The translations under genes were made by a program, and so were the position numbers. This document shows, piece by piece, positions 1-64,000 of a stretch of 64,000 nucleotides of DNA. The notes below the pieces were generated by a model. That model was not told the DNA's origin. It saw nothing but the letters and a program-made list of their open reading frames with translations, and searched no databases. Location: positions 930,001 to 994,000 of the forward strand of contig CANNCA010000002.1 in the NCBI GenBank assembly GCA_947503005.1, written 5' to 3'. How positions within the stretch are numbered: the first letter of the stretch is position 1; each line of letters starts with the position of its first letter. The stretch comes from an uncultured Flavobacteriaceae bacterium. Lineage in GTDB: Bacteria > Bacteroidota > Bacteroidia > Flavobacteriales > Flavobacteriaceae.

Positions 1-2
1 GA

Positions 3-86
3 GATCAAGATACCGGAGTCAATGAAGCAGTGCGGACTTCAATTTTTGGAATTGTGCCAGCGGTAACTTATAATTTTAAGTTTTAG
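3..86 (+). CDS. TonB-dependent outer-membrane receptor, C-terminal end only
   Basis: The first bases hold the last 27 codons of a gene that begins outside the window, ending at a TAG four bases before the next ATG. The peptide ends in alternating polar and aromatic residues with a terminal Phe (VTYNFKF), the usual last beta strand of outer-membrane barrels. DUF4249 lipoprotein genes follow directly, an arrangement typical of Bacteroidota loci headed by a TonB-dependent receptor. The receptor assignment is therefore inference from the terminal signature and context; the substrate cannot be told. Confidence 0.55.
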   Translation, partial: DQDTGVNEAVRTSIFGIVPAVTYNFKF

Positions 87-89
87 AAT

Positions 90-992
90 ATGAAATATTG
101 GTATTTCATTGTATTGATCCTCGTTGCCGGTATTACCTGTTGCGAAGATGTTATCGATGTCGATGTTCCGACGGGCAAAACCCGTTTGATTGTCGATGCG
201 TTGATACGCGTAGATACTACCCAAGAATTTCTTGGGGTAAAGGTCAAGGTCACTGAAACGAATAACTTTTTTGAAGAAATACCGGTCACTTCCCTTGAAA
301 GTATCGATATTATAGTAGAAGTAACCAGAGATGACGGGCTAGGTCTTGGAACAGGAGTCTCAAGCCTAATAGATGTTGACACAGGTTCAGGTATTTACAT
401 CCCTAATCCTTATTTCTCAACAGAGGAGAGAATCAGTACTAGCGCTGTACTACAGGATAATGATGTCCTTTTTACGCTTATTTTAGTGCATAAAGGCAGA
501 AAATACGCGGCACAAACAAGATACGTACCTTCGACACCGGTACTAAGCTTATCTCAAGGAACGGAAACACTTTTCGACGAAGATGAAACTGAGCTAATTG
601 TCACCTTTAAGGATGATCCAGAAATTCAAAACTTTTATGTTTTCGATTTTGATTTTGATGAATATCTGGTATCGGAAGACACTTTCTACAACGGCCAAGA
701 ATTCCAGTTCTCTTACTTTTACGATAAAAACTTAGAACCCGGACAGGAGGTTACGGTAAGTATTCTAGGAGCCGACCGAACATTTTATAATTATATGGAT
801 GAGCTCATTACACAAAGTGAGGCTCCACAAGGTCCATTTCAAACTCCGGTCGCAACGGTACGGGGCAATGTTTTTGACATCACCGGTTTAGACAATATAA
901 ACATTGTGGACAACGCTGGACGCCCGAATGATTTCCCAGTAGGTTATTTTGCCATAGTACAGGAATTTAAAAGTACCATCACCATTCAATAA
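90..992 (+). CDS. DUF4249 family lipoprotein (first of two)
   Basis: A 300-residue secreted protein. A hydrophobic leader (residues 1-16) is followed by a CCED motif that fits a lipobox, so it is probably anchored in the outer membrane or periplasm. The opening after the Cys (EDVIDVDVPTGKTRLIVDA) is the DUF4249 hallmark. The family is Bacteroidota-specific, of unknown biochemical role, and usually coded next to TonB-dependent receptors, as here. It starts four bases after the receptor stop and is followed after 10 bases by a paralogue, so all three are probably co-transcribed. Inference: an accessory surface protein of the receptor. Confidence 0.85.
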   Translation: MKYWYFIVLILVAGITCCEDVIDVDVPTGKTRLIVDALIRVDTTQEFLGVKVKVTETNNFFEEIPVTSLESIDIIVEVTRDDGLGLGTGVSSLIDVDTGSGIYIPNPYFSTEERISTSAVLQDNDVLFTLILVHKGRKYAAQTRYVPSTPVLSLSQGTETLFDEDETELIVTFKDDPEIQNFYVFDFDFDEYLVSEDTFYNGQEFQFSYFYDKNLEPGQEVTVSILGADRTFYNYMDELITQSEAPQGPFQTPVATVRGNVFDITGLDNINIVDNAGRPNDFPVGYFAIVQEFKSTITIQ

Positions 993-1002
993 ATAGTATA
1001 TA

Positions 1003-1866
1003 ATGATGTTTGATTTGAAAAAATTACTTTTTTTACTACTCCTTGCAAGCCTCACTTTTTCTTGCGAGGATGTCATTGAAGTAGACACACCTATTTCTCC
1101 CCCAAGATTGGCCATTGACGCGCTCGTTAGAGTTGACACAGGTATGGAAACTACCAAAATAACAGTAAAGGCGGGTACAACCAGTTCGTTTTTCTCAGAA
1201 GTCGAACCTACAAGTTTAGATCAAATCGTGGTTAATAATCCTGACTATGTACCTACATCTGCCCTTGATGTACCGTCAATTATTATGACAGAAGTAGCAC
1301 CTGGAGTTTACGAAGGTGAGAAAAATACCAAATTTTTCACGGAAGGTGAACTACAACTTGCTATTGAACATCAGGGCCAGCGTTATTTAGCATTAACCAG
1401 CTATGCACGTTCATCTAGAATTGATGCTATTGAGCAAGGAGACAATAGTCTATTCTCAGAAAATGATAAGGAAATTAAAATTTCTTTTACCGACGATGGG
1501 GAAATAAACAACTTTTATCTTTTCGATTTCGGTAGAGGTGATTATTTGGTGACTGAGGACGAGTTCTACCAAGGTCAGTCGTTTAGCTTCTCTTATTTTA
1601 TTGAAGATGGAGAAGGCAGAAAAGTAGACGTAGCATTGCTAGGGGTTGACGAACCATTCTACAATTACATGAATCAATTAATTGTACAGGCTGGTGGTGA
1701 TCAGGGTCCGTTTCAAACTCCTGCGGCAACGGTTAGAGGTAATATTATCAATATCACTAACATTGACAATATTAATTCATTTGACAATGTAGAAGATTCG
1801 AATAATTTTGCCTTGGGATACTTTGCGGTCTGCGAAACTTATCAAACGAGTATAATTCTTGAATAA
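1003..1866 (+). CDS. DUF4249 family lipoprotein (second of two)
   Basis: A 287-residue paralogue of the preceding gene. Leader residues 1-20 end in a lipobox (LTFSC), then EDVIEVDTPISPPRLAIDA, the family signature. Both copies share internal landmarks: the Asp/Phe-rich FYxFDF segment, the FYNYM motif and a GPFQTPxATVRGN block near the C-terminus, so they arose by duplication. The start is ATG 1003 or ATG 1006; both give the same leader. No terminator is obvious after it. Function unknown; a tandem pair may form a heteromeric partner of the upstream receptor. Confidence 0.85.
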   Translation: MMFDLKKLLFLLLLASLTFSCEDVIEVDTPISPPRLAIDALVRVDTGMETTKITVKAGTTSSFFSEVEPTSLDQIVVNNPDYVPTSALDVPSIIMTEVAPGVYEGEKNTKFFTEGELQLAIEHQGQRYLALTSYARSSRIDAIEQGDNSLFSENDKEIKISFTDDGEINNFYLFDFGRGDYLVTEDEFYQGQSFSFSYFIEDGEGRKVDVALLGVDEPFYNYMNQLIVQAGGDQGPFQTPAATVRGNIINITNIDNINSFDNVEDSNNFALGYFAVCETYQTSIILE

Positions 1867-1956
1867 ATAACGCTACACAATATATCACTTTTCAAATAGA
1901 GAACTTGATATTAATATCTTTTAATACCTACTTTTATATCGCTTAGAACATGTATA

Positions 1957-2184
1957 ATGCACACAGACAAAAAATTATTGGCTAAAGGGTTGAAGTTTAT
2001 AGCCTATACCATAGCATTGATGTTTACAGCACCTGTGGTACTATACCAAGCCTTTAAAAATGAGGAACATCAATGGTTCTTGCCTGTACTTATCATCGGG
2101 TTTGTATTAGCGATTTTGGCGATTGGCCTAGGGTTCTATAGCATAAAACTTTTTATGGATGCCCTTTTCAACAAGAAGAAATAG
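1957..2184 (+). CDS. DUF6095 family small membrane protein
   Basis: A 75-residue protein with two predicted transmembrane helices (about residues 12-31 and 43-66), separated by a short polar loop containing NEEHQW. The opening DKKLLAKGLKFIAYTIALMF and the closing MDALFNKKK resemble the DUF6095 family of Bacteroidota. It probably sits in the inner membrane. It lies 90 bases after the DUF4249 pair and ends four bases before the convergent DUF4294 gene. No function is known. Confidence 0.75.
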   Translation: MHTDKKLLAKGLKFIAYTIALMFTAPVVLYQAFKNEEHQWFLPVLIIGFVLAILAIGLGFYSIKLFMDALFNKKK

Positions 2185-2188
2185 AACA

Positions 2189-2878
2189 TTACTTTTGGTT
2201 CTTCTTATCGACATTACCCCACTTATTGTTCAACGCCGCATAATCATAATCAAGCACAGTTGCCTGTCTTTCTAGGCGTTCCGCCGCAAAGGCTCGCTGT
2301 AGAATATCTTCGATAAGATAATCTTCGTGAACTTCTCTAGGGTTAAATTCTTCTTTCAAACTTATACTAAACATTTTGGCCGTGGTACTGTACCAAAAAG
2401 CACGCCAGCCACTACGTAGTTCTTTCACTAAGGAAAATGCGGTGGAACCCGTCTGTCTATGAATGAGTTTTACCAAAATTTGACCTTCGGTACGTGTTAA
2501 TTTTTTGAGCTCTTCAGAGAATTCTTCCTCTATATATTTTTGAATTTTCTTGGTATACTTCTTACGCTTCGATTTACGCTTTATTTTAACAATGCTATCA
2601 TTCAACTCAACTAAACGCTCAGCGGCCAGCTTAGCATAGGGATAGACTTTCAAAGTCTTTCTTCTGAGGATGTAGTACCGAAGTTTAGATTTGTAGTCTG
2701 GGAACTTCAGCTTCCCAAATAAATATACTTCCTCCAGCGCTATGGAAGATTTGAAGACAGAATCCCCCTCAACCATTATCAGCTTTTCAGTTACAGAGTC
2801 CAACGGTTGGTCTTCAATCTGCGAGAAACCGAAAAAAGAAATAGTGAGTAATAAAATAAAAGGGATGCTATTTTTCAT
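2189..2878 (-). CDS. DUF4294 domain protein, secreted
   Basis: About 229 residues from ATG 2878, preferred over ATG 2887 because it puts a clean signal peptide (MKNSIPFILLLTISFFGFSQ) at the N-terminus. The core FPDYKSKLRYYILRRKTLKV is the DUF4294 signature, followed by a Lys/Arg-rich helix and a segment GQILVKLIHRQTGSTAF. The protein is probably periplasmic. The family is common in Flavobacteriia and uncharacterised. It is convergent with DUF6095 and divergent from the M42 peptidase. Confidence 0.8.
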   Translation of the reverse strand: MKNSIPFILLLTISFFGFSQIEDQPLDSVTEKLIMVEGDSVFKSSIALEEVYLFGKLKFPDYKSKLRYYILRRKTLKVYPYAKLAAERLVELNDSIVKIKRKSKRKKYTKKIQKYIEEEFSEELKKLTRTEGQILVKLIHRQTGSTAFSLVKELRSGWRAFWYSTTAKMFSISLKEEFNPREVHEDYLIEDILQRAFAAERLERQATVLDYDYAALNNKWGNVDKKNQK

Positions 2879-2956
2879 CGAATCCATAAAAGCAAAAGCC
2901 TTGCCAAAATTAACGATAAATAATACCTCTTAGTATTAATTAAAAGTGAATATTGT

Positions 2957-2964
2957 TAACTTCG
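2957..2964 (+). promoter_or_regulatory. Putative -7 element of the M42 peptidase gene
   Basis: TAACTTCG matches the Bacteroidota -7 consensus TAnnTTTG at all but one position and lies 18 bases before the ATG at 2983. No convincing -33 TTG was placed at the standard distance, so confidence is low. Confidence 0.3.
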
Positions 2965-2982
2965 TTGACAAATCAGTAATAC

Positions 2983-4074
2983 ATGGCAAAGAAGAAAATA
3001 ATTACCAAAAAGTCTTTAGAATTTTTTGAAAAATACTTGAACAATGCAGCACCTACAGGTTACGAATGGGAAGGCCAAAAAATCTGGATGGATTACCTAA
3101 AACCTTACGTAGACACGTTTATTACAGATACTTACGGTTCAGCAGTAGGTGTCATAAACCCTGACGCGGAGTACAAAGTAGTGATTGAAGGGCATTCTGA
3201 CGAGATTTCTTGGTATGTCAATTATATCTCTGACAACGGTTTGCTTTATGTCATTAGAAATGGTGGGAGCGACCATCAAATTGCACCTTCTAAATGGGTA
3301 AATATCCATACCAAAAACGGTATTGTCGAGGGAGTATTCGGTTGGCCGGCGATTCATACAAGAGATAAAGGCGCCAAGGAAGTACCCCCCAAATTGGACA
3401 ACATATGTATTGATATAGGTGCTAAAGACAAAGATGAAGTCGAAAAAATGGGTGTTCATGTAGGCTGTGTCATTACATATCCCGATGAGTTCAAAATCTT
3501 GAACAAAGACAAATTTGTTTGCCGGGCCATCGATAACCGCGCTGGTGGGTTCATGATAGCCGAAGTTGCCCGACTTCTTCATGAGAACAAGAAAAAATTG
3601 CCGTTCGGATTATATATCACCAACTCAGTCCAAGAAGAGATTGGTTTGCGAGGGGCCGAAATGATTACCCAGACTATAAAACCCAACGTTGCCATCATTA
3701 CCGATGTTTGTCATGACACGACTACTCCGATGATCGAGAAAAAGGTTCAAGGCCATACTGAAATAGGTGCCGGACCTGTGATATCGTATGCTCCAGCAGT
3801 TCAAAACAAGTTGCGAGAGCGAATCATTGAAACGGCCGAGGCTAAGAAGATTCCTTTTCAGCGTATGGCGGCTTCAAGATCCACCGGAACTGATACTGAC
3901 GCCTTTGCATACAGTAATGGCGGTGTGGCCTCAGCATTGATTTCATTACCATTACGATATATGCATACCACGGTGGAGACCGTTCATCAAGATGATGTTG
4001 AAAACGTTATACGATTGATATACGAAACGGTACTCAATATAAAAGTTGGAGAAACATTCAGCTATTTTGACTAA
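2983..4074 (+). CDS. M42 family metallopeptidase (aminopeptidase/endoglucanase-like)
   Basis: A 363-residue cytoplasmic dinuclear zinc peptidase of family M42. The metal-binding and catalytic set is visible in order: His in GHSDE (about residue 70), Asp in RAIDNRAGG (about 183), the Glu pair in QEEIGLRG (about 217), Asp in TDVCHD (about 240) and a C-terminal His near MHTTVE or VHQDD (about 327-335). Members trim peptides from their N-termini and form dodecameric shells; some relatives are mislabelled glucanases. It stands alone, with a strong terminator right after it. No signal peptide is present. Confidence 0.9.
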   Translation: MAKKKIITKKSLEFFEKYLNNAAPTGYEWEGQKIWMDYLKPYVDTFITDTYGSAVGVINPDAEYKVVIEGHSDEISWYVNYISDNGLLYVIRNGGSDHQIAPSKWVNIHTKNGIVEGVFGWPAIHTRDKGAKEVPPKLDNICIDIGAKDKDEVEKMGVHVGCVITYPDEFKILNKDKFVCRAIDNRAGGFMIAEVARLLHENKKKLPFGLYITNSVQEEIGLRGAEMITQTIKPNVAIITDVCHDTTTPMIEKKVQGHTEIGAGPVISYAPAVQNKLRERIIETAEAKKIPFQRMAASRSTGTDTDAFAYSNGGVASALISLPLRYMHTTVETVHQDDVENVIRLIYETVLNIKVGETFSYFD

Positions 4075-4081
4075 ACATTCG

Positions 4082-4105
4082 AGCCTCCCCTTGGGAGGCT
4101 TTTTT
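4082..4105 (+). terminator. Rho-independent terminator of the M42 peptidase gene
   Basis: A perfect 8-bp stem (AGCCTCCC / GGGAGGCT) with a three-base loop is followed by a run of T. It sits 8 bases after the M42 stop and just before the NUDIX start at 4113. Confidence 0.9.
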
Positions 4106-4112
4106 CTATACT

Positions 4113-4670
4113 ATGGACGAATTAATTGATATTTTAGATTCTAACGGGAATTTTACGGGTAAAACCGTTCTGAAGTCAAAAGCCCATGAAAAAGGATGGT
4201 TTCATGCTACTGTTCATATATGGTTGTATACGCCTAACGGGAAAATTCTTTTACAGCAACGAGGGAAAAACAAGGATACCCATCCCCTACTTTGGGATGT
4301 TTCTGTTGCAGGACACATTGGGGCCGGAGAAGAAATAGAAACTGGCGCAATCCGAGAAGTTAGAGAAGAAATTGGGTTGAATATTGTTGAAGAAGATTTA
4401 GAGAAAATTGGAGTTTTTAAATCTGTTCAAAAACATTCCGAAGAACTCATCGATTGTGAATTTCATCACACTTTTTTGTGTAAACTTAAAGTTCCTTTTG
4501 AAAAACTGATTAAACAGGAAGATGAAGTAAAAGAATTGAAATTGATTTCCATACTTCAATTTTCAGAGGAAACCTGGGGCATGGCAAACCTAAAAAAGTA
4601 TGTTCCTCATGAAATGGACTATTATGTCAAAATAATAAAATCAGTAAAAATGCAGTTAGAGCGACTCTAA
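4113..4670 (+). CDS. NUDIX hydrolase, isopentenyl-diphosphate-isomerase-like
   Basis: A 185-residue NUDIX protein. The Nudix box GAGEEIETGAIREVREEIGL (about residues 71-90) keeps the Gly, the Glu cluster and REEIG. The N-terminal pattern, with DxxG, KSKAHEKGWFHATVHIW and LLQQRG, is that of the IDI1/YfcD branch, which includes both isopentenyl-diphosphate isomerases and generic nucleotide-diphosphate hydrolases. The active-site Cys of true type I isomerases is not evident, so a hydrolase is more likely. It overlaps the 3' end of hisS by 15 bases, tail to tail. Confidence 0.85.
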   Translation: MDELIDILDSNGNFTGKTVLKSKAHEKGWFHATVHIWLYTPNGKILLQQRGKNKDTHPLLWDVSVAGHIGAGEEIETGAIREVREEIGLNIVEEDLEKIGVFKSVQKHSEELIDCEFHHTFLCKLKVPFEKLIKQEDEVKELKLISILQFSEETWGMANLKKYVPHEMDYYVKIIKSVKMQLERL

Positions 4671-6032
4671 AAATGTATTTGGATTATGTAGTTGATATGT
4701 TATTTGATTGCCATTATTCATGTCCTTCACTACAAAGGTGCCTTCTATCAATTCTTGCGCCCCAATTAAAACCACATACGGTACATTTCTATTATGGGCG
4801 TACTTCATCTGCTTTTGCATTTTGACAGGCGAAGGATAAAGATCAGCTTTAACTCCGGCATTTCGAAACAAGGTCACCAATTGTAAGGCGGCTATCGCCT
4901 CATCATCCCCAAAATTCACGCATAAAACTTGCAGGGATTGGTCTATGGTATCAGGAAAAAGTTTTAGTTCTTCTAATACTAGATATATACGGTCTAGTCC
5001 GAATGAAATACCAACTCCACTAGTTCCCTTCATTCCGAAAATTCCCGTGAGGTCATCGTAGCGCCCGCCTCCACCAATCGAACTCATATCGACACCTTCA
5101 GGTGCCGCCACTTCCAAAATGGCCCCCGTATAATAATTGAGACCACGTGCGAGTGTAACATCCACGGATACCTTTGCCGATTTCAAGCCTATTTTTTTTA
5201 ATGTTCTCACAATGTACATCAACTCTTCAACACCCTTTGTGCCTTCTTCGGAGTCACTCAATAAAAGTTTTAAGCTTTCCAATTGCACCAAACTTCCTCC
5301 AGTTAAATGAAATAAGGGAGTTAATTTTTCTATGGAGTGTTCTGAAATACCTTTTTTAAGCATCTCTTTTCGAACACCTTCTTCGCCAATCTTGTCCAGT
5401 TTATCTAGGGAGACCGTAAAATCAACCAATAAATGTTTGGCTCCAATAACCTCGGCGATGCCAGCTAATATCTTACGGTTATTCAATTTTATATTTATCC
5501 CCTCCAACTTTAAATCATTGAACACAGCATCATAGAGCTGAATCAATTCCACTTCTTGTAGAAGCGAATCGGAACCAACTACATCCGCATCGCATTGGTA
5601 AAATTCCCTAAAACGACCTTTTTGCGGTCTGTCAGCCCTCCAAACGGGTTGTATTTGATACCGTTTGAAAGGGAAATCGATTTCATTTTGATGCATGACA
5701 ACATATCTGGCAAAAGGAACGGTCAAATCATATCGCAATGCCTTTTCTGAAATCTTCGGAAGTATAGAATTTGATTTTTTCGAACTATAGGTAACATCAT
5801 CGACTTTGCTAATAAAATCACCTGAATTCAAAATCTTAAAAATCAGACGATCTCCTTCATCCCCATATTTTCCCATCAAAGTTTCTGAGTTTTCAAACGA
5901 AGGTGTCTCTATCGGTTGGAAGCCAAAAACCTCAAATTGCTCTTTAATAATATCGAAAATATAATTGCGCTTGGCAACTTCAGAAGGTGAGAAATCACGG
6001 GTTCCTTTTGGAATAGAAGGTTTTTGGGCCAT
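4656..6032 (-). CDS. hisS: Histidine--tRNA ligase
   Basis: A 458-residue class II synthetase that charges tRNA-His with histidine. Visible motifs are KGTRDFSP at the N-terminus, motif 2 around RADRPQKGRFREFYQCDAD, the histidine-A loop ARGLNYYTGAILEV and motif 3 region GGGGRYDDLTGIFG. An anticodon-binding domain follows (about residues 365-458). Length fits the family. The last 15 bases overlap the convergent NUDIX gene. A well-formed promoter precedes it. Confidence 0.97.
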   Translation of the reverse strand: MAQKPSIPKGTRDFSPSEVAKRNYIFDIIKEQFEVFGFQPIETPSFENSETLMGKYGDEGDRLIFKILNSGDFISKVDDVTYSSKKSNSILPKISEKALRYDLTVPFARYVVMHQNEIDFPFKRYQIQPVWRADRPQKGRFREFYQCDADVVGSDSLLQEVELIQLYDAVFNDLKLEGINIKLNNRKILAGIAEVIGAKHLLVDFTVSLDKLDKIGEEGVRKEMLKKGISEHSIEKLTPLFHLTGGSLVQLESLKLLLSDSEEGTKGVEELMYIVRTLKKIGLKSAKVSVDVTLARGLNYYTGAILEVAAPEGVDMSSIGGGGRYDDLTGIFGMKGTSGVGISFGLDRIYLVLEELKLFPDTIDQSLQVLCVNFGDDEAIAALQLVTLFRNAGVKADLYPSPVKMQKQMKYAHNRNVPYVVLIGAQELIEGTFVVKDMNNGNQITYQLHNPNTFLESL

Positions 6033-6049
6033 TTGGTGTAATTATCCTA

Positions 6050-6079
6050 CAAATATAAATGTTTGATGGGTGATTTCAA
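6050..6079 (-). promoter_or_regulatory. Promoter of hisS (-33 TTG / -7 TATATTTG)
   Basis: Read on the minus strand, TTG (6077-6079) and TATATTTG (6050-6057) are separated by exactly 19 bases, the arrangement expected for the housekeeping sigma factor of Bacteroidota. It lies in the 59-base gap upstream of hisS, so hisS is not dependent on readthrough from the DUF6495 gene. Confidence 0.75.
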
Positions 6080-6091
6080 TGGGCTATTGAA

Positions 6092-6568
6092 TTAGGGGGC
6101 ATCCATCATTGATTCGAACCATTGGTATAGGCTTCCTCTGGTAATTACCGCTCCTTGTTGTATCAACATGAAGATATCTAAGTTCTTATCTTCGGTGTAG
6201 GCTTTAGCAGCCGTCAAGTATTCTACAAAATCAGATTGCCAATTTTTCTTGAACCAATTAAAACCGATTTCTGTGGTCAAATCAATATCTGGATTCATGA
6301 CTTTTACAGAAAATAATTTCATTTCCTTTTCAGCGCAGTAAAACAGATGCATATGCTGGGCAGAAATATTTTCTAGATATTGAACTTTGTTTAAAACACC
6401 TTCCCAAATCAAATCGCTAAATACATCGATTTCATCTTCCGCAACTTTGGGTTTCTCGTTTTTTAAGGTTTTCCACTCCTCGCCAGTAATCGATTGGGTG
6501 GCTAAAAAGGTGATGAACTCCTCATGCAGTTCTTCCAACTGTTCTTTGGTAAGTCTTGCGTACTTCAT
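6092..6568 (-). CDS. DUF6495 family protein
   Basis: A 158-residue soluble protein, acidic and without signal peptide or membrane helix. The start MKYARLTKEQLEELHEEF and the conserved core WEGVLNKVQYLENISAQHMHLF and NPDIDLT are those of a family (DUF6495) regularly found beside the rpsF-rpsR-rplI operon in Flavobacteriia. Function unknown. It follows rplI by 75 bases that contain a terminator, so expression needs readthrough or its own promoter. The conserved neighbourhood hints at a translation-linked role, but that is inference only. Confidence 0.75.
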   Translation of the reverse strand: MKYARLTKEQLEELHEEFITFLATQSITGEEWKTLKNEKPKVAEDEIDVFSDLIWEGVLNKVQYLENISAQHMHLFYCAEKEMKLFSVKVMNPDIDLTTEIGFNWFKKNWQSDFVEYLTAAKAYTEDKNLDIFMLIQQGAVITRGSLYQWFESMMDAP

Positions 6569-6591
6569 TTATCTTTATTATTTATCATAAA

Positions 6592-6618
6592 AAAAGAGCT
6601 ATGCGGGCATAGCTCTTT
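6592..6618 (-). terminator. Terminator after rplI
   Basis: On the minus strand AAGAGCTATG and CATAGCTCTT form a 10-bp stem around a CCCG loop, followed by a run of seven T. It is placed 26 bases after the rplI stop and ends the ribosomal protein operon. Confidence 0.9.
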
Positions 6619-6643
6619 GATAATCTATATTGCAATTGAAGAA

Positions 6644-7096
6644 TTATTTTGCCTCGGCAACAACTTCAAACGGAAAATCAACAACAACTTCTCTATGCAA
6701 ACGAATCTGAGCGTTACAAGAACCTGTTCTTTTCACCGTACCACCATTGATACTGATAAATTTTTTGTCAATTTCATGGCCTTGTTTCTCTAAAGCCGCA
6801 GCAAGATCAATATTTGATATTGAACCGAACAATTTATCACCAGCACCAGTTTTAGCGGCAATTTTCAATTCTAGGGATTTCAAGGCCTCCGCAGTTTTAT
6901 TCGCTGCGTCGACAATTTTCTTCTCTTTATGTGCTCTTTGCTTTAGGTTTTCAGCCAAAACCTTCTTAGCCGAGGGGGTAGCAATAGTCGCCAAACCCTG
7001 AGGTATAAGGAAGTTTCTACCGTAACCATTCTTAACGTTTACCAAATCGTCTTTGAACCCTAGGTTCTGAACGTCTTCTTTTAATATTAATTCCAT
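6644..7096 (-). CDS. rplI: 50S ribosomal protein bL9
   Basis: A 150-residue ribosomal protein that binds 23S rRNA at the base of the L1 stalk. The N-terminal domain begins MELILKEDVQNLGFKDDLV, with the conserved VKNGYGRNFLIPQGLA. A long connecting helix (about residues 41-75) and a compact C-terminal domain (GSISNIDLAAAL, INGG) follow. It is the last gene of rpsF-rpsR-rplI, 13 bases after rpsR, and is followed by a strong terminator. Confidence 0.98.
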   Translation of the reverse strand: MELILKEDVQNLGFKDDLVNVKNGYGRNFLIPQGLATIATPSAKKVLAENLKQRAHKEKKIVDAANKTAEALKSLELKIAAKTGAGDKLFGSISNIDLAAALEKQGHEIDKKFISINGGTVKRTGSCNAQIRLHREVVVDFPFEVVAEAK

Positions 7097-7109
7097 CGTT
7101 CGTTTTCTT

Positions 7110-7406
7110 TTATTTTAGTAAATCACCAACATAAGGCATTAGGGCAATGTGACGCGCACGCTTTACAGCTTGAGCCACTTTTCTTTGATACTTCAAAGAG
7201 GTACCGGTAAGTCTTCTTGGCAACAATTTACCTTGGTCGTTTACCAACATCATCAAAAAGTCAGCATCTTTATAATCGATGTACTTTATTCCGTTTTTCT
7301 TGAATCGGCAATACTTCTTTTTTGTATTGGTTTCAATGTTCAGCGGGGTCAGATATCTGATTTCCCCATCTTTTTTACCTTTAGCTTGTTGTTCAATAGA
7401 TGCCAT
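7110..7406 (-). CDS. rpsR: 30S ribosomal protein bS18
   Basis: A 98-residue small-subunit protein that pairs with bS6 on the platform. The core KKYCRFKKNGIKYIDYKDAD and LLPRRLTGTSLKYQRKVAQAV is diagnostic. An N-terminal extension of about 20 polar residues is longer than in Escherichia coli (75 aa) and is usual for Bacteroidota. It lies five bases after rpsF. Confidence 0.97.
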   Translation of the reverse strand: MASIEQQAKGKKDGEIRYLTPLNIETNTKKKYCRFKKNGIKYIDYKDADFLMMLVNDQGKLLPRRLTGTSLKYQRKVAQAVKRARHIALMPYVGDLLK

Positions 7407-7411
7407 AATAA

Positions 7412-7753
7412 TTACGCTTTAGCTGTTTTTAACCTTGTTCTTCTTTTCTCTGCCCATGCAATTGCATGTTTGTCAAGTTTTACCGTAAGAAAACGCATAA
7501 TACGCTCATCTCTTGAAAACTCCTGCTCATAAGGAGTAAGAATTTCTCCAGGCGCGGTAAATTCGAACAAATGGTAAAAACCACTTTTCTTGTGTTGTAT
7601 GGCATAGGCTAATTTCTTTAGCCCCCAATTTTCTTTAGCGACCATTTTGGCGCCATTCTTAATTAAGAAATCTTCAAATTTCTTAACTGTTTCCGCTATC
7701 TGAGTGTCAGAAAGCACGGGATTCAAAATGAAAACAGTTTCGTAATGGTTCAT
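7412..7753 (-). CDS. rpsF: 30S ribosomal protein bS6
   Basis: A 113-residue ribosomal protein, first gene of the operon. MNHYETVFILNPVLSD, the central WGLKKLAYAIQHKKSGFYHLF and the charged C-terminus match bS6. In many bacteria the bS6-bS18 complex represses its own mRNA; no leader structure for that could be judged here. A standard promoter is found 25-55 bases upstream. Confidence 0.97.
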   Translation of the reverse strand: MNHYETVFILNPVLSDTQIAETVKKFEDFLIKNGAKMVAKENWGLKKLAYAIQHKKSGFYHLFEFTAPGEILTPYEQEFSRDERIMRFLTVKLDKHAIAWAEKRRTRLKTAKA

Positions 7754-7777
7754 ATTTATATTTGTTTAAAAGGAGTG

Positions 7778-7808
7778 CAAAAATAATAATATTTACCTGC
7801 CCCCACAA
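7778..7808 (-). promoter_or_regulatory. Promoter of the rpsF-rpsR-rplI operon
   Basis: On the minus strand TTG (7806-7808), a 20-base spacer and TATTTTTG (7778-7785) fit the Bacteroidota consensus. The -7 box ends 25 bases before the rpsF ATG, leaving a leader of roughly 20 bases. Confidence 0.75.
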
Positions 7809-7996
7809 GAAAACGGAAAAATCTTCGTTATATATGGAATGAATCATAAAAATTAAGCTTAACCTAAACCCAAATCTCAAACCTATGTCATCAACCTTTT
7901 ACACAGAAAACCTTGCAATGTTTACAACTTTTGTTGTAGTTAAACGGGTTTTTTAAGTAATTTGTCGATGATTTAACCCCACAAATCAACCCATTT

Positions 7997-8689
7997 ATGA
8001 AATTACGAAGTATTATCGTAGACGATTCATCTATGCAGCGGATGGCAGTTGCCAAGTTAGTCAACAATCATCCGAATTTAGCTATGGTGGCCGAATACAG
8101 CAACGCGATCGAGGCGAAAAATGGTATTAAGAACAACGAAATCGATTTAATCTTTTTAGATGTTGAAATGCCTATCATCAACGGATTTGACCTACTCGAG
8201 TCCTTGGAGAACAGCCCTCAGGTGATTTTGATTACCGGAAAACCCGATTATGCCCTTAAGGCTTTTGATTACGATGTAACTGACTATTTGCACAAGCCAA
8301 TTACCATGGCTCGTTTTGATGCCTCAGTACGTCGTGCAGTAGCCAAGTATGAGCAAATGCACCGGGTGCATGAAGACGAAGAACATATCTTCGTTAAGAG
8401 TAACCTAAAGAAAAGAAAGGTTATCTTAAACGATATCAAGTGGATAGAAGCCCTTGGCGACTACATCAAATTAGTTACCGATGAAGCCAATATCGTTATT
8501 TTATCAACAATGAAATCTTTCGAAAAGCAATTGCCGGAAGAGAAGTTCCTTAGAATTCACAAATCTTACATTGTGAACTTGGAGAAAGTTGAAAAATTCA
8601 ATAGTAAGAATGTTGAAGTTAGTGGAAGATCAATTCCGCTAAGCCGAAACAAAAAGACCGAATTGGCCGAAGCGCTAAGTAACGTCTAA
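7997..8689 (+). CDS. LytTR-family response regulator
   Basis: A 230-residue two-component response regulator. The receiver domain (1-120) has the acidic pair in IIVDDSS, the phospho-acceptor Asp in FLDVEMP (about residue 54) and the Lys in LHKPI (about 100). A LytTR DNA-binding domain (about 130-228) follows, with the typical IKWIEALGDYIKLVT and FLRIHKSYIVNL. LytTR regulators bind short direct repeats in promoters. No histidine kinase is adjacent, so the partner lies elsewhere. The preceding 240 bases hold no gene. A terminator follows. Confidence 0.93.
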   Translation: MKLRSIIVDDSSMQRMAVAKLVNNHPNLAMVAEYSNAIEAKNGIKNNEIDLIFLDVEMPIINGFDLLESLENSPQVILITGKPDYALKAFDYDVTDYLHKPITMARFDASVRRAVAKYEQMHRVHEDEEHIFVKSNLKKRKVILNDIKWIEALGDYIKLVTDEANIVILSTMKSFEKQLPEEKFLRIHKSYIVNLEKVEKFNSKNVEVSGRSIPLSRNKKTELAEALSNV

Positions 8690-8732
8690 CATACATTTTC
8701 TCCCTTACCAACAGTGTATAGGGATAAAATCT

Positions 8733-8764
8733 AAAAAACACCTCGTAAAGAGGTGTTTTTTGTT
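8733..8764 (+). terminator. Terminator after the LytTR regulator
   Basis: A perfect 12-bp stem, AAAAAACACCTC with GAGGTGTTTTTT, around a five-base loop, with the T run continuing. It can act in both directions but is placed after the plus-strand gene. Confidence 0.9.
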
Positions 8765-8853
8765 TTAAATCTTCTCTGTATTCGTTAAGTGAAAGACTCA
8801 ACAAATATCACAGAATGTTGAGGAAGACACATTGCCAAACATACGCACTATAT

Positions 8854-11310
8854 CTAAATGTGATCCACATTATAAATCACCCGAACACTTCGGTAAAATG
8901 AAATCGCATTGAAGGATTTCTCGATTCTTCGGATGCTGTTCTTTGTCTTTACCAACGATTGCTCATGGTTGATTTTTACGATGACATGCTTTAAGTATTG
9001 ATTTCTTATTCTTGCCACGGGAGGATATTCAGGACCTAATACACTACCACCAAAAACGTTTCGAAGGCCTTTCGCAAACCAATCCGCCGCATCGTTCAAT
9101 TTGTTGTATTCCTTGTGTTTGAATGTAATCTTGATAATCCGGTTGACAGGGGGGTATTTGTACTGCTCCCTTTCATACAGTTGTTCTTTGAACATTTCAT
9201 CATAATCATTCGTCGAAACTTGCTTTAATATCTGATGATACGGATTGTAAGTCTGAATAATGACCTTTCCTCTTTTCTTCGTACGCCCAGCCCTGCCAGA
9301 AACTTGAGTCAATAATTGAAAGCTTCGTTCATGTGCCCGATAATCTGGAAAATTCAATAACGAATCAGCATTCATGATACCTACCAAATTCACATTTCTA
9401 AAATCCAGCCCTTTTGTCAACATTTGGGTCCCTACAAGAATATCTAATTCTTGCTGCTCGAAAGCCGTGATGATTTTTTCATAACCATATTTGCCCCTAG
9501 TTGTATCTAAATCCATACGACCTACTTTTGCTTTCGGAAAAAGGGTATGCAGCTCCTGTTCCACTTGTTCGGTACCAAAACCTTTGGTATCCAAAGTTTG
9601 ACTTCCGCATGCTTGACAGCTTTCTTGCAATGCTATATTATGACTACAGTAATGACAACGGAGTTGTTTTTTGTACTGATGATAGGTCAAGCTCACGTCA
9701 CAATTCGGGCATTGCGGCGAGTGACCACAGGTAGTACATTCCAAAATGGGAGCGTAACCTCGCCTGTTTTGAAAGAGAATCACTTGCTCACCAGCATCCA
9801 GGGTCTCGGTAATTTCTTCCAATAGACGTTCCGAAAAATGACCTTTCATCCTTTTCTTTCTATTTTGTTCTTTGATATCGACCAACTCAATATCTGGCAT
9901 CACCACGTTACCATAACGCCTCGTTATTTCTGCAAAACCATACTTTTCTTTTTTTGCATTATAAAAGCTCTCGATACTTGGTGTTGCGGAACCTAACAGA
10001 ATATTAGCGCCATGCAGATTTGCCAAAACAATTGCGGCATCACGCGCATGGTATCTTGGTGCAGGATCGAACTGTTTGAACGACCCTTCATGCTCTTCAT
10101 CAACGATTATCAAACCCAAACTGGAAAAAGGTAAAAACATGGCGGAACGCGCTCCAATCACAATTTGGGCTTTTGGTTTTTTATCCAACACATTATTCCA
10201 AACTTCTACCCGCTCCTGAATACTGTATTTAGAATGATAGACCGAAACTTTTGAACCGAAATAATCTTGTAATCGTGCTATCAGTTGCGTCGTAAGAGCA
10301 ATTTCAGGAAGTAAATAGAGTCCTTGCTTTCCTTCTAAAATACATTCTTCCAGAAGCTTTACATAGACCTCTGTTTTTCCTGATGATGTGACTCCTTTAA
10401 GTAAGGTAACTTTCTGATTTTTAAAATTTTGTTTAATATCATCTAAAGCTTTTTCTTGATATTCGTTCAATGACTTTAAATCATATTCCCCATCTTCCCC
10501 ATCATAATTCACACGATCTGTTTGGATAAAATACTCTTCAAGAATTGCTTTATCAACTAAAGATTTTATCACCGCTTTGGAACTTCCGCTTGTCTGTTCC
10601 AAGTCGGTAACTTTTATAGGCTTTTTACGGACAGCCTGGAGTTGAAATAAGGACAATACTACTTGACTTTGTTTCGGAGCCCTGGTGAGCGATTCCAGTA
10701 ATTTCTCCAAACCCGCTTCGGAAGTATGAGCACTCCCTAATCTTAGGTAACGGACCAGTTTGGGCTTGTACTGTTCATAGAGTTCCTCCTTTAAAAGAAT
10801 GACGTTTTTTTCAATTAAGCGATTTAAAATGGGAAGTACGTTCTTACGTTCGACAATTGCGCTCACCTCATGAACTTTTAAAGAAGACTGGTGTTGCAAG
10901 GCTTCAAACACTAAAAACTCATCGTCCTTCAAACTCATTTCATCGACTTCTGCCCTATCGTTCTTGAGAATCAGAGTTTCACTTTCCAAGAGAAAAGCAC
11001 TGGGAACGGCAGTCCTGAAAACTTCGCCAATAGTGCACATATAGTAATTGGCTATCCATTGCCAATGTTTCAATTGGATTGTATTTACTAAGGGGTGTTC
11101 ACTTAAAACTTGATGAATATCTTTTGCTTCGTATACTTCTGGCGGAGTGGTATGCACTTCATTGACCAATGCCGTGTATATTTTAGATTTACCGAAAGGA
11201 ACAGCAACCCGCATGCCCGGAAGCAGAAAATCAGCTTCATCTTGAGTTACACGATACGTAAATAACTTCTCTAAAGGAATTGGTAAAATTACATTGATGA
11301 AGTTTTGCAT
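8854..11310 (-). CDS. priA: Primosomal replication restart helicase PriA
   Basis: About 818 residues; a 3'-5' DNA helicase that reloads the replisome at stalled forks. The start is ATG 11310, not the in-frame ATG 11394, because AGGAGGGG lies 6-13 bases upstream and the family begins at this point. Visible: N-terminal DNA-binding domain, Walker A (GVTSSGKTE), DEEH box, the zinc-binding Cys array (CTTCGHSPQCPNC, then CHYC and CQACG) inserted between helicase lobes, and motif VSGRAGR. It is the last gene of an apparent nadC-brkB-DUF2147-priA operon. Confidence 0.96.
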   Translation of the reverse strand: MQNFINVILPIPLEKLFTYRVTQDEADFLLPGMRVAVPFGKSKIYTALVNEVHTTPPEVYEAKDIHQVLSEHPLVNTIQLKHWQWIANYYMCTIGEVFRTAVPSAFLLESETLILKNDRAEVDEMSLKDDEFLVFEALQHQSSLKVHEVSAIVERKNVLPILNRLIEKNVILLKEELYEQYKPKLVRYLRLGSAHTSEAGLEKLLESLTRAPKQSQVVLSLFQLQAVRKKPIKVTDLEQTSGSSKAVIKSLVDKAILEEYFIQTDRVNYDGEDGEYDLKSLNEYQEKALDDIKQNFKNQKVTLLKGVTSSGKTEVYVKLLEECILEGKQGLYLLPEIALTTQLIARLQDYFGSKVSVYHSKYSIQERVEVWNNVLDKKPKAQIVIGARSAMFLPFSSLGLIIVDEEHEGSFKQFDPAPRYHARDAAIVLANLHGANILLGSATPSIESFYNAKKEKYGFAEITRRYGNVVMPDIELVDIKEQNRKKRMKGHFSERLLEEITETLDAGEQVILFQNRRGYAPILECTTCGHSPQCPNCDVSLTYHQYKKQLRCHYCSHNIALQESCQACGSQTLDTKGFGTEQVEQELHTLFPKAKVGRMDLDTTRGKYGYEKIITAFEQQELDILVGTQMLTKGLDFRNVNLVGIMNADSLLNFPDYRAHERSFQLLTQVSGRAGRTKKRGKVIIQTYNPYHQILKQVSTNDYDEMFKEQLYEREQYKYPPVNRIIKITFKHKEYNKLNDAADWFAKGLRNVFGGSVLGPEYPPVARIRNQYLKHVIVKINHEQSLVKTKNSIRRIEKSFNAISFYRSVRVIYNVDHI

Positions 11311-11315
11311 AGTTT

Positions 11316-11325
11316 CACCCCTCCT
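11316..11325 (-). promoter_or_regulatory. Strong Shine-Dalgarno sequence setting the priA start
   Basis: AGGAGGGGTG on the minus strand ends 5 bases before ATG 11310 and overlaps the stop region of the DUF2147 gene. Extensive anti-SD complementarity is uncommon in Bacteroidota, so it both fixes the start and suggests translational coupling. Confidence 0.75.
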
Positions 11326-11761
11326 ATCCTTCGTAGCGCACCCAGGTTTGGGTTCTATAGAGAAAGGCCAAATACCCACGCACCTTAAGTTCATCAGGGT
11401 CTTCAGGATTCAGCCATATTTTAAATCGAAAAGTCATCGCCTGTTCTGGGTCGAAAAGAAATTTTCCTTTCCATTCATCATCTGAATTTTTTTTGCCTTC
11501 CTTGATTATAGTCATTCCAACCACAGGCGTATCCTTTAAATCGCCTTCACATTTGATACAAAGGGCATCTTCTTTTCCTTCTTCGACTACCTCTAAAATT
11601 TTACCATACATCAAACCGTCTTTCTTGTAAATCTCGATGACACCTTTTGGGTTGCCAGTTCTATCATCTATGGTTTTCCATTTACCGAAAACACTTTGGG
11701 CATTTCCAATCAACATTCCACCGACACATAAAAGCACTGCTATTTTAATCTTTCTTCGCAT
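11324..11761 (-). CDS. DUF2147 family secreted protein
   Basis: A 145-residue protein with a signal peptide (about residues 1-21, ending GNAQS). The mature part opens with FGKWKTIDDRTGNPKGVIEIY and closes with FLYRTQTWVRYE, the DUF2147 pattern (a small lipocalin-like beta barrel in solved relatives). It is probably periplasmic. Its start overlaps the brkB stop by 17 bases and its stop abuts the priA ribosome-binding site. Function unknown; the pair Cys-x-x-Cys (CIKC) in the middle could bind metal or form a disulfide. Confidence 0.85.
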   Translation of the reverse strand: MRRKIKIAVLLCVGGMLIGNAQSVFGKWKTIDDRTGNPKGVIEIYKKDGLMYGKILEVVEEGKEDALCIKCEGDLKDTPVVGMTIIKEGKKNSDDEWKGKFLFDPEQAMTFRFKIWLNPEDPDELKVRGYLAFLYRTQTWVRYEG

Positions 11762-12725
11762 TCTTATTATAATTTTTTCTGAGCCAATTCAGCGAGGCAT
11801 TCAATTCGAACCCAAGCAGCAATATATTCGAATTTAACCAGATGTAGACCATTAATATCAATAATCCCCCCAAAGCGCCATACAATTCGTTATAACGCGC
11901 GAATTTTTCCACATAGACCCCAAACAGATAGGACGTTAGCAAGAATAGTAATGTCGTCATAAAAGCACCGGCCGAAAAGAATCTAGCGTGCTTTCCTTCT
12001 GCCGTACCAAAGTAGTATAATGTCGCAGTGGTCAAGTAGGATAAAATAATAAAAAACAAAAATTTCGCGATCTGTACCCCGAGAATATCGTCTTCACCCA
12101 TAATATAGCCGCCTTGCCGAGCGGCGAATTCGCTCAAATAGGTCAAAACATAAACCTCAAAATACACAAATGCCACAAAGCCGATGATGATTAAGATAGA
12201 AAGAATTAAGCCCACCATTAGTGCATATGCATATTGCTTGAAAAAGTTTCTTGTAAGGTTCACGTGATACGAAGTTTCAAAACCACCAAAAATTGCGTTC
12301 ACTCCGTTGGCCATTAAGAAAATTGAAAGGACAAAAGTAGATGATAAGAGTCCGGGTCGTTTTTGATCTTTAATCTGTTGGTAAATCTGTTCGAAATAAT
12401 CACCTGTGGCCGTGGGTAAGAACGATTCAAGAAACGCTGGAAAGTTTTCATCGAACCCGGTATTTTGAAGACTTAAAAAGGAAATTAGGAACGGCACCAA
12501 GGTCAACATAAAAATCAAAAGTGGAAAAAGGGCCAGAAATAAGCTAAAGGCAATGGAACTTGCTCTTGTCGACAGCGCACCCTGTACAATGCCCCGAATA
12601 TACATTTCAATCAAATCGTAGATAGAAAGACCTTCAAAACCCGGTAAACGAATATTTTTCAATAATCGAACGAGCCAATTTATGACAGGAATCTTATCAA
12701 GTCTCTCCTCAATTTCTTTGGACAT
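11745..12725 (-). CDS. YihY/BrkB family inner-membrane protein
   Basis: A 326-residue integral membrane protein with about six hydrophobic segments. The family signature is visible in ASSIAFSLFLALFPLLIF and, at the C-terminus, YNELYGALGGLLILMVYIWL. Members were once called ribonuclease BN in error; the transport or envelope role is unresolved. It starts one base after the nadC stop and overlaps the next gene, so it is translationally coupled to both. Confidence 0.9.
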   Translation of the reverse strand: MSKEIEERLDKIPVINWLVRLLKNIRLPGFEGLSIYDLIEMYIRGIVQGALSTRASSIAFSLFLALFPLLIFMLTLVPFLISFLSLQNTGFDENFPAFLESFLPTATGDYFEQIYQQIKDQKRPGLLSSTFVLSIFLMANGVNAIFGGFETSYHVNLTRNFFKQYAYALMVGLILSILIIIGFVAFVYFEVYVLTYLSEFAARQGGYIMGEDDILGVQIAKFLFFIILSYLTTATLYYFGTAEGKHARFFSAGAFMTTLLFLLTSYLFGVYVEKFARYNELYGALGGLLILMVYIWLNSNILLLGFELNASLNWLRKNYNKNAKKD

Positions 12726-13583
12726 TTAAACGGCTTTTAAGCTCAAATCCATATTATATACTGAATGTGTTAAGGCTCCAGATGAAATATAATCGACACC
12801 GCATTCGGCATAGTTTCGAATTGTATTTTCATTGATCCCACCAGACGATTCCGTGAGACAGTTGTCGCCAATTAGAGCTACGGCCTTTCGTGTATCTTCA
12901 TAATTGAAATTATCAATAAGTATACGATAAACCCCATCGCACTTTAATATTTCCTTGATTTCATCCAAATTACGTGCCTCGACGATAATCTTTAAATCCC
13001 TCTTCGTATCTTGAAGGTACTGTTGTGTCTTTTGAATTGCCTTGGTAATTCCTCCCGCAAAATCAATATGGTTATCCTTTAGCATAATCATATCATATAA
13101 GGCAAATCTGTGGTTTTCGCCACCACCTATTTTTACGGCCCATTTTTCCAAAGCCCGAATTCCGGGAGTGGTTTTTCTGGTATCCAGTATTTTGGTATTG
13201 GTACCTTCCAGCAAATTAACGAACGATTTCGTTTTGGTTGCTATGGCACTCATACGCTGCATGGCGTTCAAAACCAAACGCTCTGCCTTTAAGATGCTCT
13301 GCGAGTTTCCGTACACATAGAAGACGATATCACCATATTTTACCTTTGATCCTTCTGGAATCATAACTTCCACTTCCAAGGAATCATCAACATATGAAAA
13401 AACCTGTTGTGCAAAAGAAATTCCGGCGATAACGCCTTCGTCTTTTACCAACAACTTCGCTTTCCCAGTCGCGTTTTTCGGGATACAGGAAAGCGAGCTA
13501 TGATCACCATCACCGACATCTTCACGAATTGCATTGGCAATAATATAATCAATCTCTTTTTGGAATTGTACTTTTGAAATCAT
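12726..13583 (-). CDS. nadC: Nicotinate-nucleotide pyrophosphorylase (carboxylating)
   Basis: A 285-residue enzyme converting quinolinate and PRPP to nicotinate mononucleotide, CO2 and pyrophosphate in de novo NAD synthesis. The quinolinate-binding segment LDTRKTTPGIRALEKWAV, then GGGENHRF, MLKDNHI and the C-terminal SSGGI and YISSGALTHS are diagnostic. Length is typical. It heads the nadC-brkB-DUF2147-priA unit and is divergent from rlmH. Confidence 0.97.
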   Translation of the reverse strand: MISKVQFQKEIDYIIANAIREDVGDGDHSSLSCIPKNATGKAKLLVKDEGVIAGISFAQQVFSYVDDSLEVEVMIPEGSKVKYGDIVFYVYGNSQSILKAERLVLNAMQRMSAIATKTKSFVNLLEGTNTKILDTRKTTPGIRALEKWAVKIGGGENHRFALYDMIMLKDNHIDFAGGITKAIQKTQQYLQDTKRDLKIIVEARNLDEIKEILKCDGVYRILIDNFNYEDTRKAVALIGDNCLTESSGGINENTIRNYAECGVDYISSGALTHSVYNMDLSLKAV

Positions 13584-13669
13584 TGAAGGGGATTTGCTTT
13601 TCGCTAAATTATGAAATGAGCCATAACTTATGGTAAATCACAACAAAGAAATTCTACTAACTTTAAAAC

Positions 13670-14143
13670 ATGACGATTAAACTTATCGCTATCGGGAAAA
13701 CCGACAGCAAAGCTTTACTGCAATTAATCGGTGAATTCGAAAATCGGTTAAAACATTATGTAAAATTTGATTTGGATATTATTCCTGATATTAAAAATTC
13801 TAAAAACCTATCGGAGGCCCAGCAGAAAGACAAAGAAGGTGAACTCATCCTAAAAAAGCTAAATTCAACAGATGTCTTAGTACTGTTTGATGAAAACGGA
13901 AAGCAATATTCCTCCATGGATTTCTCGAAATACCTCCAAAAGAAAATGAATTCGGGCATTAAGCAATTGGTTTTCGTAATAGGCGGCCCGTACGGATTTA
14001 GTAATTCCGTTTATCAAAAAGCTCAAGGAAAAATTAGTCTTTCAAAAATGACTTTTTCACATCAGATGGTGCGGTTGTTTGTTGTAGAGCAGATTTATCG
14101 AGCTTTTACGATTTTGAAGAACGAGCCTTATCATCATAAATAA
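13670..14143 (+). CDS. rlmH: 23S rRNA pseudouridine(1915)-N3-methyltransferase
   Basis: A 157-residue SPOUT-class methyltransferase that modifies pseudouridine 1915 in helix 69 of 23S rRNA. The SAM-binding knot is seen in FVIGGPYGFS, and the C-terminal LSKMTFSHQMVRLFVVEQIY with RAF and PYHH is the family fingerprint. Length is standard (155-160). The gene stands alone, with a repeat-rich spacer downstream. Confidence 0.97.
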   Translation: MTIKLIAIGKTDSKALLQLIGEFENRLKHYVKFDLDIIPDIKNSKNLSEAQQKDKEGELILKKLNSTDVLVLFDENGKQYSSMDFSKYLQKKMNSGIKQLVFVIGGPYGFSNSVYQKAQGKISLSKMTFSHQMVRLFVVEQIYRAFTILKNEPYHHK

Positions 14144-14147
14144 AAGT

Positions 14148-14275
14148 GCGGAGTTCGAGGTACGAAGTTAGAAGTATTTTACATGTTTCGGAGAAAGGTA
14201 AACAGCCTTGGAGCAACCCCACAAGGAGTTCGATTCAAATAATGGCACCTCGTATTTCGAACTTTGTGTCTCGTA
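14148..14275. repeat. Imperfect inverted repeat between rlmH and serA
   Basis: A left arm around 14153-14169 and a right arm around 14245-14261 can be aligned as inverted copies with only transition differences (13 of 17 positions), so the transcript could pair with G-U wobbles. Both arms are built from TACGA and TTCGA units. The spacer also contains a GTTCGATTC stretch. It lies between two convergent genes, where it may act as a terminator or be a REP-like element. Confidence 0.45.
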
Positions 14276-14276
14276 C

Positions 14277-16169
14277 TTAATATAACACCCTAAACTTAAT
14301 CGTATTCTCGATTTTCTTCAAAGCCTTAATAACGTCTTTGTTGTATTCCTTGTCCAAATCAGTGATAACATAACCTACATCACTATCCGTAGAAAGGTAT
14401 TGACCTAAGATGTTCATATCGTACTTGGCAAGTACTTCATTGATTTTAGCCATAATACCAGGTACGTTCTTGTGAATGTGCAAAAAACGATGCGCCTTGT
14501 TCTGTTTCGGCAATCTAATATTCGGGAAGTTCACCGCATCGACCGTATTGCCTGAATTGATATAATCCATGATTTTGTTCGGTACAAAATCAGCGATATC
14601 GCGCTGCGCTTCTTCAGTGCTTCCTCCAATATGTGGAGTTAATATGACATTGTTCAACCCTTGAAGTTCAGTAAAAAATTCCCCGTTGCTTCTAGGCTCC
14701 TCAGGGTAGACATCAATTGCGGCACCAGCTAGTTTTCCGGATTTCAAAGCTTCTGAGAGTGCCTTAATGTCTACTACAAAACCTCGTGCAAGATTGACAA
14801 AAATGGCGCCGTTCTTCATTTGGTCGATTTCTCGTTCACCAATAAAGTTTTTGTTGGCCTTGTTATCGTCAATATGTAAAGTAACCACATCGGAAACATT
14901 CAACAAATCCTCTAACGTACTGCATTTAATAGCGTTGCCAAGTGCAAGTTTGTCATCGACGTCGTAATAATAAACACGCATACCAAGTGACTCCGCTAAT
15001 ACAGACAATTGCTTTCCGATATTACCGTATCCTACTATACCAAGGTTTTTGCCTCGCACTTCACGTGAACCCTCTGCAGTTTTTTGCCATTGCCCATTAT
15101 GGATTTCCGTACTTCTTGGAAAAATACTTCGCATCAACATGATAATTTCCCCAATTGCCAGTTCTACAACAGAACGCGTATTACTATACGGAGCATTGAA
15201 TACCACAACTCCATTTTTACGACAGTTCGCTAAGTCGATTTGAGTTGTACCAATACAGAACGCGCCGACAACTAACAGTTTATCCGCGGCCTCCAAAACA
15301 TTTTTAGTTACCTGGGTTTTAGAACGAATACCTAGAACATGAACTCCCTTTATTTTCTCTATCAATTCCTCTTCTGGCAAACTATGCTTTATCAATTCTA
15401 CCGAAAAACCGTCTTCAGAAAGATTCTCAAAGGCATCAGGGTGAACGTTTTCCAATAACAGAATCTTTATTCTGTTCTTAGGATAGGATATGTTTCTGGG
15501 CAAATCATTGACAAAGAGAAATTCATCTAAATTCGGAGTGACGTGATCTGCATTGTTGGCAGCTTTATCTCTGTGAACGTTTTCGGTATAGGCAAAGAAT
15601 TTATCAGCTATACCAGCCTCCCGCATTACATAATCACTATAGCCATCACCGATGACCTGAACTTCACCATCCAAATCCATTTGCTTTAAACATTCTATCT
15701 TACCATTATGCTGAGATAGCGGGTTTGTTTCGTCAAAACCGATTATTTTCCCATCCTCATCAAACTCGAAGGTATTCGCATACACCCTGTCTGAGGGAAT
15801 ATTATACTCCTTCACAATGGGGTCAATGAATTCTTTAAATCCGCAGGAAATCACATAAATATCATCTGAAAATCTCTCAAAGAATTCCTTATTCGATTCG
15901 ATGGATTTTGAAATCTTTTGACGTAATTCGGCTACCAATCCTTCTAAATCACTCTTGTTTGCGTTCAATAATTTGATGCGTCTTTCAAGTGATTCAGTAA
16001 ATGAGATATCACCATCAATGCCCAAATTGGTTATTTTCTGAATCTCCTCTATTATTTCTTCACGATTCGATTTGCCTTGTAAAGTCATTTCCGCTAAAAC
16101 ATCTAAGGCCTCTACCCTAGTTAGGGTACTATCAAAATCGAATACGTATTTTCTTCCTTCTTTTACCAT
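14277..16169 (-). CDS. serA: Fused phosphoserine phosphatase / 3-phosphoglycerate dehydrogenase
   Basis: About 630 residues carrying two serine-synthesis enzymes. Residues 1-215 are a HAD phosphatase of the SerB type (DxDST motif in FDFDSTLT, then SCGF and GDGYSD). Residues about 240-545 are a D-3-phosphoglycerate dehydrogenase, with the NAD fold GIVGYGNIG, Arg in LARGFVVD and catalytic His in PHIGGSTEE. A C-terminal ACT domain (about 560-630) is the likely serine sensor. ATG 16169 is chosen over ATG 16199 because the HAD motif follows at the normal distance. The first and third pathway steps are thus joined; serC is not in the window. Confidence 0.92.
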   Translation of the reverse strand: MVKEGRKYVFDFDSTLTRVEALDVLAEMTLQGKSNREEIIEEIQKITNLGIDGDISFTESLERRIKLLNANKSDLEGLVAELRQKISKSIESNKEFFERFSDDIYVISCGFKEFIDPIVKEYNIPSDRVYANTFEFDEDGKIIGFDETNPLSQHNGKIECLKQMDLDGEVQVIGDGYSDYVMREAGIADKFFAYTENVHRDKAANNADHVTPNLDEFLFVNDLPRNISYPKNRIKILLLENVHPDAFENLSEDGFSVELIKHSLPEEELIEKIKGVHVLGIRSKTQVTKNVLEAADKLLVVGAFCIGTTQIDLANCRKNGVVVFNAPYSNTRSVVELAIGEIIMLMRSIFPRSTEIHNGQWQKTAEGSREVRGKNLGIVGYGNIGKQLSVLAESLGMRVYYYDVDDKLALGNAIKCSTLEDLLNVSDVVTLHIDDNKANKNFIGEREIDQMKNGAIFVNLARGFVVDIKALSEALKSGKLAGAAIDVYPEEPRSNGEFFTELQGLNNVILTPHIGGSTEEAQRDIADFVPNKIMDYINSGNTVDAVNFPNIRLPKQNKAHRFLHIHKNVPGIMAKINEVLAKYDMNILGQYLSTDSDVGYVITDLDKEYNKDVIKALKKIENTIKFRVLY

Positions 16170-16214
16170 AATTGTGGAATTCCCTGCCCACGGGAACAAA
16201 AATTAATTAAGCTC

Positions 16215-16222
16215 CAAAATTA
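16215..16222 (-). promoter_or_regulatory. Putative -7 element of serA
   Basis: TAATTTTG on the minus strand matches TAnnTTTG exactly, 45 bases before the serA ATG. A TTG is present only at a longer than normal distance (25 bases), so the -33 part is uncertain. Confidence 0.45.
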
Positions 16223-16333
16223 AAGATTAATTCTGTCGAGCCATTGGCAATGTTATTAAAAGTTATTCAGAATTTTGGTCGATTTGACCCAAATGTAACA
16301 AAGTGAATTTTCTAGTGAAATGGCAGAGCCCAG

Positions 16334-17113
16334 TTATAGGAACGAAAGCATTGATTTAGAAAATTCAGAAGATTTGTAGGTGTTGTTATGATTACCTTTA
16401 ACAATTTTCAATCTACTTTTTGGGATCGTCTTCTGTAAATCATCAGGACTTCCATTATCCAAATCTTCGTCTCCCGCAACAACCAAAACTTTGATTTTAA
16501 TCTGTGCCAATTGTTTTTTAGATGTTACAGGCTGGTATTTCTGCTGAAGATATAGTGATTTGAAGTTGGCGTTTATTGACTTTGCATAATCTACAGCACC
16601 TTTAGTTTCTTCGGTTATCTTACCATTGAAGGCATCCCTGAAAAGAATTCTACGTTTCCATGTTGGGTTGGTAAAATCGATTCCCATACCTCCTAAAACA
16701 GCTTTTTTCAAACGCCTGTCTTTTGTCATCAAACGTGCTAGTAAAATACTACCCCTCGAATATCCAACAGCGTAGTATTTGCTGATTTTTAGCTCTACCA
16801 TTAAAAACATCAGATCCAACACTTCTGAATCTTGGGCGTAGGCTTCATCTTCTTGCGGTTTGTCCGAATCACCGTTGCCACGTAAATCGGGAACGATTAC
16901 ACGATAGCCTTTGGCCAATAGATTCTTTTTCAATTCCGATTTATCCCAATTCTTTCGAGTATTTAAAAACCCATGGATTAACAAAACTGGTTTACCTTTT
17001 CCCTCATCGGAATAGGCAATTTTAGTATCATCAAAAGACTTGAAATATTTGGTTTCTTGACCGAACAGCTGATATCCTAAAAAGAGAATCGAGAGAAATA
17101 GTAAACTTCGCAT
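16334..17113 (-). CDS. Secreted alpha/beta hydrolase
   Basis: A 259-residue protein with a signal peptide (1-19, ending QLFGQ). The alpha/beta fold is shown by the oxyanion segment LIHGFLNTRKNW, the nucleophile elbow GYSRG (Ser about 119), an acid in AGDED (about 213) and His in KGNHNN (about 242), giving a complete Ser-Asp-His triad. The substrate is unknown. It starts four bases after the glycosidase gene and is the last gene of the SatD-led cluster, so it may act on esters released with the glycosidase products. Confidence 0.85.
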   Translation of the reverse strand: MRSLLFLSILFLGYQLFGQETKYFKSFDDTKIAYSDEGKGKPVLLIHGFLNTRKNWDKSELKKNLLAKGYRVIVPDLRGNGDSDKPQEDEAYAQDSEVLDLMFLMVELKISKYYAVGYSRGSILLARLMTKDRRLKKAVLGGMGIDFTNPTWKRRILFRDAFNGKITEETKGAVDYAKSINANFKSLYLQQKYQPVTSKKQLAQIKIKVLVVAGDEDLDNGSPDDLQKTIPKSRLKIVKGNHNNTYKSSEFSKSMLSFL

Positions 17114-17117
17114 AACG

Positions 17118-18275
17118 TTATTCTACCGCAGTCATTTCCTTTATCAAGTCAACCTCTTCTTGACGAAAGGGAGTACCGTCTTTTCGAAGAATATCATGAA
17201 ACCAAACTTTCGGTTCGGCCGTAAAAGTGGAATCCCAACTTTTCCATGGATATATGGTATTACTCTTTCCACTCACAAAGCCCCAATTGATAGCCGCTAT
17301 TTTGTTTTCTTTTAAGATAGGAAGCATATTTTCAAAGAAATTACCATTGGTCCGGGCCATATATTCTGTGCATAGCAAAGGGCGACCGTATTTTTTGAGT
17401 TCCTGAATTTTTTGTTTGACTACATCCATATCATTGTTGTAAGCATGAAAAGATATCACATCGGAGTTTTCAATCATATAACGGTCAACATCAGGTAAAC
17501 TATCCAAAGTACCCCAATTTGAAACTTCGCCTCGCCATATGCCACTTGTCAAAGGTTGTGAGGGATTGACTTCGCGCGACCAATGCATCACTTTCTTCAA
17601 TAATGCCAACGAATATTTTTGCTTGTCTTTCAGTTCGAGTTCTTTTCTGCCGGGCTGGCCCGCTACATTATCCGGTTCGTTATAAACGTCCCAAACCAAG
17701 ACGCGATCATCTTCTGCAAAACGTTTCAACACCCCTTTTATATAGCCCTTCAATTCTTTATGTCTAGTGGTATCGCCCAATATTTCGGCTCCTGGTGCCT
17801 GTACCCAACCTGAATTATGAATGTGCGGCATCGGATTGGGTTGCTTACCCAATTTAGGAATCGGATGCCATACATCATCCAGCAGTACGAACATGGTCTT
17901 AATTCCATGAGAATCGGAAATCTTCAGATATTCATCCAATCGGTTTAAGAAACCTACCGAATCTTGTTCCCATAACAAATTATGCAAGTAAACACGGTGA
18001 AGGTTCATACCTAAATCAGAAGACCATTTTAATTCTCTATCTATGGTTTCAAGGTCAAAAGTTTCTGCCTGCCAAAATTCCAATTGATTTATGGCACTAC
18101 TAGGATTGAAGTTCGCGCCTACCAACCAAGGCTGTTCATTATACCAGTCCCATGCTTTTTCTTCCGACCATCGCTCCCCAATTTCTATTTTAGAGCTCTC
18201 AGGTGTTGTTACCTTCTTTTTTTCTGCGCAAGAGAAGGCAACAAGTGCGGCCAGGCATATGATTATTTTTTGCAT
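17118..18275 (-). CDS. Clan GH-A glycoside hydrolase lipoprotein (cellulase/GH5-like)
   Basis: A 385-residue lipoprotein (lipobox LVAFSC, Cys 16). The TIM-barrel glycosidase features are visible: NLHRVYLHNLLW, the acid/base Glu in WDVYNEPDN (Glu 200), a FHAYNND motif and the nucleophile Glu in LLCTEYMART (Glu 304). This spacing fits retaining clan GH-A enzymes related to GH5, but the exact family and substrate (mannan, glucan or xylan) cannot be assigned by eye. It is probably exposed in the periplasm or on the surface. It lies 11 bases after DUF3307 and overlaps no SusC/SusD pair. Confidence 0.82.
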   Translation of the reverse strand: MQKIIICLAALVAFSCAEKKKVTTPESSKIEIGERWSEEKAWDWYNEQPWLVGANFNPSSAINQLEFWQAETFDLETIDRELKWSSDLGMNLHRVYLHNLLWEQDSVGFLNRLDEYLKISDSHGIKTMFVLLDDVWHPIPKLGKQPNPMPHIHNSGWVQAPGAEILGDTTRHKELKGYIKGVLKRFAEDDRVLVWDVYNEPDNVAGQPGRKELELKDKQKYSLALLKKVMHWSREVNPSQPLTSGIWRGEVSNWGTLDSLPDVDRYMIENSDVISFHAYNNDMDVVKQKIQELKKYGRPLLCTEYMARTNGNFFENMLPILKENKIAAINWGFVSGKSNTIYPWKSWDSTFTAEPKVWFHDILRKDGTPFRQEEVDLIKEMTAVE

Positions 18276-18286
18276 ATTGATTTGAT

Positions 18287-18988
18287 TTACAATTTGGTAT
18301 ATACTAGTCCGGTAATTATGGCGATTCCAAAACTCAGCAAGGTGCCGATTAAAATGTATTCTGTCAACTTTCGGCTATTGCTCTCTTTAAGATCATTAAA
18401 TCTAAAGACAGATTTAGCTGTGATAAGTAATCCAATCGCTTCCCAACGGCCTAAAATAATGAAAATCAGTATAAAAATACGCTCGATGATACCGATATAC
18501 TTTCCCGCATTTGGTAATGATTTGTGGTCCATTTCCAACTTGTCGGACATTTTTTCAAGCAATTTGGTCATAACGATTCCTGCAGGAAAGCTAACAAAAA
18601 CGAAAGCTGTTAGCAAACCCCAATCCAGTCGTTCTAACATATCCAAAGTGTGTTGCCAAAAGTTCCCGTAGAAGGCACAACAATAAAGCACTGCTATATG
18701 TAGCGCCTGATCGATAAAAAATGGAATACTCCTGTTTTCAAACAGTGCGTTCGAGTAGAGTTTCGCTAAATCTATGATATAGTGCGAAACCGTTATGAGC
18801 ACAACCATTTTCCAATAACTCAAGTCCCATAACAACAGCATAGTGACTGCAAAGTGGAGTAACACATGAATGTATAGGTATTTTGAGGCTACTTTCTTCT
18901 TTTCCTTATGCAATACCCATTTATTGGGCTGCAACAAAAAGTCGCCTATCAGATGTGCCAGCAGTAGCTTTATAAAAACGAGGGTCAT
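18287..18988 (-). CDS. DUF3307 family membrane protein
   Basis: A 233-residue inner-membrane protein with about six hydrophobic segments. The start LLLAHLIGDFLLQPNKWVLHK, with HLIGDF and Q, is the DUF3307 hallmark; a second conserved His-Asp pair occurs in VSHYIIDLAK. The family is unstudied. It begins four bases after the SatD-type gene, and such pairs recur in Bacteroidota to my knowledge, so the two are likely a functional couple. Confidence 0.85.
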   Translation of the reverse strand: MTLVFIKLLLAHLIGDFLLQPNKWVLHKEKKKVASKYLYIHVLLHFAVTMLLLWDLSYWKMVVLITVSHYIIDLAKLYSNALFENRSIPFFIDQALHIAVLYCCAFYGNFWQHTLDMLERLDWGLLTAFVFVSFPAGIVMTKLLEKMSDKLEMDHKSLPNAGKYIGIIERIFILIFIILGRWEAIGLLITAKSVFRFNDLKESNSRKLTEYILIGTLLSFGIAIITGLVYTKL

Positions 18989-18992
18989 GGCT

Positions 18993-19595
18993 TTATTCGT
19001 TTAACGTGTGTTCGTAGTAATCTAAAAGTTCAAAGACCAAATCTAGTCTTGCCCTTTTCTGTCTTTGGCTCACTGCAGATTGTTGTATGCTCAACATATC
19101 GGCAATTTCTTGCTGCGACCGATTCGGGTTTTCCAGTGCTATAGCAACGATTTCAGCGGATACGGGGGACCATTCGTCCATAAAGTTCAACGCCAGTTTC
19201 AACATTAAATTGAGAGTTCTTTCGGTTTCTTCATTCCCTGTTGTGATGGCGAGGTTCACTTTTTCCTCCTTCAGGGTTTCGAACGTTCGGCCAGAACGTT
19301 GGTATGCCGTTCCATTGGATTCACTGACACTGTCGCTGCTGAAACTTTCTGTACCTAGACCTATCGCCATGCGAATATCCAAACCTTTAATTGATTTAAT
19401 AATCGCCTTTAGTTGTATAGCAGCCCACAGCACCCTTTTGGGATTTATTTTAAGCTGAAACTCATCACCTCTGTAAATCTCCCAATCTGATGGTGTTTTG
19501 CCCCATTTTGAGAATTGAGCTTTGAGTAAATCTATCCATGGAGAACCTTCATGGCCTTCCGAATTAATAATATCACCTGTTAGTATCGCTGTCAT
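18993..19595 (-). CDS. SatD family regulator: cyclase-like N-domain plus HTH
   Basis: A 200-residue soluble protein. The N-terminal half shows three elements resembling a palm fold of class III cyclases and GGDEF proteins: ILTGDIINS (residues 4-12), YRGDEFQ (41-47) and RMAIGLG (75-81), then a conserved SGRTFE. The C-terminal half has a clear helix-turn-helix (SQQEIADMLSIQQSAVSQ, about 160-177), like sigma region 4 or LuxR folds. This matches the SatD family. Enzymatic activity is unproven. It heads a four-gene cluster and is preceded by a three-unit repeat array that covers its own promoter, so it probably regulates itself. Confidence 0.8.
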   Translation of the reverse strand: MTAILTGDIINSEGHEGSPWIDLLKAQFSKWGKTPSDWEIYRGDEFQLKINPKRVLWAAIQLKAIIKSIKGLDIRMAIGLGTESFSSDSVSESNGTAYQRSGRTFETLKEEKVNLAITTGNEETERTLNLMLKLALNFMDEWSPVSAEIVAIALENPNRSQQEIADMLSIQQSAVSQRQKRARLDLVFELLDYYEHTLNE

Positions 19596-19596
19596 A

Positions 19597-19673
19597 ATAT
19601 AAGCTAAAACGCTAATATATAAAAATATAAGCTAAATAGCTAATAATTATCAAATATAAGCTAAATAGCTAAT
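19597..19673 (-). promoter_or_regulatory. Three tandem operator-like repeats over the satD promoter
   Basis: Three 20-base units lie at 19597-19616, 19625-19644 and 19654-19673, spaced 28 and 29 bases, that is nearly three helical turns. Units 2 and 3 are identical (ATATAAGCTAAATAGCTAAT on the plus strand); unit 1 differs at two positions. Each holds two AGCTAA or CGCTAA half-sites. Unit 3 contains a perfect -7 box for the minus strand and unit 1 ends one base before the satD ATG. Confidence 0.75.
19651..19658 (-). promoter_or_regulatory. -7 element of the SatD-led operon
   Basis: TATATTTG on the minus strand matches the Bacteroidota -7 consensus exactly and lies inside operator unit 3. Transcription would start near 19644, placing units 1 and 2 in the leader. 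No clear TTG -33 was found, as is common for regulated promoters. Confidence 0.55.
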
Positions 19674-19681
19674 GTTATGTC

Positions 19682-19705
19682 ATTATAAGTGAATTCGCTT
19701 ATAAT
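19682..19705. promoter_or_regulatory. 24-bp near-perfect palindrome upstream of the satD promoter
   Basis: ATTATAAG and CTTATAAT flank a GAATTC centre; only one base pair of the 24-bp dyad is broken. Its half-site shares TATAAG with the three tandem units. It sits 24-47 bases upstream of the -7 box, a position suited to a dimeric activator or repressor. Confidence 0.55.
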
Positions 19706-19748
19706 TAGATATTTCGCTAAACGTTTTTAGTTCGGCAAAGCGCCTAGC

Positions 19749-19762
19749 AACAACAGGTATAA
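19749..19762 (+). repeat. Copy 1 of a shared intergenic 14-mer
   Basis: AACAACAGGTATAA occurs here, between the satD promoter region and the methyltransferase gene, and again at 50534-50547 in another non-coding stretch. Both are preceded by a GC-richer short segment. It may be a trace of a dispersed intergenic repeat. Confidence 0.35.
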
Positions 19763-19775
19763 AGCAGTCGCTACT

Positions 19776-20228
19776 TTAGAACCATCTTCTCACCAAAGTG
19801 CAATACTGCGTATACTCCTTACCGAACAAGTTCAAAAGAATTTTTTCTTCGGGAATAATCTGAAAACGGTTCATGTACATCACGAAACCTGCCGCAATCA
19901 AGACATTGAAAGCGTTTACTAAGTACAATCCCCAAACCAAAAGCAATAATAGTAAAGCCAAATACATTGGGTTTCGTGAATATTGATACAACCCTATCGT
20001 AACCAATTTGGAAGCCTTGGCGGGATTTGTAGGGTCCACAGTTGTCTTAGACCTGAAAAACTGCACCAATGAAATAAAACCAACAATCGTGGCAATAGCG
20101 AACAAGCCATACATCAAATAGGTTCTTCCGAAAAAATCGAAATAACCCACAGGAAGAAAATGTGCCAAAGCGTACATCAACACTCCGAACACTAAAAAAA
20201 CAACAACGGGAGGTACTTTCAATTTCAT
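19776..20228 (-). CDS. Isoprenylcysteine carboxyl methyltransferase-like membrane protein
   Basis: About 150 residues from ATG 20228 (an upstream ATG 20252 would add eight residues, MMAEIILI). Four hydrophobic helices are followed by the family signature GLYQYSRNPMYLALLLLLL, a mid-helix NA, and the C-terminal EEKILLNLFGKEYTQYC. This is the ICMT/PEMT-type integral membrane methyltransferase fold that uses SAM. Bacterial members act on lipids or small thiols and the substrate here is unknown. It is divergent from rdgB. Confidence 0.85.
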   Translation of the reverse strand: MKLKVPPVVVFLVFGVLMYALAHFLPVGYFDFFGRTYLMYGLFAIATIVGFISLVQFFRSKTTVDPTNPAKASKLVTIGLYQYSRNPMYLALLLLLLVWGLYLVNAFNVLIAAGFVMYMNRFQIIPEEKILLNLFGKEYTQYCTLVRRWF

Positions 20229-20258
20229 AATAAGAATAATTTCAGCCATCAAATTTAC

Positions 20259-20266
20259 TACTTTTG
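20259..20266 (+). promoter_or_regulatory. -7 element of rdgB
   Basis: TACTTTTG matches TAnnTTTG exactly, 37 bases before the rdgB ATG. The -33 TTG was not seen at the usual distance. Confidence 0.5.
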
Positions 20267-20303
20267 ACCGCGTTGTAATAGCAACTCGCTAAAAGAACCT
20301 ACG

Positions 20304-20888
20304 ATGAAATTAGTATTCGCAACCCACAACCAAAACAAGTTCAATGAAGTTAAAGCGCTGCTCCCATCGCATATAGAACTTGTATCGTTGACGGACATTG
20401 GATGTCACGATGAAATACCAGAAACAGCGGAAACTTTGAAAGGCAATGCCAAAATCAAGGCGGACTACGTAACCCGAACGTATGGGCTGAATTGTTTTGC
20501 CGATGATACCGGCCTCATTGTAGACGCTCTAAACGGAGCGCCCGGAGTATATTCGGCACGCTACGCCGGGGAACAAAAGAACGCACAAGATAACATGAAT
20601 AAATTATTATCCGAACTAAAAGGAGTAGAGAACCGTTCTGCACGATTCCAAACCAGTATTGCGTTGAATATTGATCGAGAAACCATTTATTTCGAAGGTT
20701 TTGTCGAAGGAAAAATAACAACATCAAAAAGTGGAGAACAAGGTTTTGGATACGACCCCATTTTTCAACCTGAAGGCTATCAAAAAACATTTGCAGAGCT
20801 GCCTCTAAAAGTAAAAAACCTAATCAGCCACAGAGGAAAAGCCATTCAAAAACTAGTGACATATCTCCATCAGAATTCTACCAAATAA
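20304..20888 (+). CDS. rdgB: dITP/XTP pyrophosphatase (RdgB/HAM1 family)
   Basis: A 194-residue enzyme that hydrolyses non-canonical purine triphosphates such as dITP, ITP and XTP to monophosphates, keeping them out of DNA and RNA. Motifs: FATHNQNKFNEV at the N-terminus, FADDTGLIVDALNGAPGVYS in the centre, GFGYDPIF and the C-terminal SHRGKA. Length is standard. It is a single gene followed after 8 bases by the -7 box of the helicase gene. Confidence 0.96.
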   Translation: MKLVFATHNQNKFNEVKALLPSHIELVSLTDIGCHDEIPETAETLKGNAKIKADYVTRTYGLNCFADDTGLIVDALNGAPGVYSARYAGEQKNAQDNMNKLLSELKGVENRSARFQTSIALNIDRETIYFEGFVEGKITTSKSGEQGFGYDPIFQPEGYQKTFAELPLKVKNLISHRGKAIQKLVTYLHQNSTK

Positions 20889-20896
20889 ATTTAAGG

Positions 20897-20904
20897 TATC
20901 TTTG
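20897..20904 (+). promoter_or_regulatory. -7 element of the DEAD-box helicase gene, with a long leader
   Basis: TATCTTTG matches the consensus exactly. The helicase ATG is at 21014, so the predicted mRNA leader is about 100 bases. The stretch 20911-21013 contains no ORF of note. Confidence 0.55.
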
Positions 20905-21013
20905 CCGCTTTAATTAACGCCGCTGGTATAGCATGTGTTGCGCCGAGTCTAATAGGTTATGTCGATAATCGCTCTATGCAACAGACATATTTGCGATTAA
21001 CGTAACACTTATT

Positions 21014-22801
21014 ATGAATAAATTTGAAGCACTGGGGCTGCAAAAGTCCCTATTGGATGCTGTCGCCGACATGGGATTCGAAACCCCATCTGAAGTACAG
21101 GAAAAAGCAATCCCCATTTTATTAGAGACTGAAACCGATTTGGTCGCCTTAGCTCAAACCGGCACGGGAAAAACCGCCGCCTTTGGTTTTCCACTTATCC
21201 AGAAAATAGATAGTAATAGCAGAACCACGCAGGGGCTTATACTCTCCCCAACCCGTGAACTTTGTCTGCAGATTACCAAAGAAATACAGGCATACTCAAA
21301 ATACGAAAGAAATATCAATACCGTTGCCATTTACGGTGGTGCAAGTATTACGGAACAGGCTCGCCAAATCAAACGTGGTGCACAGATTATCGTTGCAACA
21401 CCAGGTCGTATGAAAGATATGATCAGTAGACGTTTGGTCGATATTTCAAAAATTGATTACTGTATACTCGACGAGGCCGATGAAATGTTGAACATGGGCT
21501 TTTTTGAAGATATCAAGGATATTCTTTCGAATACGCCAAATGAAAAATCTACTTGGTTGTTCTCGGCTACCATGCCCAAAGAAGTTGCCATAATCGCGAA
21601 AAAATTCATGCACAGCCCTCAGGAAATTACAGTGGGGACAAAGAACGCGGGTACATCAACCGTTCAGCATGAGTACTATGTGGTTGGCGGAAGAGATCGC
21701 TACCCGGCCTTAAAAAGATTGGCGGATACAAATCCAGATATTTTTTCGGTAATTTTCTGTAGAACAAAACGCGATACACAAAAGGTTGCCGAAAAACTGA
21801 TTGAAGATGGTTACAATGCGGGAGCGTTACATGGTGATTTGAGTCAGAACCAACGCGATTTGGTAATGAACTCCTTTCGTAAAAAGCAAATTCAAATGCT
21901 GGTTGCGACTGACGTGGCAGCCCGTGGTATCGATGTGGATGATATTACGCACGTAATTAATTATCAACTTCCCGATGAAATAGAGACCTATACACACCGT
22001 AGTGGTCGTACCGGTCGTGCTGGAAAATCTGGAATTTCGATGGTTATCGTTACTCGGAGTGAACTTCGTAAGATAAAATCTATCGAGAATAAGATCCAAC
22101 AAAAATTTATTCCCAAAACAATCCCTACTGGAATGGAAATCTGTGAGATTCAGCTCTACCATTTAGCCAATAAAATTAAGGATACCAAAATCAATGAAGA
22201 TGTTGAGCATTACCTTCCGGCCATTAATGATGTGCTTCAAGGTATTGATCGCGAAGAATTGATAAAGAAAATAGTATCTGTAGAGTTCACACGATTCTTT
22301 AACTATTACAACAAATCAAAAGATTTGAATACTTCTTCCGATTCAAGAAATCGAAGTGGCGACCGAGATTACAGCAATCGAGGGGATGCACCTTCTTCAG
22401 GATCCGTGCGTTATTTTATCAACGTGGGCGAGAAAGATGGTTACGATTGGATGTCTTTAAAAGATTTTATTCGAGATACCGTAGGCCTTAGTCAAGATGA
22501 TTTGTTCAAGGTAGATGTAAAAGATAGTTTTTCTTTCTTTAATACCGATGCGGCCGTTACGGATAAAATTCTCTCAACTTTTACAGATCTTAAAGTAGAC
22601 GGAAGATTCGTCAACGTTGAAGTTTCCAAAAACCCCGGGGGAGGCGGAGGCCGAAGAGACAGAAAACGCAGCGGTGGAGGCGGTGGAAGAGATCGAAGCA
22701 AAGGCAGCCGTGACAAAAGCAAACGCAGAGAGCGGAGCTTTTCAAAAAGTGAAAACTCGGGTAAAAGAAGAAGCAAACGTCGACAAAGCGATTTCTTTTA
22801 G
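21014..22801 (+). CDS. DEAD-box ATP-dependent RNA helicase with RG-rich tail
   Basis: A 595-residue RNA helicase for ribosome assembly, RNA decay or cold adaptation. All motifs are visible: AQTGTGKTAA (I), PTRELCLQ (Ia), TPGRM (Ib), DEADEM (II), SATM (III), VATDVAARGID (V) and HRSGRTGRAG (VI). After the core (1-370), a linker and a DbpA/CsdA-type RNA-binding domain (about 470-545) are followed by a Gly/Arg/Ser/Lys-rich tail (about 545-595) that should bind RNA without specificity. The CsdA/DeaD subgroup is the best match, but the exact orthologue is not certain. Confidence 0.94.
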   Translation: MNKFEALGLQKSLLDAVADMGFETPSEVQEKAIPILLETETDLVALAQTGTGKTAAFGFPLIQKIDSNSRTTQGLILSPTRELCLQITKEIQAYSKYERNINTVAIYGGASITEQARQIKRGAQIIVATPGRMKDMISRRLVDISKIDYCILDEADEMLNMGFFEDIKDILSNTPNEKSTWLFSATMPKEVAIIAKKFMHSPQEITVGTKNAGTSTVQHEYYVVGGRDRYPALKRLADTNPDIFSVIFCRTKRDTQKVAEKLIEDGYNAGALHGDLSQNQRDLVMNSFRKKQIQMLVATDVAARGIDVDDITHVINYQLPDEIETYTHRSGRTGRAGKSGISMVIVTRSELRKIKSIENKIQQKFIPKTIPTGMEICEIQLYHLANKIKDTKINEDVEHYLPAINDVLQGIDREELIKKIVSVEFTRFFNYYNKSKDLNTSSDSRNRSGDRDYSNRGDAPSSGSVRYFINVGEKDGYDWMSLKDFIRDTVGLSQDDLFKVDVKDSFSFFNTDAAVTDKILSTFTDLKVDGRFVNVEVSKNPGGGGGRRDRKRSGGGGGRDRSKGSRDKSKRRERSFSKSENSGKRRSKRRQSDFF

Positions 22802-22817
22802 TTAATTCTGTATTAAA

Positions 22818-22842
22818 AGATATGCTTCAGCGTATTTTTTTG
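22818..22842 (+). terminator. Terminator of the helicase gene
   Basis: A 6-bp stem (ATATGC with GCGTAT, one G-U pair) closed by a TTCA loop is followed by seven T. It lies 17 bases after the helicase stop. Confidence 0.65.
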
Positions 22843-22868
22843 TTTTGTTTAGTACTTTTAATTGCTTG

Positions 22869-23654
22869 ATGAGAAAATTCATATTCATTTTTTTGCTGGT
22901 CGGTTTTTGGGGCTTCTCTCAAAATGAAGAGACCGAAAATCAGAATAAAGAGTTTAATGCCCTGGTAGTAAATGCCCAGACAGGCTTTCCTATGGAAAGT
23001 GTTCATGTGGTCAACCTCAATCAGGTAATTGGTACTATTACCAATGAGAAAGGTGAATTCTCAATAACTGCAACCGTAAACGACACCCTTTACTTTTCCT
23101 TTCTCGGGTTTAAATCCCAAAAAATTAGGGTGACCAATGATATGTTCAAGTTCGAGGACACTAAAATATCATTGACTGAATTGGCCTATGCCCTTGAAGA
23201 AGTCATAGTAAGACCTTACCAACTTACAGGATATTTGGAAATAGATGTAAAAAATCTACCGGTAAATAGCGCTTATCAATATAGTATTTCTGGACTTGGA
23301 GTTAGTTATGAAGCTGGGAATAAAAGTCCAAGTGCGGTTACGAAAGTTTTAGGAGCCATTCTGAATCCCGCAGATTTGTTAAGGAATCTCTTTGGCAAAA
23401 AGCCAAATCAGATGCGAAAGTTACGACAAGTGAAAGAAGATGATGAAATCCGAAATTTATTGGCTTCTAAATTCGACCGCGAAACACTGACAGAATTACT
23501 ACAATTGGAAAAAGTGGATATCGAGGATATTCTCAATAACTGCAGTTACTCCAAGTCCTTTATCAAAACCGCCAACGATCTTCAAATCCTTGATGCAATA
23601 AGTGGTTGTTATGAAGATTTCAAGGTGCTAAATCGTGGTAAAAATGGGAAATAA
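22869..23654 (+). CDS. Carboxypeptidase-like regulatory domain protein, secreted
   Basis: About 261 residues from ATG 22869, chosen because it places the signal peptide (MRKFIFIFLLVGFWGFSQ) first; ATG 22845 lies in the terminator region. Residues about 30-105 form a CarboxypepD_reg-like beta sandwich, with NAQTGFPMESVHVVN, GTITNEKGEF and LYFSFLGFKSQKI, the domain that precedes plugs in Bacteroidota outer-membrane receptors. Here no barrel follows; the remaining 150 residues are helical and charged. It is probably periplasmic, with unknown role. Confidence 0.82.
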   Translation: MRKFIFIFLLVGFWGFSQNEETENQNKEFNALVVNAQTGFPMESVHVVNLNQVIGTITNEKGEFSITATVNDTLYFSFLGFKSQKIRVTNDMFKFEDTKISLTELAYALEEVIVRPYQLTGYLEIDVKNLPVNSAYQYSISGLGVSYEAGNKSPSAVTKVLGAILNPADLLRNLFGKKPNQMRKLRQVKEDDEIRNLLASKFDRETLTELLQLEKVDIEDILNNCSYSKSFIKTANDLQILDAISGCYEDFKVLNRGKNGK

Positions 23655-23816
23655 CACCACGCTACGAATTGATTTGAAGTAATTGCAAGACACTTTTTAA
23701 AGAACTGCACGAAATCATCCGACTGGTTAATACCCTATATGGCCCATGCAAGTACAAACTGAAATAAATTTTCAAGTTACACCATCATTTTATAGCTTTA
23801 GAAAAAATAGTTTCAG

Positions 23817-25508
23817 ATGCAAAAACTGCTTATTGCCTTTACTTTAGTATTCTTATTTATCGCATGCAAACAAGTTAAAAAGGAAGCTATACCAGAGCAA
23901 GCCGTAATTGCTGAAATTTTTGAGGAGGAAGAATCTCATATACCATTCGTTTGGGAAGGTGCCAATATTTACTTCTTGCTAACTGATCGCTTCCATAACG
24001 GAGACACTTCCAATGATGTAAACTTTGGACGAACCAATGAAACTGGTGTTTTAAGAGGTTTTATGGGTGGTGACATGAAAGGCATAACTGAAAAAATCAA
24101 TGAAGGCTATTTTACGGATTTGGGTGTCAACGCGATTTGGTTTACTCCAGTGGTAGAACAAATACATGGCGATACTGATGAAACTACAGGAAACACTTAT
24201 GGCTACCATGGCTATTGGACCAAAGATTGGACGGCATTAGACCCCAATTTCGGAACAATGGATGACTTAGAGGAACTTATCGTAACAGCACACTCGAAAG
24301 GAATCCGAATTTTGATGGACGTTGTTCTAAATCATACCGGTCCAGCTACCCCCAAAGATCCTGTTTGGCCAGCGGAATGGGTGCGTGAAGAACCAGTTTG
24401 TGAATTTACAACATACGAGAATACAACGAGCTGTACCCTAGTCAAGAATCTGCCCGATATCCTAACGGAATCAGATGCAGCGGTAAAATTACCTGATGCA
24501 TTACTTGCCAAATGGAAAGCCGAAGGCAGATTACGTCAAGAACTCGATGAACTAGAACTATTTTTTGAACGTACTGGCTATTCTCGAAGCCCTCGTGCGT
24601 ATATCATAAAATGGCTTACCGACTATGTTGGAGATTTTGGTATTGACGGTTACCGTGTAGATACGGTGAAGCATGCAGATGAAAAATCTTGGGCAGAACT
24701 ATACGAGCAAGCATCTTATTCGTTTGATAGTTGGAAAAAGAAAAATGTCACCGAAGTACTTGATGATAATCCCTTTTATATGATGGGAGAAGTTTACAAC
24801 TATGGGATTTCGGGGGGAAGGGAATTTGATTTCGGCGATAAAAAAGTTGATTATTATAACCATGGTTTCAATAGCCTCATCAACTTCGAATTGAAGCAGG
24901 ATGCAAAAAACGACTACGAGACCATTTTCAGAAAGTACAACAAACTGTTGAACAGCAAATTAAGTGGAAAGAGTGTAGTCAATTATTTGACCTCACATGA
25001 TGACGCAGAACCCTTCGATAAAGAACGCGAACAGCCAGTTCGAACCGCAAACGTATTACTTTTGACTCCTGGAGTATCACAGATTTATTATGGAGATGAA
25101 AGTGCCCGTGATTTGACCATTGAAGGTTCGGTGGGTGATGCAACACTGCGTTCTTACATGAATTGGGATGATATTGATAGTTTAGAGACCACCCAAAAAT
25201 TACTTTCGCATTGGAAAAAATTGGGTCAATTTAGAAATAACCACCCTGCAGTTGGGGCAGGAAAGCACAAACGACTTGGCAAGAAACCTTATGTTTTCAG
25301 TAGAACCTACAATAAAGGAGACATTAAGGATAAAGTCGTTATTGGCTTGGATTTACCAAAAGGGAAAAAATCCCTTTGGGTTAAAGGTTTTTTTGGTGAT
25401 GGCACCAAACTCTACGACACCTACTCAGAAACAGAGGTAGTTGTAAACAAGGGAAAGGTCATTCTTGAAAATGATAATGACATCGCCTTATTGGAGTTGG
25501 CCCAATAG
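23817..25508 (+). CDS. Alpha-amylase family (GH13) lipoprotein
   Basis: A 563-residue lipoprotein (lipobox LFIAC, Cys 17) with a GH13 barrel. The four conserved regions appear in order: MDVVLNHTG (I), GYRVDTVKHA (II, nucleophile Asp about 282), MMGEVYN (III, acid Glu about 325) and YLTSHDDAEP (IV, Asp about 395). A C-terminal beta domain follows. It should cut alpha-1,4-glucans or maltooligosaccharides at the cell surface or in the periplasm. No SusC/SusD genes lie beside it, so it is outside a canonical starch locus. The 160 bases upstream hold nothing recognisable. Confidence 0.93.
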   Translation: MQKLLIAFTLVFLFIACKQVKKEAIPEQAVIAEIFEEEESHIPFVWEGANIYFLLTDRFHNGDTSNDVNFGRTNETGVLRGFMGGDMKGITEKINEGYFTDLGVNAIWFTPVVEQIHGDTDETTGNTYGYHGYWTKDWTALDPNFGTMDDLEELIVTAHSKGIRILMDVVLNHTGPATPKDPVWPAEWVREEPVCEFTTYENTTSCTLVKNLPDILTESDAAVKLPDALLAKWKAEGRLRQELDELELFFERTGYSRSPRAYIIKWLTDYVGDFGIDGYRVDTVKHADEKSWAELYEQASYSFDSWKKKNVTEVLDDNPFYMMGEVYNYGISGGREFDFGDKKVDYYNHGFNSLINFELKQDAKNDYETIFRKYNKLLNSKLSGKSVVNYLTSHDDAEPFDKEREQPVRTANVLLLTPGVSQIYYGDESARDLTIEGSVGDATLRSYMNWDDIDSLETTQKLLSHWKKLGQFRNNHPAVGAGKHKRLGKKPYVFSRTYNKGDIKDKVVIGLDLPKGKKSLWVKGFFGDGTKLYDTYSETEVVVNKGKVILENDNDIALLELAQ

Positions 25509-25517
25509 CTTCTAGAT

Positions 25518-25883
25518 TTAGGCTTGAGAATGCAATGCAATTCGATTTTTCTCAGAATCTGTTATGAGTGCCATAAAACCATGGCCTTCTCCTATTTGTG
25601 TTTTTGGCTGCAAGACTGCACCTCCTGCATCCTCTACCCTACTCAGTTCAACGTTTAGATCTTTGCATGAAAAATAAACCAGAACACCATCAGTGGCACT
25701 GGGACGGTACATTTCATGTTGCACCAAAGACCCTGTAGCTCCTTTCTTTTCAGGATCATGTGGAAACCAACCCATCTTTAGCACCCCAAATTCATGTAGG
25801 GAAATGGAAATATCAAAAACAGCATCGTAAAACTTCTTGGCACGGTCCATATCGGCCACTGGAATTTCAAACCATCCTACCAT
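25518..25883 (-). CDS. VOC family (glyoxalase/bleomycin-resistance fold) protein
   Basis: A 121-residue protein with the paired beta-alpha-beta-beta-beta modules of the vicinal oxygen chelate superfamily: GWFEIPVADMDRAKKFYDAVF at the start and GGAVLQPKTQIGEGHGFMAL near the end. Many relatives annotated as glyoxalases are of unknown activity and lack a full metal triad, so no reaction is assigned. It starts 23 bases after the SRPBCC gene and is probably co-transcribed with it. Confidence 0.88.
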   Translation of the reverse strand: MVGWFEIPVADMDRAKKFYDAVFDISISLHEFGVLKMGWFPHDPEKKGATGSLVQHEMYRPSATDGVLVYFSCKDLNVELSRVEDAGGAVLQPKTQIGEGHGFMALITDSEKNRIALHSQA

Positions 25884-25906
25884 TTTGAAAAATTAAAGTG
25901 AACAAT

Positions 25907-26434
25907 TTACTTTTCCAAGGTTGTTTTCAAGCTGGCCATACCTTCCTCAAAATCAGGACCGACCATACTGTCCATACTCTTAAAAAGCGACATAATTGTC
26001 ATTGGGAATTTGTTGGTCCCTGAAAAACCCCATTTTACCTGGGTATTTCCATTTGACATTTCTTCGACATCCATGTAACAATCAGATGTAGACTTAAAGG
26101 GTTTTAAAAAACGTAATTCCGACTCTATTCGTTCACCCTCAATAATTTTCTTGATTTCCTGCTCACCTTCACCAACATCTTTGTTACCGTTCCAATAACT
26201 AACGGCACCTACTTCCCCATCGGTTCCTGTGAACTTCTTTTCCATGTTCGGGTCTTTCTTGGCCCAAGGCGACCAGTCGTCCATATTTTTTAAAGATTTT
26301 AAATAGGTAAAGACCTCGTTCTTGGGCCTTGAAATTTCAACTGTTCTAAAAACATTGTAATTCTTTGGGCCTATTAGATGCAATAGCAGAACTAAAGCAG
26401 CAAGCCCCACGATGATGTAGAGTACTGTAAGCAT
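25907..26434 (-). CDS. SRPBCC family protein with N-terminal membrane anchor
   Basis: A 175-residue protein. Residues about 2-21 form one hydrophobic helix, then the START-like fold begins with RTVEISRPKNEVFTYLKSLK and MDDWSPWAKKDP, typical of the polyketide cyclase/dehydrase group (ligand-binding hydrophobic pocket). A C-terminal long helix (SMVGPDFEEGMASLKTTLE) completes the fold. The ligand is unknown. It lies upstream of the VOC gene on the same strand. Confidence 0.88.
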   Translation of the reverse strand: MLTVLYIIVGLAALVLLLHLIGPKNYNVFRTVEISRPKNEVFTYLKSLKNMDDWSPWAKKDPNMEKKFTGTDGEVGAVSYWNGNKDVGEGEQEIKKIIEGERIESELRFLKPFKSTSDCYMDVEEMSNGNTQVKWGFSGTNKFPMTIMSLFKSMDSMVGPDFEEGMASLKTTLEK

Positions 26435-26480
26435 TTGTTTATCAATTAATTGGTTGTTGTTTTAAATGTAGTAAAAAAAA

Positions 26481-27137
26481 CTATTTTAGCTGAGCATAAC
26501 GTGTTAAAATAGCATCGATACTTTTAATACTTTTTTTAGTCCAATCCAGTTGTTTTGCCAACTTTTCGGATTTGGTCAAACTCCAATCAAGATCTGTTTT
26601 CTTAAGTTTACTTGTTAAATTCTGAAGTATTATGGCCGCGGATACTGAAATATTAAAGCTTTCGGTAAAACCGACCATCGGTATTTTAAGAAAAGAATCG
26701 GCCTGTTCCAATACTTTCTCACTTAGTCCTTCTTTCTCCGTTCCAAAGAACAATGCAATCTTTTCATTCACTTGAAAATCGTTCAATAGGCAATTATCGA
26801 TATGCGGGGTGGTCGCAATGATTTTATATCCCTTTTCCCTCAAATTACTTATACAAGATTCAGTGTTTTTATACCTGTATACATCTACCCATTTTTCCGC
26901 TCCCATGGCTATTTCTTTATCTAATGTATGTCCGAAACGTTTTTCGACGACATGGGCTTCCTGTATTCCGAAAATCTCACAACTTCTGATAACGGCACTG
27001 GTATTATGCATCTGGAAAACGTCTTCAATAGCAACCGTAATAAATTTGGTACGGTCTTCCAAGACTTCCAAAAAACGTTGTTTTCGTTCTTCGGAAATGA
27101 AATCCTCCAAATATTCCAGAAGTTGCACGTCAATCAC
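26481..27137 (-). CDS. trmH: SpoU/TrmH family tRNA/rRNA 2'-O-methyltransferase
   Basis: A 218-residue SPOUT methyltransferase. N-terminal RKQRFLEVLEDRTKFITVAI and HNTSAVIRSCEIFGIQ give the SpoU substrate motif, and the SAM knot motifs LFFGTEKEGLSE and FNISVSAAIILQNL follow. Order and length fit TrmH, which methylates G18 in tRNA, although assignment to tRNA rather than rRNA is inference. It is divergent from the sirtuin gene, with a 33-base shared promoter region. Confidence 0.88.
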   Translation of the reverse strand: MIDVQLLEYLEDFISEERKQRFLEVLEDRTKFITVAIEDVFQMHNTSAVIRSCEIFGIQEAHVVEKRFGHTLDKEIAMGAEKWVDVYRYKNTESCISNLREKGYKIIATTPHIDNCLLNDFQVNEKIALFFGTEKEGLSEKVLEQADSFLKIPMVGFTESFNISVSAAIILQNLTSKLKKTDLDWSLTKSEKLAKQLDWTKKSIKSIDAILTRYAQLK

Positions 27138-27170
27138 AATCCGAATATAATAAAACTATACTTTTATAGA

Positions 27171-27866
27171 ATGAAGCAAAAAATTGTTGTTTTGACAGGT
27201 GCAGGAGTCAGCGCAGAAAGCGGAATCAAAACTTTTCGTGATGCAGGTGGACTTTGGGAAGGACATGACGTGATGGAAGTAGCATCACCACAAGGATTTG
27301 CCAAAAACCCCGAACTAGTATTGGAGTTCTATAACCAAAGAAGAAGGCAATTGTTCGAGGTGAAACCTAATGCGGCCCATAAAGCTTTAGTGAGGTTGGA
27401 AACGTATTTTGATGTTGCAGTAATTACCCAAAATGTAGACGATTTGCATGAACGCGCTGGAAGCTCAAAAGTTTTGCATCTACATGGTGAGTTGTTGAAA
27501 GTAAGGAGCGTCGCGGATGAAAAAAATAGTATTCCATGGACAACGGACCTGAGTTTGGGTGATTTATGCGAAAACGGGCATCAACTACGACCTGATATCG
27601 TATGGTTCGGAGAACAAGTACCTATGCTCGAAAGGGCGGTTGAAATTACAGAGTTGGCCGATATACTTATCATTATCGGTACGTCGATGCAAGTTTATCC
27701 AGCTGCTGGGCTTATCAATTTTATAGCTCCTGGCACCCCAATCTATTTTGTGGACCCGAGGCCAAATGTCTTCGATTCGGAATATGGAAACTTAACCATC
27801 ATTCAAAATACCGCTGCCAATGGAATACCTACTCTTGTCGCAGATTTAATTGATACAATGCCCTAG
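27171..27866 (+). CDS. cobB: NAD-dependent protein deacylase (sirtuin, CobB-like) lacking zinc cysteines
   Basis: About 231 residues from ATG 27171, where the family begins; in-frame ATGs further upstream run through trmH. The NAD fold (TGAGVSAESGI, TFRDAGGLW), TQNVDDLHERAG, catalytic His in LHLHGE (His 105) and IIIGTSMQVYPAAG are all present. Tyr 54 and Arg 57 in FYNQRRR match the YxxR pair that favours acidic acyl groups such as succinyl in SIRT5/CobB. The zinc ribbon is reduced: only one Cys (about 133) remains in the region that normally holds four. The last 38 bases overlap the convergent haem-binding gene. Confidence 0.92.
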   Translation: MKQKIVVLTGAGVSAESGIKTFRDAGGLWEGHDVMEVASPQGFAKNPELVLEFYNQRRRQLFEVKPNAAHKALVRLETYFDVAVITQNVDDLHERAGSSKVLHLHGELLKVRSVADEKNSIPWTTDLSLGDLCENGHQLRPDIVWFGEQVPMLERAVEITELADILIIIGTSMQVYPAAGLINFIAPGTPIYFVDPRPNVFDSEYGNLTIIQNTAANGIPTLVADLIDTMP

Positions 27867-28302
27867 TTTGTTTTGCCCAGTCCACTATAGCATTGCGTTG
27901 TTCTTCAGTAAGACTGGCGCTTACATGCGTCCAAGTATATTCCTTCAATGGCATTTCGCCCTCTTCGACTTCCTCTATCAATTCTTCTAGCTTATGATCC
28001 TTTTTCTTAAGTTCATAGGTATTCCAAACAGAAAAATTCAAATGCTTTTTTCCGTCCGTAACATGGTCTGATAACCAATAAGAAACCGGTGCAATATTAT
28101 TGTACCAAGGGTATTCGGTATTATTGCTATGACAGTCGTAGCACGTTTGCTGCAAAATGGCTTTTACCTCTGATGGAGGATTGGTCTCGGTTAAAAATTC
28201 AGCGGTATGGTCTCCCTGAGCTTGGTTTTTATCGGGTCGATAAAATTGCATACCCACGAATACTACCAAAAGCAGCAGGGCTATTTTTTTTAGTAATTTC
28301 AT
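27829..28302 (-). CDS. Haem-binding domain protein (cytochrome c-like, exported)
   Basis: A 157-residue protein with an N-terminal signal anchor (about 4-20) and a single covalent haem motif, CYDCH (about residue 54). The following NNTEYPWYNNIAPVSYW and the C-terminal LTEEQRNAIVDWAK match the Bacteroidota Haem_bd domain, a periplasmic or membrane-attached mono-haem module. Met or His on the distal side cannot be fixed by eye. Role in electron transfer or sensing is unknown. Its 3' end overlaps the sirtuin gene by 38 bases. Confidence 0.88.
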   Translation of the reverse strand: MKLLKKIALLLLVVFVGMQFYRPDKNQAQGDHTAEFLTETNPPSEVKAILQQTCYDCHSNNTEYPWYNNIAPVSYWLSDHVTDGKKHLNFSVWNTYELKKKDHKLEELIEEVEEGEMPLKEYTWTHVSASLTEEQRNAIVDWAKQTRALYQLNLRQE

Positions 28303-28338
28303 AATTTCAATTTAAGGCGTTACTAAAATACATTATTT

Positions 28339-28899
28339 ATGACCAAAGACCAATTGTACCAAGCTTTGGACTATGTGAACCACTCAAGGGAAAAACGAAT
28401 GGAAATGGCCCTACTTGTCTCCAAAAACCCTCAAATGGTAGCACCACTTCTGGAAATTGCATTTGACTTTGATAATTCAATTTCTTCAAAAGCCTGTTGG
28501 GTATTAGAGTTTACCGCCACAAAAAACTTATCGTATATTTTACCCTATCTTGATGTGTTCACCACCAATATTGGTAAAGTACATTTGGATTCTTCTGTAC
28601 GCCCCGTAGCAAAAATCTGTGAATACCTCATCAAGAGCTATTTTCATAAAACTCCGAACAAAACAAAAGAGTTGTTGAATGAAGACCATCTAGAAAATAT
28701 AACGACCGCCAGTTTTGATTGGCTTATCGGGGAACATAAGGTCGCCGCCCAGGCATATTCCATGACCAGTTTACTCTTATTAGGTAAAAAATACGACTGG
28801 ATACACCCTGAACTGAAAATGGTACTAGAGCAAAACTATGCTGCCGGTAGTGCGGCTTATAAAGCAAGAGCAAGGCATACTCTTGCCAAATTAAGATAG
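28339..28899 (+). CDS. Alpha-helical HEAT-like protein preceding purB
   Basis: A 186-residue soluble protein of unknown function. It is almost all helical, with repeated hydrophobic spacing in stretches such as MVAPLLEIAFDFDNSISSKA and LSYILPYLDVFTTNI, which resembles HEAT-type repeats. It has no active-site motif of the lyase superfamily, so any label as adenylosuccinate lyase would rest on the neighbour. It starts 36 bases after the divergent haem-binding gene and ends 119 bases before purB, which has its own -7 box. Confidence 0.7.
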   Translation: MTKDQLYQALDYVNHSREKRMEMALLVSKNPQMVAPLLEIAFDFDNSISSKACWVLEFTATKNLSYILPYLDVFTTNIGKVHLDSSVRPVAKICEYLIKSYFHKTPNKTKELLNEDHLENITTASFDWLIGEHKVAAQAYSMTSLLLLGKKYDWIHPELKMVLEQNYAAGSAAYKARARHTLAKLR

Positions 28900-28975
28900 C
28901 TGATCTAAGGTGCAAATCTCATAACTTTTTAAAACTTGCCGTGAAGAGTTATAGTTTAACTTCTTTTCTAATCGT

Positions 28976-28983
28976 TATCTTTG
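28976..28983 (+). promoter_or_regulatory. -7 element of purB
   Basis: TATCTTTG matches TAnnTTTG exactly, 34 bases before the purB ATG at 29018. It shows that the upstream in-frame ATG at 28988 would leave almost no leader, supporting the later start. Confidence 0.5.
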
Positions 28984-29017
28984 CCTTTTGCCGAAAATCA
29001 GTCCAAAATTCGTACTC

Positions 29018-30361
29018 ATGTCATTGAATTCTTTAAAAGCTATCTCCCCTATTGACGGTCGCTACCGTAATAAAGTTGAAAACCTTGCTCCTTATTTTTC
29101 GGAGGAAGCCCTTATCAAATACAGAGTACATGTCGAGATAGAGTATTTCATTGCACTTTGTGAAATTCCGTTACCGCAATTGGAGGCTTTTGACAATTCA
29201 AAATTTGAGGTATTACGCGGGGTCTACAAGAATTTTGATGCTGGCGATGCTCAGGAAATTAAAAACATCGAAAAGACTACCAATCATGATGTCAAGGCTG
29301 TAGAATATTTCATCAAAAAGGCTTTTGATACGCTAGGTTTTTCTGCTTTTAAAGAGTTCATTCACTTTGGCTTGACCTCTCAGGACATCAACAATACTGC
29401 GATTCCACTATCCATAAAAGATGCAATGAACGAGGTATATGTGCCCCAATATTTCGCAGTGGTGGAAAAAACAAAAGAATTAGCCGAAGAATGGGCGGCC
29501 ATACCCATGTTGGCAAGGACCCATGGGCAACCGGCTTCTCCAACCCGATTGGGCAAAGAAATCGATGTATTTACAGAACGTTTAAAGGAGCAGTTCAATT
29601 TATTGAACGATATACCAAGTGCCGCTAAATTTGGCGGTGCTACGGGCAACTACAACGCACATAAAGTAGCCTATCCAAATATAGACTGGAAGGCCTTTGG
29701 ACAAAAATTCGTTCAAGAAAAATTGGGATTGCACCACTCCTTTCCCACCACACAAATCGAGCATTACGACCATATGGCCGCCTTGTTCGATACTTTAAAA
29801 AGGATCAATACCATTATCATCGATTTAAACAGGGATTTTTGGACCTATGTCTCCATGGATTATTTCAAGCAAAAAATCAAGGCCGGCGAAGTAGGGTCTT
29901 CCGCTATGCCTCATAAGGTCAACCCTATCGATTTTGAGAACTCGGAAGGAAACCTAGGCATTGCAAATGCCCTTTTTGAACATCTTTCTGCAAAACTACC
30001 CGTTTCGAGACTTCAGCGTGATTTGACCGATAGCACTGTTCTAAGAAATGTTGGAGTGCCTTTTGCACATACAATGATAGCTTTTCAGTCTACCATGAAA
30101 GGACTCGGCAAACTATTATTGAATAAAGAAAAATTTGAACAAGACCTTGAGAATAATTGGGCGGTTGTTGCAGAAGCGATTCAAACAATTTTACGACGTG
30201 AAGGGTACTCAAACCCTTATGAAGCTTTAAAGGGATTGACGCGAACCAATGCAAAAATAAATCAAGCTTCCATTGCCGATTTCATCGATACTTTAGAGGT
30301 AACCAATGCAATCAAAACAGAATTGAAACAAATAACACCAAGTAACTATACCGGCATCTAG
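29018..30361 (+). CDS. purB: Adenylosuccinate lyase
   Basis: About 447 residues; cleaves succinyl-AICAR and adenylosuccinate to fumarate plus AICAR or AMP in purine synthesis. The start ATG 29018 gives the family opening MSLNSLKAISPIDGRYRNK. Motifs: TNHDVKAVEYF, the catalytic loop GSSAMPHKVNPIDFENSEGN with its Ser and signature MPHKVNP, and ARTHGQPASPT with the catalytic His. It is followed one base later by a small membrane protein gene. Confidence 0.96.
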   Translation: MSLNSLKAISPIDGRYRNKVENLAPYFSEEALIKYRVHVEIEYFIALCEIPLPQLEAFDNSKFEVLRGVYKNFDAGDAQEIKNIEKTTNHDVKAVEYFIKKAFDTLGFSAFKEFIHFGLTSQDINNTAIPLSIKDAMNEVYVPQYFAVVEKTKELAEEWAAIPMLARTHGQPASPTRLGKEIDVFTERLKEQFNLLNDIPSAAKFGGATGNYNAHKVAYPNIDWKAFGQKFVQEKLGLHHSFPTTQIEHYDHMAALFDTLKRINTIIIDLNRDFWTYVSMDYFKQKIKAGEVGSSAMPHKVNPIDFENSEGNLGIANALFEHLSAKLPVSRLQRDLTDSTVLRNVGVPFAHTMIAFQSTMKGLGKLLLNKEKFEQDLENNWAVVAEAIQTILRREGYSNPYEALKGLTRTNAKINQASIADFIDTLEVTNAIKTELKQITPSNYTGI

Positions 30362-30362
30362 G

Positions 30363-30545
30363 GTGAAGCTGTGGCAAGTATTGGTGGTTATAGCAGTTAT
30401 TCTTTTCTTAATCGGAAAGTTGCTAAGAATATTACACTGGGAGTTTTTCGATTTCATCACTGGTAAAACCCTTCAATACTCCAGCTATGTCTTGATTGCT
30501 TGCGCTGTTTTTAGCATTCTTGTAAAAAAGAAAAAAGACCACTAA
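30363..30545 (+). CDS. Small membrane protein, GTG start
   Basis: A 60-residue protein starting at GTG 30363, one base after the purB stop. Two hydrophobic helices (about 3-20 and 37-54) are joined by a short loop with HWEFFDF, and the C-terminus is basic (KKKKDH). The tight coupling to purB and clean hydrophobic pattern support a real gene. No family is recognised. A terminator follows directly. Confidence 0.6.
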   Translation: MKLWQVLVVIAVILFLIGKLLRILHWEFFDFITGKTLQYSSYVLIACAVFSILVKKKKDH

Positions 30546-30560
30546 AATGTGGTCTTTTCA
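30532..30560. terminator. Bidirectional terminator between purB operon and MscS gene
   Basis: AAAAGACCAC pairs with GTGGTCTTTT over a six-base loop. The stem begins within the last codons of the small membrane protein. A-run on one side and T-run on the other allow function in both directions. Confidence 0.8.
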
Positions 30561-30579
30561 TAATAGCAGAAATTGTTTA

Positions 30580-31389
30580 CTATTTATTAATTTGTACTTC
30601 GTGTGGATAAGGAATTTCGATTCCCGCTTTATCCAATGCTTCTTTTGTTCCTTCAATAGTTGCGAAGTAAACATCCCAATAATCTTCAGGCTTACAATAA
30701 GGGCGAACAGCCAGATTTACTGAACTATCGGCTAATTCCATAATGTTTACGGAAGGTGCAGGATCTTGCAATACTTTAGGGTTAGCTTTAAGCATTTCTA
30801 GTAAAACCGCCTTGGTTTTCTTCAGGTCAGATTCATAACCAACTCCGGCAACCGTATCGACACGCATTTTTCCCTCAGCAGTATAGTTAATTATGTTACC
30901 ATTAGCCATAGCTCCGTTGGGTACGATGGCCAACTTATTATCGGGAGTAACTAATTTTGTGGTGAATATTTCAATTTCCTTTACCACTCCAAGAGCGCCC
31001 TGAGCTTCTATTAAATCTCCAATTTTATACGGTTTGAAAATAATAAGAAGCACTCCGCCAGCAAAATTGGCTAGGGACCCTTGTAAGGCAAGGCCAATAG
31101 CCAAACCTGCGGCAGCTATTACAGCGGCCAAACTTGTTGTCTCAACACCTAATGTTGAAATAACTGTTATGATTAGGAAAATCTTTAGTGCCCAACTTAC
31201 CAGGTTAACCAGAAACTTTTGCAAAGATTCGTCGTAATCTTTCTTCATCATCACCTTTCGCAAGACGTTGGTTAGTTTTTTAATAACCCATGATCCGATA
31301 ATGTAAATTAAAATTGCGCCAATGACCTTTGGCCCATAATCTACCGCGAATTGAATTCCTTTGTCAATCCATAATTGTGTTTCTTCCAT
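30580..31389 (-). CDS. Small-conductance mechanosensitive channel (MscS family)
   Basis: A 269-residue inner-membrane channel that opens on hypo-osmotic stress. Three transmembrane helices occur (about 17-37, 58-80, 84-112). The pore helix AAAGLAIGLALQGSLANFAGG has the Gly/Ala packing pattern of TM3 in MscS. The beta domain PYKIGDLIEAQGALGVVKEIEIF and the C-terminal EIPYPHEVQI follow. Length is near the Escherichia coli protein (286). Confidence 0.95.
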   Translation of the reverse strand: MEETQLWIDKGIQFAVDYGPKVIGAILIYIIGSWVIKKLTNVLRKVMMKKDYDESLQKFLVNLVSWALKIFLIITVISTLGVETTSLAAVIAAAGLAIGLALQGSLANFAGGVLLIIFKPYKIGDLIEAQGALGVVKEIEIFTTKLVTPDNKLAIVPNGAMANGNIINYTAEGKMRVDTVAGVGYESDLKKTKAVLLEMLKANPKVLQDPAPSVNIMELADSSVNLAVRPYCKPEDYWDVYFATIEGTKEALDKAGIEIPYPHEVQINK

Positions 31390-31496
31390 AATGAGGGAAA
31401 TTTAGTTAATGTTTATAGTGAGACGAATATATGAATTAGAACTTGAAAAATTAAGGGATACTCCACCATTCCTTATTGGAACATTCTAATTCCTTA

Positions 31497-31530
31497 AAAC
31501 AAAAAACCCACTTAGATATTTCTAAGCGGG
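31497..31530 (-). terminator. Terminator of the DUF4252/ECF operon
   Basis: On the minus strand CCCGCTTAGA and TCTAAGTGGG form a 10-bp stem (one G-U type mismatch) with a four-base loop, followed by TTTTTTGTTTT. It begins 28 bases after the last DUF4252 stop. Confidence 0.85.
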
Positions 31531-31557
31531 AATTAAACTATCGTTTTGGAAAAGAAG

Positions 31558-32097
31558 TTAACTCTTGAAAAGTTCACCAAGTTTTTCTAACCCTTCTCCT
31601 TTAAAATCAGATTTTTGTATCGCCTGCAATAACTGGGCAAGGTGTGCCGGATTCATATCATCACCTAGAACACGTATCAGTGCAAATCCTTTGTCATCAC
31701 TATTTCCATAAATAATTACCTCATCAATGGCATCATCTTCACCTAGGAATTTAACTGTAGCCTTACCATACCCCGTGTTCATTTTCATTAGCTCGGTATA
31801 GTCGGAATTGCCTAGAATCGCCTTCACCTTGGTCTTCTCCACTTCGTATTCAGCACCGTTCTTATCACTTTTTTTAAAGGCCAGAACATTGAGCTTTCGA
31901 AGTGATTCAACAGCTTCTTTTTGTGTCGGAGTCAAATTTGTTTCTTCTAAATTTAAAATACTGGCAGGCACATCAAACGATAGAAAATTAGGATTCTCAG
32001 AACTATCCACATAATACTCCTGAAGACTTTGGGTTGAAGAACAGCCGGTCAATACCATCAAGAAGAAAACCGTGAATACTGGATATATTTTTTTCAT
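31558..32097 (-). CDS. DUF4252 lipoprotein (third of three)
   Basis: A 179-residue lipoprotein (leader MKKIYPVFTVFFLMVLTGC, Cys 19). The mature part resembles DUF4252: a mixed alpha/beta domain with LRKLNVLAFKKSD, a YTELMKM segment and a DEVIIYGNSDDKGFALIRVLG region. It is the most diverged of the three and the only one with an obvious lipobox. Function unknown. It ends the ECF cluster. Confidence 0.78.
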   Translation of the reverse strand: MKKIYPVFTVFFLMVLTGCSSTQSLQEYYVDSSENPNFLSFDVPASILNLEETNLTPTQKEAVESLRKLNVLAFKKSDKNGAEYEVEKTKVKAILGNSDYTELMKMNTGYGKATVKFLGEDDAIDEVIIYGNSDDKGFALIRVLGDDMNPAHLAQLLQAIQKSDFKGEGLEKLGELFKS

Positions 32098-32199
32098 TTT
32101 TATAGATTTTACTTAAAGCAGCAGTTGGCAGAAACATAAGACCTGTAATTTACATTAATACTGCTTATCGTATCTGCCTACCACTAAATTATTTTGTGT

Positions 32200-32745
32200 T
32201 TACTCTCCCTTTTCTGCTTTTTTTAAATCATCAGGCAGATTCATTTTATTGGTAATCGAGCCGATTTTATTCAAGTCGATATCACCGGTCATCGAAACCA
32301 AAACCGTTTCGAATTTTCTTCCGTTAACATCTACATCGATATTCTTCATTCCGGATACGAACATCAACAATTCACTAACATGGTCTTTCTTTTTACCATT
32401 CCTAATGTAGAACTTCACATTGACATCTTTGTCTTTGACGCGCATTAACTCTTCCAAAGAGGAGGACTTCAAGTATTTTTTAACTGTGGATGCCATTTCG
32501 GTAGAGATACCTTTATCTTCCGTTATGAAGACTTTGATACCATGAAGTCCCTCAGCAGCCTCCATAAACTCTTTGGCCTCGGGGTCATCGGACATTTCGC
32601 CAATTGTTCCTAAAAGCTTGATCATTGACTTGTTGACCACAACGGTGCCTACATTGTCCATGTCTTCATACTTATCGAACATCGACTGTGAGAAGCCTAC
32701 GAGAGGCAACAATGCTACTGCTAAAACTAATTTGATTTTTTTCAT
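32200..32745 (-). CDS. DUF4252 secreted protein (second of three)
   Basis: A 181-residue protein with a signal peptide (MKKIKLVLAVALLPLVGFSQ). It is closely related to the next upstream gene: both have MFxKYEDxxxV, SSSxEELMRVKDxDxNVKFY, DHxxELLMFVxG, MNGRKxETVLxSxTGDI and a final KMxLPxxxLKKA. The family is DUF4252, of unknown role. The absence of a lipobox suggests a soluble periplasmic protein. Gap to the next gene is 122 bases. Confidence 0.85.
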   Translation of the reverse strand: MKKIKLVLAVALLPLVGFSQSMFDKYEDMDNVGTVVVNKSMIKLLGTIGEMSDDPEAKEFMEAAEGLHGIKVFITEDKGISTEMASTVKKYLKSSSLEELMRVKDKDVNVKFYIRNGKKKDHVSELLMFVSGMKNIDVDVNGRKFETVLVSMTGDIDLNKIGSITNKMNLPDDLKKAEKGE

Positions 32746-32867
32746 GACTGTGTTTTTAAGTTCTGAAGTTACTTGGGCGAAATACCCAAGTAGCTTCAGA
32801 TTTGATTAAATTAAATGATTGATGAATACTAACTATTTTCTTTTCTTGACGTAAAGTGAACTAAAGC

Positions 32868-33434
32868 TTACTGCTTGTCACCAGCTTTCTTTAACTGATC
32901 TCCTCCAGGTAAATCCATTTTATCAGTAAGCTTTGCTATTTGACGCAACGGAATGTTATCGCCGGTCAAAGACAAGAGTACTGTTTCAATCTTTCTACCA
33001 TTCATATCGATATCTTTCAATTCTTCTCGGTTCTTTAATCCTGTAACGAACATCAAAAGCTCTTGTATATGGTCGTCGTCTTTTCCTTCTTTGACATAGA
33101 ACTTGACATTTGAGTCGCCATCTTTAACACGCATCAACTCTTCAAATGAAGAACTTTTCAAACGTGTGCTTACCCAACTGGTAATATCTTTTGACACTCC
33201 ATTACTCTCCGTGGTTATCACCTTGAAACTCGTAATCGAATTTACTAGTGAAAAGAAATCTTTTGCATCGGGATCATCGGCGCTAACGCTCATTTTCGCT
33301 AGCATTTGAAACATCTTCGGCTGCATTGCGATGTAGGTTACCTCTCCACTATCCTCATATTTTTCAAAAATGTCTTGACAGTAGGTTAATACAGGTACTA
33401 GCATAAGGGCTAGAAATATGATTTGCTTTTTCAT
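32868..33434 (-). CDS. DUF4252 secreted protein (first of three)
   Basis: A 188-residue protein with a signal peptide (MKKQIIFLALMLVPVLTYCQ; the Cys at 19 is not in a clear lipobox). DUF4252 features as in its paralogue are present. It lies 73 bases after the membrane protein gene of the ECF pair. The most likely reading is that it is a regulated output of the sigma factor. Confidence 0.85.
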   Translation of the reverse strand: MKKQIIFLALMLVPVLTYCQDIFEKYEDSGEVTYIAMQPKMFQMLAKMSVSADDPDAKDFFSLVNSITSFKVITTESNGVSKDITSWVSTRLKSSSFEELMRVKDGDSNVKFYVKEGKDDDHIQELLMFVTGLKNREELKDIDMNGRKIETVLLSLTGDNIPLRQIAKLTDKMDLPGGDQLKKAGDKQ

Positions 33435-33507
33435 CTTTTAAAATTTATTTTTTAATTCATTATTAAGTTTTGGTCGTTTGACCTGCAGTGGGTTCTCTTT
33501 TATGCAA

Positions 33508-33966
33508 TTATTCTTTTACTAAAAATTTATTGGTAGTTTTTTCAAATTCACCCAAATACCCTATTTGTTCGGCTCCTTTATTAAAATTCAATGCTAAAAG
33601 TTTAAATGCTTCTTGTGCCGAGGCTATTTCTTCTTGGGTATAATGATCTTCCAGTACTAATGCATTCTCATCTTTTTTAAGACTACTACCAAAATAGATG
33701 CCAAACATCAAAACCAGCACGGCTGCAGCGGAAATCCATTTATAAATATTTCTCCTTGACGAAGAGCTACGTTGCGCTAACGATAATTGCTTGGTATACC
33801 GTTCTTCTTTGGCATTGGAGAAATATTGAAACATAGGGGCATACTGTTCAAGATGAGTCGCCACACTTTCTTGAGCGAAATACTGCTTAAGTGTTTCTTC
33901 TTCGGCAACCGTAGCAGTCGCCTCAAAATACTTTTCCAATAATTTTTCTATGTTATCCAATTCCAT
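33508..33966 (-). CDS. Single-pass membrane protein, probable anti-sigma factor
   Basis: A 152-residue protein. The N-terminal 70 residues are acidic and helical (MELDNIEKLLEKYFEATATV begins a zinc-less anti-sigma-like segment), followed by one membrane helix (about 75-93) and a 60-residue periplasmic tail. It overlaps the sigma factor by 14 bases, the usual coupling of a sigma/anti-sigma pair. No sequence signature proves anti-sigma activity, so the function is inferred from topology and position. Confidence 0.75.
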   Translation of the reverse strand: MELDNIEKLLEKYFEATATVAEEETLKQYFAQESVATHLEQYAPMFQYFSNAKEERYTKQLSLAQRSSSSRRNIYKWISAAAVLVLMFGIYFGSSLKKDENALVLEDHYTQEEIASAQEAFKLLALNFNKGAEQIGYLGEFEKTTNKFLVKE

Positions 33967-34462
33967 AATTATGTTTTTGAACTAATTTTTCTCTTACTGT
34001 TTTTCTTGCTCTTGATAGGGCAACCCGCACTGCTGTAGGTTGCATGTCTAACATTTCACTGATTTCGTCATAATCATATTCCTCCACATCTCGTAACTGC
34101 AATACCATTTTTTGTTGCTCCGGTAGCTCTTCCAAAATTTTTTGAACCCAATCGACACTATCCTTTGCTTCTACTTGTTTCTGCAATCCGCTTCCCGTCT
34201 CATTGTAATTACTGTGTACCAGCTTTAAATTTCCTGCCTGTTTTGATTTTAAGCGATCCAAACAAAAATTTTTCGTCATCGTCATGGCAAATGCCTCTAC
34301 ACTTTTATATTTGGCAAACGACTCGTTCTTCGTCCATAATTTTATCAAAATTTCCTGTGTGGCATCCTCAGCCTCTTCCGTCGAAACAAGCAACCTTTTT
34401 GCCATTCGATAGAGCTTATCTTTAAAAGGCATCACTACATTTAAAAATTCTGACTGCCGCAT
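33953..34462 (-). CDS. ECF-type RNA polymerase sigma factor
   Basis: A 169-residue sigma-70 family protein with only regions 2 and 4. Region 2: FKDKLYRMAKRLLVSTEEAEDATQ and the DATQEILIKLW motif. Region 4: LPEQQKMVLQLRDVEEYDYDEISE with HTH EISEMLDMQPTAVRVALSRAR. It heads the cluster with the membrane protein and three DUF4252 genes, and probably controls it. The inducing signal is unknown. Confidence 0.93.
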   Translation of the reverse strand: MRQSEFLNVVMPFKDKLYRMAKRLLVSTEEAEDATQEILIKLWTKNESFAKYKSVEAFAMTMTKNFCLDRLKSKQAGNLKLVHSNYNETGSGLQKQVEAKDSVDWVQKILEELPEQQKMVLQLRDVEEYDYDEISEMLDMQPTAVRVALSRARKTVREKLVQKHNYGIG

Positions 34463-34700
34463 TCGTTGGTTGTTGATTTAAAACCCATATTAAGAGGTTT
34501 ATACAAGCAAGACGAAGTACAACGATTTTTGTTACAAAAAATTTTTTATTCCGCTTGCTGTAAGTAAATTGGGCAACTATTAACTAAACTACTTAAATAG
34601 TCAAATGACTCCAAAGTTAAAGAATACCCTTTAAGCGTTTTCTTGGAAGGGTTTTTGATTATTGGCTTGTTGTAGTATTAGTGAACTAAAAAAATTGAAA

Positions 34701-36242
34701 ATGAAGCACATGAAAAAGTATTTCTTGCTATTCCTTGCTATGGGAATGGTAGCAGTAAGTTGTAAAAAGAATGATGATTCGGTTGTTGATGTGGATAATA
34801 TGGATGATCCAATCGATGAAACCAAATCAAGAGCCGATTACCCTGTCCAAGATTTTATGTGGCAGGCTATGAATTTGTATTATTTTTATGTAAACAACGT
34901 CCCAAATCTTGATGAGAACCTTTTTACATTAGAAGAATATGTTGAGTTGCTTGCCTCTGAAGAGAATCCTGAAGATTTCTTTTTTAATAAACTTGTATTC
35001 TCAGCAGACCGTTTTAGTTTTTTAAGTGACGATTACAAAGAATTGACCCAGGGCTTTTCCGGTGTCTCGAAAAGTAATGGTTTAGAATTTGGGCTTTCCC
35101 TTTTCGGTGATAACAATGATGTTTTTGGCTATGTTCGGTATGTAGTCAAAAATTCGGATGCTTCCAACAAAGATATTCAAAGAGGTGATGTATTCGTGAC
35201 GGTGAACGGAACACAATTATTCTATAATTCTGAAAGCGACAACAATCTAGATTTACTTTTTGACAACGATAGTTATACTTTAGGAATGGCCGATATCGTG
35301 AACAATACGATTACACCTAATGGAAAAGAGGTGATGTTAACCAAGCAAGCTGGTCTTGTTGAGGATCCTATTCATGTAAATAAAGTGTTGGATGTTGGTG
35401 GCCGAAAGGTTGGCTATCTCATGTTTAATCAATTTGCAGGAAACTCCGGTGAGCCTTTAAACGAAGTATTTGGGGAATTTAAATCAGCGGGGGTTTCCGA
35501 ACTTGTCTTAGATTTAAGATATAATCCCGGAGGGTTCGGTTATATCACACAAATTTTAGGAAGCCTTATACACCAGCCGGATACTGAGAAAGTGTTCTAT
35601 AATCGAAGATTTAATGCGAAATTGGAAGAGGCATGGGAAGTAGCAGGTGGCTTTAAAACCAATTTTGTAGCAGATACGGGTACTTTTGATGGAAACAGTC
35701 AGATTCCATTGAACAGTTTAGACTTACCTAAAATATATGTCATTGCAACCGGCAATTCAGCCTCCGCTAGTGAATTACTTATAAATGGATTACGACCCTA
35801 TTTAGAAGTCGTACATATAGGTTCAACTACCGTAGGCAAGAATCAAGGGTCTTTTACATTTGTTGATGATCCTGATGGAGGGTATTTTTATGATGAAGAA
35901 CGCGAAAATGAAATCAATCCGAATAACCAATGGGCTATTCAGCCGATTGCAAGTCAAACAGAAAATTCAGAAGGTTTTGGCGATTATTCAGATGGACTAG
36001 ATCCAAATATTCCACTAGATGAAGATATTGATGAATTGGGCGAATTAGGAAATCCATCAGAACGAATGCTAGCTAGGGCCATACAGGAAATAGAGGGTAT
36101 TTCAAGCAAAAAGGACTTTACGGCAAAATTCCCAATTAATTTGATATCCAGTTCTTCCCTGCACCGAGCTGGTGGCGGTCAATTGAATTTCAAAGATGTT
36201 CCCAATACCCTAAGAAACAAGTTTAAATCGGTTATTAAATAA
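34701..36242 (+). CDS. S41 family peptidase lipoprotein (first of tandem pair)
   Basis: About 513 residues. ATG 34701 or 34710 gives a lipoprotein leader (MKKYFLLFLAMGMVAVSC). After a helical N-terminal region (with DFMWQAMNLYYFYVNNVPNL), a PDZ-like domain and the S41 catalytic core follow: VLDLRYNPGGFGY, then ATGNSASASELLINGL holding the nucleophile Ser, and later HIGSTTVGKNQG with the Lys expected for the dyad. These C-terminal-processing-type proteases act in the periplasm or on the surface. The next gene is a clear paralogue. Confidence 0.9.
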   Translation: MKHMKKYFLLFLAMGMVAVSCKKNDDSVVDVDNMDDPIDETKSRADYPVQDFMWQAMNLYYFYVNNVPNLDENLFTLEEYVELLASEENPEDFFFNKLVFSADRFSFLSDDYKELTQGFSGVSKSNGLEFGLSLFGDNNDVFGYVRYVVKNSDASNKDIQRGDVFVTVNGTQLFYNSESDNNLDLLFDNDSYTLGMADIVNNTITPNGKEVMLTKQAGLVEDPIHVNKVLDVGGRKVGYLMFNQFAGNSGEPLNEVFGEFKSAGVSELVLDLRYNPGGFGYITQILGSLIHQPDTEKVFYNRRFNAKLEEAWEVAGGFKTNFVADTGTFDGNSQIPLNSLDLPKIYVIATGNSASASELLINGLRPYLEVVHIGSTTVGKNQGSFTFVDDPDGGYFYDEERENEINPNNQWAIQPIASQTENSEGFGDYSDGLDPNIPLDEDIDELGELGNPSERMLARAIQEIEGISSKKDFTAKFPINLISSSSLHRAGGGQLNFKDVPNTLRNKFKSVIK

Positions 36243-36387
36243 GAAAATTAAATTCTTGCTATACCCTATGATGACCGCTAACAGTGATTACTTTGATTTC
36301 TTATTTGTAAGCTGATATAAAATAAAGTAGGGAATCATAGCATTTAGTTGTTATCTAGTTGACCGAATTCGATATAAAATCGCTCAA

Positions 36388-37863
36388 ATGAAATATTTTA
36401 AAATTGGTATAATCCTTTTCCTTTTTGCAACCATTTCTTGTAGCAAAGATGATGAAATAACCATACCGAGAAGCGTTGACCCAGATCCCAGTGCAGGCGT
36501 AGGTGTCCAAGACTTTATGTGGAAGGCCATGAACTACTGGTATTTTTGGCAAGCCGAAGTACCCAATTTGGCGGATGATAAATTTCCTGTTACTGCTGAA
36601 GGCTCCGAAGCGTATACCCAATTTTTGCTTTCCGAAGAGAATCCAGCTGATTTTTTTAATAATCAATTAAAATTCGCTGATGATCGGTTTAGCCGATCTA
36701 ATGAAGACTATAGGGTACTGACCCAGTCTTTATCAGGAATCACTAAAAGTAACGGACTTAAATTCGCCTTGATCAACCCAATTGGCACCAATGACCTTTT
36801 TGGTTACGTACGGTATGTGATAGCAGGTTCTGATGCAAGCACAAAAGATATTGATCGAGGAGATTTATTTACAGGTATTAATGGTCAAATGCTCACCTTG
36901 GATAACTACACAGAATTACTGAGTGGAGACAGCTACACACTGAATATGGCCAGTTTTGAAAATGAAGAGGTCACCACGAATGGGGAAGAGATTACCTTGA
37001 CAAAACAAGAAGGACTTCAAGAAGACCCTATTTTCTTAGAAAAGACCTTTGAAATTCAAGGAAAAATAATTGGTTATTTGGTTTTCCATCAGTTTCTTGA
37101 CGAATATGATGAGGACCTCAATGCGGTGTTCGGTCGATTTAAATCGGCCGGAGTTACCGATTTGATCCTGGATTTAAGGTATAACCCCGGAGGTTCTGTG
37201 AATACAACTGTTCTTTTAGCAAGTATGATTCATAGTACGAATGTCAATGATTTGTTCTTAAAGGCGAAATGGAATGAGAAACAATTACAGGCCATAGCGG
37301 ATAGAGGCTCTGATGTAAGACGGTTCTTTAAAAGTAAGACGCCTGCCGGCACCGGTATTAATAGCCTTGGTTTGAATAAAGTATACGTTTTGGCGACAAA
37401 AGGTTCTGCCTCAGCTAGTGAATTGCTTATCAATGGTCTGGACCCTTATATGGATGTAGTTCATATTGGAGACGTGACCAGAGGAAAAAACGAATTCTCA
37501 GTAACCTTAGTTGATGACCGAGACCATAATTACCTATATACTCCGACAAGGGTTGATAAAATCAACAAAAACAATGACTGGGCACTACAACCTTTGACGG
37601 GTAGAAATGAGAATGCGGATGGTTTTTCGGATTATACTGCCGGACTTATGCCTGACATCCCTTTAAAAGAAGATTTGACAAATCTTGGTGTATTTGGAGA
37701 CTTGACCGAACCCCTATTGGCAAAAGCCATTGAACAAATCACAGGTCAATCAAGTAAACGTGATTTTACGGTTCAGATGCCCATTGACGTATTCATAGGT
37801 TCAGAAATGTTTACTCCTACTCGGGATAACATGTACATGAATAGTGTACTCAACGAAAAATAA
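36388..37863 (+). CDS. S41 family peptidase lipoprotein (second of tandem pair)
   Basis: A 491-residue lipoprotein (leader MKYFKIGIILFLFATISC). Architecture copies the preceding gene: VQDFMWKAMNYWYFWQAEVP, a PDZ-like region, LILDLRYNPGGS, ATKGSASASELLINGL and HIGDVTRGKNEF. The two are separated by 145 bases without recognisable elements. Sequence divergence is considerable in the C-terminal third, so substrates may differ. A strong terminator follows. Confidence 0.9.
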   Translation: MKYFKIGIILFLFATISCSKDDEITIPRSVDPDPSAGVGVQDFMWKAMNYWYFWQAEVPNLADDKFPVTAEGSEAYTQFLLSEENPADFFNNQLKFADDRFSRSNEDYRVLTQSLSGITKSNGLKFALINPIGTNDLFGYVRYVIAGSDASTKDIDRGDLFTGINGQMLTLDNYTELLSGDSYTLNMASFENEEVTTNGEEITLTKQEGLQEDPIFLEKTFEIQGKIIGYLVFHQFLDEYDEDLNAVFGRFKSAGVTDLILDLRYNPGGSVNTTVLLASMIHSTNVNDLFLKAKWNEKQLQAIADRGSDVRRFFKSKTPAGTGINSLGLNKVYVLATKGSASASELLINGLDPYMDVVHIGDVTRGKNEFSVTLVDDRDHNYLYTPTRVDKINKNNDWALQPLTGRNENADGFSDYTAGLMPDIPLKEDLTNLGVFGDLTEPLLAKAIEQITGQSSKRDFTVQMPIDVFIGSEMFTPTRDNMYMNSVLNEK

Positions 37864-37879
37864 ATCAGCAAGTACGAAC

Positions 37880-37912
37880 AAAAAAGGCCCGGACAACCCG
37901 GGCCTTTTTTGT
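37880..37912. terminator. Bidirectional terminator between S41 peptidase and B12 receptor
   Basis: GGCCCGG and CCGGGCC form a GC-rich 7-bp stem, extended by A/T runs on both sides, around a five-base loop. It serves two convergent genes. Confidence 0.92.
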
Positions 37913-37927
37913 TTTCCAAATTCAGCC

Positions 37928-39799
37928 TTAAAGTTTTAACGAAATCCCTAAGCGCATATTCCTTCCTCTTGTGGTAAAGTTCAAAACCTCAAAATATTCC
38001 TTATTAAATAAGTTGTCTATTGAGAAAAATAGACTCAATTTTTCATTGAAATCATGTTTTGCATATAAGTTAACAAGACCAAAAGGTTCTAAATCAACTG
38101 CTGAAAAAGTGGCGAAATCAGTATCCGAACGTTCGGAAACATACTGGTAGGCCAGTGATAAGTAGGTGCTGTTTTCAAATCCATAGCCAATTGATCCATT
38201 TATTTTTTGCTTGGGAATACGCAGTGCCAGACCCTCTTCCGCATCGGTATAGGTATAATTGGCACTAGCAGTTAAGTTCGCCATAGGCTTGGCCTGAAAC
38301 TCTACTTCAATACCTTTAAAATTAGCACCGATATCAGAATTTCGGTACTGACTTTCGAAGGTGTTCGGGTCAATGGTAACGAATTGAATGCGGTTTTCCT
38401 CACTCCTGTTAAAATATAAAGCACTAATACGAAACTTATCGGACGGGCTGTATTCAATTCCCCCTTCGAGCGTTTTATTCTTCTCAGGCTGTAAATTCGG
38501 ATTAGGCCCAAACGGACCGAACAACTGTGATAAATTAGGTGCTATAAAAGAGGTAGCATAAGAACCCATGAATTTAATATAACCACCATTCATTTTGATA
38601 CGATATGACGGATTTAGATTGTATATCAAATTACCTCCATATTCACTATGATTGTTCCAACGGGCACCTGTATTGATGTTCAACCCGAAATCACTTACGA
38701 AAACAGCATTTACATACGGATCAATACTTGTGCTATTTTGTTGTTCAGTAAAAAGGGTTTTAGAATCGATGAAATTTACTCCTAAAATGGTATACAACTT
38801 TTCATCAAAAGTGAATTTATTGAAAATATCCGCTACAATGGACCGTGAATCAAAAGCAGAGGGAAAACTAGATTTAAAACTTCTTGAGATTTGATTGACA
38901 GCTCCGTTGAATTGAAGACTCCCGTTATCGTATTCATAGGAAGAAGTTAAACTAAATCGGGATTGTTCGCTACGAAAGCTAAAATTGGCATCTTCAACAG
39001 GAAAACCATTATCAAAATCACTCTTGAGCTTATTGTAAAAAGCAGCTGCGGAAATACTATACCGGTTTGAAAAACGATATCTCAATTTGACGTTTCCATC
39101 AATTCTCGATAATGCATCCGACTCGGCTCCTATTGCAGCGGAAAGGCCATCGGTGTATTGATGACTGCCCGAAGCCAAAATAGAAAACTTATTAACTTTT
39201 CCTTGCATTAAAAAGGAATTGGAGAAATCCGAAATATTATAATCTTGTTCATTTTGCGCCTGATTAGTACCTAAACTGGAAGAGACTTCCATGGACACCC
39301 CATCTACTGTTGCTTTTTTTGTGGTAATATTGATTACCGCGGTTGCAGCTGCATTACCATATAGTGTACTCGCACCTCCTTTGATTACCTCGACACTGTT
39401 CACCTGTGATAAATTCAAAAGTCGAAGGTCATACTCCGCATTGACATTAGAAGGGTCGGAGACCTGTATACCATCAATAATCACTAAAACCTGCCGATTG
39501 TTCCCCCCCCTTGCAAAAACGGAAACATTTTGTCCTGCATAACTGCGACTTCCGTTCACCTCAATACCACTTTTAGTGTTTATGATTTCGGGTAAAGTTC
39601 TACCTTGGTTTCGTTCAATTTCTTTCGCACTAATCTTAATGACGGTTTTGCCAGAATTCTCGCGCTTTAAGGCAAAACGAGAATCACTGACCACTACTTC
39701 ATCTAATTCTTGAATGTTAATGGAGTCATTTTGTTGCTGCGCCGCAATTTCTGTACAAACCAAAATGGAAGCACAAATACCGAAAAGGCCTTTCTTCAT
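37928..39799 (-). CDS. btuB: TonB-dependent receptor, probable cobalamin transporter
   Basis: A 623-residue outer-membrane receptor. Signal peptide (1-20), TonB box-like ELDEVVVSDSR, plug domain with VNGSRSYAGQNVSVFARGGN, VLVIIDGIQVSDPSN and VEVIKGGASTLYGN, then a 22-strand barrel ending in FTTRGRNMRLGISLKL. The size matches BtuB-type receptors, which are smaller than SusC. A cobalamin riboswitch precedes it on the same strand, and the divergent neighbours are a binding protein and ABC transporter of the cobalamin type, which together support vitamin B12 or a corrinoid precursor as substrate. Confidence 0.9.
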   Translation of the reverse strand: MKKGLFGICASILVCTEIAAQQQNDSINIQELDEVVVSDSRFALKRENSGKTVIKISAKEIERNQGRTLPEIINTKSGIEVNGSRSYAGQNVSVFARGGNNRQVLVIIDGIQVSDPSNVNAEYDLRLLNLSQVNSVEVIKGGASTLYGNAAATAVINITTKKATVDGVSMEVSSSLGTNQAQNEQDYNISDFSNSFLMQGKVNKFSILASGSHQYTDGLSAAIGAESDALSRIDGNVKLRYRFSNRYSISAAAFYNKLKSDFDNGFPVEDANFSFRSEQSRFSLTSSYEYDNGSLQFNGAVNQISRSFKSSFPSAFDSRSIVADIFNKFTFDEKLYTILGVNFIDSKTLFTEQQNSTSIDPYVNAVFVSDFGLNINTGARWNNHSEYGGNLIYNLNPSYRIKMNGGYIKFMGSYATSFIAPNLSQLFGPFGPNPNLQPEKNKTLEGGIEYSPSDKFRISALYFNRSEENRIQFVTIDPNTFESQYRNSDIGANFKGIEVEFQAKPMANLTASANYTYTDAEEGLALRIPKQKINGSIGYGFENSTYLSLAYQYVSERSDTDFATFSAVDLEPFGLVNLYAKHDFNEKLSLFFSIDNLFNKEYFEVLNFTTRGRNMRLGISLKL

Positions 39800-39884
39800 T
39801 GTTTAAATCTCAAATCGAGCGAATAACATGTCTGCACACACGTAAACCTTTATCCCGAAAGTTCAACATAGTTTGTTTGAATAA

Positions 39885-40068
39885 GGCAGGTCTCCTGACT
39901 TGTTTAATGCTATTTTGCCTTCCCACCTGATTCGCAAAGGCAGTGGCTATGAAGAAAAAAGCATCTTAAAAAAAGTGCCAAAACTCCCGAATCCTCGGGA
40001 TGGCATAAACTTACAGTTGCGGGAACAGTTCCGGATTTTAACCGGATTCCCTTTTAATCGCATCGTTC
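39885..40068 (-). promoter_or_regulatory. Cobalamin riboswitch in the leader of the btuB-like gene
   Basis: On the minus strand the class hallmarks appear in order: a GGGAA-type start and a CCGG-AAAATCCGG element near 40035-40060, GTTCCCGCAACTGTAA (about 40009-40025), the GCCACTG box (39940-39946), GGTGGGAAGGC (about 39917-39927) and the terminal AAGTCAGGAGACCTGCC (39886-39902). It lies 86-270 bases upstream of the receptor ATG, so ligand binding can lower receptor expression. The rest of the 39800-40116 spacer holds no gene. Confidence 0.93.
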
Positions 40069-40173
40069 AAAAACAATGAGAACCAAAATTCAAGACGAAA
40101 ATAGACATTTTGTTTAATGTTTACCCTAAAAGATCAAATAATACTACTTTTGAACATCTTTAAATTTTGCTTC

Positions 40174-41319
40174 TTGAAAAAATTCTTACTTGCTTGCTTG
40201 ACCATCCTCCTCTTTTCCTGCTTTGGAGAAAAAAAACCAAGTATACCTATAACCGAAATTTCTGAACAACCTACCATCAAGTATGCCAAAGGTTTTATTA
40301 TAAAGAAATTCCAACCTGGAATTACTACTATAGAAATCACTTCGCCTTGGCCAAATGCGGAATCAACATTTACCTATGCGCTTGTTCCCCGCGATATCTT
40401 GGCTAAAGTAACTTTTGACAAAGATGCTTATGATGCTATCATCACCATACCGGTTGAACGCATCGTAGTCACCTCGACAACACATATTCCAGCTTTAGAA
40501 GCTTTGGGTGCATCCGATAAATTAATAGGATTCCCTGATACACAATACATCTCCTCTGCAAAAACCCGAAAGCGTATTGAATCAGGTGCTATCCAAGAAT
40601 TAGGCCATAATGAATCGTTAAATACCGAAATGGTGATCGAACTCGCTCCAGATTTGGTTGTAGGCTTTGGTGTTGACAATCAAAATAAAATTTATGAAAC
40701 CATTCAACATTCGAATATTCCCGTTGTGTACAACGGGGATTGGACAGAGGAAACTCCCCTTGGAAAAGCCGAATGGATAAAATTTTTCGCTCCCTTCTTT
40801 AAAAAAGAGATAGCTGCAGATTCTATTTTTTCCAGCATTGAAAAATCGTACTTAGCGGCCAAGTCGTTGGCAGAAACGGCCAATACAAAACCTAGTGTAA
40901 TTAGTGGTGCTCTGTACAAAGATGTTTGGTATTGCCCTGGCGGGAAAAGTTGGGCCGCCCAGTTCCTAAAAGATGCTAATGCAGAATATATTTGGGAAAC
41001 CACCCCCGAAACGGGAAGTCTTTCCCTAAATTGGGAAGCGGTTCTCGAAGCAGGGCAACACAGTGACTTTTGGATCGGTCCTGCACAATTCACATCTTAC
41101 AACAGTTTAGAAAAGGAAAGTTTGCATTACAAACAATTTAATGCTTTCAAGAACAAAAATGTGTTCACCTTTGCCAAAACCAAGGGAGCTACAGATGGAC
41201 TATTGTATTTCGAATTGGCTCCTCAACGACCTGACATTGTATTGAAAGACCTGATTCGTATTTTACATCCGGAATTATTACCTGAATATCAACCTTATTT
41301 CTTTAAACCTTTGGATTAG
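40174..41319 (+). CDS. btuF: Cobalamin-type ABC transporter substrate-binding lipoprotein
   Basis: About 381 residues if the TTG at 40174 is the start, which gives a textbook lipoprotein leader ending in LLFSC. ATG 40117 is also possible but adds 19 residues before the leader. The class III solute-binding fold shows in IVVTSTTHIPALEALGA, LAPDLVVGFG and the C-terminal FAKTKG and ELAPQRPDIVLKDLI. The neighbours are a FecCD permease and an ATPase, with a cobalamin riboswitch across the promoter. It likely binds cobalamin in the periplasm. Confidence 0.88.
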   Translation: MKKFLLACLTILLFSCFGEKKPSIPITEISEQPTIKYAKGFIIKKFQPGITTIEITSPWPNAESTFTYALVPRDILAKVTFDKDAYDAIITIPVERIVVTSTTHIPALEALGASDKLIGFPDTQYISSAKTRKRIESGAIQELGHNESLNTEMVIELAPDLVVGFGVDNQNKIYETIQHSNIPVVYNGDWTEETPLGKAEWIKFFAPFFKKEIAADSIFSSIEKSYLAAKSLAETANTKPSVISGALYKDVWYCPGGKSWAAQFLKDANAEYIWETTPETGSLSLNWEAVLEAGQHSDFWIGPAQFTSYNSLEKESLHYKQFNAFKNKNVFTFAKTKGATDGLLYFELAPQRPDIVLKDLIRILHPELLPEYQPYFFKPLD

Positions 41320-41320
41320 C

Positions 41321-42352
41321 TTGGATCTAAGAAAAACATATCGTATACCATTTCTACTACTATTCGCGGTGCTGTGTATTTGTTTTATAGTAAATATAAG
41401 TCTTGGTTCAGTGTTGATTCCCTTAAAAGATACTTTTAACGCCCTTCTTGGAATACCAACACAAACAGAAGCTTGGTACTATATCATTTGGAATTATAGA
41501 ATACCTAAAGGCCTAACCGCTATACTAGTTGGCGGTGGATTGGCACTTAGTGGGCTCTTAATGCAAACATTGTTTAGAAACCCTTTGGCAGGACCTTTCG
41601 TTTTGGGTATTAGTTCGGGAGCCAGTCTGGGTGTCGCTCTCTTATTAATGGGTGCTTCTCTATTTTCCGGACTGTTAGCTTGGGAATTTGTCAATAGTTT
41701 ATCGATGGCACTTGTTGCAAGTTTAGGAAGTTTTCTGGTATTGGTAGTTGTGGTAACCGTCGCATCAAAAATAAAGGATACCATGGCACTTTTGATTATA
41801 GGTCTAATGTTCGGCAGCATAACTTCCGCTATTGTTAGTGTACTTTCTTATTTTTCAGATTCCGAACGACTTCAGCAATTTGTCTTTTGGTCTTTTGGGA
41901 GTCTCGGCAACTTGACTTGGCAACAACTGACATTACTATTCTTAATTATTCTTCTTGGAACGATTTTAAGTATTGTAGCAATAAAACCTTTGAACACCTT
42001 ACTTCTTGGGGAGCATTACGCGCAGAGTATGGGAATTAACATAAAAAAATCACGGTATAGTATCATTTTGGCAACAGGATTACTTGCCGGAAGCATTACC
42101 GCCTTTGCCGGTCCTATTGCATTCGTTGGTTTGGCCGTACCGCATTTGGCCCGTCAGGTTTTTGATACTTCCAATCACAAAATTTTGGTGCCAGCTGTCT
42201 TAATTTGTGGTGCCATTTTGATGCTTTTATGCGATATCTTGGCACAACTACCGGGTTCAGCAAAGGTTTTACCGATAAATGCTATCACAAGCATTTTTGG
42301 AGCACCCGTTGTAATCTGGTTGTTGGTACGAAAACGAAAAATGGTATTTTGA
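41321..42352 (+). CDS. btuC: FecCD/BtuC-type ABC transporter permease, TTG start
   Basis: A 343-residue inner-membrane permease with about nine or ten helices. The start is TTG 41321, one base after the binding-protein stop; the next Met lies 79 residues inside. Family motifs: LSGLLMQTLFRNPLAGPFVLG and, in the C-terminal third, the loop contacting the ATPase with GPIAFVGLAVPHLAR. It works with the adjacent binding protein and ATPase in uptake of B12 or a siderophore-like ligand; the riboswitch favours B12. Confidence 0.9.
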   Translation: MDLRKTYRIPFLLLFAVLCICFIVNISLGSVLIPLKDTFNALLGIPTQTEAWYYIIWNYRIPKGLTAILVGGGLALSGLLMQTLFRNPLAGPFVLGISSGASLGVALLLMGASLFSGLLAWEFVNSLSMALVASLGSFLVLVVVVTVASKIKDTMALLIIGLMFGSITSAIVSVLSYFSDSERLQQFVFWSFGSLGNLTWQQLTLLFLIILLGTILSIVAIKPLNTLLLGEHYAQSMGINIKKSRYSIILATGLLAGSITAFAGPIAFVGLAVPHLARQVFDTSNHKILVPAVLICGAILMLLCDILAQLPGSAKVLPINAITSIFGAPVVIWLLVRKRKMVF

Positions 42353-43140
42353 AGACGGACGCAAATAGCACTATCAACGCAAATGAACTTTCAATAGGGT
42401 ATACATCCAGAAAGAAAAAAATATGCGTTGCCCGCGATATCGGGTTTTCGTTGCAGAAGGGCGAACTATCCGCTATAGTAGGTAGTAATGGCATCGGAAA
42501 ATCTACCTTGTTGCGAACCCTGGCTAAAATTCAACCTTCGCTCGCAGGCACCATACAAATCAAAGGGAAACCCTTAAATGACTTTAGGGACATTGATCTG
42601 GCCAAATTAATTAGTTTGGTACTAACAGAGCCGATAGTATCAAAAAATATGACCGTTTTTGAAACGATCGCCCTTGGTCGCCAGCCCTATACCAATTGGT
42701 TGGGTACATTGAAAGCGGCGGATATTGTGAAAGTGAAAGAGATCATTGAAATGGTGACCTTAGAAGACATAACCCATAAAAAGTGTTTCGAATTAAGCGA
42801 TGGCCAATTGCAACGGGTCATGATTGCTAGGGCATTGGCGCAGGATACCGAAATCATTCTATTAGATGAGCCTACTACACATTTAGACCTGCACCATAAA
42901 GTTCAAATATTGAAATTATTGCAGCGAATTACCAAAGAAACTCAAAAGACAATTTTATTCACCAGTCATGAAATTGAATTGTCAATTCAATTATGTCATA
43001 AAATGTTGGTTATGAATACGAACGGCCATTCCTTTGGAACGCCCCAACAACTTATTGAAGAAGGAGTTTTTGATAATTTGTTTCCATCGAATATGGTTAC
43101 ATTCAATGCAGAAACCAGAACTTTTCAAATCAATAGTTAA
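42349..43140 (+). CDS. btuD: ABC transporter ATPase of the B12 uptake system, TTG start
   Basis: About 263 residues, starting at TTG 42349 and overlapping the permease stop by four bases. In-frame ATGs exist only 120 bases or more inside the permease. Walker A (GSNGIGKST), signature (LSDGQLQRV) and Walker B with D-loop (IILLDEPTTHLD) and switch His (FTSHE) are complete. The signature has Asp in place of the usual Gly of LSGGQ, tolerated in several relatives. It powers the permease. Confidence 0.9.
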   Translation: MKTDANSTINANELSIGYTSRKKKICVARDIGFSLQKGELSAIVGSNGIGKSTLLRTLAKIQPSLAGTIQIKGKPLNDFRDIDLAKLISLVLTEPIVSKNMTVFETIALGRQPYTNWLGTLKAADIVKVKEIIEMVTLEDITHKKCFELSDGQLQRVMIARALAQDTEIILLDEPTTHLDLHHKVQILKLLQRITKETQKTILFTSHEIELSIQLCHKMLVMNTNGHSFGTPQQLIEEGVFDNLFPSNMVTFNAETRTFQINS

Positions 43141-43204
43141 TTTGAAAGGTCTTGTCGGAAAAATTTGAGGCCAAACTCGTATATTTACTTCTTAGATTTT
43201 TTCG

Positions 43205-44572
43205 ATGAACGTTTACCTTATTTATTTAATAATCGGATTGGTTTGCCTTGCCATAGGTTATTTCTTGGGTAACTATATCCAAAAACTCAAGACCCAATCG
43301 AGTCATAGTACACTAGAAGAAAGAGAGCAACAACTTCGAAATAGCCTTACCGTTCTTGAAGGACGACTAAGTGATGCCGAGGAACATAAAGTACACTTAC
43401 AACAAGAAAAAGAACATCTTGGAAATCAGCTCGTTCGCTATGAGGCTGATATGGAAAACCTCCATTTAAAAAATAGAGAACAAAAAGAAGAGGTTGAAAA
43501 GCTACAGGAAAAATTCACTAAGGAATTTGAAAACCTCGCGAATAAAATCCTCGAGGAGAAAAGCCTGAAATTCACGGAACGAAACGAAAAAAACATCAAA
43601 AATATTCTGACGCCCTTAAATGAAAAAATCCAACTGTTCGAAAAAAAGGTTGAGGAAAGTCAAAAAGAGAATATAAGCATACACTCGGCGCTAAAAGAAC
43701 AATTGTTGAACCTTCAAACCCAAAATCTGAAAATTACCCAAGAGGCAGAAAACCTTACTAAAGCACTGAAAGGAGACAGTAAGATGCAAGGAAATTGGGG
43801 CGAATTGGTCTTGGAGCGTGTTCTAGAAAAATCAGGACTTGAGAAAGACCGAGAGTATGTGGTGCAGCAAAGTTTCACATTAGAGGATGGTTCTAGAGTA
43901 CTTCCGGATGTGATAATCAATCTTCCAGATGGAAAGAAAATGATAGTCGATTCAAAAGTTTCCTTGACCGATTATGAACGCTTTGTCAATGCCGAAGATG
44001 ATGTAGCGAAAGAAAAATTCCTGAAAGACCATATTAGCTCCCTTCGTAAACATGTTGACCAACTATCCGCCAAAAAATATGAGGATCTGTACGAAATGGA
44101 GAGTCCTGATTTTGTATTGCTTTTCGTTCCTATTGAACCAGCATTTGCCATCGCAATAAATAATGACAACGCCATATATAATAAAGCGTTCGAACAAAAC
44201 ATAGTTATTGTTACACCGTCTACCTTACTAGCCACATTGCGCACAATCGACAGTATGTGGAACAATGAAAAACAACAGCGAAATGCCATCGAAATCGCAC
44301 GTCAAGCGGGCGCTCTATATGATAAATTCGAGGGCTTTGTTTCTGATCTGACCAAAGTGGGTAAAAAGATGGATGATGCAAAAGATGAGTACAAAGGTGC
44401 AATGAACAAATTGGTTGACGGACGAGGCAACATTATCGTAAGCATAGAAAAACTGAAAAAAATGGGTGCTAAGGCCAAAAAATCAATTCCGGAACCCATT
44501 TTGAAACGAGCTCAAGAAGATGACCTGTTAGAAGATGAAACTGGTTACGGGGAGCCAAAACTAGAATTATGA
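43205..44572 (+). CDS. rmuC: RmuC family DNA recombination protein
   Basis: A 455-residue protein. One N-terminal membrane helix (3-25), a long coiled coil (about 30-170), then the RmuC core with WGELVLERVLEKSGLEKDREY, LPDVIINLPDGKKMIVDSKVSL and FVPIEPAFAIA. The core is related to PD-(D/E)XK nucleases, the Asp-x-Lys being in VDSKVSL. In Escherichia coli its loss raises recombination at inverted repeats. It starts a plus-strand run with the next two genes. Confidence 0.94.
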   Translation: MNVYLIYLIIGLVCLAIGYFLGNYIQKLKTQSSHSTLEEREQQLRNSLTVLEGRLSDAEEHKVHLQQEKEHLGNQLVRYEADMENLHLKNREQKEEVEKLQEKFTKEFENLANKILEEKSLKFTERNEKNIKNILTPLNEKIQLFEKKVEESQKENISIHSALKEQLLNLQTQNLKITQEAENLTKALKGDSKMQGNWGELVLERVLEKSGLEKDREYVVQQSFTLEDGSRVLPDVIINLPDGKKMIVDSKVSLTDYERFVNAEDDVAKEKFLKDHISSLRKHVDQLSAKKYEDLYEMESPDFVLLFVPIEPAFAIAINNDNAIYNKAFEQNIVIVTPSTLLATLRTIDSMWNNEKQQRNAIEIARQAGALYDKFEGFVSDLTKVGKKMDDAKDEYKGAMNKLVDGRGNIIVSIEKLKKMGAKAKKSIPEPILKRAQEDDLLEDETGYGEPKLEL

Positions 44573-44934
44573 AGAAAGCCTTAGTTGTAACCCTGTTGGG
44601 CATTGTCACCATTTTTGCCATCATATATGCGTTCGTTTATTTTGTACCCTATAGTAAAGGTGTGCGCTCAGGTGAGCTAATCAAAATAAGTAATAAGGGA
44701 GTAGTTTTCAAAACTTGGGAAGGAGAAATAAGCCAAGGTGTTTCCGGTGCACAAATCTTTCAATTCTCGGTATTGACCCGAGACGAAGAGGTTATCCAAA
44801 AGTTACAGGAATATCAGGGGCAGTACGTGAAACTTACTTACGTAGAACGCTACGCTACATTTTTATGGCTAGGTGATACCAAGTACTTCATAACCAAAGT
44901 GGAGCAAGAAGAATCACCTCATTTTAGGAAGTAA
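44569..44934 (+). CDS. Small membrane-anchored protein between rmuC and thioesterase
   Basis: A 121-residue protein with one N-terminal helix (about 5-26) and a small beta-rich domain with GELIKISNKGVVFKTWEGE and GQYVKLTYVERYATFLWLG, which suggests a compact OB- or SH3-like fold. It overlaps the rmuC stop by four bases, so it is translationally coupled. Homologues are sometimes named 6-phosphogluconate dehydrogenase, but no dinucleotide fold is present. Function unknown. Confidence 0.75.
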   Translation: MKKALVVTLLGIVTIFAIIYAFVYFVPYSKGVRSGELIKISNKGVVFKTWEGEISQGVSGAQIFQFSVLTRDEEVIQKLQEYQGQYVKLTYVERYATFLWLGDTKYFITKVEQEESPHFRK

Positions 44935-44943
44935 ACCTTTAAA

Positions 44944-45489
44944 ATGGAAAAATTTAAGACCGCTCGTGAATCCAGACTTTCAATTACTGAATTGATGCTT
45001 CCCTCCCATTCCAACTTTGGGGGTAAAATTCACGGTGGGCACATATTAAGTTTAATGGACCAAATTGCTTTTGCCTGTGCCTCAAAACACTCACAAAAGT
45101 ATTGTGTTACGGCGTCGGTAAACCGTGTCGATTTTCGAAGTCCGGTCGAAGTAGGTGAACTGCTCACCTTGAAGGCCTCAATTAATTATACAGGTAGAAC
45201 CTCAATGGTGGTAGGGGTTAGAGTGGAATCTCAAGATATTACGTCAGGAAAGAAAAGGCATTGCAACTCTTCCTATTTCACCATGGTTGCAAAAGATGAT
45301 ATGGGAAATAGCGCTGAAGTACCCGGACTTTTGGTTCAGGACGAGCAAGGAATCCGGAGATTTGCTAGAAGTAAATTCAGAAAGGAGGCCGCCTTTAAAC
45401 GAGACAACAAATTCGATGAAAATAACTTTAAAGCAACGGATAATATAAAATCGCTTGACGCTGAGAACGTCAAGATTGATTTAAAGTAA
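44944..45489 (+). CDS. Acyl-CoA thioesterase (hotdog fold)
   Basis: A 181-residue thioesterase that hydrolyses acyl-CoA to free acid and CoA. Hotdog features: LMLPSHSNFGGKIHGGHILS with the catalytic Asn/Asp-like position and the helix DQIAFACASKHSQ, then VDFRSPVEVGELLTLKASI. This is the YciA/BFIT-like group. A charged C-terminal extension (about 140-181) is specific to this branch. Its last 20 bases overlap the convergent pgl gene. Confidence 0.92.
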   Translation: MEKFKTARESRLSITELMLPSHSNFGGKIHGGHILSLMDQIAFACASKHSQKYCVTASVNRVDFRSPVEVGELLTLKASINYTGRTSMVVGVRVESQDITSGKKRHCNSSYFTMVAKDDMGNSAEVPGLLVQDEQGIRRFARSKFRKEAAFKRDNKFDENNFKATDNIKSLDAENVKIDLK

Positions 45490-46192
45490 TGCCTGCAGCG
45501 GCTTCGTCTAAAAACCATAATAATCTTCCCGATTCGGGATTTACCAAACTCGCAGGATAACTCTTGTAATTTCCCATTTGATTTTTTATTTCGTTGAACT
45601 TTTCAGTTTTATTACTTCCTGTCACTAAAAACACCACAGTGTCCGCATTATTAATAATCCCTCCAGTCAGGGTAATGCGCTTTTGTCCTGAATCAGGGTG
45701 AACTGCCACTTCGCAATACTTTTCTGAATTCCAAAGTTCAATTTCATGTGGAAAGATTGATGCAGTATGCCCATCGTCTCCCATTCCCAAAATAACTAAA
45801 TCAAATTGCGGAATACCGCCTGCTTTTGGTAAACGCTCGTCCAATAGTTCAGCATAACGCTTTGCTTCATACTCCGGATTATTCTCGCCCTTTATTCTAT
45901 GGATGTTTTCCTCGGGAATATCGATTTTAGAAATCAGATGCGTCACCGTCATTTTATAGTTGCTATCATCATCTTCAGGCGGTACACAGCGTTCATCTCC
46001 CCAATACAAATGCACATTGCTCCAATCAATATCTTCCTGAAAGTTAGTGGCAAGTTCATCAAACACAATTTTAGGGGTACTACCGCCGGATAAGGCTATA
46101 TGAGCTATATCTCTGTTTGCTATTAAAATTGCCAAGTAACGTGAAAAGTATAATGCTACCTCCTGTTTTGTCTTGAATTTCTTTAGTTTCAT
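45470..46192 (-). CDS. pgl: 6-phosphogluconolactonase
   Basis: A 240-residue enzyme, second step of the oxidative pentose phosphate pathway, hydrolysing 6-phosphogluconolactone. The NagB-like fold shows in HIALSGGSTPKIVFDELA, the HLYWGDERCVPP motif and DLVILGMGDDGHTASIFP with the catalytic His. It is downstream of zwf on the same strand, with a 144-base gap, and its 3' end overlaps the thioesterase gene. Confidence 0.96.
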   Translation of the reverse strand: MKLKKFKTKQEVALYFSRYLAILIANRDIAHIALSGGSTPKIVFDELATNFQEDIDWSNVHLYWGDERCVPPEDDDSNYKMTVTHLISKIDIPEENIHRIKGENNPEYEAKRYAELLDERLPKAGGIPQFDLVILGMGDDGHTASIFPHEIELWNSEKYCEVAVHPDSGQKRITLTGGIINNADTVVFLVTGSNKTEKFNEIKNQMGNYKSYPASLVNPESGRLLWFLDEAAAGITLNQS

Positions 46193-46242
46193 GTTTAATT
46201 AACTTCTTTCCATAACTTTTTAACAATCCCACCTTTATACGG

Positions 46243-46279
46243 TCGAAGGGTTTCGGACACTGAAGTTACTAGCCTTCGA
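46243..46279. repeat. Hairpin element between zwf and pgl
   Basis: TCGAAGG (46243-46249) and CCTTCGA (46273-46279) form a perfect 7-bp stem around a 23-base loop. It lies in the long spacer between two same-strand pathway genes and is not followed by a T run, so it is more like a REP or mRNA-processing element than a terminator. Confidence 0.4.
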
Positions 46280-46336
46280 TTGTAATCTTAATAATCATTA
46301 TGTTGAACCACATTTGAGACCCTTACTAAACCTCCA

Positions 46337-47869
46337 TCAACAAATTACACAAAACCCGGGATCATCGGCCAAATTAGGTCCAGGGTTGCGCCACATACCA
46401 TAGCCTTCAATTAATTCATCGGCATTTTCAGGACCCCAAACACCAGCGGAATACCCATACACTTTTGCTTCAGAATTTTTCCAATAGTCTAAAATAGGAT
46501 TTACGAACTCCCAAGCTGCTTCCACCTCATCGGCACGTGCATACAGCGTTGCATCCCCTTGCATAGCATCCAGCAATAAACGCTCATAAGCCTCCATGAC
46601 GTGTGTCTCTGTTAGTCCTGAATAGTAAAAATCTAAATTCGCCCGCTCTACTTTAAAACCTTGCCCCGGTACCTTTACTCCGAACTTTATTAAAATTCCT
46701 TCATCAGGCTGAATGCGAATAATCAACTTATTGTCTTTGTTGAACATGCCAGAATCCTTGAAAATTTGATGATGGGGCGATTTGAAATGAATTACTACTT
46801 CAGTAACTTTGGTAGGCATACGCTTTGCGGTCCTGACATAAAAGGGTACATCTTTCCAGCGCCAGTTGTCAACAAAAAATTTAATAGCCGCATACGTTTC
46901 CGTAGTAGAGTTGGCATCTACCCCTTCTTCCTCACGATACCCTTTTACCGTTTCACCTTCAATTTTTGAACTGACATATTGGGCCCTAATGGTGTGTTCA
47001 TGAAGCACTTTTTTATCCGTCATAATTCGAAGCGAACGCAGCGCCTTGACTTTTTCATTTCGAATCTCTTCGGCATTGGCATCTATTGGTGGTTCCATTA
47101 CAATAAATGATACTATTTGTAGTAAGTGGTTTTGAAACATATCACGCAAAGCTCCCGACCCATCATAATAGCCGCCACGAGAACCAACACCGCCACTCTC
47201 TGCATTGGTAATCTCAACATGATGAATATAATTACGATTCCATAAAGGTTCGAAAATACTGTTAGCAAAGCGGGTTACCAATAAATTTTGAACAGTTTCT
47301 TTACCAAGGTAATGATCTATTCGGTAAATCTGCGATTCCTTAAAATACTGTTGCAACCCCTTATTCAAGGCCTTTGCAGTATCCAAATCATAACCAAATG
47401 GTTTTTCAACAATCAAACGCTTGCAGCCTTTTGACTCATTATTGAGGCCTTGATCTGCTAGATTTTTTGCAATTGCTTCAAATAGGCTCGGTGGCGTTGA
47501 TAAATAAAAAATATAATTGTTATCCGTCTGGTATTTCGAATTCAATTCGCTAATCCTTTCGCCCAAGCACTCATAGTTAACATCATAATCAGAGCCTAAG
47601 TCTTCATAAAAAATCTTTTCGGCAAAATCGTTTAACGGACCAAAATCTTCTTCCTCTTCTTCCAGTTTTTTCAAATAATCACTTTTCAACACCACTTTTT
47701 TCCGAAACGCGTCGTCGGACATATCACTCCGACTCACCCCTAACACTAAAAAGTTTTCAGGAAGGTGCCCTCCTTTAAAAAGGTTAAATAGGCCCGGTAT
47801 TAACTTTCTAGCGGTTAAATCCCCCGAGGCCCCAAAAATAATTAGCATTTGATTTTCAGTCTTGTTCAT
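46337..47869 (-). CDS. zwf: Glucose-6-phosphate 1-dehydrogenase
   Basis: A 510-residue enzyme; oxidises glucose-6-phosphate to the lactone with NADP. N-terminal GASGDLTARKLIPGLFNL, VEKPFGYDLDTA, the substrate motif RIDHYLGKETVQNLLVTRFA, and the C-terminal QGDATLYARADEVEAAWEFV are all present. Length is standard. Divergent from gnd with 185 bases between; the preceding two steps and the next are coded together here. Confidence 0.97.
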   Translation of the reverse strand: MNKTENQMLIIFGASGDLTARKLIPGLFNLFKGGHLPENFLVLGVSRSDMSDDAFRKKVVLKSDYLKKLEEEEEDFGPLNDFAEKIFYEDLGSDYDVNYECLGERISELNSKYQTDNNYIFYLSTPPSLFEAIAKNLADQGLNNESKGCKRLIVEKPFGYDLDTAKALNKGLQQYFKESQIYRIDHYLGKETVQNLLVTRFANSIFEPLWNRNYIHHVEITNAESGGVGSRGGYYDGSGALRDMFQNHLLQIVSFIVMEPPIDANAEEIRNEKVKALRSLRIMTDKKVLHEHTIRAQYVSSKIEGETVKGYREEEGVDANSTTETYAAIKFFVDNWRWKDVPFYVRTAKRMPTKVTEVVIHFKSPHHQIFKDSGMFNKDNKLIIRIQPDEGILIKFGVKVPGQGFKVERANLDFYYSGLTETHVMEAYERLLLDAMQGDATLYARADEVEAAWEFVNPILDYWKNSEAKVYGYSAGVWGPENADELIEGYGMWRNPGPNLADDPGFCVIC

Positions 47870-48014
47870 AGCACTAGGTAAATCTTAGATTTTAAATATA
47901 ACCAACCTAAGGGAGTTTCCAAGCCCAAGAACGATTGAAACCAAATATTTTGATTTATTTTTGAAAGTATAGGGTTATATTAGTTTTTACATGTAACTTC
48001 TTAAAACAAGAGAG

Positions 48015-48034
48015 ATTCCCGCATTTGCAGGAAT
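48015..48034. repeat. REP-like hairpin upstream of gnd
   Basis: ATTCC and GGAAT with an inner GC/GC pair form a short stem-loop with a TTT-rich loop. The flanks (AGAG before, GACC after) give the AGAGATTCCCGC-to-GGAATGACC pattern of a repeat common in many bacteria. It ends 20 bases before the gnd ATG and so may affect translation. Confidence 0.5.
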
Positions 48035-48054
48035 GACCATAAATAAATTTATAA

Positions 48055-49464
48055 ATGAAGGGAACATACGATTTTGGATTAGTGGGTTTAGGGGTCATGG
48101 GGCGCAATTTTATTTTAAATGTCGCAGATAAAGGATATTCCGCCTATGGTAACGATTTGGATTCTGAAAAAGTAGATGCTCTCATTAAAGAAGGTGGTAA
48201 TACTGACAAGGTAAATGCTACTACTGATGCTAAAACATTTGTAGATGCCCTCTCCACTCCCCGTAAAATAATGTTGTTGGTACCTGCAGGAAAAATAGTC
48301 GATGCTGTCATTGAGGGATTGCTTCCCCTTTTGGATAAGGACGATATTATTATCGATGGAGGGAATTCTTTTTTCACTGACACCGATCGTCGTGAGGCAG
48401 AATTGGCTGAGAAGGGTATACATTTTTTTGGAGCAGGGGTGTCAGGTGGTGCCAAAGGTGCCCGTTTGGGCCCGAGTATCATGCCAGGCGGAAATAAGTC
48501 AGCCTATCAACACGTGAAACCGATTTTCGAAGCGGTAGCCGCTAAATATAAAGGAGAACCTTGTGTCGCCTACTTAGGTCCAAAATCTGCTGGAAACTAT
48601 GTTAAGATGGTTCATAACGGCATCGAGTACGGACTCATGCAATTGACTTCGGAAATTTATGATCTGCTCAAAAAAGGAGGTGATTTCAGCAATGAAGAAT
48701 TACATCAGACTTATAAAACTTGGAACGAAGGTAGACTACAGTCCTTTTTAGTGCAGATAACCTCTGAAATTTTCGCCAAGAAGGACGATATGGGCGACGG
48801 CCATTTGGTAGACAAAATATTGGACAAAGCAAAGCAAAAAGGAACCGGAAAATGGACGAGCCAAAATGCAATGGATTTGGGTATTCCGGTACCTTCGATT
48901 GATATTGCGGTAAGCATGCGCGAAATCTCAGCCTTGAAGGAAGAACGCATTCAAGCCGACAAATTATATGATCGCCCTTCTGTACTGCCTTTTGAAAAAC
49001 TGCCTTTGGAAACACTGGCCGAAGAAGCACTGTACTTTTCTTTTATCATCACATATGCTCAAGGCCTTCATCAGCTTTCGGATGCCTCAAAAGAATACGG
49101 TTATGATTTGGACATCGCAGAAATTGCCAAAATATGGCGTGCTGGCTGCATCATACGGGCAGGACTACTAGCTGATATTAGCGAAGCATTTAAGACCGAT
49201 ACATATTTGCCTAATTTATTGCTTGCACCAACTTTCGTTGAAAAAGTACAAAGTACTGTAAACGCTGCACGTACGCTGGTTTCTTATGCGGCAAAAAATG
49301 GAATTCCCGTTCCAGGACTTTCAAATTCGCTGACCTATTTTGATGCCTATACTTCTTCGAGATTACCATTAAATCTGATTCAGGCTCAGCGAGATTATTT
49401 TGGTTCACATACCTATGAACGCTTAGATCGTGATGGGGTTTTTCATACGGAATGGGAGACGTAA
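48055..49464 (+). CDS. gnd: 6-phosphogluconate dehydrogenase (decarboxylating)
   Basis: A 469-residue enzyme converting 6-phosphogluconate to ribulose-5-phosphate and CO2 with NADP. The start has GLVGLGVMGRNFILNVADKG (dinucleotide fold), then DGGNSFFTDTDRR, GVSGGAKGARLGPSIMPGG, the signature YVKMVHNGIEYGLMQL with the catalytic Lys, and the C-terminal RDYFGSHTYERLD. Length matches the long form. It completes the zwf-pgl-gnd set, transcribed divergently. Confidence 0.97.
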   Translation: MKGTYDFGLVGLGVMGRNFILNVADKGYSAYGNDLDSEKVDALIKEGGNTDKVNATTDAKTFVDALSTPRKIMLLVPAGKIVDAVIEGLLPLLDKDDIIIDGGNSFFTDTDRREAELAEKGIHFFGAGVSGGAKGARLGPSIMPGGNKSAYQHVKPIFEAVAAKYKGEPCVAYLGPKSAGNYVKMVHNGIEYGLMQLTSEIYDLLKKGGDFSNEELHQTYKTWNEGRLQSFLVQITSEIFAKKDDMGDGHLVDKILDKAKQKGTGKWTSQNAMDLGIPVPSIDIAVSMREISALKEERIQADKLYDRPSVLPFEKLPLETLAEEALYFSFIITYAQGLHQLSDASKEYGYDLDIAEIAKIWRAGCIIRAGLLADISEAFKTDTYLPNLLLAPTFVEKVQSTVNAARTLVSYAAKNGIPVPGLSNSLTYFDAYTSSRLPLNLIQAQRDYFGSHTYERLDRDGVFHTEWET

Positions 49465-49611
49465 GCTAAAGAACATTCAACGAATGTTAAAAAAACTGAT
49501 TAACTATTATTCGGACTTTTAAACAAGATTTTTAGATTTTTTGAATGAAATGCAGTTAATTACTAAATCCTATTGTTGTGCGATTCAAATTAACTTAAAG
49601 GAAGAAAAATT

Positions 49612-50517
49612 ATGATAAAGAAAGCACTTAAAAAGATTGCCCATTTATTGGTTAAATTTAATTCGCAAGCAGATGAATCCGTTTTATTGGCAATTGGTTC
49701 AAACATGTCTAAACAACAGTATTCAATAAACTCGAATAATATTAATGATTATGAGTTTAAGATATTCAGTCAGTGGGGGGATGATGGAATTATTCAATAT
49801 TTGATTAAAAACATTGAAATCAAGAATGAGATTTTCATAGAATTCGGTGTAGAAGATTATATGGAATCAAACACCCGGTTCTTAATGATGAACAACAATT
49901 GGTCTGGATTTGTTATGGATGGTTCACCTGAACACATGAACAGTCTTGTAAATAGAGACTGGTATTGGAAATACTGTTTAACTCAGAAATCGGTTTGGAT
50001 TGATAAAGATAATATAAATGAATTGCTACAAAGTACAGGCTTTTCTAACATTGGACTACTACACATAGACCTTGACGGTAATGATTACCACATATTAAAT
50101 GAAATTGATTTGTCCAGACTCAATCCATCAATACTAATTATGGAATATAACGCTGTTTTTGGAAATGACAGAAAAATTACAGTTCCCTATGACAAGAGTT
50201 TTGATAGAAGAAAAGCACATTTTAGTAATCTATTTTTTGGAGCTTCATTACCAGCACTCGATGATTTAGCAGTAAAAAAAGGATATACCCTTGTTTGCTG
50301 TAATCTTGCTGGAAACAATGCTTATTTTGTTAGAAAGGATTTGTTAAATGAAAAAGTAAAAGAATTGTCAATAGCCAAAGCATTTAAGCAAAGTAAATTT
50401 AGAGAAAGTCGAACTAAAAATAACTCACTATCCTTTATAAGTGGAAAAGAAAGACTTGAAATAATTAAGGGACTTGAAGTATTGAATATCGAAACAGGCC
50501 AACTGGAGCCATTGTAG
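49612..50517 (+). CDS. FkbM-like putative methyltransferase, compositionally atypical
   Basis: A 301-residue protein. The central part IFIEFGVEDYMESNTRFLMM, then GFVMDGSPEH, and GLLHIDLDGNDYHILNEIDL and ILIMEYNAVFG resemble the SAM-binding fold of FkbM-type methyltransferases, often found in polysaccharide clusters; the Gly-rich loop is weak. The DNA is visibly more AT-rich than the neighbouring gnd gene, with many AAT, ATT and TTA codons, and the gene lies alone between gnd and a bestrophin. The spacer after it holds a 14-mer shared with 19749. It may have been acquired; the acceptor is unknown. Confidence 0.55.
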   Translation: MIKKALKKIAHLLVKFNSQADESVLLAIGSNMSKQQYSINSNNINDYEFKIFSQWGDDGIIQYLIKNIEIKNEIFIEFGVEDYMESNTRFLMMNNNWSGFVMDGSPEHMNSLVNRDWYWKYCLTQKSVWIDKDNINELLQSTGFSNIGLLHIDLDGNDYHILNEIDLSRLNPSILIMEYNAVFGNDRKITVPYDKSFDRRKAHFSNLFFGASLPALDDLAVKKGYTLVCCNLAGNNAYFVRKDLLNEKVKELSIAKAFKQSKFRESRTKNNSLSFISGKERLEIIKGLEVLNIETGQLEPL

Positions 50518-50533
50518 AAAAACTACGGCACAT

Positions 50534-50547
50534 AACAACAGGTATAA
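50534..50547 (+). repeat. Copy 2 of a shared intergenic 14-mer
   Basis: AACAACAGGTATAA, identical to 19749-19762, sits 17 bases after the FkbM-like gene. Both copies lie in non-coding DNA. Confidence 0.35.
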
Positions 50548-50684
50548 GCTAGAGCACCTTGTTTGTTTATATAAAAGGTTTTGGTCCACTCAGTAAAACA
50601 TACAATACGTACACTCCAACACAAATTGATTCCATATTGAATCCAAAGTAAGATATGCATATCTTTAGTTGCTAAAATCTAAAT

Positions 50685-51740
50685 ATGTATACCAAAAAAA
50701 TATATAGCGCTAGGCAAATGGCTTGGTGGACGCGTTATGAAACTTTGTTATTTTTTGTCATCATCACGATTTCTGTAGCTGCCTATTACTTTCTCGATTT
50801 ATCATGGTTCAAGGTGCCTTGGACGCCGTTGGCCTTGATCGGTACTGCGGTGGCATTTGTGATCGGATTTCAAAATAACTCCGCTTATGGTAGAATTTGG
50901 GAAGCCCGTAAAATCTGGGGCGGTGTGGTCAACACCTCTCGAACCTTTGGAATGTTTTTGCAAGATATGATTACCAACGAGCACTCAAAAACACCATTGA
51001 CGAAAGCTCAATTGCAGGCTGAAGTCAAAACAATCACCTACCGTCATATCGCATGGATGACCGCGCTTAGGCATGCTATGCGAGCGCGTAAACCTTGGGA
51101 AACTGTGCTAAAAAAAGGGACGGATAAAGATTGGGGTATTCATCCTCCAGAATTTGACGCGAATCTTGAAGACGACTTAAAACCATATGTTTCTGAAGCC
51201 GATTTGAAAGATGTTCTAGGTAAGAATAACAAACAGACCGCTTTACTTTATCAACAGTCGCATCATTTAAGAAAATTGAAAGAACAGGGTATTATTTGGG
51301 AATTTTCTTTTTTGGAATTGGAAGCCATACTGCAAGAACTGTTTACACTTCAAGGTAAAAGTGAACGCATTAAGAACTTTCCGTATCCTAGACATTTTGC
51401 TACCTTAAATCACTTCTTCATGTGGATTTTCGTATTGCTACTTCCACTGGCCCTCGTACCACAGTTTGCCGAAATCGGGAATAGCTTTAAAGAACAACAT
51501 CCAATTATCGGAGACTTGTTCGTTTGGTTCTGTATTCCTTTTTATATCATCGTAGCTTGGATATTCCATACCATGGAAAGAATTGGACGAACAGGTGAAA
51601 ACCCTTTTGAAGGTACGGCCAATGATGTTCCTATTTCAACAATTGCTAGGGGCATTGAGATTGACTTAAGGCAAAATCTAGGAGAATTAGATGATGAAAT
51701 TCCAGAGCAGTTCCCTGTAAAATACCATACTCAGTTCTAA
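50685..51740 (+). CDS. Bestrophin family ion channel
   Basis: A 351-residue inner-membrane protein. Family marks: WWTRYETLLFFVIITISVAA, GFQNNSAYGRIWEARKIWGG (with the conserved RxWEAR) in the N-terminal third, and the C-terminal MERIGRTGENPFEGTANDVP, which is the DPFG-like loop region. Bacterial members are pentameric channels, chloride- or cation-selective. It is followed after 19 bases by the TfoX-like gene. Confidence 0.93.
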   Translation: MYTKKIYSARQMAWWTRYETLLFFVIITISVAAYYFLDLSWFKVPWTPLALIGTAVAFVIGFQNNSAYGRIWEARKIWGGVVNTSRTFGMFLQDMITNEHSKTPLTKAQLQAEVKTITYRHIAWMTALRHAMRARKPWETVLKKGTDKDWGIHPPEFDANLEDDLKPYVSEADLKDVLGKNNKQTALLYQQSHHLRKLKEQGIIWEFSFLELEAILQELFTLQGKSERIKNFPYPRHFATLNHFFMWIFVLLLPLALVPQFAEIGNSFKEQHPIIGDLFVWFCIPFYIIVAWIFHTMERIGRTGENPFEGTANDVPISTIARGIEIDLRQNLGELDDEIPEQFPVKYHTQF

Positions 51741-51759
51741 CAAAAAAACAAAAATCACC

Positions 51760-52083
51760 ATGGGAATAAAAGGAGATAAAATGGGAAAGGAATCCGAACT
51801 TTCAGCCGAATTAATGAAGGCAAAACTAAGTTCAATTGAAGGAATTACAACCAAGAAAATGTTCGGAGGTCATGGTATTTTCCATGATGGCAAAATGTTT
51901 GGCATCATTGATTCAAAAGGCCAAAGCCTCTTGAAAGTGAATGATTCGACCAAAGCGGATTTTGAAGAAAAAGGAGCAACGAAACATAGTCGTATGCCTT
52001 ATTATTCGATTCCAATAGAAATCCTTGAAAACCAAGACGAACTCGTTAAGTGGGCAAAAAAATCGATTGAAATAAGCAAATAA
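51760..52083 (+). CDS. TfoX/Sxy N-terminal domain protein
   Basis: A 107-residue protein. The start MGIKGDKMGKESE is kept because homologues begin this way; ATG 51781 is an alternative. The TfoX-N signature KKMFGGHGIFHDGKMFGIID is present and no C-terminal TfoX domain follows. In gamma-proteobacteria the full protein regulates competence, but stand-alone N-domains in Bacteroidota have no known role. It is convergent with carB. Confidence 0.9.
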   Translation: MGIKGDKMGKESELSAELMKAKLSSIEGITTKKMFGGHGIFHDGKMFGIIDSKGQSLLKVNDSTKADFEEKGATKHSRMPYYSIPIEILENQDELVKWAKKSIEISK

Positions 52084-52103
52084 ACTTTGACAACAAAACA
52101 GAA

Positions 52104-52143
52104 AAATCCCAAAATCCAATTATATTATTAGATTTTAGGATTT
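52104..52143. terminator. Long-stem terminator between tfoX-like and carB
   Basis: AAATCCCAAAATC pairs with GATTTTAGGATTT (one mismatch) around a 15-base AT-rich loop. Located between convergent genes. It resembles the element at 56911-56954 in its AAATCC units. Confidence 0.7.
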
Positions 52144-52165
52144 GTAATTTGGTGTTTTAAAGTCC

Positions 52166-55018
52166 TTATTTCGAGAGGTACATCTTTCTTCGTGCATACA
52201 GGTTATAGAACTCATCATCTTTCAAACTATCAATGAATAGGATGCTTTCACCTGTACTTTTCATTTCAGGGCCCAAGTTTTTGTTCACGTTGGGAAACTT
52301 ATTGAAGGAGAAGACGGGTTGTTTGATGGCGTAGCCTTCCAATTGTGGATTAAATTCAAAATCCTTCACCTTTTTCTCGCCCAACATCACCTTTGTCGCA
52401 TAATTCACATAAGGTTCTTTATAAGCCTTCGCAATAAACGGTACCGTTCTCGATGCCCTAGGGTTTGCTTCAATGATATACACCATATCGTCTTTTATTG
52501 CAAACTGGATATTGATCAAGCCGACCGTGTTCAAAGCCAAAGCGATTTTCTTGGTATGATCTTTTATTTGTTGCATCACGAATTCCCCCAGATTAAATGG
52601 TGGAAGCGTCGCATTCGAGTCTCCTGAATGGATACCACAGGGTTCGATATGTTCCATGATTCCGATGATGTATACATCTTTACCATCGCAAATCGCATCG
52701 GCTTCAGCCTCAATGGCACCATCTAGATAGTGATCCAACAACAATTTATTGTTAGGAATCTTTCGTAGCAAATCCACTACATGTTCTTCCAGTTCTTCTT
52801 TGTTGATGACAATTTTCATTCCCTGACCTCCCAAAACATAAGAAGGTCTGACCAAAAGGGGAAAATCCAACTTATCGGCTAGCGCTAATGCTTCGTCCGC
52901 TGTTTCAGCAACTCCAAACTCTGGGAAGGGAATGTTATTCTCTTTCAGCAATTCGGAGAAACTACCACGATCTTCAGCCAAATCAAGTGATTCGAAACTG
53001 GTGCCTATTATTTTTATACCATACTTCGATAATTTCTCCGCTAGTTTTAATGCTGTTTGTCCACCTAACTGAACAATTACGCCTTCCGGCTTTTCATGTC
53101 GGATGATATCGTAGATATGCTCCCAAAAAACAGGTTCGAAATAGAGTTTATCCGCCGTATCAAAATCGGTGGAAACGGTTTCAGGATTGCAATTGATCAT
53201 AATCGTTTCGTAACCACATTCCGCTGCCGCCAATACGCCATGAACGCAACAGTAATCGAACTCGATACCCTGCCCTATTCTATTCGGACCAGAACCTAGT
53301 ACTACGATTTTCTTTCTATCGGTAACAATACTGTCATTTGCCACATAACGTTCTCCCTCAGCCGTTTCAACCTCAGCCTCGAAAGTGGAGTAATAATATG
53401 GTGTCATCGCTTTGAATTCCGCCGCACAAGTATCCACCAATTTATATACTCGGTTGATGTCCAACTCCGTTCGCTTGTTGTACACCTCACTTTCATAACA
53501 ATCCAACATATGTGCTATTTGGCGATCGGCAAAGCCTTTTTGCTTGGCTTCTAACAACAATTCTTTAGAGAGTGAAGCAATCGTATACTTCGAAATTTCC
53601 TTTTCCAATTGATATAGTTCTTCATACTGTTTCAAGAACCACATGTCTATTTTGGTAATATCATGGATTCTACTCAGTGGAATCCCCATCTGAATGGCAT
53701 CGTAAATCACAAAAACCCTATCCCAACTGGGGATGGTCAATTTGCTGATGATCTGTTCGTAATCCTTATAACCTTTTCCGTCCGCTCCCAGACCGTTTCT
53801 TTTGATTTCCAAGGATTGGGTTGCTTTGTGCAAGGCCTCCTGAAAAGAACGGCCAATACCCATCACCTCACCTACCGCTTTCATTTGTAGACCTAATGTT
53901 CTGTCCGATCCTTCAAATTTGTCAAAATTCCATCTTGGAATTTTCACGATCACATAATCTAAAGTGGGTTCAAAAAGTGCCGATGTTGATTTTGTAATCT
54001 GATTTTCTAATTCATCCAACGTATAACCAATAGCCAACTTAGTAGCCACTTTGGCAATCGGATAACCAGTTGCTTTAGAAGCCAAGGCCGATGATCGCGA
54101 TACTCTCGGATTAATCTCAATAGCAATAATATCCTCCTTTTCGTCAGGGCTTACCGCAAATTGAACATTACAACCACCTTCAAAGTCTCCGATACTGCGC
54201 ATCATGTGAATGGCCATATCACGCATTTTCTGATACGTCTTATCCGAAAGGGTCATTGCTGGTGCCACTGTAATGGAATCTCCCGTATGTATTCCCATGG
54301 GATCCATGTTCTCAATGGCACATATAATAACTACGTTGTCGTTCTTGTCCCGAAGTAATTCCAATTCGAATTCTTTCCAGCCCATCATCGCCTTATCGAT
54401 CATTACTTCATGAATGGGCGAAATTTCCAGCCCACGGCTTAGTAGTTCGTCAAAATCTTCTGGTTTGTAAACAATAGAAGCGCCTGCACCACCTAAGGTG
54501 TACGAGGCTCTAATTACTAAAGGAAAACCAAATTCTTGAGCAATTTCCTTTCCTTTCAAAAAAGAAGTCGCTGTTGCTTGAGGAGCCATGCCAACTCCTA
54601 TTTCACCCATCAATTCACGAAACTTTTCGCGGTCTTCGGTAATATTGATCGCAGCGATATCCACACCTATCATGGCTACACCGAAATCATCCCAAATGCC
54701 TTTTTCGTCAGCCTCAATACAAAGGTTCAGAGCCGTTTGACCTCCCATGGTAGGAAGTACTGCATCAATTTGCGGGTGTTCTTTCAAAATCTCCACTATC
54801 GATTTGGTTGTCAATGGTTTTAGGTAAATGTGATCGGCCATTGACGGGTCGGTCATAATCGTAGCAGGATTGCTATTTATCAGAATTGTTTCAATTCCAT
54901 CTTCGCTCAACGATCGTAACGATTGTGAACCGGCATAATCGAATTCACAGGCCTGACCTATAATAATTGGACCCGAACCAATAATCAAAACGGATTTTAT
55001 TTCTTCTCTTTTTGGCAT
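52166..55018 (-). CDS. carB: Carbamoyl-phosphate synthase large chain without the MGS domain
   Basis: A 950-residue enzyme that makes carbamoyl phosphate from bicarbonate, ammonia and two ATP, for pyrimidines and arginine. Two homologous ATP-grasp halves open with IGSGPIIIGQACEFDYAGSQ and LGSGPNRIGQGIEFDYCCVH. The protein stops after PVFSFNKFPNVNKNLGPEMK and some 25 residues; Escherichia coli CarB (1073 aa) continues with a regulatory MGS-like domain of about 120 residues that binds UMP and ornithine. The short form is thought to be usual in Flavobacteriia. No carA lies in the window. Confidence 0.96.
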   Translation of the reverse strand: MPKREEIKSVLIIGSGPIIIGQACEFDYAGSQSLRSLSEDGIETILINSNPATIMTDPSMADHIYLKPLTTKSIVEILKEHPQIDAVLPTMGGQTALNLCIEADEKGIWDDFGVAMIGVDIAAINITEDREKFRELMGEIGVGMAPQATATSFLKGKEIAQEFGFPLVIRASYTLGGAGASIVYKPEDFDELLSRGLEISPIHEVMIDKAMMGWKEFELELLRDKNDNVVIICAIENMDPMGIHTGDSITVAPAMTLSDKTYQKMRDMAIHMMRSIGDFEGGCNVQFAVSPDEKEDIIAIEINPRVSRSSALASKATGYPIAKVATKLAIGYTLDELENQITKSTSALFEPTLDYVIVKIPRWNFDKFEGSDRTLGLQMKAVGEVMGIGRSFQEALHKATQSLEIKRNGLGADGKGYKDYEQIISKLTIPSWDRVFVIYDAIQMGIPLSRIHDITKIDMWFLKQYEELYQLEKEISKYTIASLSKELLLEAKQKGFADRQIAHMLDCYESEVYNKRTELDINRVYKLVDTCAAEFKAMTPYYYSTFEAEVETAEGERYVANDSIVTDRKKIVVLGSGPNRIGQGIEFDYCCVHGVLAAAECGYETIMINCNPETVSTDFDTADKLYFEPVFWEHIYDIIRHEKPEGVIVQLGGQTALKLAEKLSKYGIKIIGTSFESLDLAEDRGSFSELLKENNIPFPEFGVAETADEALALADKLDFPLLVRPSYVLGGQGMKIVINKEELEEHVVDLLRKIPNNKLLLDHYLDGAIEAEADAICDGKDVYIIGIMEHIEPCGIHSGDSNATLPPFNLGEFVMQQIKDHTKKIALALNTVGLINIQFAIKDDMVYIIEANPRASRTVPFIAKAYKEPYVNYATKVMLGEKKVKDFEFNPQLEGYAIKQPVFSFNKFPNVNKNLGPEMKSTGESILFIDSLKDDEFYNLYARRKMYLSK

Positions 55019-55072
55019 GTTCTCAAAGTGCTTTGTAGATGAATATTTGTTATTTAAGTATAATTAAGGCAT

Positions 55073-55106
55073 AAAAAAAAGGTGCTACTTTAAAAAAGTA
55101 ACACCT
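55073..55106 (-). terminator. Terminator of rpmH
   Basis: On the minus strand AAGGTGTTACTTT and AAAGTAGCACCTT form a long stem with one mismatch, followed by a run of eight T. It lies 27 bases after the rpmH stop and upstream of carB, so carB needs its own promoter. Confidence 0.9.
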
Positions 55107-55132
55107 TCAATATTTTAAAAATATGGAATCAT

Positions 55133-55300
55133 TTATTTTTTGTGTCTCGTCTCAGATGATACAGATAATTTTTTTCTTCCCTTTGCTCTTCTTCTGGCAA
55201 GTACCTTTCTGCCATTTACAGAAGCCATGCGCTCTCTAAAACCATGTTTGTTCCTTCTCTTGCGCTTTGATGGCTGATATGTTCTTTTTTGTCCGGGCAT
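55133..55300 (-). CDS. rpmH: 50S ribosomal protein bL34
   Basis: A 55-residue ribosomal protein from ATG 55300 (an in-frame ATG at 55345 would add 15 unrelated residues next to the promoter). The core [20 protein letters not shown] and [11 protein letters not shown] is the bL34 signature. It stands alone here rather than beside rnpA and dnaA, with its own promoter and terminator. Confidence 0.98.
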
Positions 55301-55355
55301 TTTTGAATCCTTTTCTTTGTTCGATTGTTGCGATTCCGTCCGCAAAATCTGGGCG

Positions 55356-55385
55356 CAAATATACGAAGAGTTTTTTCTTTGCCAA
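55356..55385 (-). promoter_or_regulatory. Promoter of rpmH
   Basis: On the minus strand TTG (55383-55385), a 19-base spacer and TATATTTG (55356-55363) match the Bacteroidota consensus fully. The predicted leader to ATG 55300 is about 50 bases. Confidence 0.8.
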
Positions 55386-55441
55386 ATGCAAATGAAAAAA
55401 TATTTTTAAGAGTTGTCCATTCCCCTCCAACAGGATTTTAG

Positions 55442-55449
55442 TATTTTTG
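55442..55449 (+). promoter_or_regulatory. -7 element of the DUF6263 gene
   Basis: TATTTTTG matches the consensus exactly. It overlaps the in-frame ATG at 55447, which therefore cannot be in the transcript and leaves ATG 55483 as the start. Confidence 0.55.
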
Positions 55450-55482
55450 CCAGAATCCGATTTCAGGCTAAGAAATAGCTTT

Positions 55483-56364
55483 ATGAAACAAACCATCACA
55501 TTACTTATTCTTGTCTTTTGTTCGGTTACGGCATGGGGGCAATCCGTTCTAAAGTATAACTTGAACACCGGGGATACTTTCACCGTAAAGCAAAGTGCGG
55601 AGCAAATCATCACTCAAGAACTGGAGGGTGCAGCACATGTTCTGACCAATTCGCTTGATGGTGTTTTAGAATTTATTGTAAAAGGAGAATATGATGGCAA
55701 CTTCAGGGTAGCCATGCAATTCAAGGATTTGAATTTGATGATGACCTCAAGCATCCAGGGCGAATTAATGAATGTACGTGCAAAAGAGGTTTCTGAAGAC
55801 GATATGCAATCAAAGATTTTCAACAGTCTTTTAGAGCAACCTGTCGAAATGGTAATATCCCCTACCGGGGATATTTTAGAAGTCGTTGGTGGCGATAGTC
55901 TTGTTAGCCGAATGGCCAACTCCTCCGGACTTGAGGATGATTTTTCAAAAAAAATGATGAAAAAATCGTTGGAAAAAGAATTCGGGTCCGAAGCACTTTC
56001 GAATAGCTATGAGCAAATGACCTTTATCTACGATAGTCAAGAAGTGGCCGTTAGCGATACATGGGAAAATACCTATAATGGTAAGTTAAGTGCTAAAAAT
56101 ACATGGACATTGAATTCGTTGGAAGATGAGCATATCGTTATTTCAGGAAAAGCTTCCATTACCATGAATGTGGAGGACCCTGGAACCGCAATGAAGTTAA
56201 ACGGTGAACAAAATACTGAGATTACCGCAAATCGCAAAAACGGTTTCATCGAATTGATGACCGTAGTTAGCGAGGCTTCTGGTATCTCTAAGATGACTCA
56301 ATTAGGGGACCAAGAAATACCCACAACGATCACATCTACCATCACCTACGAACTAATAGAATAA
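55483..56364 (+). CDS. DUF6263 family secreted protein
   Basis: About 293 residues from ATG 55483, supported by the promoter position and by a signal peptide (MKQTITLLILVFCSVTAWGQ). The mature part begins YNLNTGDTFTVKQSAEQIITQ, the DUF6263 opening, and is a beta-rich protein with repeated strand pattern. The segment MVISPTGDILEVVGG is conserved. It is probably periplasmic; function unknown. The TPR gene follows after 8 bases. Confidence 0.82.
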   Translation: MKQTITLLILVFCSVTAWGQSVLKYNLNTGDTFTVKQSAEQIITQELEGAAHVLTNSLDGVLEFIVKGEYDGNFRVAMQFKDLNLMMTSSIQGELMNVRAKEVSEDDMQSKIFNSLLEQPVEMVISPTGDILEVVGGDSLVSRMANSSGLEDDFSKKMMKKSLEKEFGSEALSNSYEQMTFIYDSQEVAVSDTWENTYNGKLSAKNTWTLNSLEDEHIVISGKASITMNVEDPGTAMKLNGEQNTEITANRKNGFIELMTVVSEASGISKMTQLGDQEIPTTITSTITYELIE

Positions 56365-56372
56365 GACAAAAA

Positions 56373-56888
56373 ATGTTCAATAAAATTTTTAAGCTGATTA
56401 TTGCAGGACTTATCATCGCTTACGCGGGATACCAATTTTATGAAGGGAATATTGGCAATGGAATTTTCCTGATTCTTTTATCCTTGATATTCATATTCCT
56501 TTATTTCAGGAACGAGATTATCTTACTCGCGTTCCTTCGGATGAGAAAACAAGACCTTATTGGCACCCAAAAATGGTTGAATAAGATCAACAATCCTGAA
56601 GCGGCATTGACCACAAAGCAGCAAGGCTATTATAATTACTTACACGGTATTATTTTCTCGCAGACCAATTTGACCCAAGCCGAAAAGTATTTTAAAAAGG
56701 CCCTTAAGTTAGGTTTAACAATGGATTACGATGTAGCCATGGCCAAATTGAGTCTTGCAGGTATTGCGATGCAAAAAAGACGAAAAAGGGAGGCGACCAA
56801 GTTATTATCGGAGGCAAAAAAATTGGACAAGAACAATATGCTGACCGAGCAGATTAAAATGATGCAACAGCAAATGAAGAAGATTTAG
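56373..56888 (+). CDS. Membrane protein with C-terminal TPR-like repeats
   Basis: A 171-residue protein. Two hydrophobic helices (about 5-23 and 27-47) are followed by a helical region with tetratricopeptide-like pairs, for example QGYYNYLHGIIFSQTNLTQAEKYFKKAL and the repeat MAKLSLAGIAMQKRRKREATKLL given here in parts. The topology puts the TPR segment in the cytoplasm. It is likely co-transcribed with DUF6263. Partner unknown. Confidence 0.78.
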   Translation: MFNKIFKLIIAGLIIAYAGYQFYEGNIGNGIFLILLSLIFIFLYFRNEIILLAFLRMRKQDLIGTQKWLNKINNPEAALTTKQQGYYNYLHGIIFSQTNLTQAEKYFKKALKLGLTMDYDVAMAKLSLAGIAMQKRRKREATKLLSEAKKLDKNNMLTEQIKMMQQQMKKI

Positions 56889-56910
56889 CTAGCTTCAAAT
56901 ACCAATAAAA

Positions 56911-56954
56911 AAATTCCAAATTCCAAATCATTCGTTGATTGGAATTTGGAATTT
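56911..56954. terminator. Long palindrome between TPR gene and lytic transglycosylase
   Basis: A 20-base arm (56911-56930) pairs with 56936-56954 with a single bulged base, giving a stem made of AAATTCC tandem units around a five-base TTCGT loop. It separates two convergent genes and should stop transcription both ways. Confidence 0.7.
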
Positions 56955-56971
56955 GCATTTTGGGACTTTCT

Positions 56972-57907
56972 TTATTTGTAATATCCCTTGTTCGGAATTT
57001 CAATCACATACTTCTTACCAGAGGTATTATTCAAATGTGCTTCACGCAACCAGGGGTTGTGACGTTTTAGAACCTTGTAGTTGATTTCATATTCTTTGGC
57101 AAAGTCTGCAAAATCGGTTACAGGTTTATCTATTTCAACTTTGAAAGTGGGTACGGCAGAATAAAGATCTTCCTTTTTTATCTCAAATCCGTATTTTTCA
57201 GGGTTGCTCAAAATTTCTTTTATGGCCATAATCCGAAATACATATCGACCCGTCTCTTGACCTAGTAATAAATCGTAGTAGTCATCTACCTTTTGAATTC
57301 TAAGGTATTTGTCAACAGAACCTGTTCCAGTATTATAAGCAGCTGCGGCCAACGTCCAATTACCATATTTATTCTTGTACTTCTTCAAATACCTACAGGC
57401 CACTTCCGTTGATTTTTCTAAATGGTAACGCTCATCTACGTTGCTATTTATTTCGAGACCGTATTGTTTTCCGGTAGCCTTCATAATCTGCCAGAACCCG
57501 GTAGCTCCTGCATGCGACACTACATTGTCGAGGCCACTTTCGGCAACCGCCAAATATTTGAAATCATCAGGGATTCCATTTTTCGCCAAAATTGGTTCGA
57601 TCACCGGAAAATACTTATGCGCCCTTTTCATCAGTAATAAGGCATTCGACTGCCAATACGTATTTACCAAAAACTCACGGTCGACACGCTCCATGATCTC
57701 AGGGTCTTCTTGGGGCACCATTTCACCTGCAAAGTTCAAATCTTCCGGAATATCGATAGCTGATATTTGATAACCATCAGCTACGTTTTTTTCGGCTACC
57801 TCCTCTTTAAGCTGAATCAGCTCCTTCTTCTGTTGCACGGCGAATACTAGACTGCTGATAACAACTAATATTCCAATGCCCATCAATAAATTCTTTAAAA
57901 TCTTCAT
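56972..57907 (-). CDS. Membrane-anchored lytic transglycosylase (MltD-like)
   Basis: A 311-residue enzyme cleaving peptidoglycan glycan strands. An N-terminal signal anchor (4-22) is followed by the SLT domain with the catalytic Glu in AVAESGL (Glu 123), the HAGATGFWQIM motif and the AAAAYNTGTGSV motif. The C-terminal 55 residues, with FAKEYEINYKVLKRHNPWLR, look like a LysM-type module. It acts in the periplasm. Confidence 0.92.
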   Translation of the reverse strand: MKILKNLLMGIGILVVISSLVFAVQQKKELIQLKEEVAEKNVADGYQISAIDIPEDLNFAGEMVPQEDPEIMERVDREFLVNTYWQSNALLLMKRAHKYFPVIEPILAKNGIPDDFKYLAVAESGLDNVVSHAGATGFWQIMKATGKQYGLEINSNVDERYHLEKSTEVACRYLKKYKNKYGNWTLAAAAYNTGTGSVDKYLRIQKVDDYYDLLLGQETGRYVFRIMAIKEILSNPEKYGFEIKKEDLYSAVPTFKVEIDKPVTDFADFAKEYEINYKVLKRHNPWLREAHLNNTSGKKYVIEIPNKGYYK

Positions 57908-57966
57908 CGTTCAATCTTAATTTTTGGGTTTATTTGGTATGATTCAAAGGTATACATACAACTCAT

Positions 57967-58629
57967 TTATTGCAAAATAATTGTGGGCAGGTGCTCATTA
58001 AACCACTTTGCACGGTGAATTATCATGGTATGGGTTCCGTTTTTTACGGGGATACAATCCTTAATATTTCCTATTGGAAAAACATTGTCCTTTTCGCCAT
58101 GAATATGCACCATACAATCGGGGCAGTAACTTTGTTTCCAATTCACGATTTGATCGATGGACCAATCAATATAGTATTTATCCCTAAGAGAAAGGTACTC
58201 TTCATAAAGCGCCAAACGCTTTGTTACAGTTTCACCAAATGCATATTTCGCCAAAAGCTCTACATTATTTATAATGCCGGTTGGTAATAATTTATGAATT
58301 TTGGTATACTTCGCAAACAACATTCTTTTGGGAAGCTCAGATTCATGTTTGACGCTGGAAACTACAATTACTTTCTTTGCCGAAACGTACTTCGCCATTT
58401 CTTGCACCAACATACCACCGAAAGAAACTCCCAATAGCACAGGGTTTTCATGCGAAATCTTCTTGCTCATTTCAAGGGCATATTCAGAAAAACTCATATT
58501 TTTTTCCGGTACGAACCATTCTAACAAATGCTGTTCGAAATTACTCTCAGGAAGCTGTATATGTCTAAAGATGGATGGGTTTGCCGCCATTCCCGGCATT
58601 AAATAGACATGTATTTTATGGTCTGTCAT
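57967..58629 (-). CDS. Alpha/beta hydrolase
   Basis: A 220-residue cytoplasmic protein. It shows VYLMPGMAANPSIF (oxyanion region), the nucleophile elbow GVSFGG (Ser about 64), an acid near HGEKDNVFP and His in NGTHTM. No signal peptide is present. The substrate is unknown. The region right after its start codon on the plus side carries the promoter of the possible small RNA. Confidence 0.85.
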   Translation of the reverse strand: MTDHKIHVYLMPGMAANPSIFRHIQLPESNFEQHLLEWFVPEKNMSFSEYALEMSKKISHENPVLLGVSFGGMLVQEMAKYVSAKKVIVVSSVKHESELPKRMLFAKYTKIHKLLPTGIINNVELLAKYAFGETVTKRLALYEEYLSLRDKYYIDWSIDQIVNWKQSYCPDCMVHIHGEKDNVFPIGNIKDCIPVKNGTHTMIIHRAKWFNEHLPTIILQ

Positions 58630-58675
58630 AAAGGCTTTCGCGCTTGATTTTTTAGGAAATTCGCATTTTTTTGAC

Positions 58676-58770
58676 TAATTTTGTGAACTGCTTAGGGAAA
58701 AAGTGCCTACACTTTAGTAACTATAGTAAAAGTATGCAAAATTACGGAGCGAGAAACCCGTAATTTTTTT
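58676..58770 (+). ncRNA. Possible small RNA or leader-attenuator (promoter plus terminator)
   Basis: A consensus -7 box TAATTTTG (58676-58683) is followed about 55 bases later by an intrinsic terminator: AATTACGG and CCGTAATT (58739-58747 / 58758-58766) with a T run to 58770. The transcript, about 80 nt, would hold an AC-rich first hairpin. There is no ORF in it. The GNAT-like gene starts 30 bases after the terminator, so this may be a free RNA or an attenuator. Confidence 0.4.
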
Positions 58771-58799
58771 GTCTTGAACCAACATTAAAATCAAACTAT

Positions 58800-59093
58800 A
58801 TGAATGAAGTAGAAATTAAGGACAACAGTTTCTTGCGCCAATTTGAAACTAGTGTCGACGGACATTTAGCTAAGATTGAATATTCATCGCAAGAACGCAA
58901 GGTTTTTTTAACCAAGCTTGTTATCCCCGAAGCTATTACGAAGGAAGGTTTTAGAGAAGATTTTATTAAATCGGTTCTGCACCACATCCAAGATCAAAAT
59001 CAAAGAGTGGTTCCAACTAGCCCTCAAATAGCAGGTTTTTTACGAAAAAACAGACAGTACAAAGAAATGTTGCCCGTAGGCATTAGAATCTAA
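58800..59093 (+). CDS. GNAT-fold acetyltransferase-like small protein
   Basis: A 97-residue protein. The order VDGHLAKIEYSSQERKVFLT, then LVIPEAITKEGF and VVPTSPQIAGFLRKN resembles the short NATD1-type GNAT family (PF14542). The acetyl-CoA-binding loop, normally EGRGxGxxL, is replaced by AITKEGFRED, so catalytic activity is doubtful. It is preceded by a terminator-like hairpin and followed by a strong one. Confidence 0.7.
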   Translation: MNEVEIKDNSFLRQFETSVDGHLAKIEYSSQERKVFLTKLVIPEAITKEGFREDFIKSVLHHIQDQNQRVVPTSPQIAGFLRKNRQYKEMLPVGIRI

Positions 59094-59113
59094 TGCTTTG
59101 TACGATAATATTG

Positions 59114-59141
59114 AAAATCCCACCAATGGTGGGATTTTTTG
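59114..59141. terminator. Terminator between the GNAT-like gene and mtaB
   Basis: AAAATCCCACC pairs perfectly with GGTGGGATTTT around a three-base loop, with a T run. It lies between convergent genes. Confidence 0.92.
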
Positions 59142-59168
59142 TTTGTAATTACCCCTAGATTAATTTGC

Positions 59169-60497
59169 TTATACTCCAACCATGTTTTTGATGAATTCGA
59201 ACCTGACCAAACCATCACTATCAATATTGGTCAAAGTGACCTGATGGAGTGTATTTACTAATTCAGGATTCCAGGGAGCCTTTACCTTCACGTAGTTCTC
59301 CGTAAATCCATGAATATAACCCTCTTTGTTCTCTCCTTCGAATAAAACCGTTCTCACTGAATCCATTTGGCTTTCGTAAAAAGCTCTTCTTTTTTTTACG
59401 GAAAGTCCCCGAAGCATTTTACTTCTTTTGCTTCTAACATTTTTAGGCACTACGCCTTCCATTGCAGCTGCAGGTGTATTATCACGTTCAGAATATGTAA
59501 AAACGTGCAGATATGAAATATCCAGTTCATTCAGAAAGTGATAGGTTTCTAAAAAATGGGCATCTGTTTCCCCTGGAAAACCGACGATAACATCTACTCC
59601 TATACAAGCGTGAGGCATGGTTGCCTTAATTCTTTTGACCCTGTCGATATAGATATCGCTCAGATAACGCCTTCGCATTGATTTTAAAATTTCATCGGAA
59701 CCACTTTGCAGCGGTATATGAAAATGAGGTACGAAAGAATTGCTTTTTGAAACGAAATCGATGGTCTCATTTTTTAAAAGATTAGGTTCTATAGAGGATA
59801 TTCGTAGACGATGAATACCTTCTACCTCATCTAACGCTTTGACCAAATCTAAAAAAGTATGTTCGTGCTTTTTATTTCCGAATTCTCCCTTACCGTAATC
59901 ACCAATGTTCACGCCTGTCAAAACAATTTCCTTGATTCCTTGTGCCGATATTTCAGCTGCATTCTTCAAGACGTTATCTAAGCTATCGCTTCGGGAAATT
60001 CCTCTAGCCAACGGAATGGTACAATAGGTACATTTATAATCACAACCGTCTTGAACCTTCAAAAAAGCTCTTGTTCTGTCACCAATCGCATAACTGCCCA
60101 CATAAAAATCAGCATCCTCAATTTCACAGGAATGCACTTCTCCATGGTCATTTTTGGTCAACTCATTAATATAATCGGTAATCTTGAATTTTTCAGTCGC
60201 TCCTAAAACCAAGTCAACACCATCTACGGCGGCTAATTCCTCCGGCTTCAGTTGTGCATAGCAACCAATAGCTGCCACAAAGGCCTCAGGATTTACTTTC
60301 TGTGCCTGTTTTACGATGGTCTTAAAACGTTTGTCCGCATTCTCGGTAACCGAGCAGGTATTGATGACATACATATCAGCATGATCGGAAAATTCAACAC
60401 GATCAAAACCTTCTTCAACAAATCCACGGGCTATGGTAGAAGTCTCGGAGAAGTTCAACTTACAGCCTAAGGTGTAGAATGCTACTTTCTTTTTCAT
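59169..60497 (-). CDS. mtaB: tRNA t6A37 methylthiotransferase
   Basis: A 442-residue radical-SAM enzyme that adds a methylthio group to t6A at position 37 of tRNA. The N-terminal UPF0004 domain has three Cys (FYTLGCKLN, INTCSVT, AIGCYAQ) for an auxiliary cluster. The radical-SAM motif CDYKCTYC follows at about residue 150, and a TRAM-like domain is at the C-terminus. The name MtaB rather than MiaB follows from the N-terminal KKKVAFYTLGCKLN pattern. Confidence 0.93.
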   Translation of the reverse strand: MKKKVAFYTLGCKLNFSETSTIARGFVEEGFDRVEFSDHADMYVINTCSVTENADKRFKTIVKQAQKVNPEAFVAAIGCYAQLKPEELAAVDGVDLVLGATEKFKITDYINELTKNDHGEVHSCEIEDADFYVGSYAIGDRTRAFLKVQDGCDYKCTYCTIPLARGISRSDSLDNVLKNAAEISAQGIKEIVLTGVNIGDYGKGEFGNKKHEHTFLDLVKALDEVEGIHRLRISSIEPNLLKNETIDFVSKSNSFVPHFHIPLQSGSDEILKSMRRRYLSDIYIDRVKRIKATMPHACIGVDVIVGFPGETDAHFLETYHFLNELDISYLHVFTYSERDNTPAAAMEGVVPKNVRSKRSKMLRGLSVKKRRAFYESQMDSVRTVLFEGENKEGYIHGFTENYVKVKAPWNPELVNTLHQVTLTNIDSDGLVRFEFIKNMVGV

Positions 60498-60520
60498 TAA
60501 TCATTAAGATTTTTGAAGTG

Positions 60521-60528
60521 CAAATATA
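60521..60528 (-). promoter_or_regulatory. -7 element of mtaB
   Basis: TATATTTG on the minus strand, 23 bases before the mtaB ATG, matches the consensus exactly. The -33 TTG was not clear. Confidence 0.5.
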
Positions 60529-60565
60529 ATGTAAACTGAACTGTAACTCTCTAGCATATAGCTTT

Positions 60566-61741
60566 TTAATAGTTTCTCCACTTTTTAGTAACCTCAAAAA
60601 CATGCTCCAAAATTCTAGCTTCTACATCATTGAACTCCACTCCCCTTCTGGCCATCATAACTTTTGCAGCTTCAAACGCCCGCTTTGGTAAATATTCGGT
60701 AAAACCGGATGCGCCGCCCCAACTGAAGCTGGGCACAAAGTTCCTAGGAAATCCAGGTACGTAGATATTACAATTCACACCGATTACCGTACCGGTATTG
60801 AACATGGTATTGATAGCCGTTTTGCTATGATCGCCCATCATGAGCCCGCAAAATTGTAAGCCTGTTTGGTCAAAGCTTTCCGTATCATAATTCCAGATGC
60901 GTACTTTGGCATAATTGTTTTTCAAATTTGAATTGTTTGAATCCGCACCTATGTTGCACCATTCCCCCAAAACTGCGTTGCCCAGATAGCCCTCATGGCC
61001 TTTACTCGAATAGCCAAAAATCACAGCGTTGCTGACTTCACCGCATACCTTGGAATGCGGGCCAACCGTCGTTGCTCCATACATTTTTCCACCCATTTTG
61101 ACCACTGCATTATCGCACAGGGCAAAAGCCCCTCGAATTAGACTTCCCTCCCAAACTTGGGCGTTTCTTCCAATATAGATAGGGCCGTCGGTAGCATTCA
61201 AAATACTGAACTCAACACTAGCGCCATCCTCTAAAAAAATATTATCACCATTAATCAGGTTATTGGTTTTGGAAATCGGGGCGCTTTTACGTCCCGCAGT
61301 AATAAAATCAAAATCAGCTTGTAACGCTTCGCCGTTTTTAGAAAAAATATCCCATGTATTTTCAATCCGTAGCACTTCTCCATCAAATTCGATGGAAGTG
61401 TACGTATCGAAATCCACTTCTTTTTGTGTCTCCTTGGAGTAAAAAGCTACGATTTCCCCTTTGTGAAAAATGGCTTCGTTTTCATTCAAATTTTGGACTT
61501 GGGCAACCAATTCCTTATTGGGTAGAAAAGACGCATTAATGAGAACGTTCTCAGGCATTTCGACCATAGGATACTTCTCCGACAGGTAATCTTCAGTAAT
61601 TGTAGTGGTAGTATTGCCCAAGTATTTTTCCCATTTTTCTCGAATGGTCAAAATGCCTACACGAATATCGGCTACGGGCCGTGTGAACGTAAATGGTAAT
61701 AAAGCATCTCTAACGGTACCGTCAAAAAGGATATAGTTCAT
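60566..61741 (-). CDS. GlmU-like putative sugar nucleotidyltransferase
   Basis: About 391 residues from ATG 61741 (a second ATG lies one codon upstream). The N-terminus, MNYILFDGTVRDALLPFTFT and RPVADIRVGILTIREKW, is that of the Bacteroidota NTP_transf_4 group. The C-terminal half is a left-handed beta helix of hexapeptide repeats (GRNAQVWEGSLIRGAFALCD and following). True GlmU makes UDP-GlcNAc; this group is short and its reaction is unproven. It follows rpmE2 after the terminator. Confidence 0.85.
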   Translation of the reverse strand: MNYILFDGTVRDALLPFTFTRPVADIRVGILTIREKWEKYLGNTTTTITEDYLSEKYPMVEMPENVLINASFLPNKELVAQVQNLNENEAIFHKGEIVAFYSKETQKEVDFDTYTSIEFDGEVLRIENTWDIFSKNGEALQADFDFITAGRKSAPISKTNNLINGDNIFLEDGASVEFSILNATDGPIYIGRNAQVWEGSLIRGAFALCDNAVVKMGGKMYGATTVGPHSKVCGEVSNAVIFGYSSKGHEGYLGNAVLGEWCNIGADSNNSNLKNNYAKVRIWNYDTESFDQTGLQFCGLMMGDHSKTAINTMFNTGTVIGVNCNIYVPGFPRNFVPSFSWGGASGFTEYLPKRAFEAAKVMMARRGVEFNDVEARILEHVFEVTKKWRNY

Positions 61742-61766
61742 CAAATTTGATTTTGAGCAAAATTAA

Positions 61767-61802
61767 CAAAAAACGCCTCCGATACTAAGTATCAGAGGCG
61801 TA
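61767..61802 (-). terminator. Terminator of rpmE2
   Basis: ACGCCTC and GAGGCGT, extended by GATACT and AGTATC, make a long stem on the minus strand with one mismatch; TTTTTTGTT follows. It is 28 bases after the rpmE2 stop. Confidence 0.92.
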
Positions 61803-61829
61803 TGGTATATTTTATCTGTGAGATACGTC

Positions 61830-62162
61830 TTATTCTTCTTCCTTGCTGGCCTCGGCTTCAACTTTAGGGGCTTCCTCAGCTTTAAGAGCTTCTTCAGCCA
61901 CTGGAGCAGCTTTCTTCTTGAATTTATCGTACTTGTTTTTGAATTTATCAATTCGACCCGCAGTATCCAAGAATTTGGCCTTACCAGTATAGAAAGGATG
62001 TGAAGTTCTTGAAATTTCCAATTTCACCAACGGATACTCAACGCCATCAACTTCTAAAGTCTCTTTGGTTTCGGCCGTAGATTTGGTCAAAAACACTTCG
62101 TCATTAGACATGTCTTTGAACGCTACCAATCTATAATTCTCTGGGTGTATACCTTTTTTCAT
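61830..62162 (-). CDS. rpmE2: 50S ribosomal protein bL31, type B, with acidic tail
   Basis: A 110-residue ribosomal protein. The type B core, [20 protein letters not shown] and [13 protein letters not shown], lacks the zinc CxxC pairs of type A, so it is zinc-independent. The last 30 residues are an Ala/Glu/Lys-rich extension, longer than in Escherichia coli type B (about 87). A full consensus promoter precedes it. It is followed by the GlmU-like gene. Confidence 0.96.
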
Positions 62163-62211
62163 CGTGATAAATTTCTCGCACCCATTCCGACAGGCGCTTA
62201 TTTTCAGGCTG

Positions 62212-62241
62212 CAAATTTAATGATTTATAACAAACCTACAA
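62212..62241 (-). promoter_or_regulatory. Promoter of rpmE2
   Basis: TTG (62239-62241), a 19-base spacer and TAAATTTG (62212-62219) on the minus strand match the consensus. The leader to the rpmE2 ATG is about 40-45 bases. Confidence 0.78.
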
Positions 62242-62342
62242 TCTAAATCAAGAAAAAAGAAGTATAAAATTTGTAACTTCAAACTGTAACAAAAAAGCTT
62301 TCAAAACAACTAACTGAAAGAAAACCACTAAAAACATTTAAA

Positions 62343-62864
62343 ATGGAAGAAAATCAACCTAAAACTGGCAAGTATGCATTAATTTTTGGCGGTCTAGCGG
62401 GCCTAACCGGAATAGTATTTTCTGTCATGCTGTACATGATGGATATGCAGTACGAACAAGGAATTGGCATTCAGGCGGTTCAGTTCGGTATATTAGCCGT
62501 TTTCGTGGTATTTGCGATAATGCAATTCAAAAAGGCCAATGAAGGATATTTATCTGTTGTTCAAGCCGTTAAAATCGCTCCCGGTGTAGCCGTTATCAGC
62601 TTTATAATCGGTATTCTTTGGTTTCTTATTTTTTCCAACATCATTGAGCCAGATTTTATGGCCAACAGCATGCAGATAGGAAAACAAAAAGCAATGGAAC
62701 AAAATCCTGAACTAACTTCTGAACAATTGGATCAAGGAATGGAGATGCAACAAAAGTTCTTTTGGGTAATCATGGCGGTTTTCATGCTAATTTCTGCGCT
62801 TTTTGCTACCGTCGTGGGTCTCATTACGGGCTTAATAATGAAAAAACAAAAAAACGCTTTTTAA
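62343..62864 (+). CDS. DUF4199 family membrane protein
   Basis: A 173-residue inner-membrane protein with four helices (about 12-31, 43-58, 78-98, 137-163). The opening NQPKTGKYALIFGGLAGLTG and the conserved NPELTSEQLDQG loop are DUF4199 features. The family commonly stands next to a GT2 glycosyltransferase in Flavobacteriia, as here, and may serve envelope lipid metabolism; the role is unknown. Confidence 0.85.
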   Translation: MEENQPKTGKYALIFGGLAGLTGIVFSVMLYMMDMQYEQGIGIQAVQFGILAVFVVFAIMQFKKANEGYLSVVQAVKIAPGVAVISFIIGILWFLIFSNIIEPDFMANSMQIGKQKAMEQNPELTSEQLDQGMEMQQKFFWVIMAVFMLISALFATVVGLITGLIMKKQKNAF

Positions 62865-62875
62865 CTTCAAAATCG

Positions 62876-62883
62876 TACTTTTG
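62876..62883 (+). promoter_or_regulatory. -7 element of the GT2 gene
   Basis: TACTTTTG matches the consensus exactly, 22 bases before the ATG at 62906 and just after the DUF4199 stop. Confidence 0.5.
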
Positions 62884-62905
62884 ATATGATTATCATAAGT
62901 ATTCA

Positions 62906-63880
62906 ATGCAGTTATCTATAGTAATTCCTTTACTTAATGAAGAAGAGTCTTTGAAAGAACTTCATGATTGGATTGTATCTGTAATGCAATCCAATCATTT
63001 TTCATACGAAATTCTTTTTATCGATGATGGCAGCACGGACAGTTCTTGGGATATCATTTCAAAACTTTCCAATGAAAATTCTGCTGTAAAAGGAATACGG
63101 TTCCTGCGTAATTTCGGTAAATCTCAAGCACTTCACGCAGGCTTTAAGGCTACTAAAGGCGATGTTATCATTACCATGGATGCCGATTTGCAAGATAATC
63201 CGGAGGAAATTCCAGCATTGTACAACATGATCACCGATGATGGGCTTGAGCTTGTTTCTGGCTGGAAAAAGAAACGATATGATTCCGTTATCTTTAAAAA
63301 TATGCCCTCCAAATTATTCAATTGGGCGGCTCGCAAGACATCGGGTGTGCGATTACATGATTTCAATTGCGGTCTCAAAGCTTATAAAAAAGAAGTTGTA
63401 AAAACTATAGAAGTACACGGCGAAATGCACCGTTACATTCCCGTTTTGGCAAAAAATGCAGGGTTTTCTAACATAGGCGAAAAAATTGTACAACATCAAG
63501 CTCGTAAATACGGTAAAACTAAATTTGGTATGGAACGATTCATAAACGGATTTCTAGATTTGATTACCATTTGGTTCGTCTCTAAATTTGGAAAACAACC
63601 TATGCATCTTTTCGGGGCCTTAGGAGTAGTCATGTTCATCATCGGCTTCGGTTTTGCCATTTATCTAGGTATCGACAAACTTTTTATCCATCCTACAGGA
63701 AGACTAATAACTGACCGTCCACAATTCTTTATTTCATTGACGGCTATGATTATTGGTTCACAACTATTCTTAGCCGGATTCTTAGGTGAAATCCTGATAC
63801 GCTCACGTCAAAACGAAAAACGTTATACCATTGCCGAAAAGACTGAAACTTCGCCAATCGAAGAACATTATTCTTCGTAA
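62906..63880 (+). CDS. GT2 family glycosyltransferase (GtrB/DPM1-like)
   Basis: A 324-residue membrane-bound enzyme. The GT-A catalytic domain (1-220) has VIPLLNEEESLKEL, FIDDGSTDSSW, TMDADLQDNPEEI with the metal-binding DAD, and GMERFINGFLDL. Two C-terminal transmembrane helices (about 232-256 and 272-296) fit polyisoprenyl-phosphate glycosyltransferases such as GtrB. It likely transfers a sugar from a nucleotide donor to undecaprenyl phosphate. Sugar unknown. Confidence 0.92.
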   Translation: MQLSIVIPLLNEEESLKELHDWIVSVMQSNHFSYEILFIDDGSTDSSWDIISKLSNENSAVKGIRFLRNFGKSQALHAGFKATKGDVIITMDADLQDNPEEIPALYNMITDDGLELVSGWKKKRYDSVIFKNMPSKLFNWAARKTSGVRLHDFNCGLKAYKKEVVKTIEVHGEMHRYIPVLAKNAGFSNIGEKIVQHQARKYGKTKFGMERFINGFLDLITIWFVSKFGKQPMHLFGALGVVMFIIGFGFAIYLGIDKLFIHPTGRLITDRPQFFISLTAMIIGSQLFLAGFLGEILIRSRQNEKRYTIAEKTETSPIEEHYSS

Positions 63881-63903
63881 ATTTAATTTCTAAAACAGTA
63901 TAT

Positions 63904-64000
63904 ATGGATACCATTCTTAAAACCGCCAAAAGCTGGTTGACCGATTTTTTCGATACCGATGTAAAATCGGAAGTCCAGAAACTCATTGATACCGACCCGG
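63904..64000 (+). CDS. Probable phospho-sugar mutase, N-terminal fragment
   Basis: The first 32 codons of a gene that runs off the window. The peptide has WLTDFFDTDVKSEVQKLI, close to the WLTxxFDxxTxxxIxxLI opening of Flavobacteriia phosphoglucomutase/phosphomannomutase-type proteins. The active-site Ser region lies outside. It starts 23 bases after the GT2 stop. The family call rests on the N-terminal pattern only. Confidence 0.55.
   Translation, partial: MDTILKTAKSWLTDFFDTDVKSEVQKLIDTDP

Follow-up and report, generated by a model that had tools for sequence, protein, structure and literature searches.

Behind which of its genes does a regulator stand guard when it opens a four-gene cluster under an array of repeats? 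The question is raised by a satD-led cluster on the minus strand of a contig from an uncultured Flavobacteriaceae bacterium; the window analysed here is a stretch of 64,000 nucleotides, and its features are collected in Table 1. The SatD family (PF16264) takes its name from secretion and acid tolerance D of Streptococcus mutans. The name is also used for Fusobacterium proteins, and the available text of one study (PMC11323703) cites a link between the S. mutans sat genes and acid tolerance and reports satD as the only accessory gene of S. pyogenes (178 of 249 genomes) in the top quarter for essentiality. In the accessible parts of the published accounts of SatD in S. pyogenes and Fusobacterium, we found no DNA binding, operators, cyclase fold or partner gene, and the literature searched contained no description of satD paired with a gene for a membrane protein.

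Table 1. Genes and putative promoter features of the satD locus (window coordinates)
Feature	Position	Strand	Remarks
Hydrolase, alpha/beta	16334..17113	-	Abhydrolase_1 75.9 bits (cut-off 25.8); signal-peptide-like N-terminus; clade-specific tail gene
GH-A-like glycosidase	17118..18275	-	Glyco_hydro_cc 21.1 bits (cut-off 21, marginal); lipobox-like N-terminus; clade-specific tail gene
DUF3307 membrane protein, satD partner	18287..18988	-	PF11750 96.3 bits (cut-off 23), residues 4-104
satD	18993..19595	-	SatD PF16264 39.0 bits (cut-off 29)
Operator O1, ATTAG-N8-CTTAT	19599..19616	-	
Operator O2, ATTAG-N8-CTTAT	19627..19644	-	
Candidate -7 element TATATTTG	19651..19658	-	fits TAnnTTTG; overlaps O3
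Operator O3, ATTAG-N8-CTTAT	19656..19673	-	
Operator O4, ATAAG-N8-CTTAT	19685..19702	-	palindrome of the sequence-only reading

A sequence-only reading of this DNA had described four minus-strand genes separated by 4, 11 and 4 bases, and the list of open reading frames agrees; from this spacing we infer that satD and the DUF3307, glycosidase and hydrolase genes are co-transcribed. The cyclase-like regulator that it placed at the head of the cluster is borne out by a Pfam match to SatD above the gathering score and by a cyclase-type predicted fold, and the N-termini of the two enzymes, judged by eye, are consistent with the export that it proposed. A terminator scan of the minus strand over 16150-19900 returned no site, promoter-like sites in a scan of the same region numbered 16 (10.0 expected), and Rfam at gathering scores gave no match within 14000-21000.

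The same reading saw the purpose of the unit in the release of the two exported enzymes, with SatD sensing a ligand related to polysaccharide use. The gene order was followed through a family sample of 111 satD loci (the window included) from 199 Flavobacteriaceae genomes, and through a named set, the best 80 of 578 confirmed satD loci, which leans to close relatives; the two share species, as in L125 and L167. The order satD-DUF3307-glycosidase is indeed found beyond one genome: among the best 80 of 578, the glycosidase lies behind the pair at eight loci besides the window and the hydrolase at 24 (leaving aside a weak hydrolase match in L073, at a distance of 4.3 kb), each directly behind DUF3307 except in L154, where the hydrolase follows the glycosidase and the full four-gene order recurs for the only time. 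Enzyme release is further favored by the glycosidase residues E200 (in NEP) and E304 (in TEY), which we take to be the GH-A catalytic glutamates of strands 4 and 7 and which are invariant in all nine aligned sequences, although the Pfam score is marginal. Ser119 of the hydrolase, in GYSRG, is invariant in 25/25 sequences, and a sequence search at E 0.1 found no PDB relative of the glycosidase. However, neither enzyme stands behind the pair at 49 of the best 80 of 578 named loci or at 103 of the 110 other family-sample loci (a few loci in these counts end early at a contig end). Both enzymes also have copies in genomes without a satD match (glycosidase in G052 and G095, with 68% and 61% identity; hydrolase in G086 and G102), the hydrolase has one away from satD in G104, and no SusC-sized open reading frame overlaps 12000-24000, the largest being 640 aa. 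Enzyme release as the purpose of the operon is thus distinctly unlikely; across these genomes, the conserved unit is satD with the membrane-protein gene, and the glycosidase and hydrolase are optional.

The linkage of this pair is close and one-sided. DUF3307 is carried by 114 of the 199 Flavobacteriaceae genomes, and satD is directly upstream in all 114; satD stands alone at two loci (L099 and L138), and L198 lacks DUF3307 because the contig ends. In one genome (G051, 88% complete), satD reads as interrupted while DUF3307 is intact; the reverse is the case in G028 and G184. In a sample of 30 satD loci from the phylum Bacteroidota, which includes Flavobacteriaceae already counted, 29 have a match to the partner's C-terminal half in the gene that follows satD, and the 30th locus ends at a contig end. 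In 13 of the 30 only this second half is matched; of eight loci without an apparent partner, seven carry a short C-terminal-half form and the eighth is the one cut off by its contig. The C-terminal part, which starts at about residue 120, is what always adjoins satD. The window protein resembles the DUF3307 family over the Pfam-matched residues but continues beyond the Pfam model into a second half that is just as conserved; DUF3307 also occurs in phages, whose matches fall within the first half. Since the predicted structure has no match below E 1.6 in the PDB, and in BFVD is led by three DUF3307-named phage proteins at E 0.2-0.4, it suggests no mechanism for the partner. The pair also travels on Pseudomonadota plasmids, where the gene upstream of DUF3307 matches the SatD profile at 9/9 loci, three of them without the phased array. 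Nothing close to the pEC34A pair turned up in the complete genomes of E. coli, and two SatD queries found no SatD in phages.

Upstream of satD in the window, three repeats and a palindrome had been noted. The repeats stand, but the count changes: they form one inverted-repeat family in four copies with spacings of 28, 29 and 29 bp, the palindrome being the fourth copy in register. That these putative operators cover the promoter, as had also been proposed, fits the overlap of O3 with the candidate -7 element, a match to TAnnTTTG, the Bacteroidota -7 consensus; by eye, no good -33 element accompanies it. The bare motif AAGC-N6-GCTTA, tried as a regulon motif across the window genome, had the wrong core and gave 20 matches against 57 in a reversed control, a result that bears neither for nor against a regulon.

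Arrays in relatives were called by a log-odds method that is blind to the protein and accepts only half-sites containing G or C; it replaced an earlier half-site caller, whose arrays were inseparable from shuffled AT-rich sequence. Among 191 satD upstream regions (the family sample plus the best 80 of 578), 172 score higher than the 95% point of dinucleotide-shuffled sequence, 154 of them also higher than the 99% point, and 305 of 339 successive sites are 28 or 29 bp apart. By comparison, of 200 upstream regions taken as controls at these loci, nine and one pass, respectively, and none of their 19 spacings is 28 or 29 bp. The 19 of 191 satD loci without an array above the 95% point include a near relative, L149. 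Common to most satD promoters is a geometry of 5-bp half-site, 8-bp spacer and 28-29-bp period, and this geometry stays while the half-site letters differ between lineages. In a search of ten genomes for tandem arrays of their own class, the satD promoter was a match in nine, with 0-2 mismatches at the best place; the four matching places outside it, of which G154 has three and G005 one, each carry 3 mismatches. A second search, limited to 2 mismatches and sharing three genomes with the first, matched in 8/8 genomes at the satD promoter only. The TAnnTTTG motif is enriched upstream of satD (103 vs 26 in shuffled sequence), mostly in phase with the array, and only 73 of the 143 loci carry it within 160 bases. 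The array of some loci stops 30-60 bases or more upstream of the ATG.

If SatD reads these sites, its recognition helix (172-181, with Gln177 as the key residue in the window) might be expected to follow the half-site. Co-variation was assessed in 143 of the 191 loci, leaving out those below the 95% point, those with fewer than two sites and those at least 85% identical to a kept locus. Residue 177 shares 1.47 of 2.22 bits of shuffle-corrected mutual information with the half-site class (next column 0.84), the seven recurrent classes having been drawn by hand after viewing the data, and it is also the top-ranking residue when any one of the three variable half-site bases is considered on its own. 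On a tree of residues 1-140 only, the class changes 27 times, against a shuffled mean of 64. In 71 disjoint nearest pairs, residue 177 differs in 16 of the 17 whose class differs and agrees in 49 of the 54 whose class is the same. Residues 173, 174 and 177 together predict the class correctly in 124 loci and wrongly in two (17 without a match; n=143), or in 99 and two (42 without a match) once kin with at least 60% N-domain identity are removed; residue 177 alone is right in 115/139, and the nearest N-domain neighbor in 114/143, or 80/143 with kin left out. The residue rule is less sharp for classes other than NAG: residues 173 and 177 are right there in 47/59 (8 unmatched), or 34/50 (17 unmatched) with kin left out, and the nearest neighbor in 40/67 and 19/67, respectively. 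Because the half-site changes together with recognition-helix residues, above all 177, SatD very probably binds its own promoter, and a family known mainly by name gains self-operator binding as a likely function.

The rest of the protein suggests what may govern that binding. The predicted structure (pLDDT 95.2, pTM 0.92) joins an N-terminal domain like those of class III cyclases and GGDEF proteins, at about residues 1-140, to a C-terminal helix-turn-helix. Among the 50 PDB matches listed by Foldseek, 49 are adenylyl or uridylate cyclases (the latter at ranks 19 and 44), GGDEF proteins, type III CRISPR Csm/Cmr subunits and GTP cyclohydrolase III, and rank 50 is a Y-family polymerase; none reaches E 0.001 (best 2.2e-3). 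The SatD profile has only weak helix-turn-helix and cyclase matches in the PDB (best E 0.004), and PHROGs gave only weak helix-turn-helix matches. Asp8, Ser12, Gly43, Asp44, Gly81, Gly95 and Gly102 are present in 143/143 SatD proteins, so that both metal Asp residues (8 and 44, equated by eye with those of cyclases) are invariant. In predicted fold and metal Asp pair, SatD is thus like class III adenylyl cyclases, GGDEF proteins, the Cas10 palm and GTP cyclohydrolase III. Together with the membrane nature of the partner and a Sphingomonas plasmid copy of the pair that directly adjoins an annotated Pycsar system, this likeness could point to catalysis by SatD, as a nucleotide cyclase or oligonucleotide synthetase, with a product that switches on the partner, as in Pycsar or CBASS. 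We consider such signaling very unlikely. SatD differs from class III cyclases and GGDEF proteins in its fused helix-turn-helix, and catalytic residues of the second half are not conserved: the transition-state Arg position, aligned by eye, is Arg103 in 61/143 and Glu in 65/143, and the Asn position, assigned by eye, is Gln99 in 52/143. PADLOC, Pycsar included, matched none of the four proteins at E up to 1, and a role in DNA binding is enough to account for the array, with no product needed.

The account that we favor, with somewhat more confidence than doubt, is that SatD is a ligand-sensing autorepressor and that satD and a possibly harmful membrane partner form a two-gene module held in check. 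SatD dimers would bind the 18-bp inverted-repeat operators through the C-terminal helix-turn-helix and so silence satD together with the genes that follow; most likely, DNA binding would be modulated by a metal-nucleotide ligand taken up by the cyclase-fold domain. The product always under control would be the membrane protein, as full DUF3307 or as its C-terminal half only, probably harmful or costly when unregulated, with the glycosidase and hydrolase as lineage-specific genes riding behind the pair. Because SatD would serve essentially one promoter, it and its operator could change together, and the half-site could therefore have switched repeatedly.

Repression of its own promoter by SatD is likely. 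The -7 motif overlaps an operator in 45 cases (offset 17 in 38, offset 15 in seven), which argues against SatD being an autoactivator and the pair an ordinary housekeeping unit, for instance in acid or envelope stress, with a non-toxic partner. Arrays that end well above the ATG, 15 cases of a -7 motif one period downstream of the last operator (offset 45), the sat link to acid tolerance and a chromosomal setting near a serA-like fusion that is kept in the window and L138 would all suit activation, which is nonetheless unlikely: the one-sided satD-partner linkage and, as far as the available text on S. pyogenes goes, an essential but accessory satD suggest restraint of the partner (PMC11323703).

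Restraint recalls type II toxin-antitoxin systems, in which, as here, two neighboring genes carry operator-like repeats at their own promoter: the regulator comes first and the partner next, tandem inverted repeats lie at the promoter, the partner is not seen alone in 114 genomes, and there are plasmid copies. The satD pair differs in its membrane partner of about 105-356 aa and its cyclase-fold regulator. More tentatively, and rather doubtfully, the pair could be a widespread addiction- or defence-type module in which a nucleotide-sensing repressor frees a membrane effector when nucleotides change, as in infection. If so, the effector core would be the C-terminal half of the DUF3307 protein, silenced through a 28-bp phased array; specificity switches via a few recognition-helix residues would keep neighboring copies from cross-regulating; and satD being essential yet accessory in S. 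pyogenes would be explained. With SatD tied to a membrane domain of unknown function, that puzzle becomes testable as the question of whether satD is essential only because its partner is present.

The PF16264 profile misses some Flavobacteriaceae SatD proteins (for example, in G127 and G154) that the genome search finds, and L148 is probably not a SatD. The seven half-site classes with their matching helix residues offer a natural series, a test bed for co-change of repressor and operator; between ATTCC (L049) and ATCAC (L144), residue 177 is the only difference within positions 171-179.

The four reading frames of the satD cluster and the gaps between them are as the sequence-only reading had given them, as confirmed by an ORF listing (see table). 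The first two genes form a real, conserved module. SatD matches were found in 111 of 199 Flavobacteriaceae genomes, and in 108 of these 111 loci a DUF3307 gene follows satD within 80 bases; the same holds for 79 of 80 named loci (the best 80 of 578 relatives), the 80th being cut off by a contig end. Searching from the side of the partner, DUF3307 is present in 114 of the 199 genomes. Six of these had no SatD match in the first search and carry a divergent satD directly upstream, so the partner was never seen alone in this sample. SatD without DUF3307 occurs in locus L138, where satD is directly followed by the same serA-like fusion gene that the window has past the cluster, and in the divergent locus L099; a third such locus, L148, is probably not a SatD. 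The DUF3307 reading is interrupted beside an intact satD in two genomes (G028 and G184), and the satD reading is interrupted beside an intact DUF3307 in one (G051). By eye, several relatives too seem to have the end of the methyltransferase-like gene before satD.

Features of the satD locus and its surroundings in the window
Feature	Positions	Strand
Possible SerB-SerA fusion (HAD phosphatase-like, D-3-phosphoglycerate dehydrogenase-like and ACT domains)	14277-16199	
Alpha/beta hydrolase	16334-17113	minus
GH-A-like glycosidase	17118-18275	minus
DUF3307 gene (partner)	18287-18988	minus
satD	18993-19595	minus
Isoprenylcysteine methyltransferase/PEMT-like membrane protein, upstream of satD	19776-20252	minus
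Alpha-amylase-like protein near the locus (noted by eye)	23817-25508	plus

The weight that had been placed on the two exported enzymes was not borne out: among the best 80 of 578 relatives, the glycosidase stands behind DUF3307 in 8 (L154, L156, L162, L167, L176, L184, L189 and L199), the hydrolase in 24 and both in L154 only. The enzyme-bearing loci of this set belong to near relatives of the window (Zobellia, Maribacter, Ulvibacterium, Cellulophaga, Pelagihabitans, Poritiphilus, Eudoraea and other Flavobacteriaceae). Across the 199 family genomes, a glycosidase of at least 68% identity adjoins satD in G018, G032 and G104, besides the window, and is found in G052, a genome with no satD match, as is one of 61% in G095; the hydrolase adjoins satD in G001, G026, G075 and G120 and lies away from it in G086, G102 and G104. 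Both enzymes are optional members of the unit.

Upstream of satD in the window, a single imperfect inverted repeat occurs four times in tandem, at spacings of 28, 29 and 29 bp. The three repeats described earlier are real, and the palindrome listed with them is the fourth copy rather than a separate element. TATATTTG in this promoter matches the Bacteroidota -7 element, which we take to be TAnnTTTG, and overlaps the third operator. When upstream regions were printed, tandem inverted repeats were seen nearly everywhere before satD, with differing letters. The array caller used geometry only (half-sites of AT and three free bases around an 8-bp spacer). Against dinucleotide shuffles, 172 of 191 satD upstream regions score above the 95% point and 154 above the 99% point, and successive sites are 28 bp apart in 252 and 29 bp apart in 53 of 339 cases. 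The corresponding numbers for 200 control upstream regions of these loci are 9 and 1, with no 28- or 29-bp spacing among 19. Of 143 loci, 73 contain the -7 motif, which occurs 103 times versus 26 in mononucleotide shuffles; counted from an operator start, it lies most often at 17 (38 cases) or 45 (15 cases), two offsets that are one period apart. Arithmetically, half-sites alternate at 13 and 15 bp, so that successive sites wind round the helix; a SatD filament on the array is speculation.

The three variable bases of the half-site, here grouped into hand-drawn classes, co-vary with SatD in 143 non-redundant loci. Residue 177 is the top mutual-information column of the whole protein, both for the classes and when each base is taken by itself. 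Of 69 loci with Gln177, 68 are NAG and one is AGG. Arg177 goes with WAC in 14/15, Lys177 (n = 17) with NCC (13 loci) or WAC (4 loci), and Glu177 (n = 19) with CGN (10 loci) or CTG (9 loci), residues 173/174 separating these two for the most part. Asn173 is present in all 8 CAC/CAT loci, where position 177 is Asn, Ser, Thr, Gly or Met; the 4 ATG loci all carry Asn174, and their position 177 is Thr, Tyr or Ala. In eight NAG loci, all of them in the divergent group L102-L115, Gln177 is replaced by His, Leu or Ser. Shared descent does not account for this co-variation: the class changes 27 times on a tree of SatD residues 1-140 only, and of 17 nearest pairs with unlike classes, 16 also differ at residue 177. 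Residues 173/174/177 predict the class correctly in 124 cases and wrongly in 2, with 17 unmatched (99, 2 and 42 with kin of at least 60% left out), against 114/143 for the nearest N-domain neighbour (80/143 with kin left out). A two-residue rule is weaker outside the NAG class (47/59 right; 34/50 with kin left out). In the structure model, the C-terminal domain is helical and residues 172-181 make up its third helix. In loci L059, L063 and L068 the array is mixed: its distal sites are ATTCC-type and its proximal sites ATCAC/ATCAT-type, in 28-bp register, the pattern that a promoter in the middle of a switch would show.

The SatD model has a pLDDT of 95.2 and a pTM of 0.92. Of its 50 listed PDB hits, the last is a Y-family polymerase; the others are type III CRISPR Csm/Cmr subunits, adenylyl or uridylate cyclases, GGDEF proteins and GTP cyclohydrolase III. 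Membership of the cyclase/GGDEF-like superfamily is likely, with no close relative solved, since the best E is only 2.2e-3; a PDB sequence search with the single protein gave no match. Asp8 and Asp44 are invariant (143/143), and the residue in place of the transition-state Arg is not. We read the N-terminal domain as a putative nucleotide/metal sensor.

The partner is predicted to be all-helical and has no PDB match by fold or by sequence. Separate profiles of its two halves were searched in 30 SatD-profile loci of the phylum sample, the window and other Flavobacteriaceae among them. The C-terminal half is matched by the gene that follows satD in 29 (E 7.4e-4 or better), the 30th locus being at a contig end; the N-terminal half was found in 16, and the 13 in which it was not found are 12 short partners of 104-113 aa (L231-L242) and one of 247 aa (L229). 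Judged by these profiles, the constant part is the C-terminal half, and in an alignment the short partners retain the E-R, K-x-x-x-R and D/E-Y-F-L-x-G positions of the long ones. Invariant in 187 partner sequences are His12, Asp16, Gln20, His69, Phe90 and Gln94 and, in the C-terminal half, Ala161, Gly162, Ile165, Gly166, Glu169 and Arg170; His41, Asp73, Lys76 and His97 are kept in 186. The His/Asp pairs of the N-terminal half, which the short partners lack, suggest a metal or proton site. PF11750 spans residues 4-104 of the window protein, where the phage matches fall. DUF3307-named phage proteins (L268 1947-2276 and BFVD hits) are about 110-131 aa long; a sequence search found one of them, which aligns with residues 12-101 of the window protein.

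In the literature searched, most subscription journals being outside its scope, the satD-partner module is undescribed, with no mention of PF11750 or PF16264 and no paper that names SatD together with a transcriptional regulator and a cyclase. DUF3307 appears in one paper, as a phage ORF, and the name 'SatD family' in one; satD of S. pyogenes is reported to be the single accessory gene with top-quarter essentiality (PMC11323703). In its resemblance to an autoregulated operon the module is ordinary; what sets it apart is its predicted cyclase-fold regulator, fixed membrane partner, uniform array and apparent recognition code.

Beyond the family, the Pfam SatD profile matches 31 of 148 genomes of a phylum-wide sample. 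Nine plasmid loci were examined (Segatella, Vibrio, Pseudomonas, Enterobacter, Salinivibrio, Sphingomonas, Agrobacterium, and two small plasmids, E. coli pEC34A and a Klebsiella one), and every one of the nine has a match to the SatD profile in the gene upstream of the partner (weakest in Agrobacterium, E 2e-8); the partner is a 90-aa C-terminal-half gene in Agrobacterium and a DUF3307 gene in the other eight. The mobilizable 3.77-kb pEC34A (L260) carries satD-DUF3307 (1792-3481) as almost its sole cargo, and its DUF3307 has 100% matches in five Klebsiella records, all as long as pEC34A. Phased inverted repeats of 28-29 bp exceed all 60 mononucleotide shuffles in six of the nine plasmid loci, two of which share one array, and do not in three; the Vibrio array has 6-bp arms, a 6-bp spacer and a 28-bp period. 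Some plasmid neighbours of the pair are toxin-antitoxin or defence genes, and on a Sphingomonas insulae plasmid (L266 1314-5312) the satD-like and DUF3307 genes have an annotated Pycsar effector and a cyclase-domain gene as immediate neighbours.
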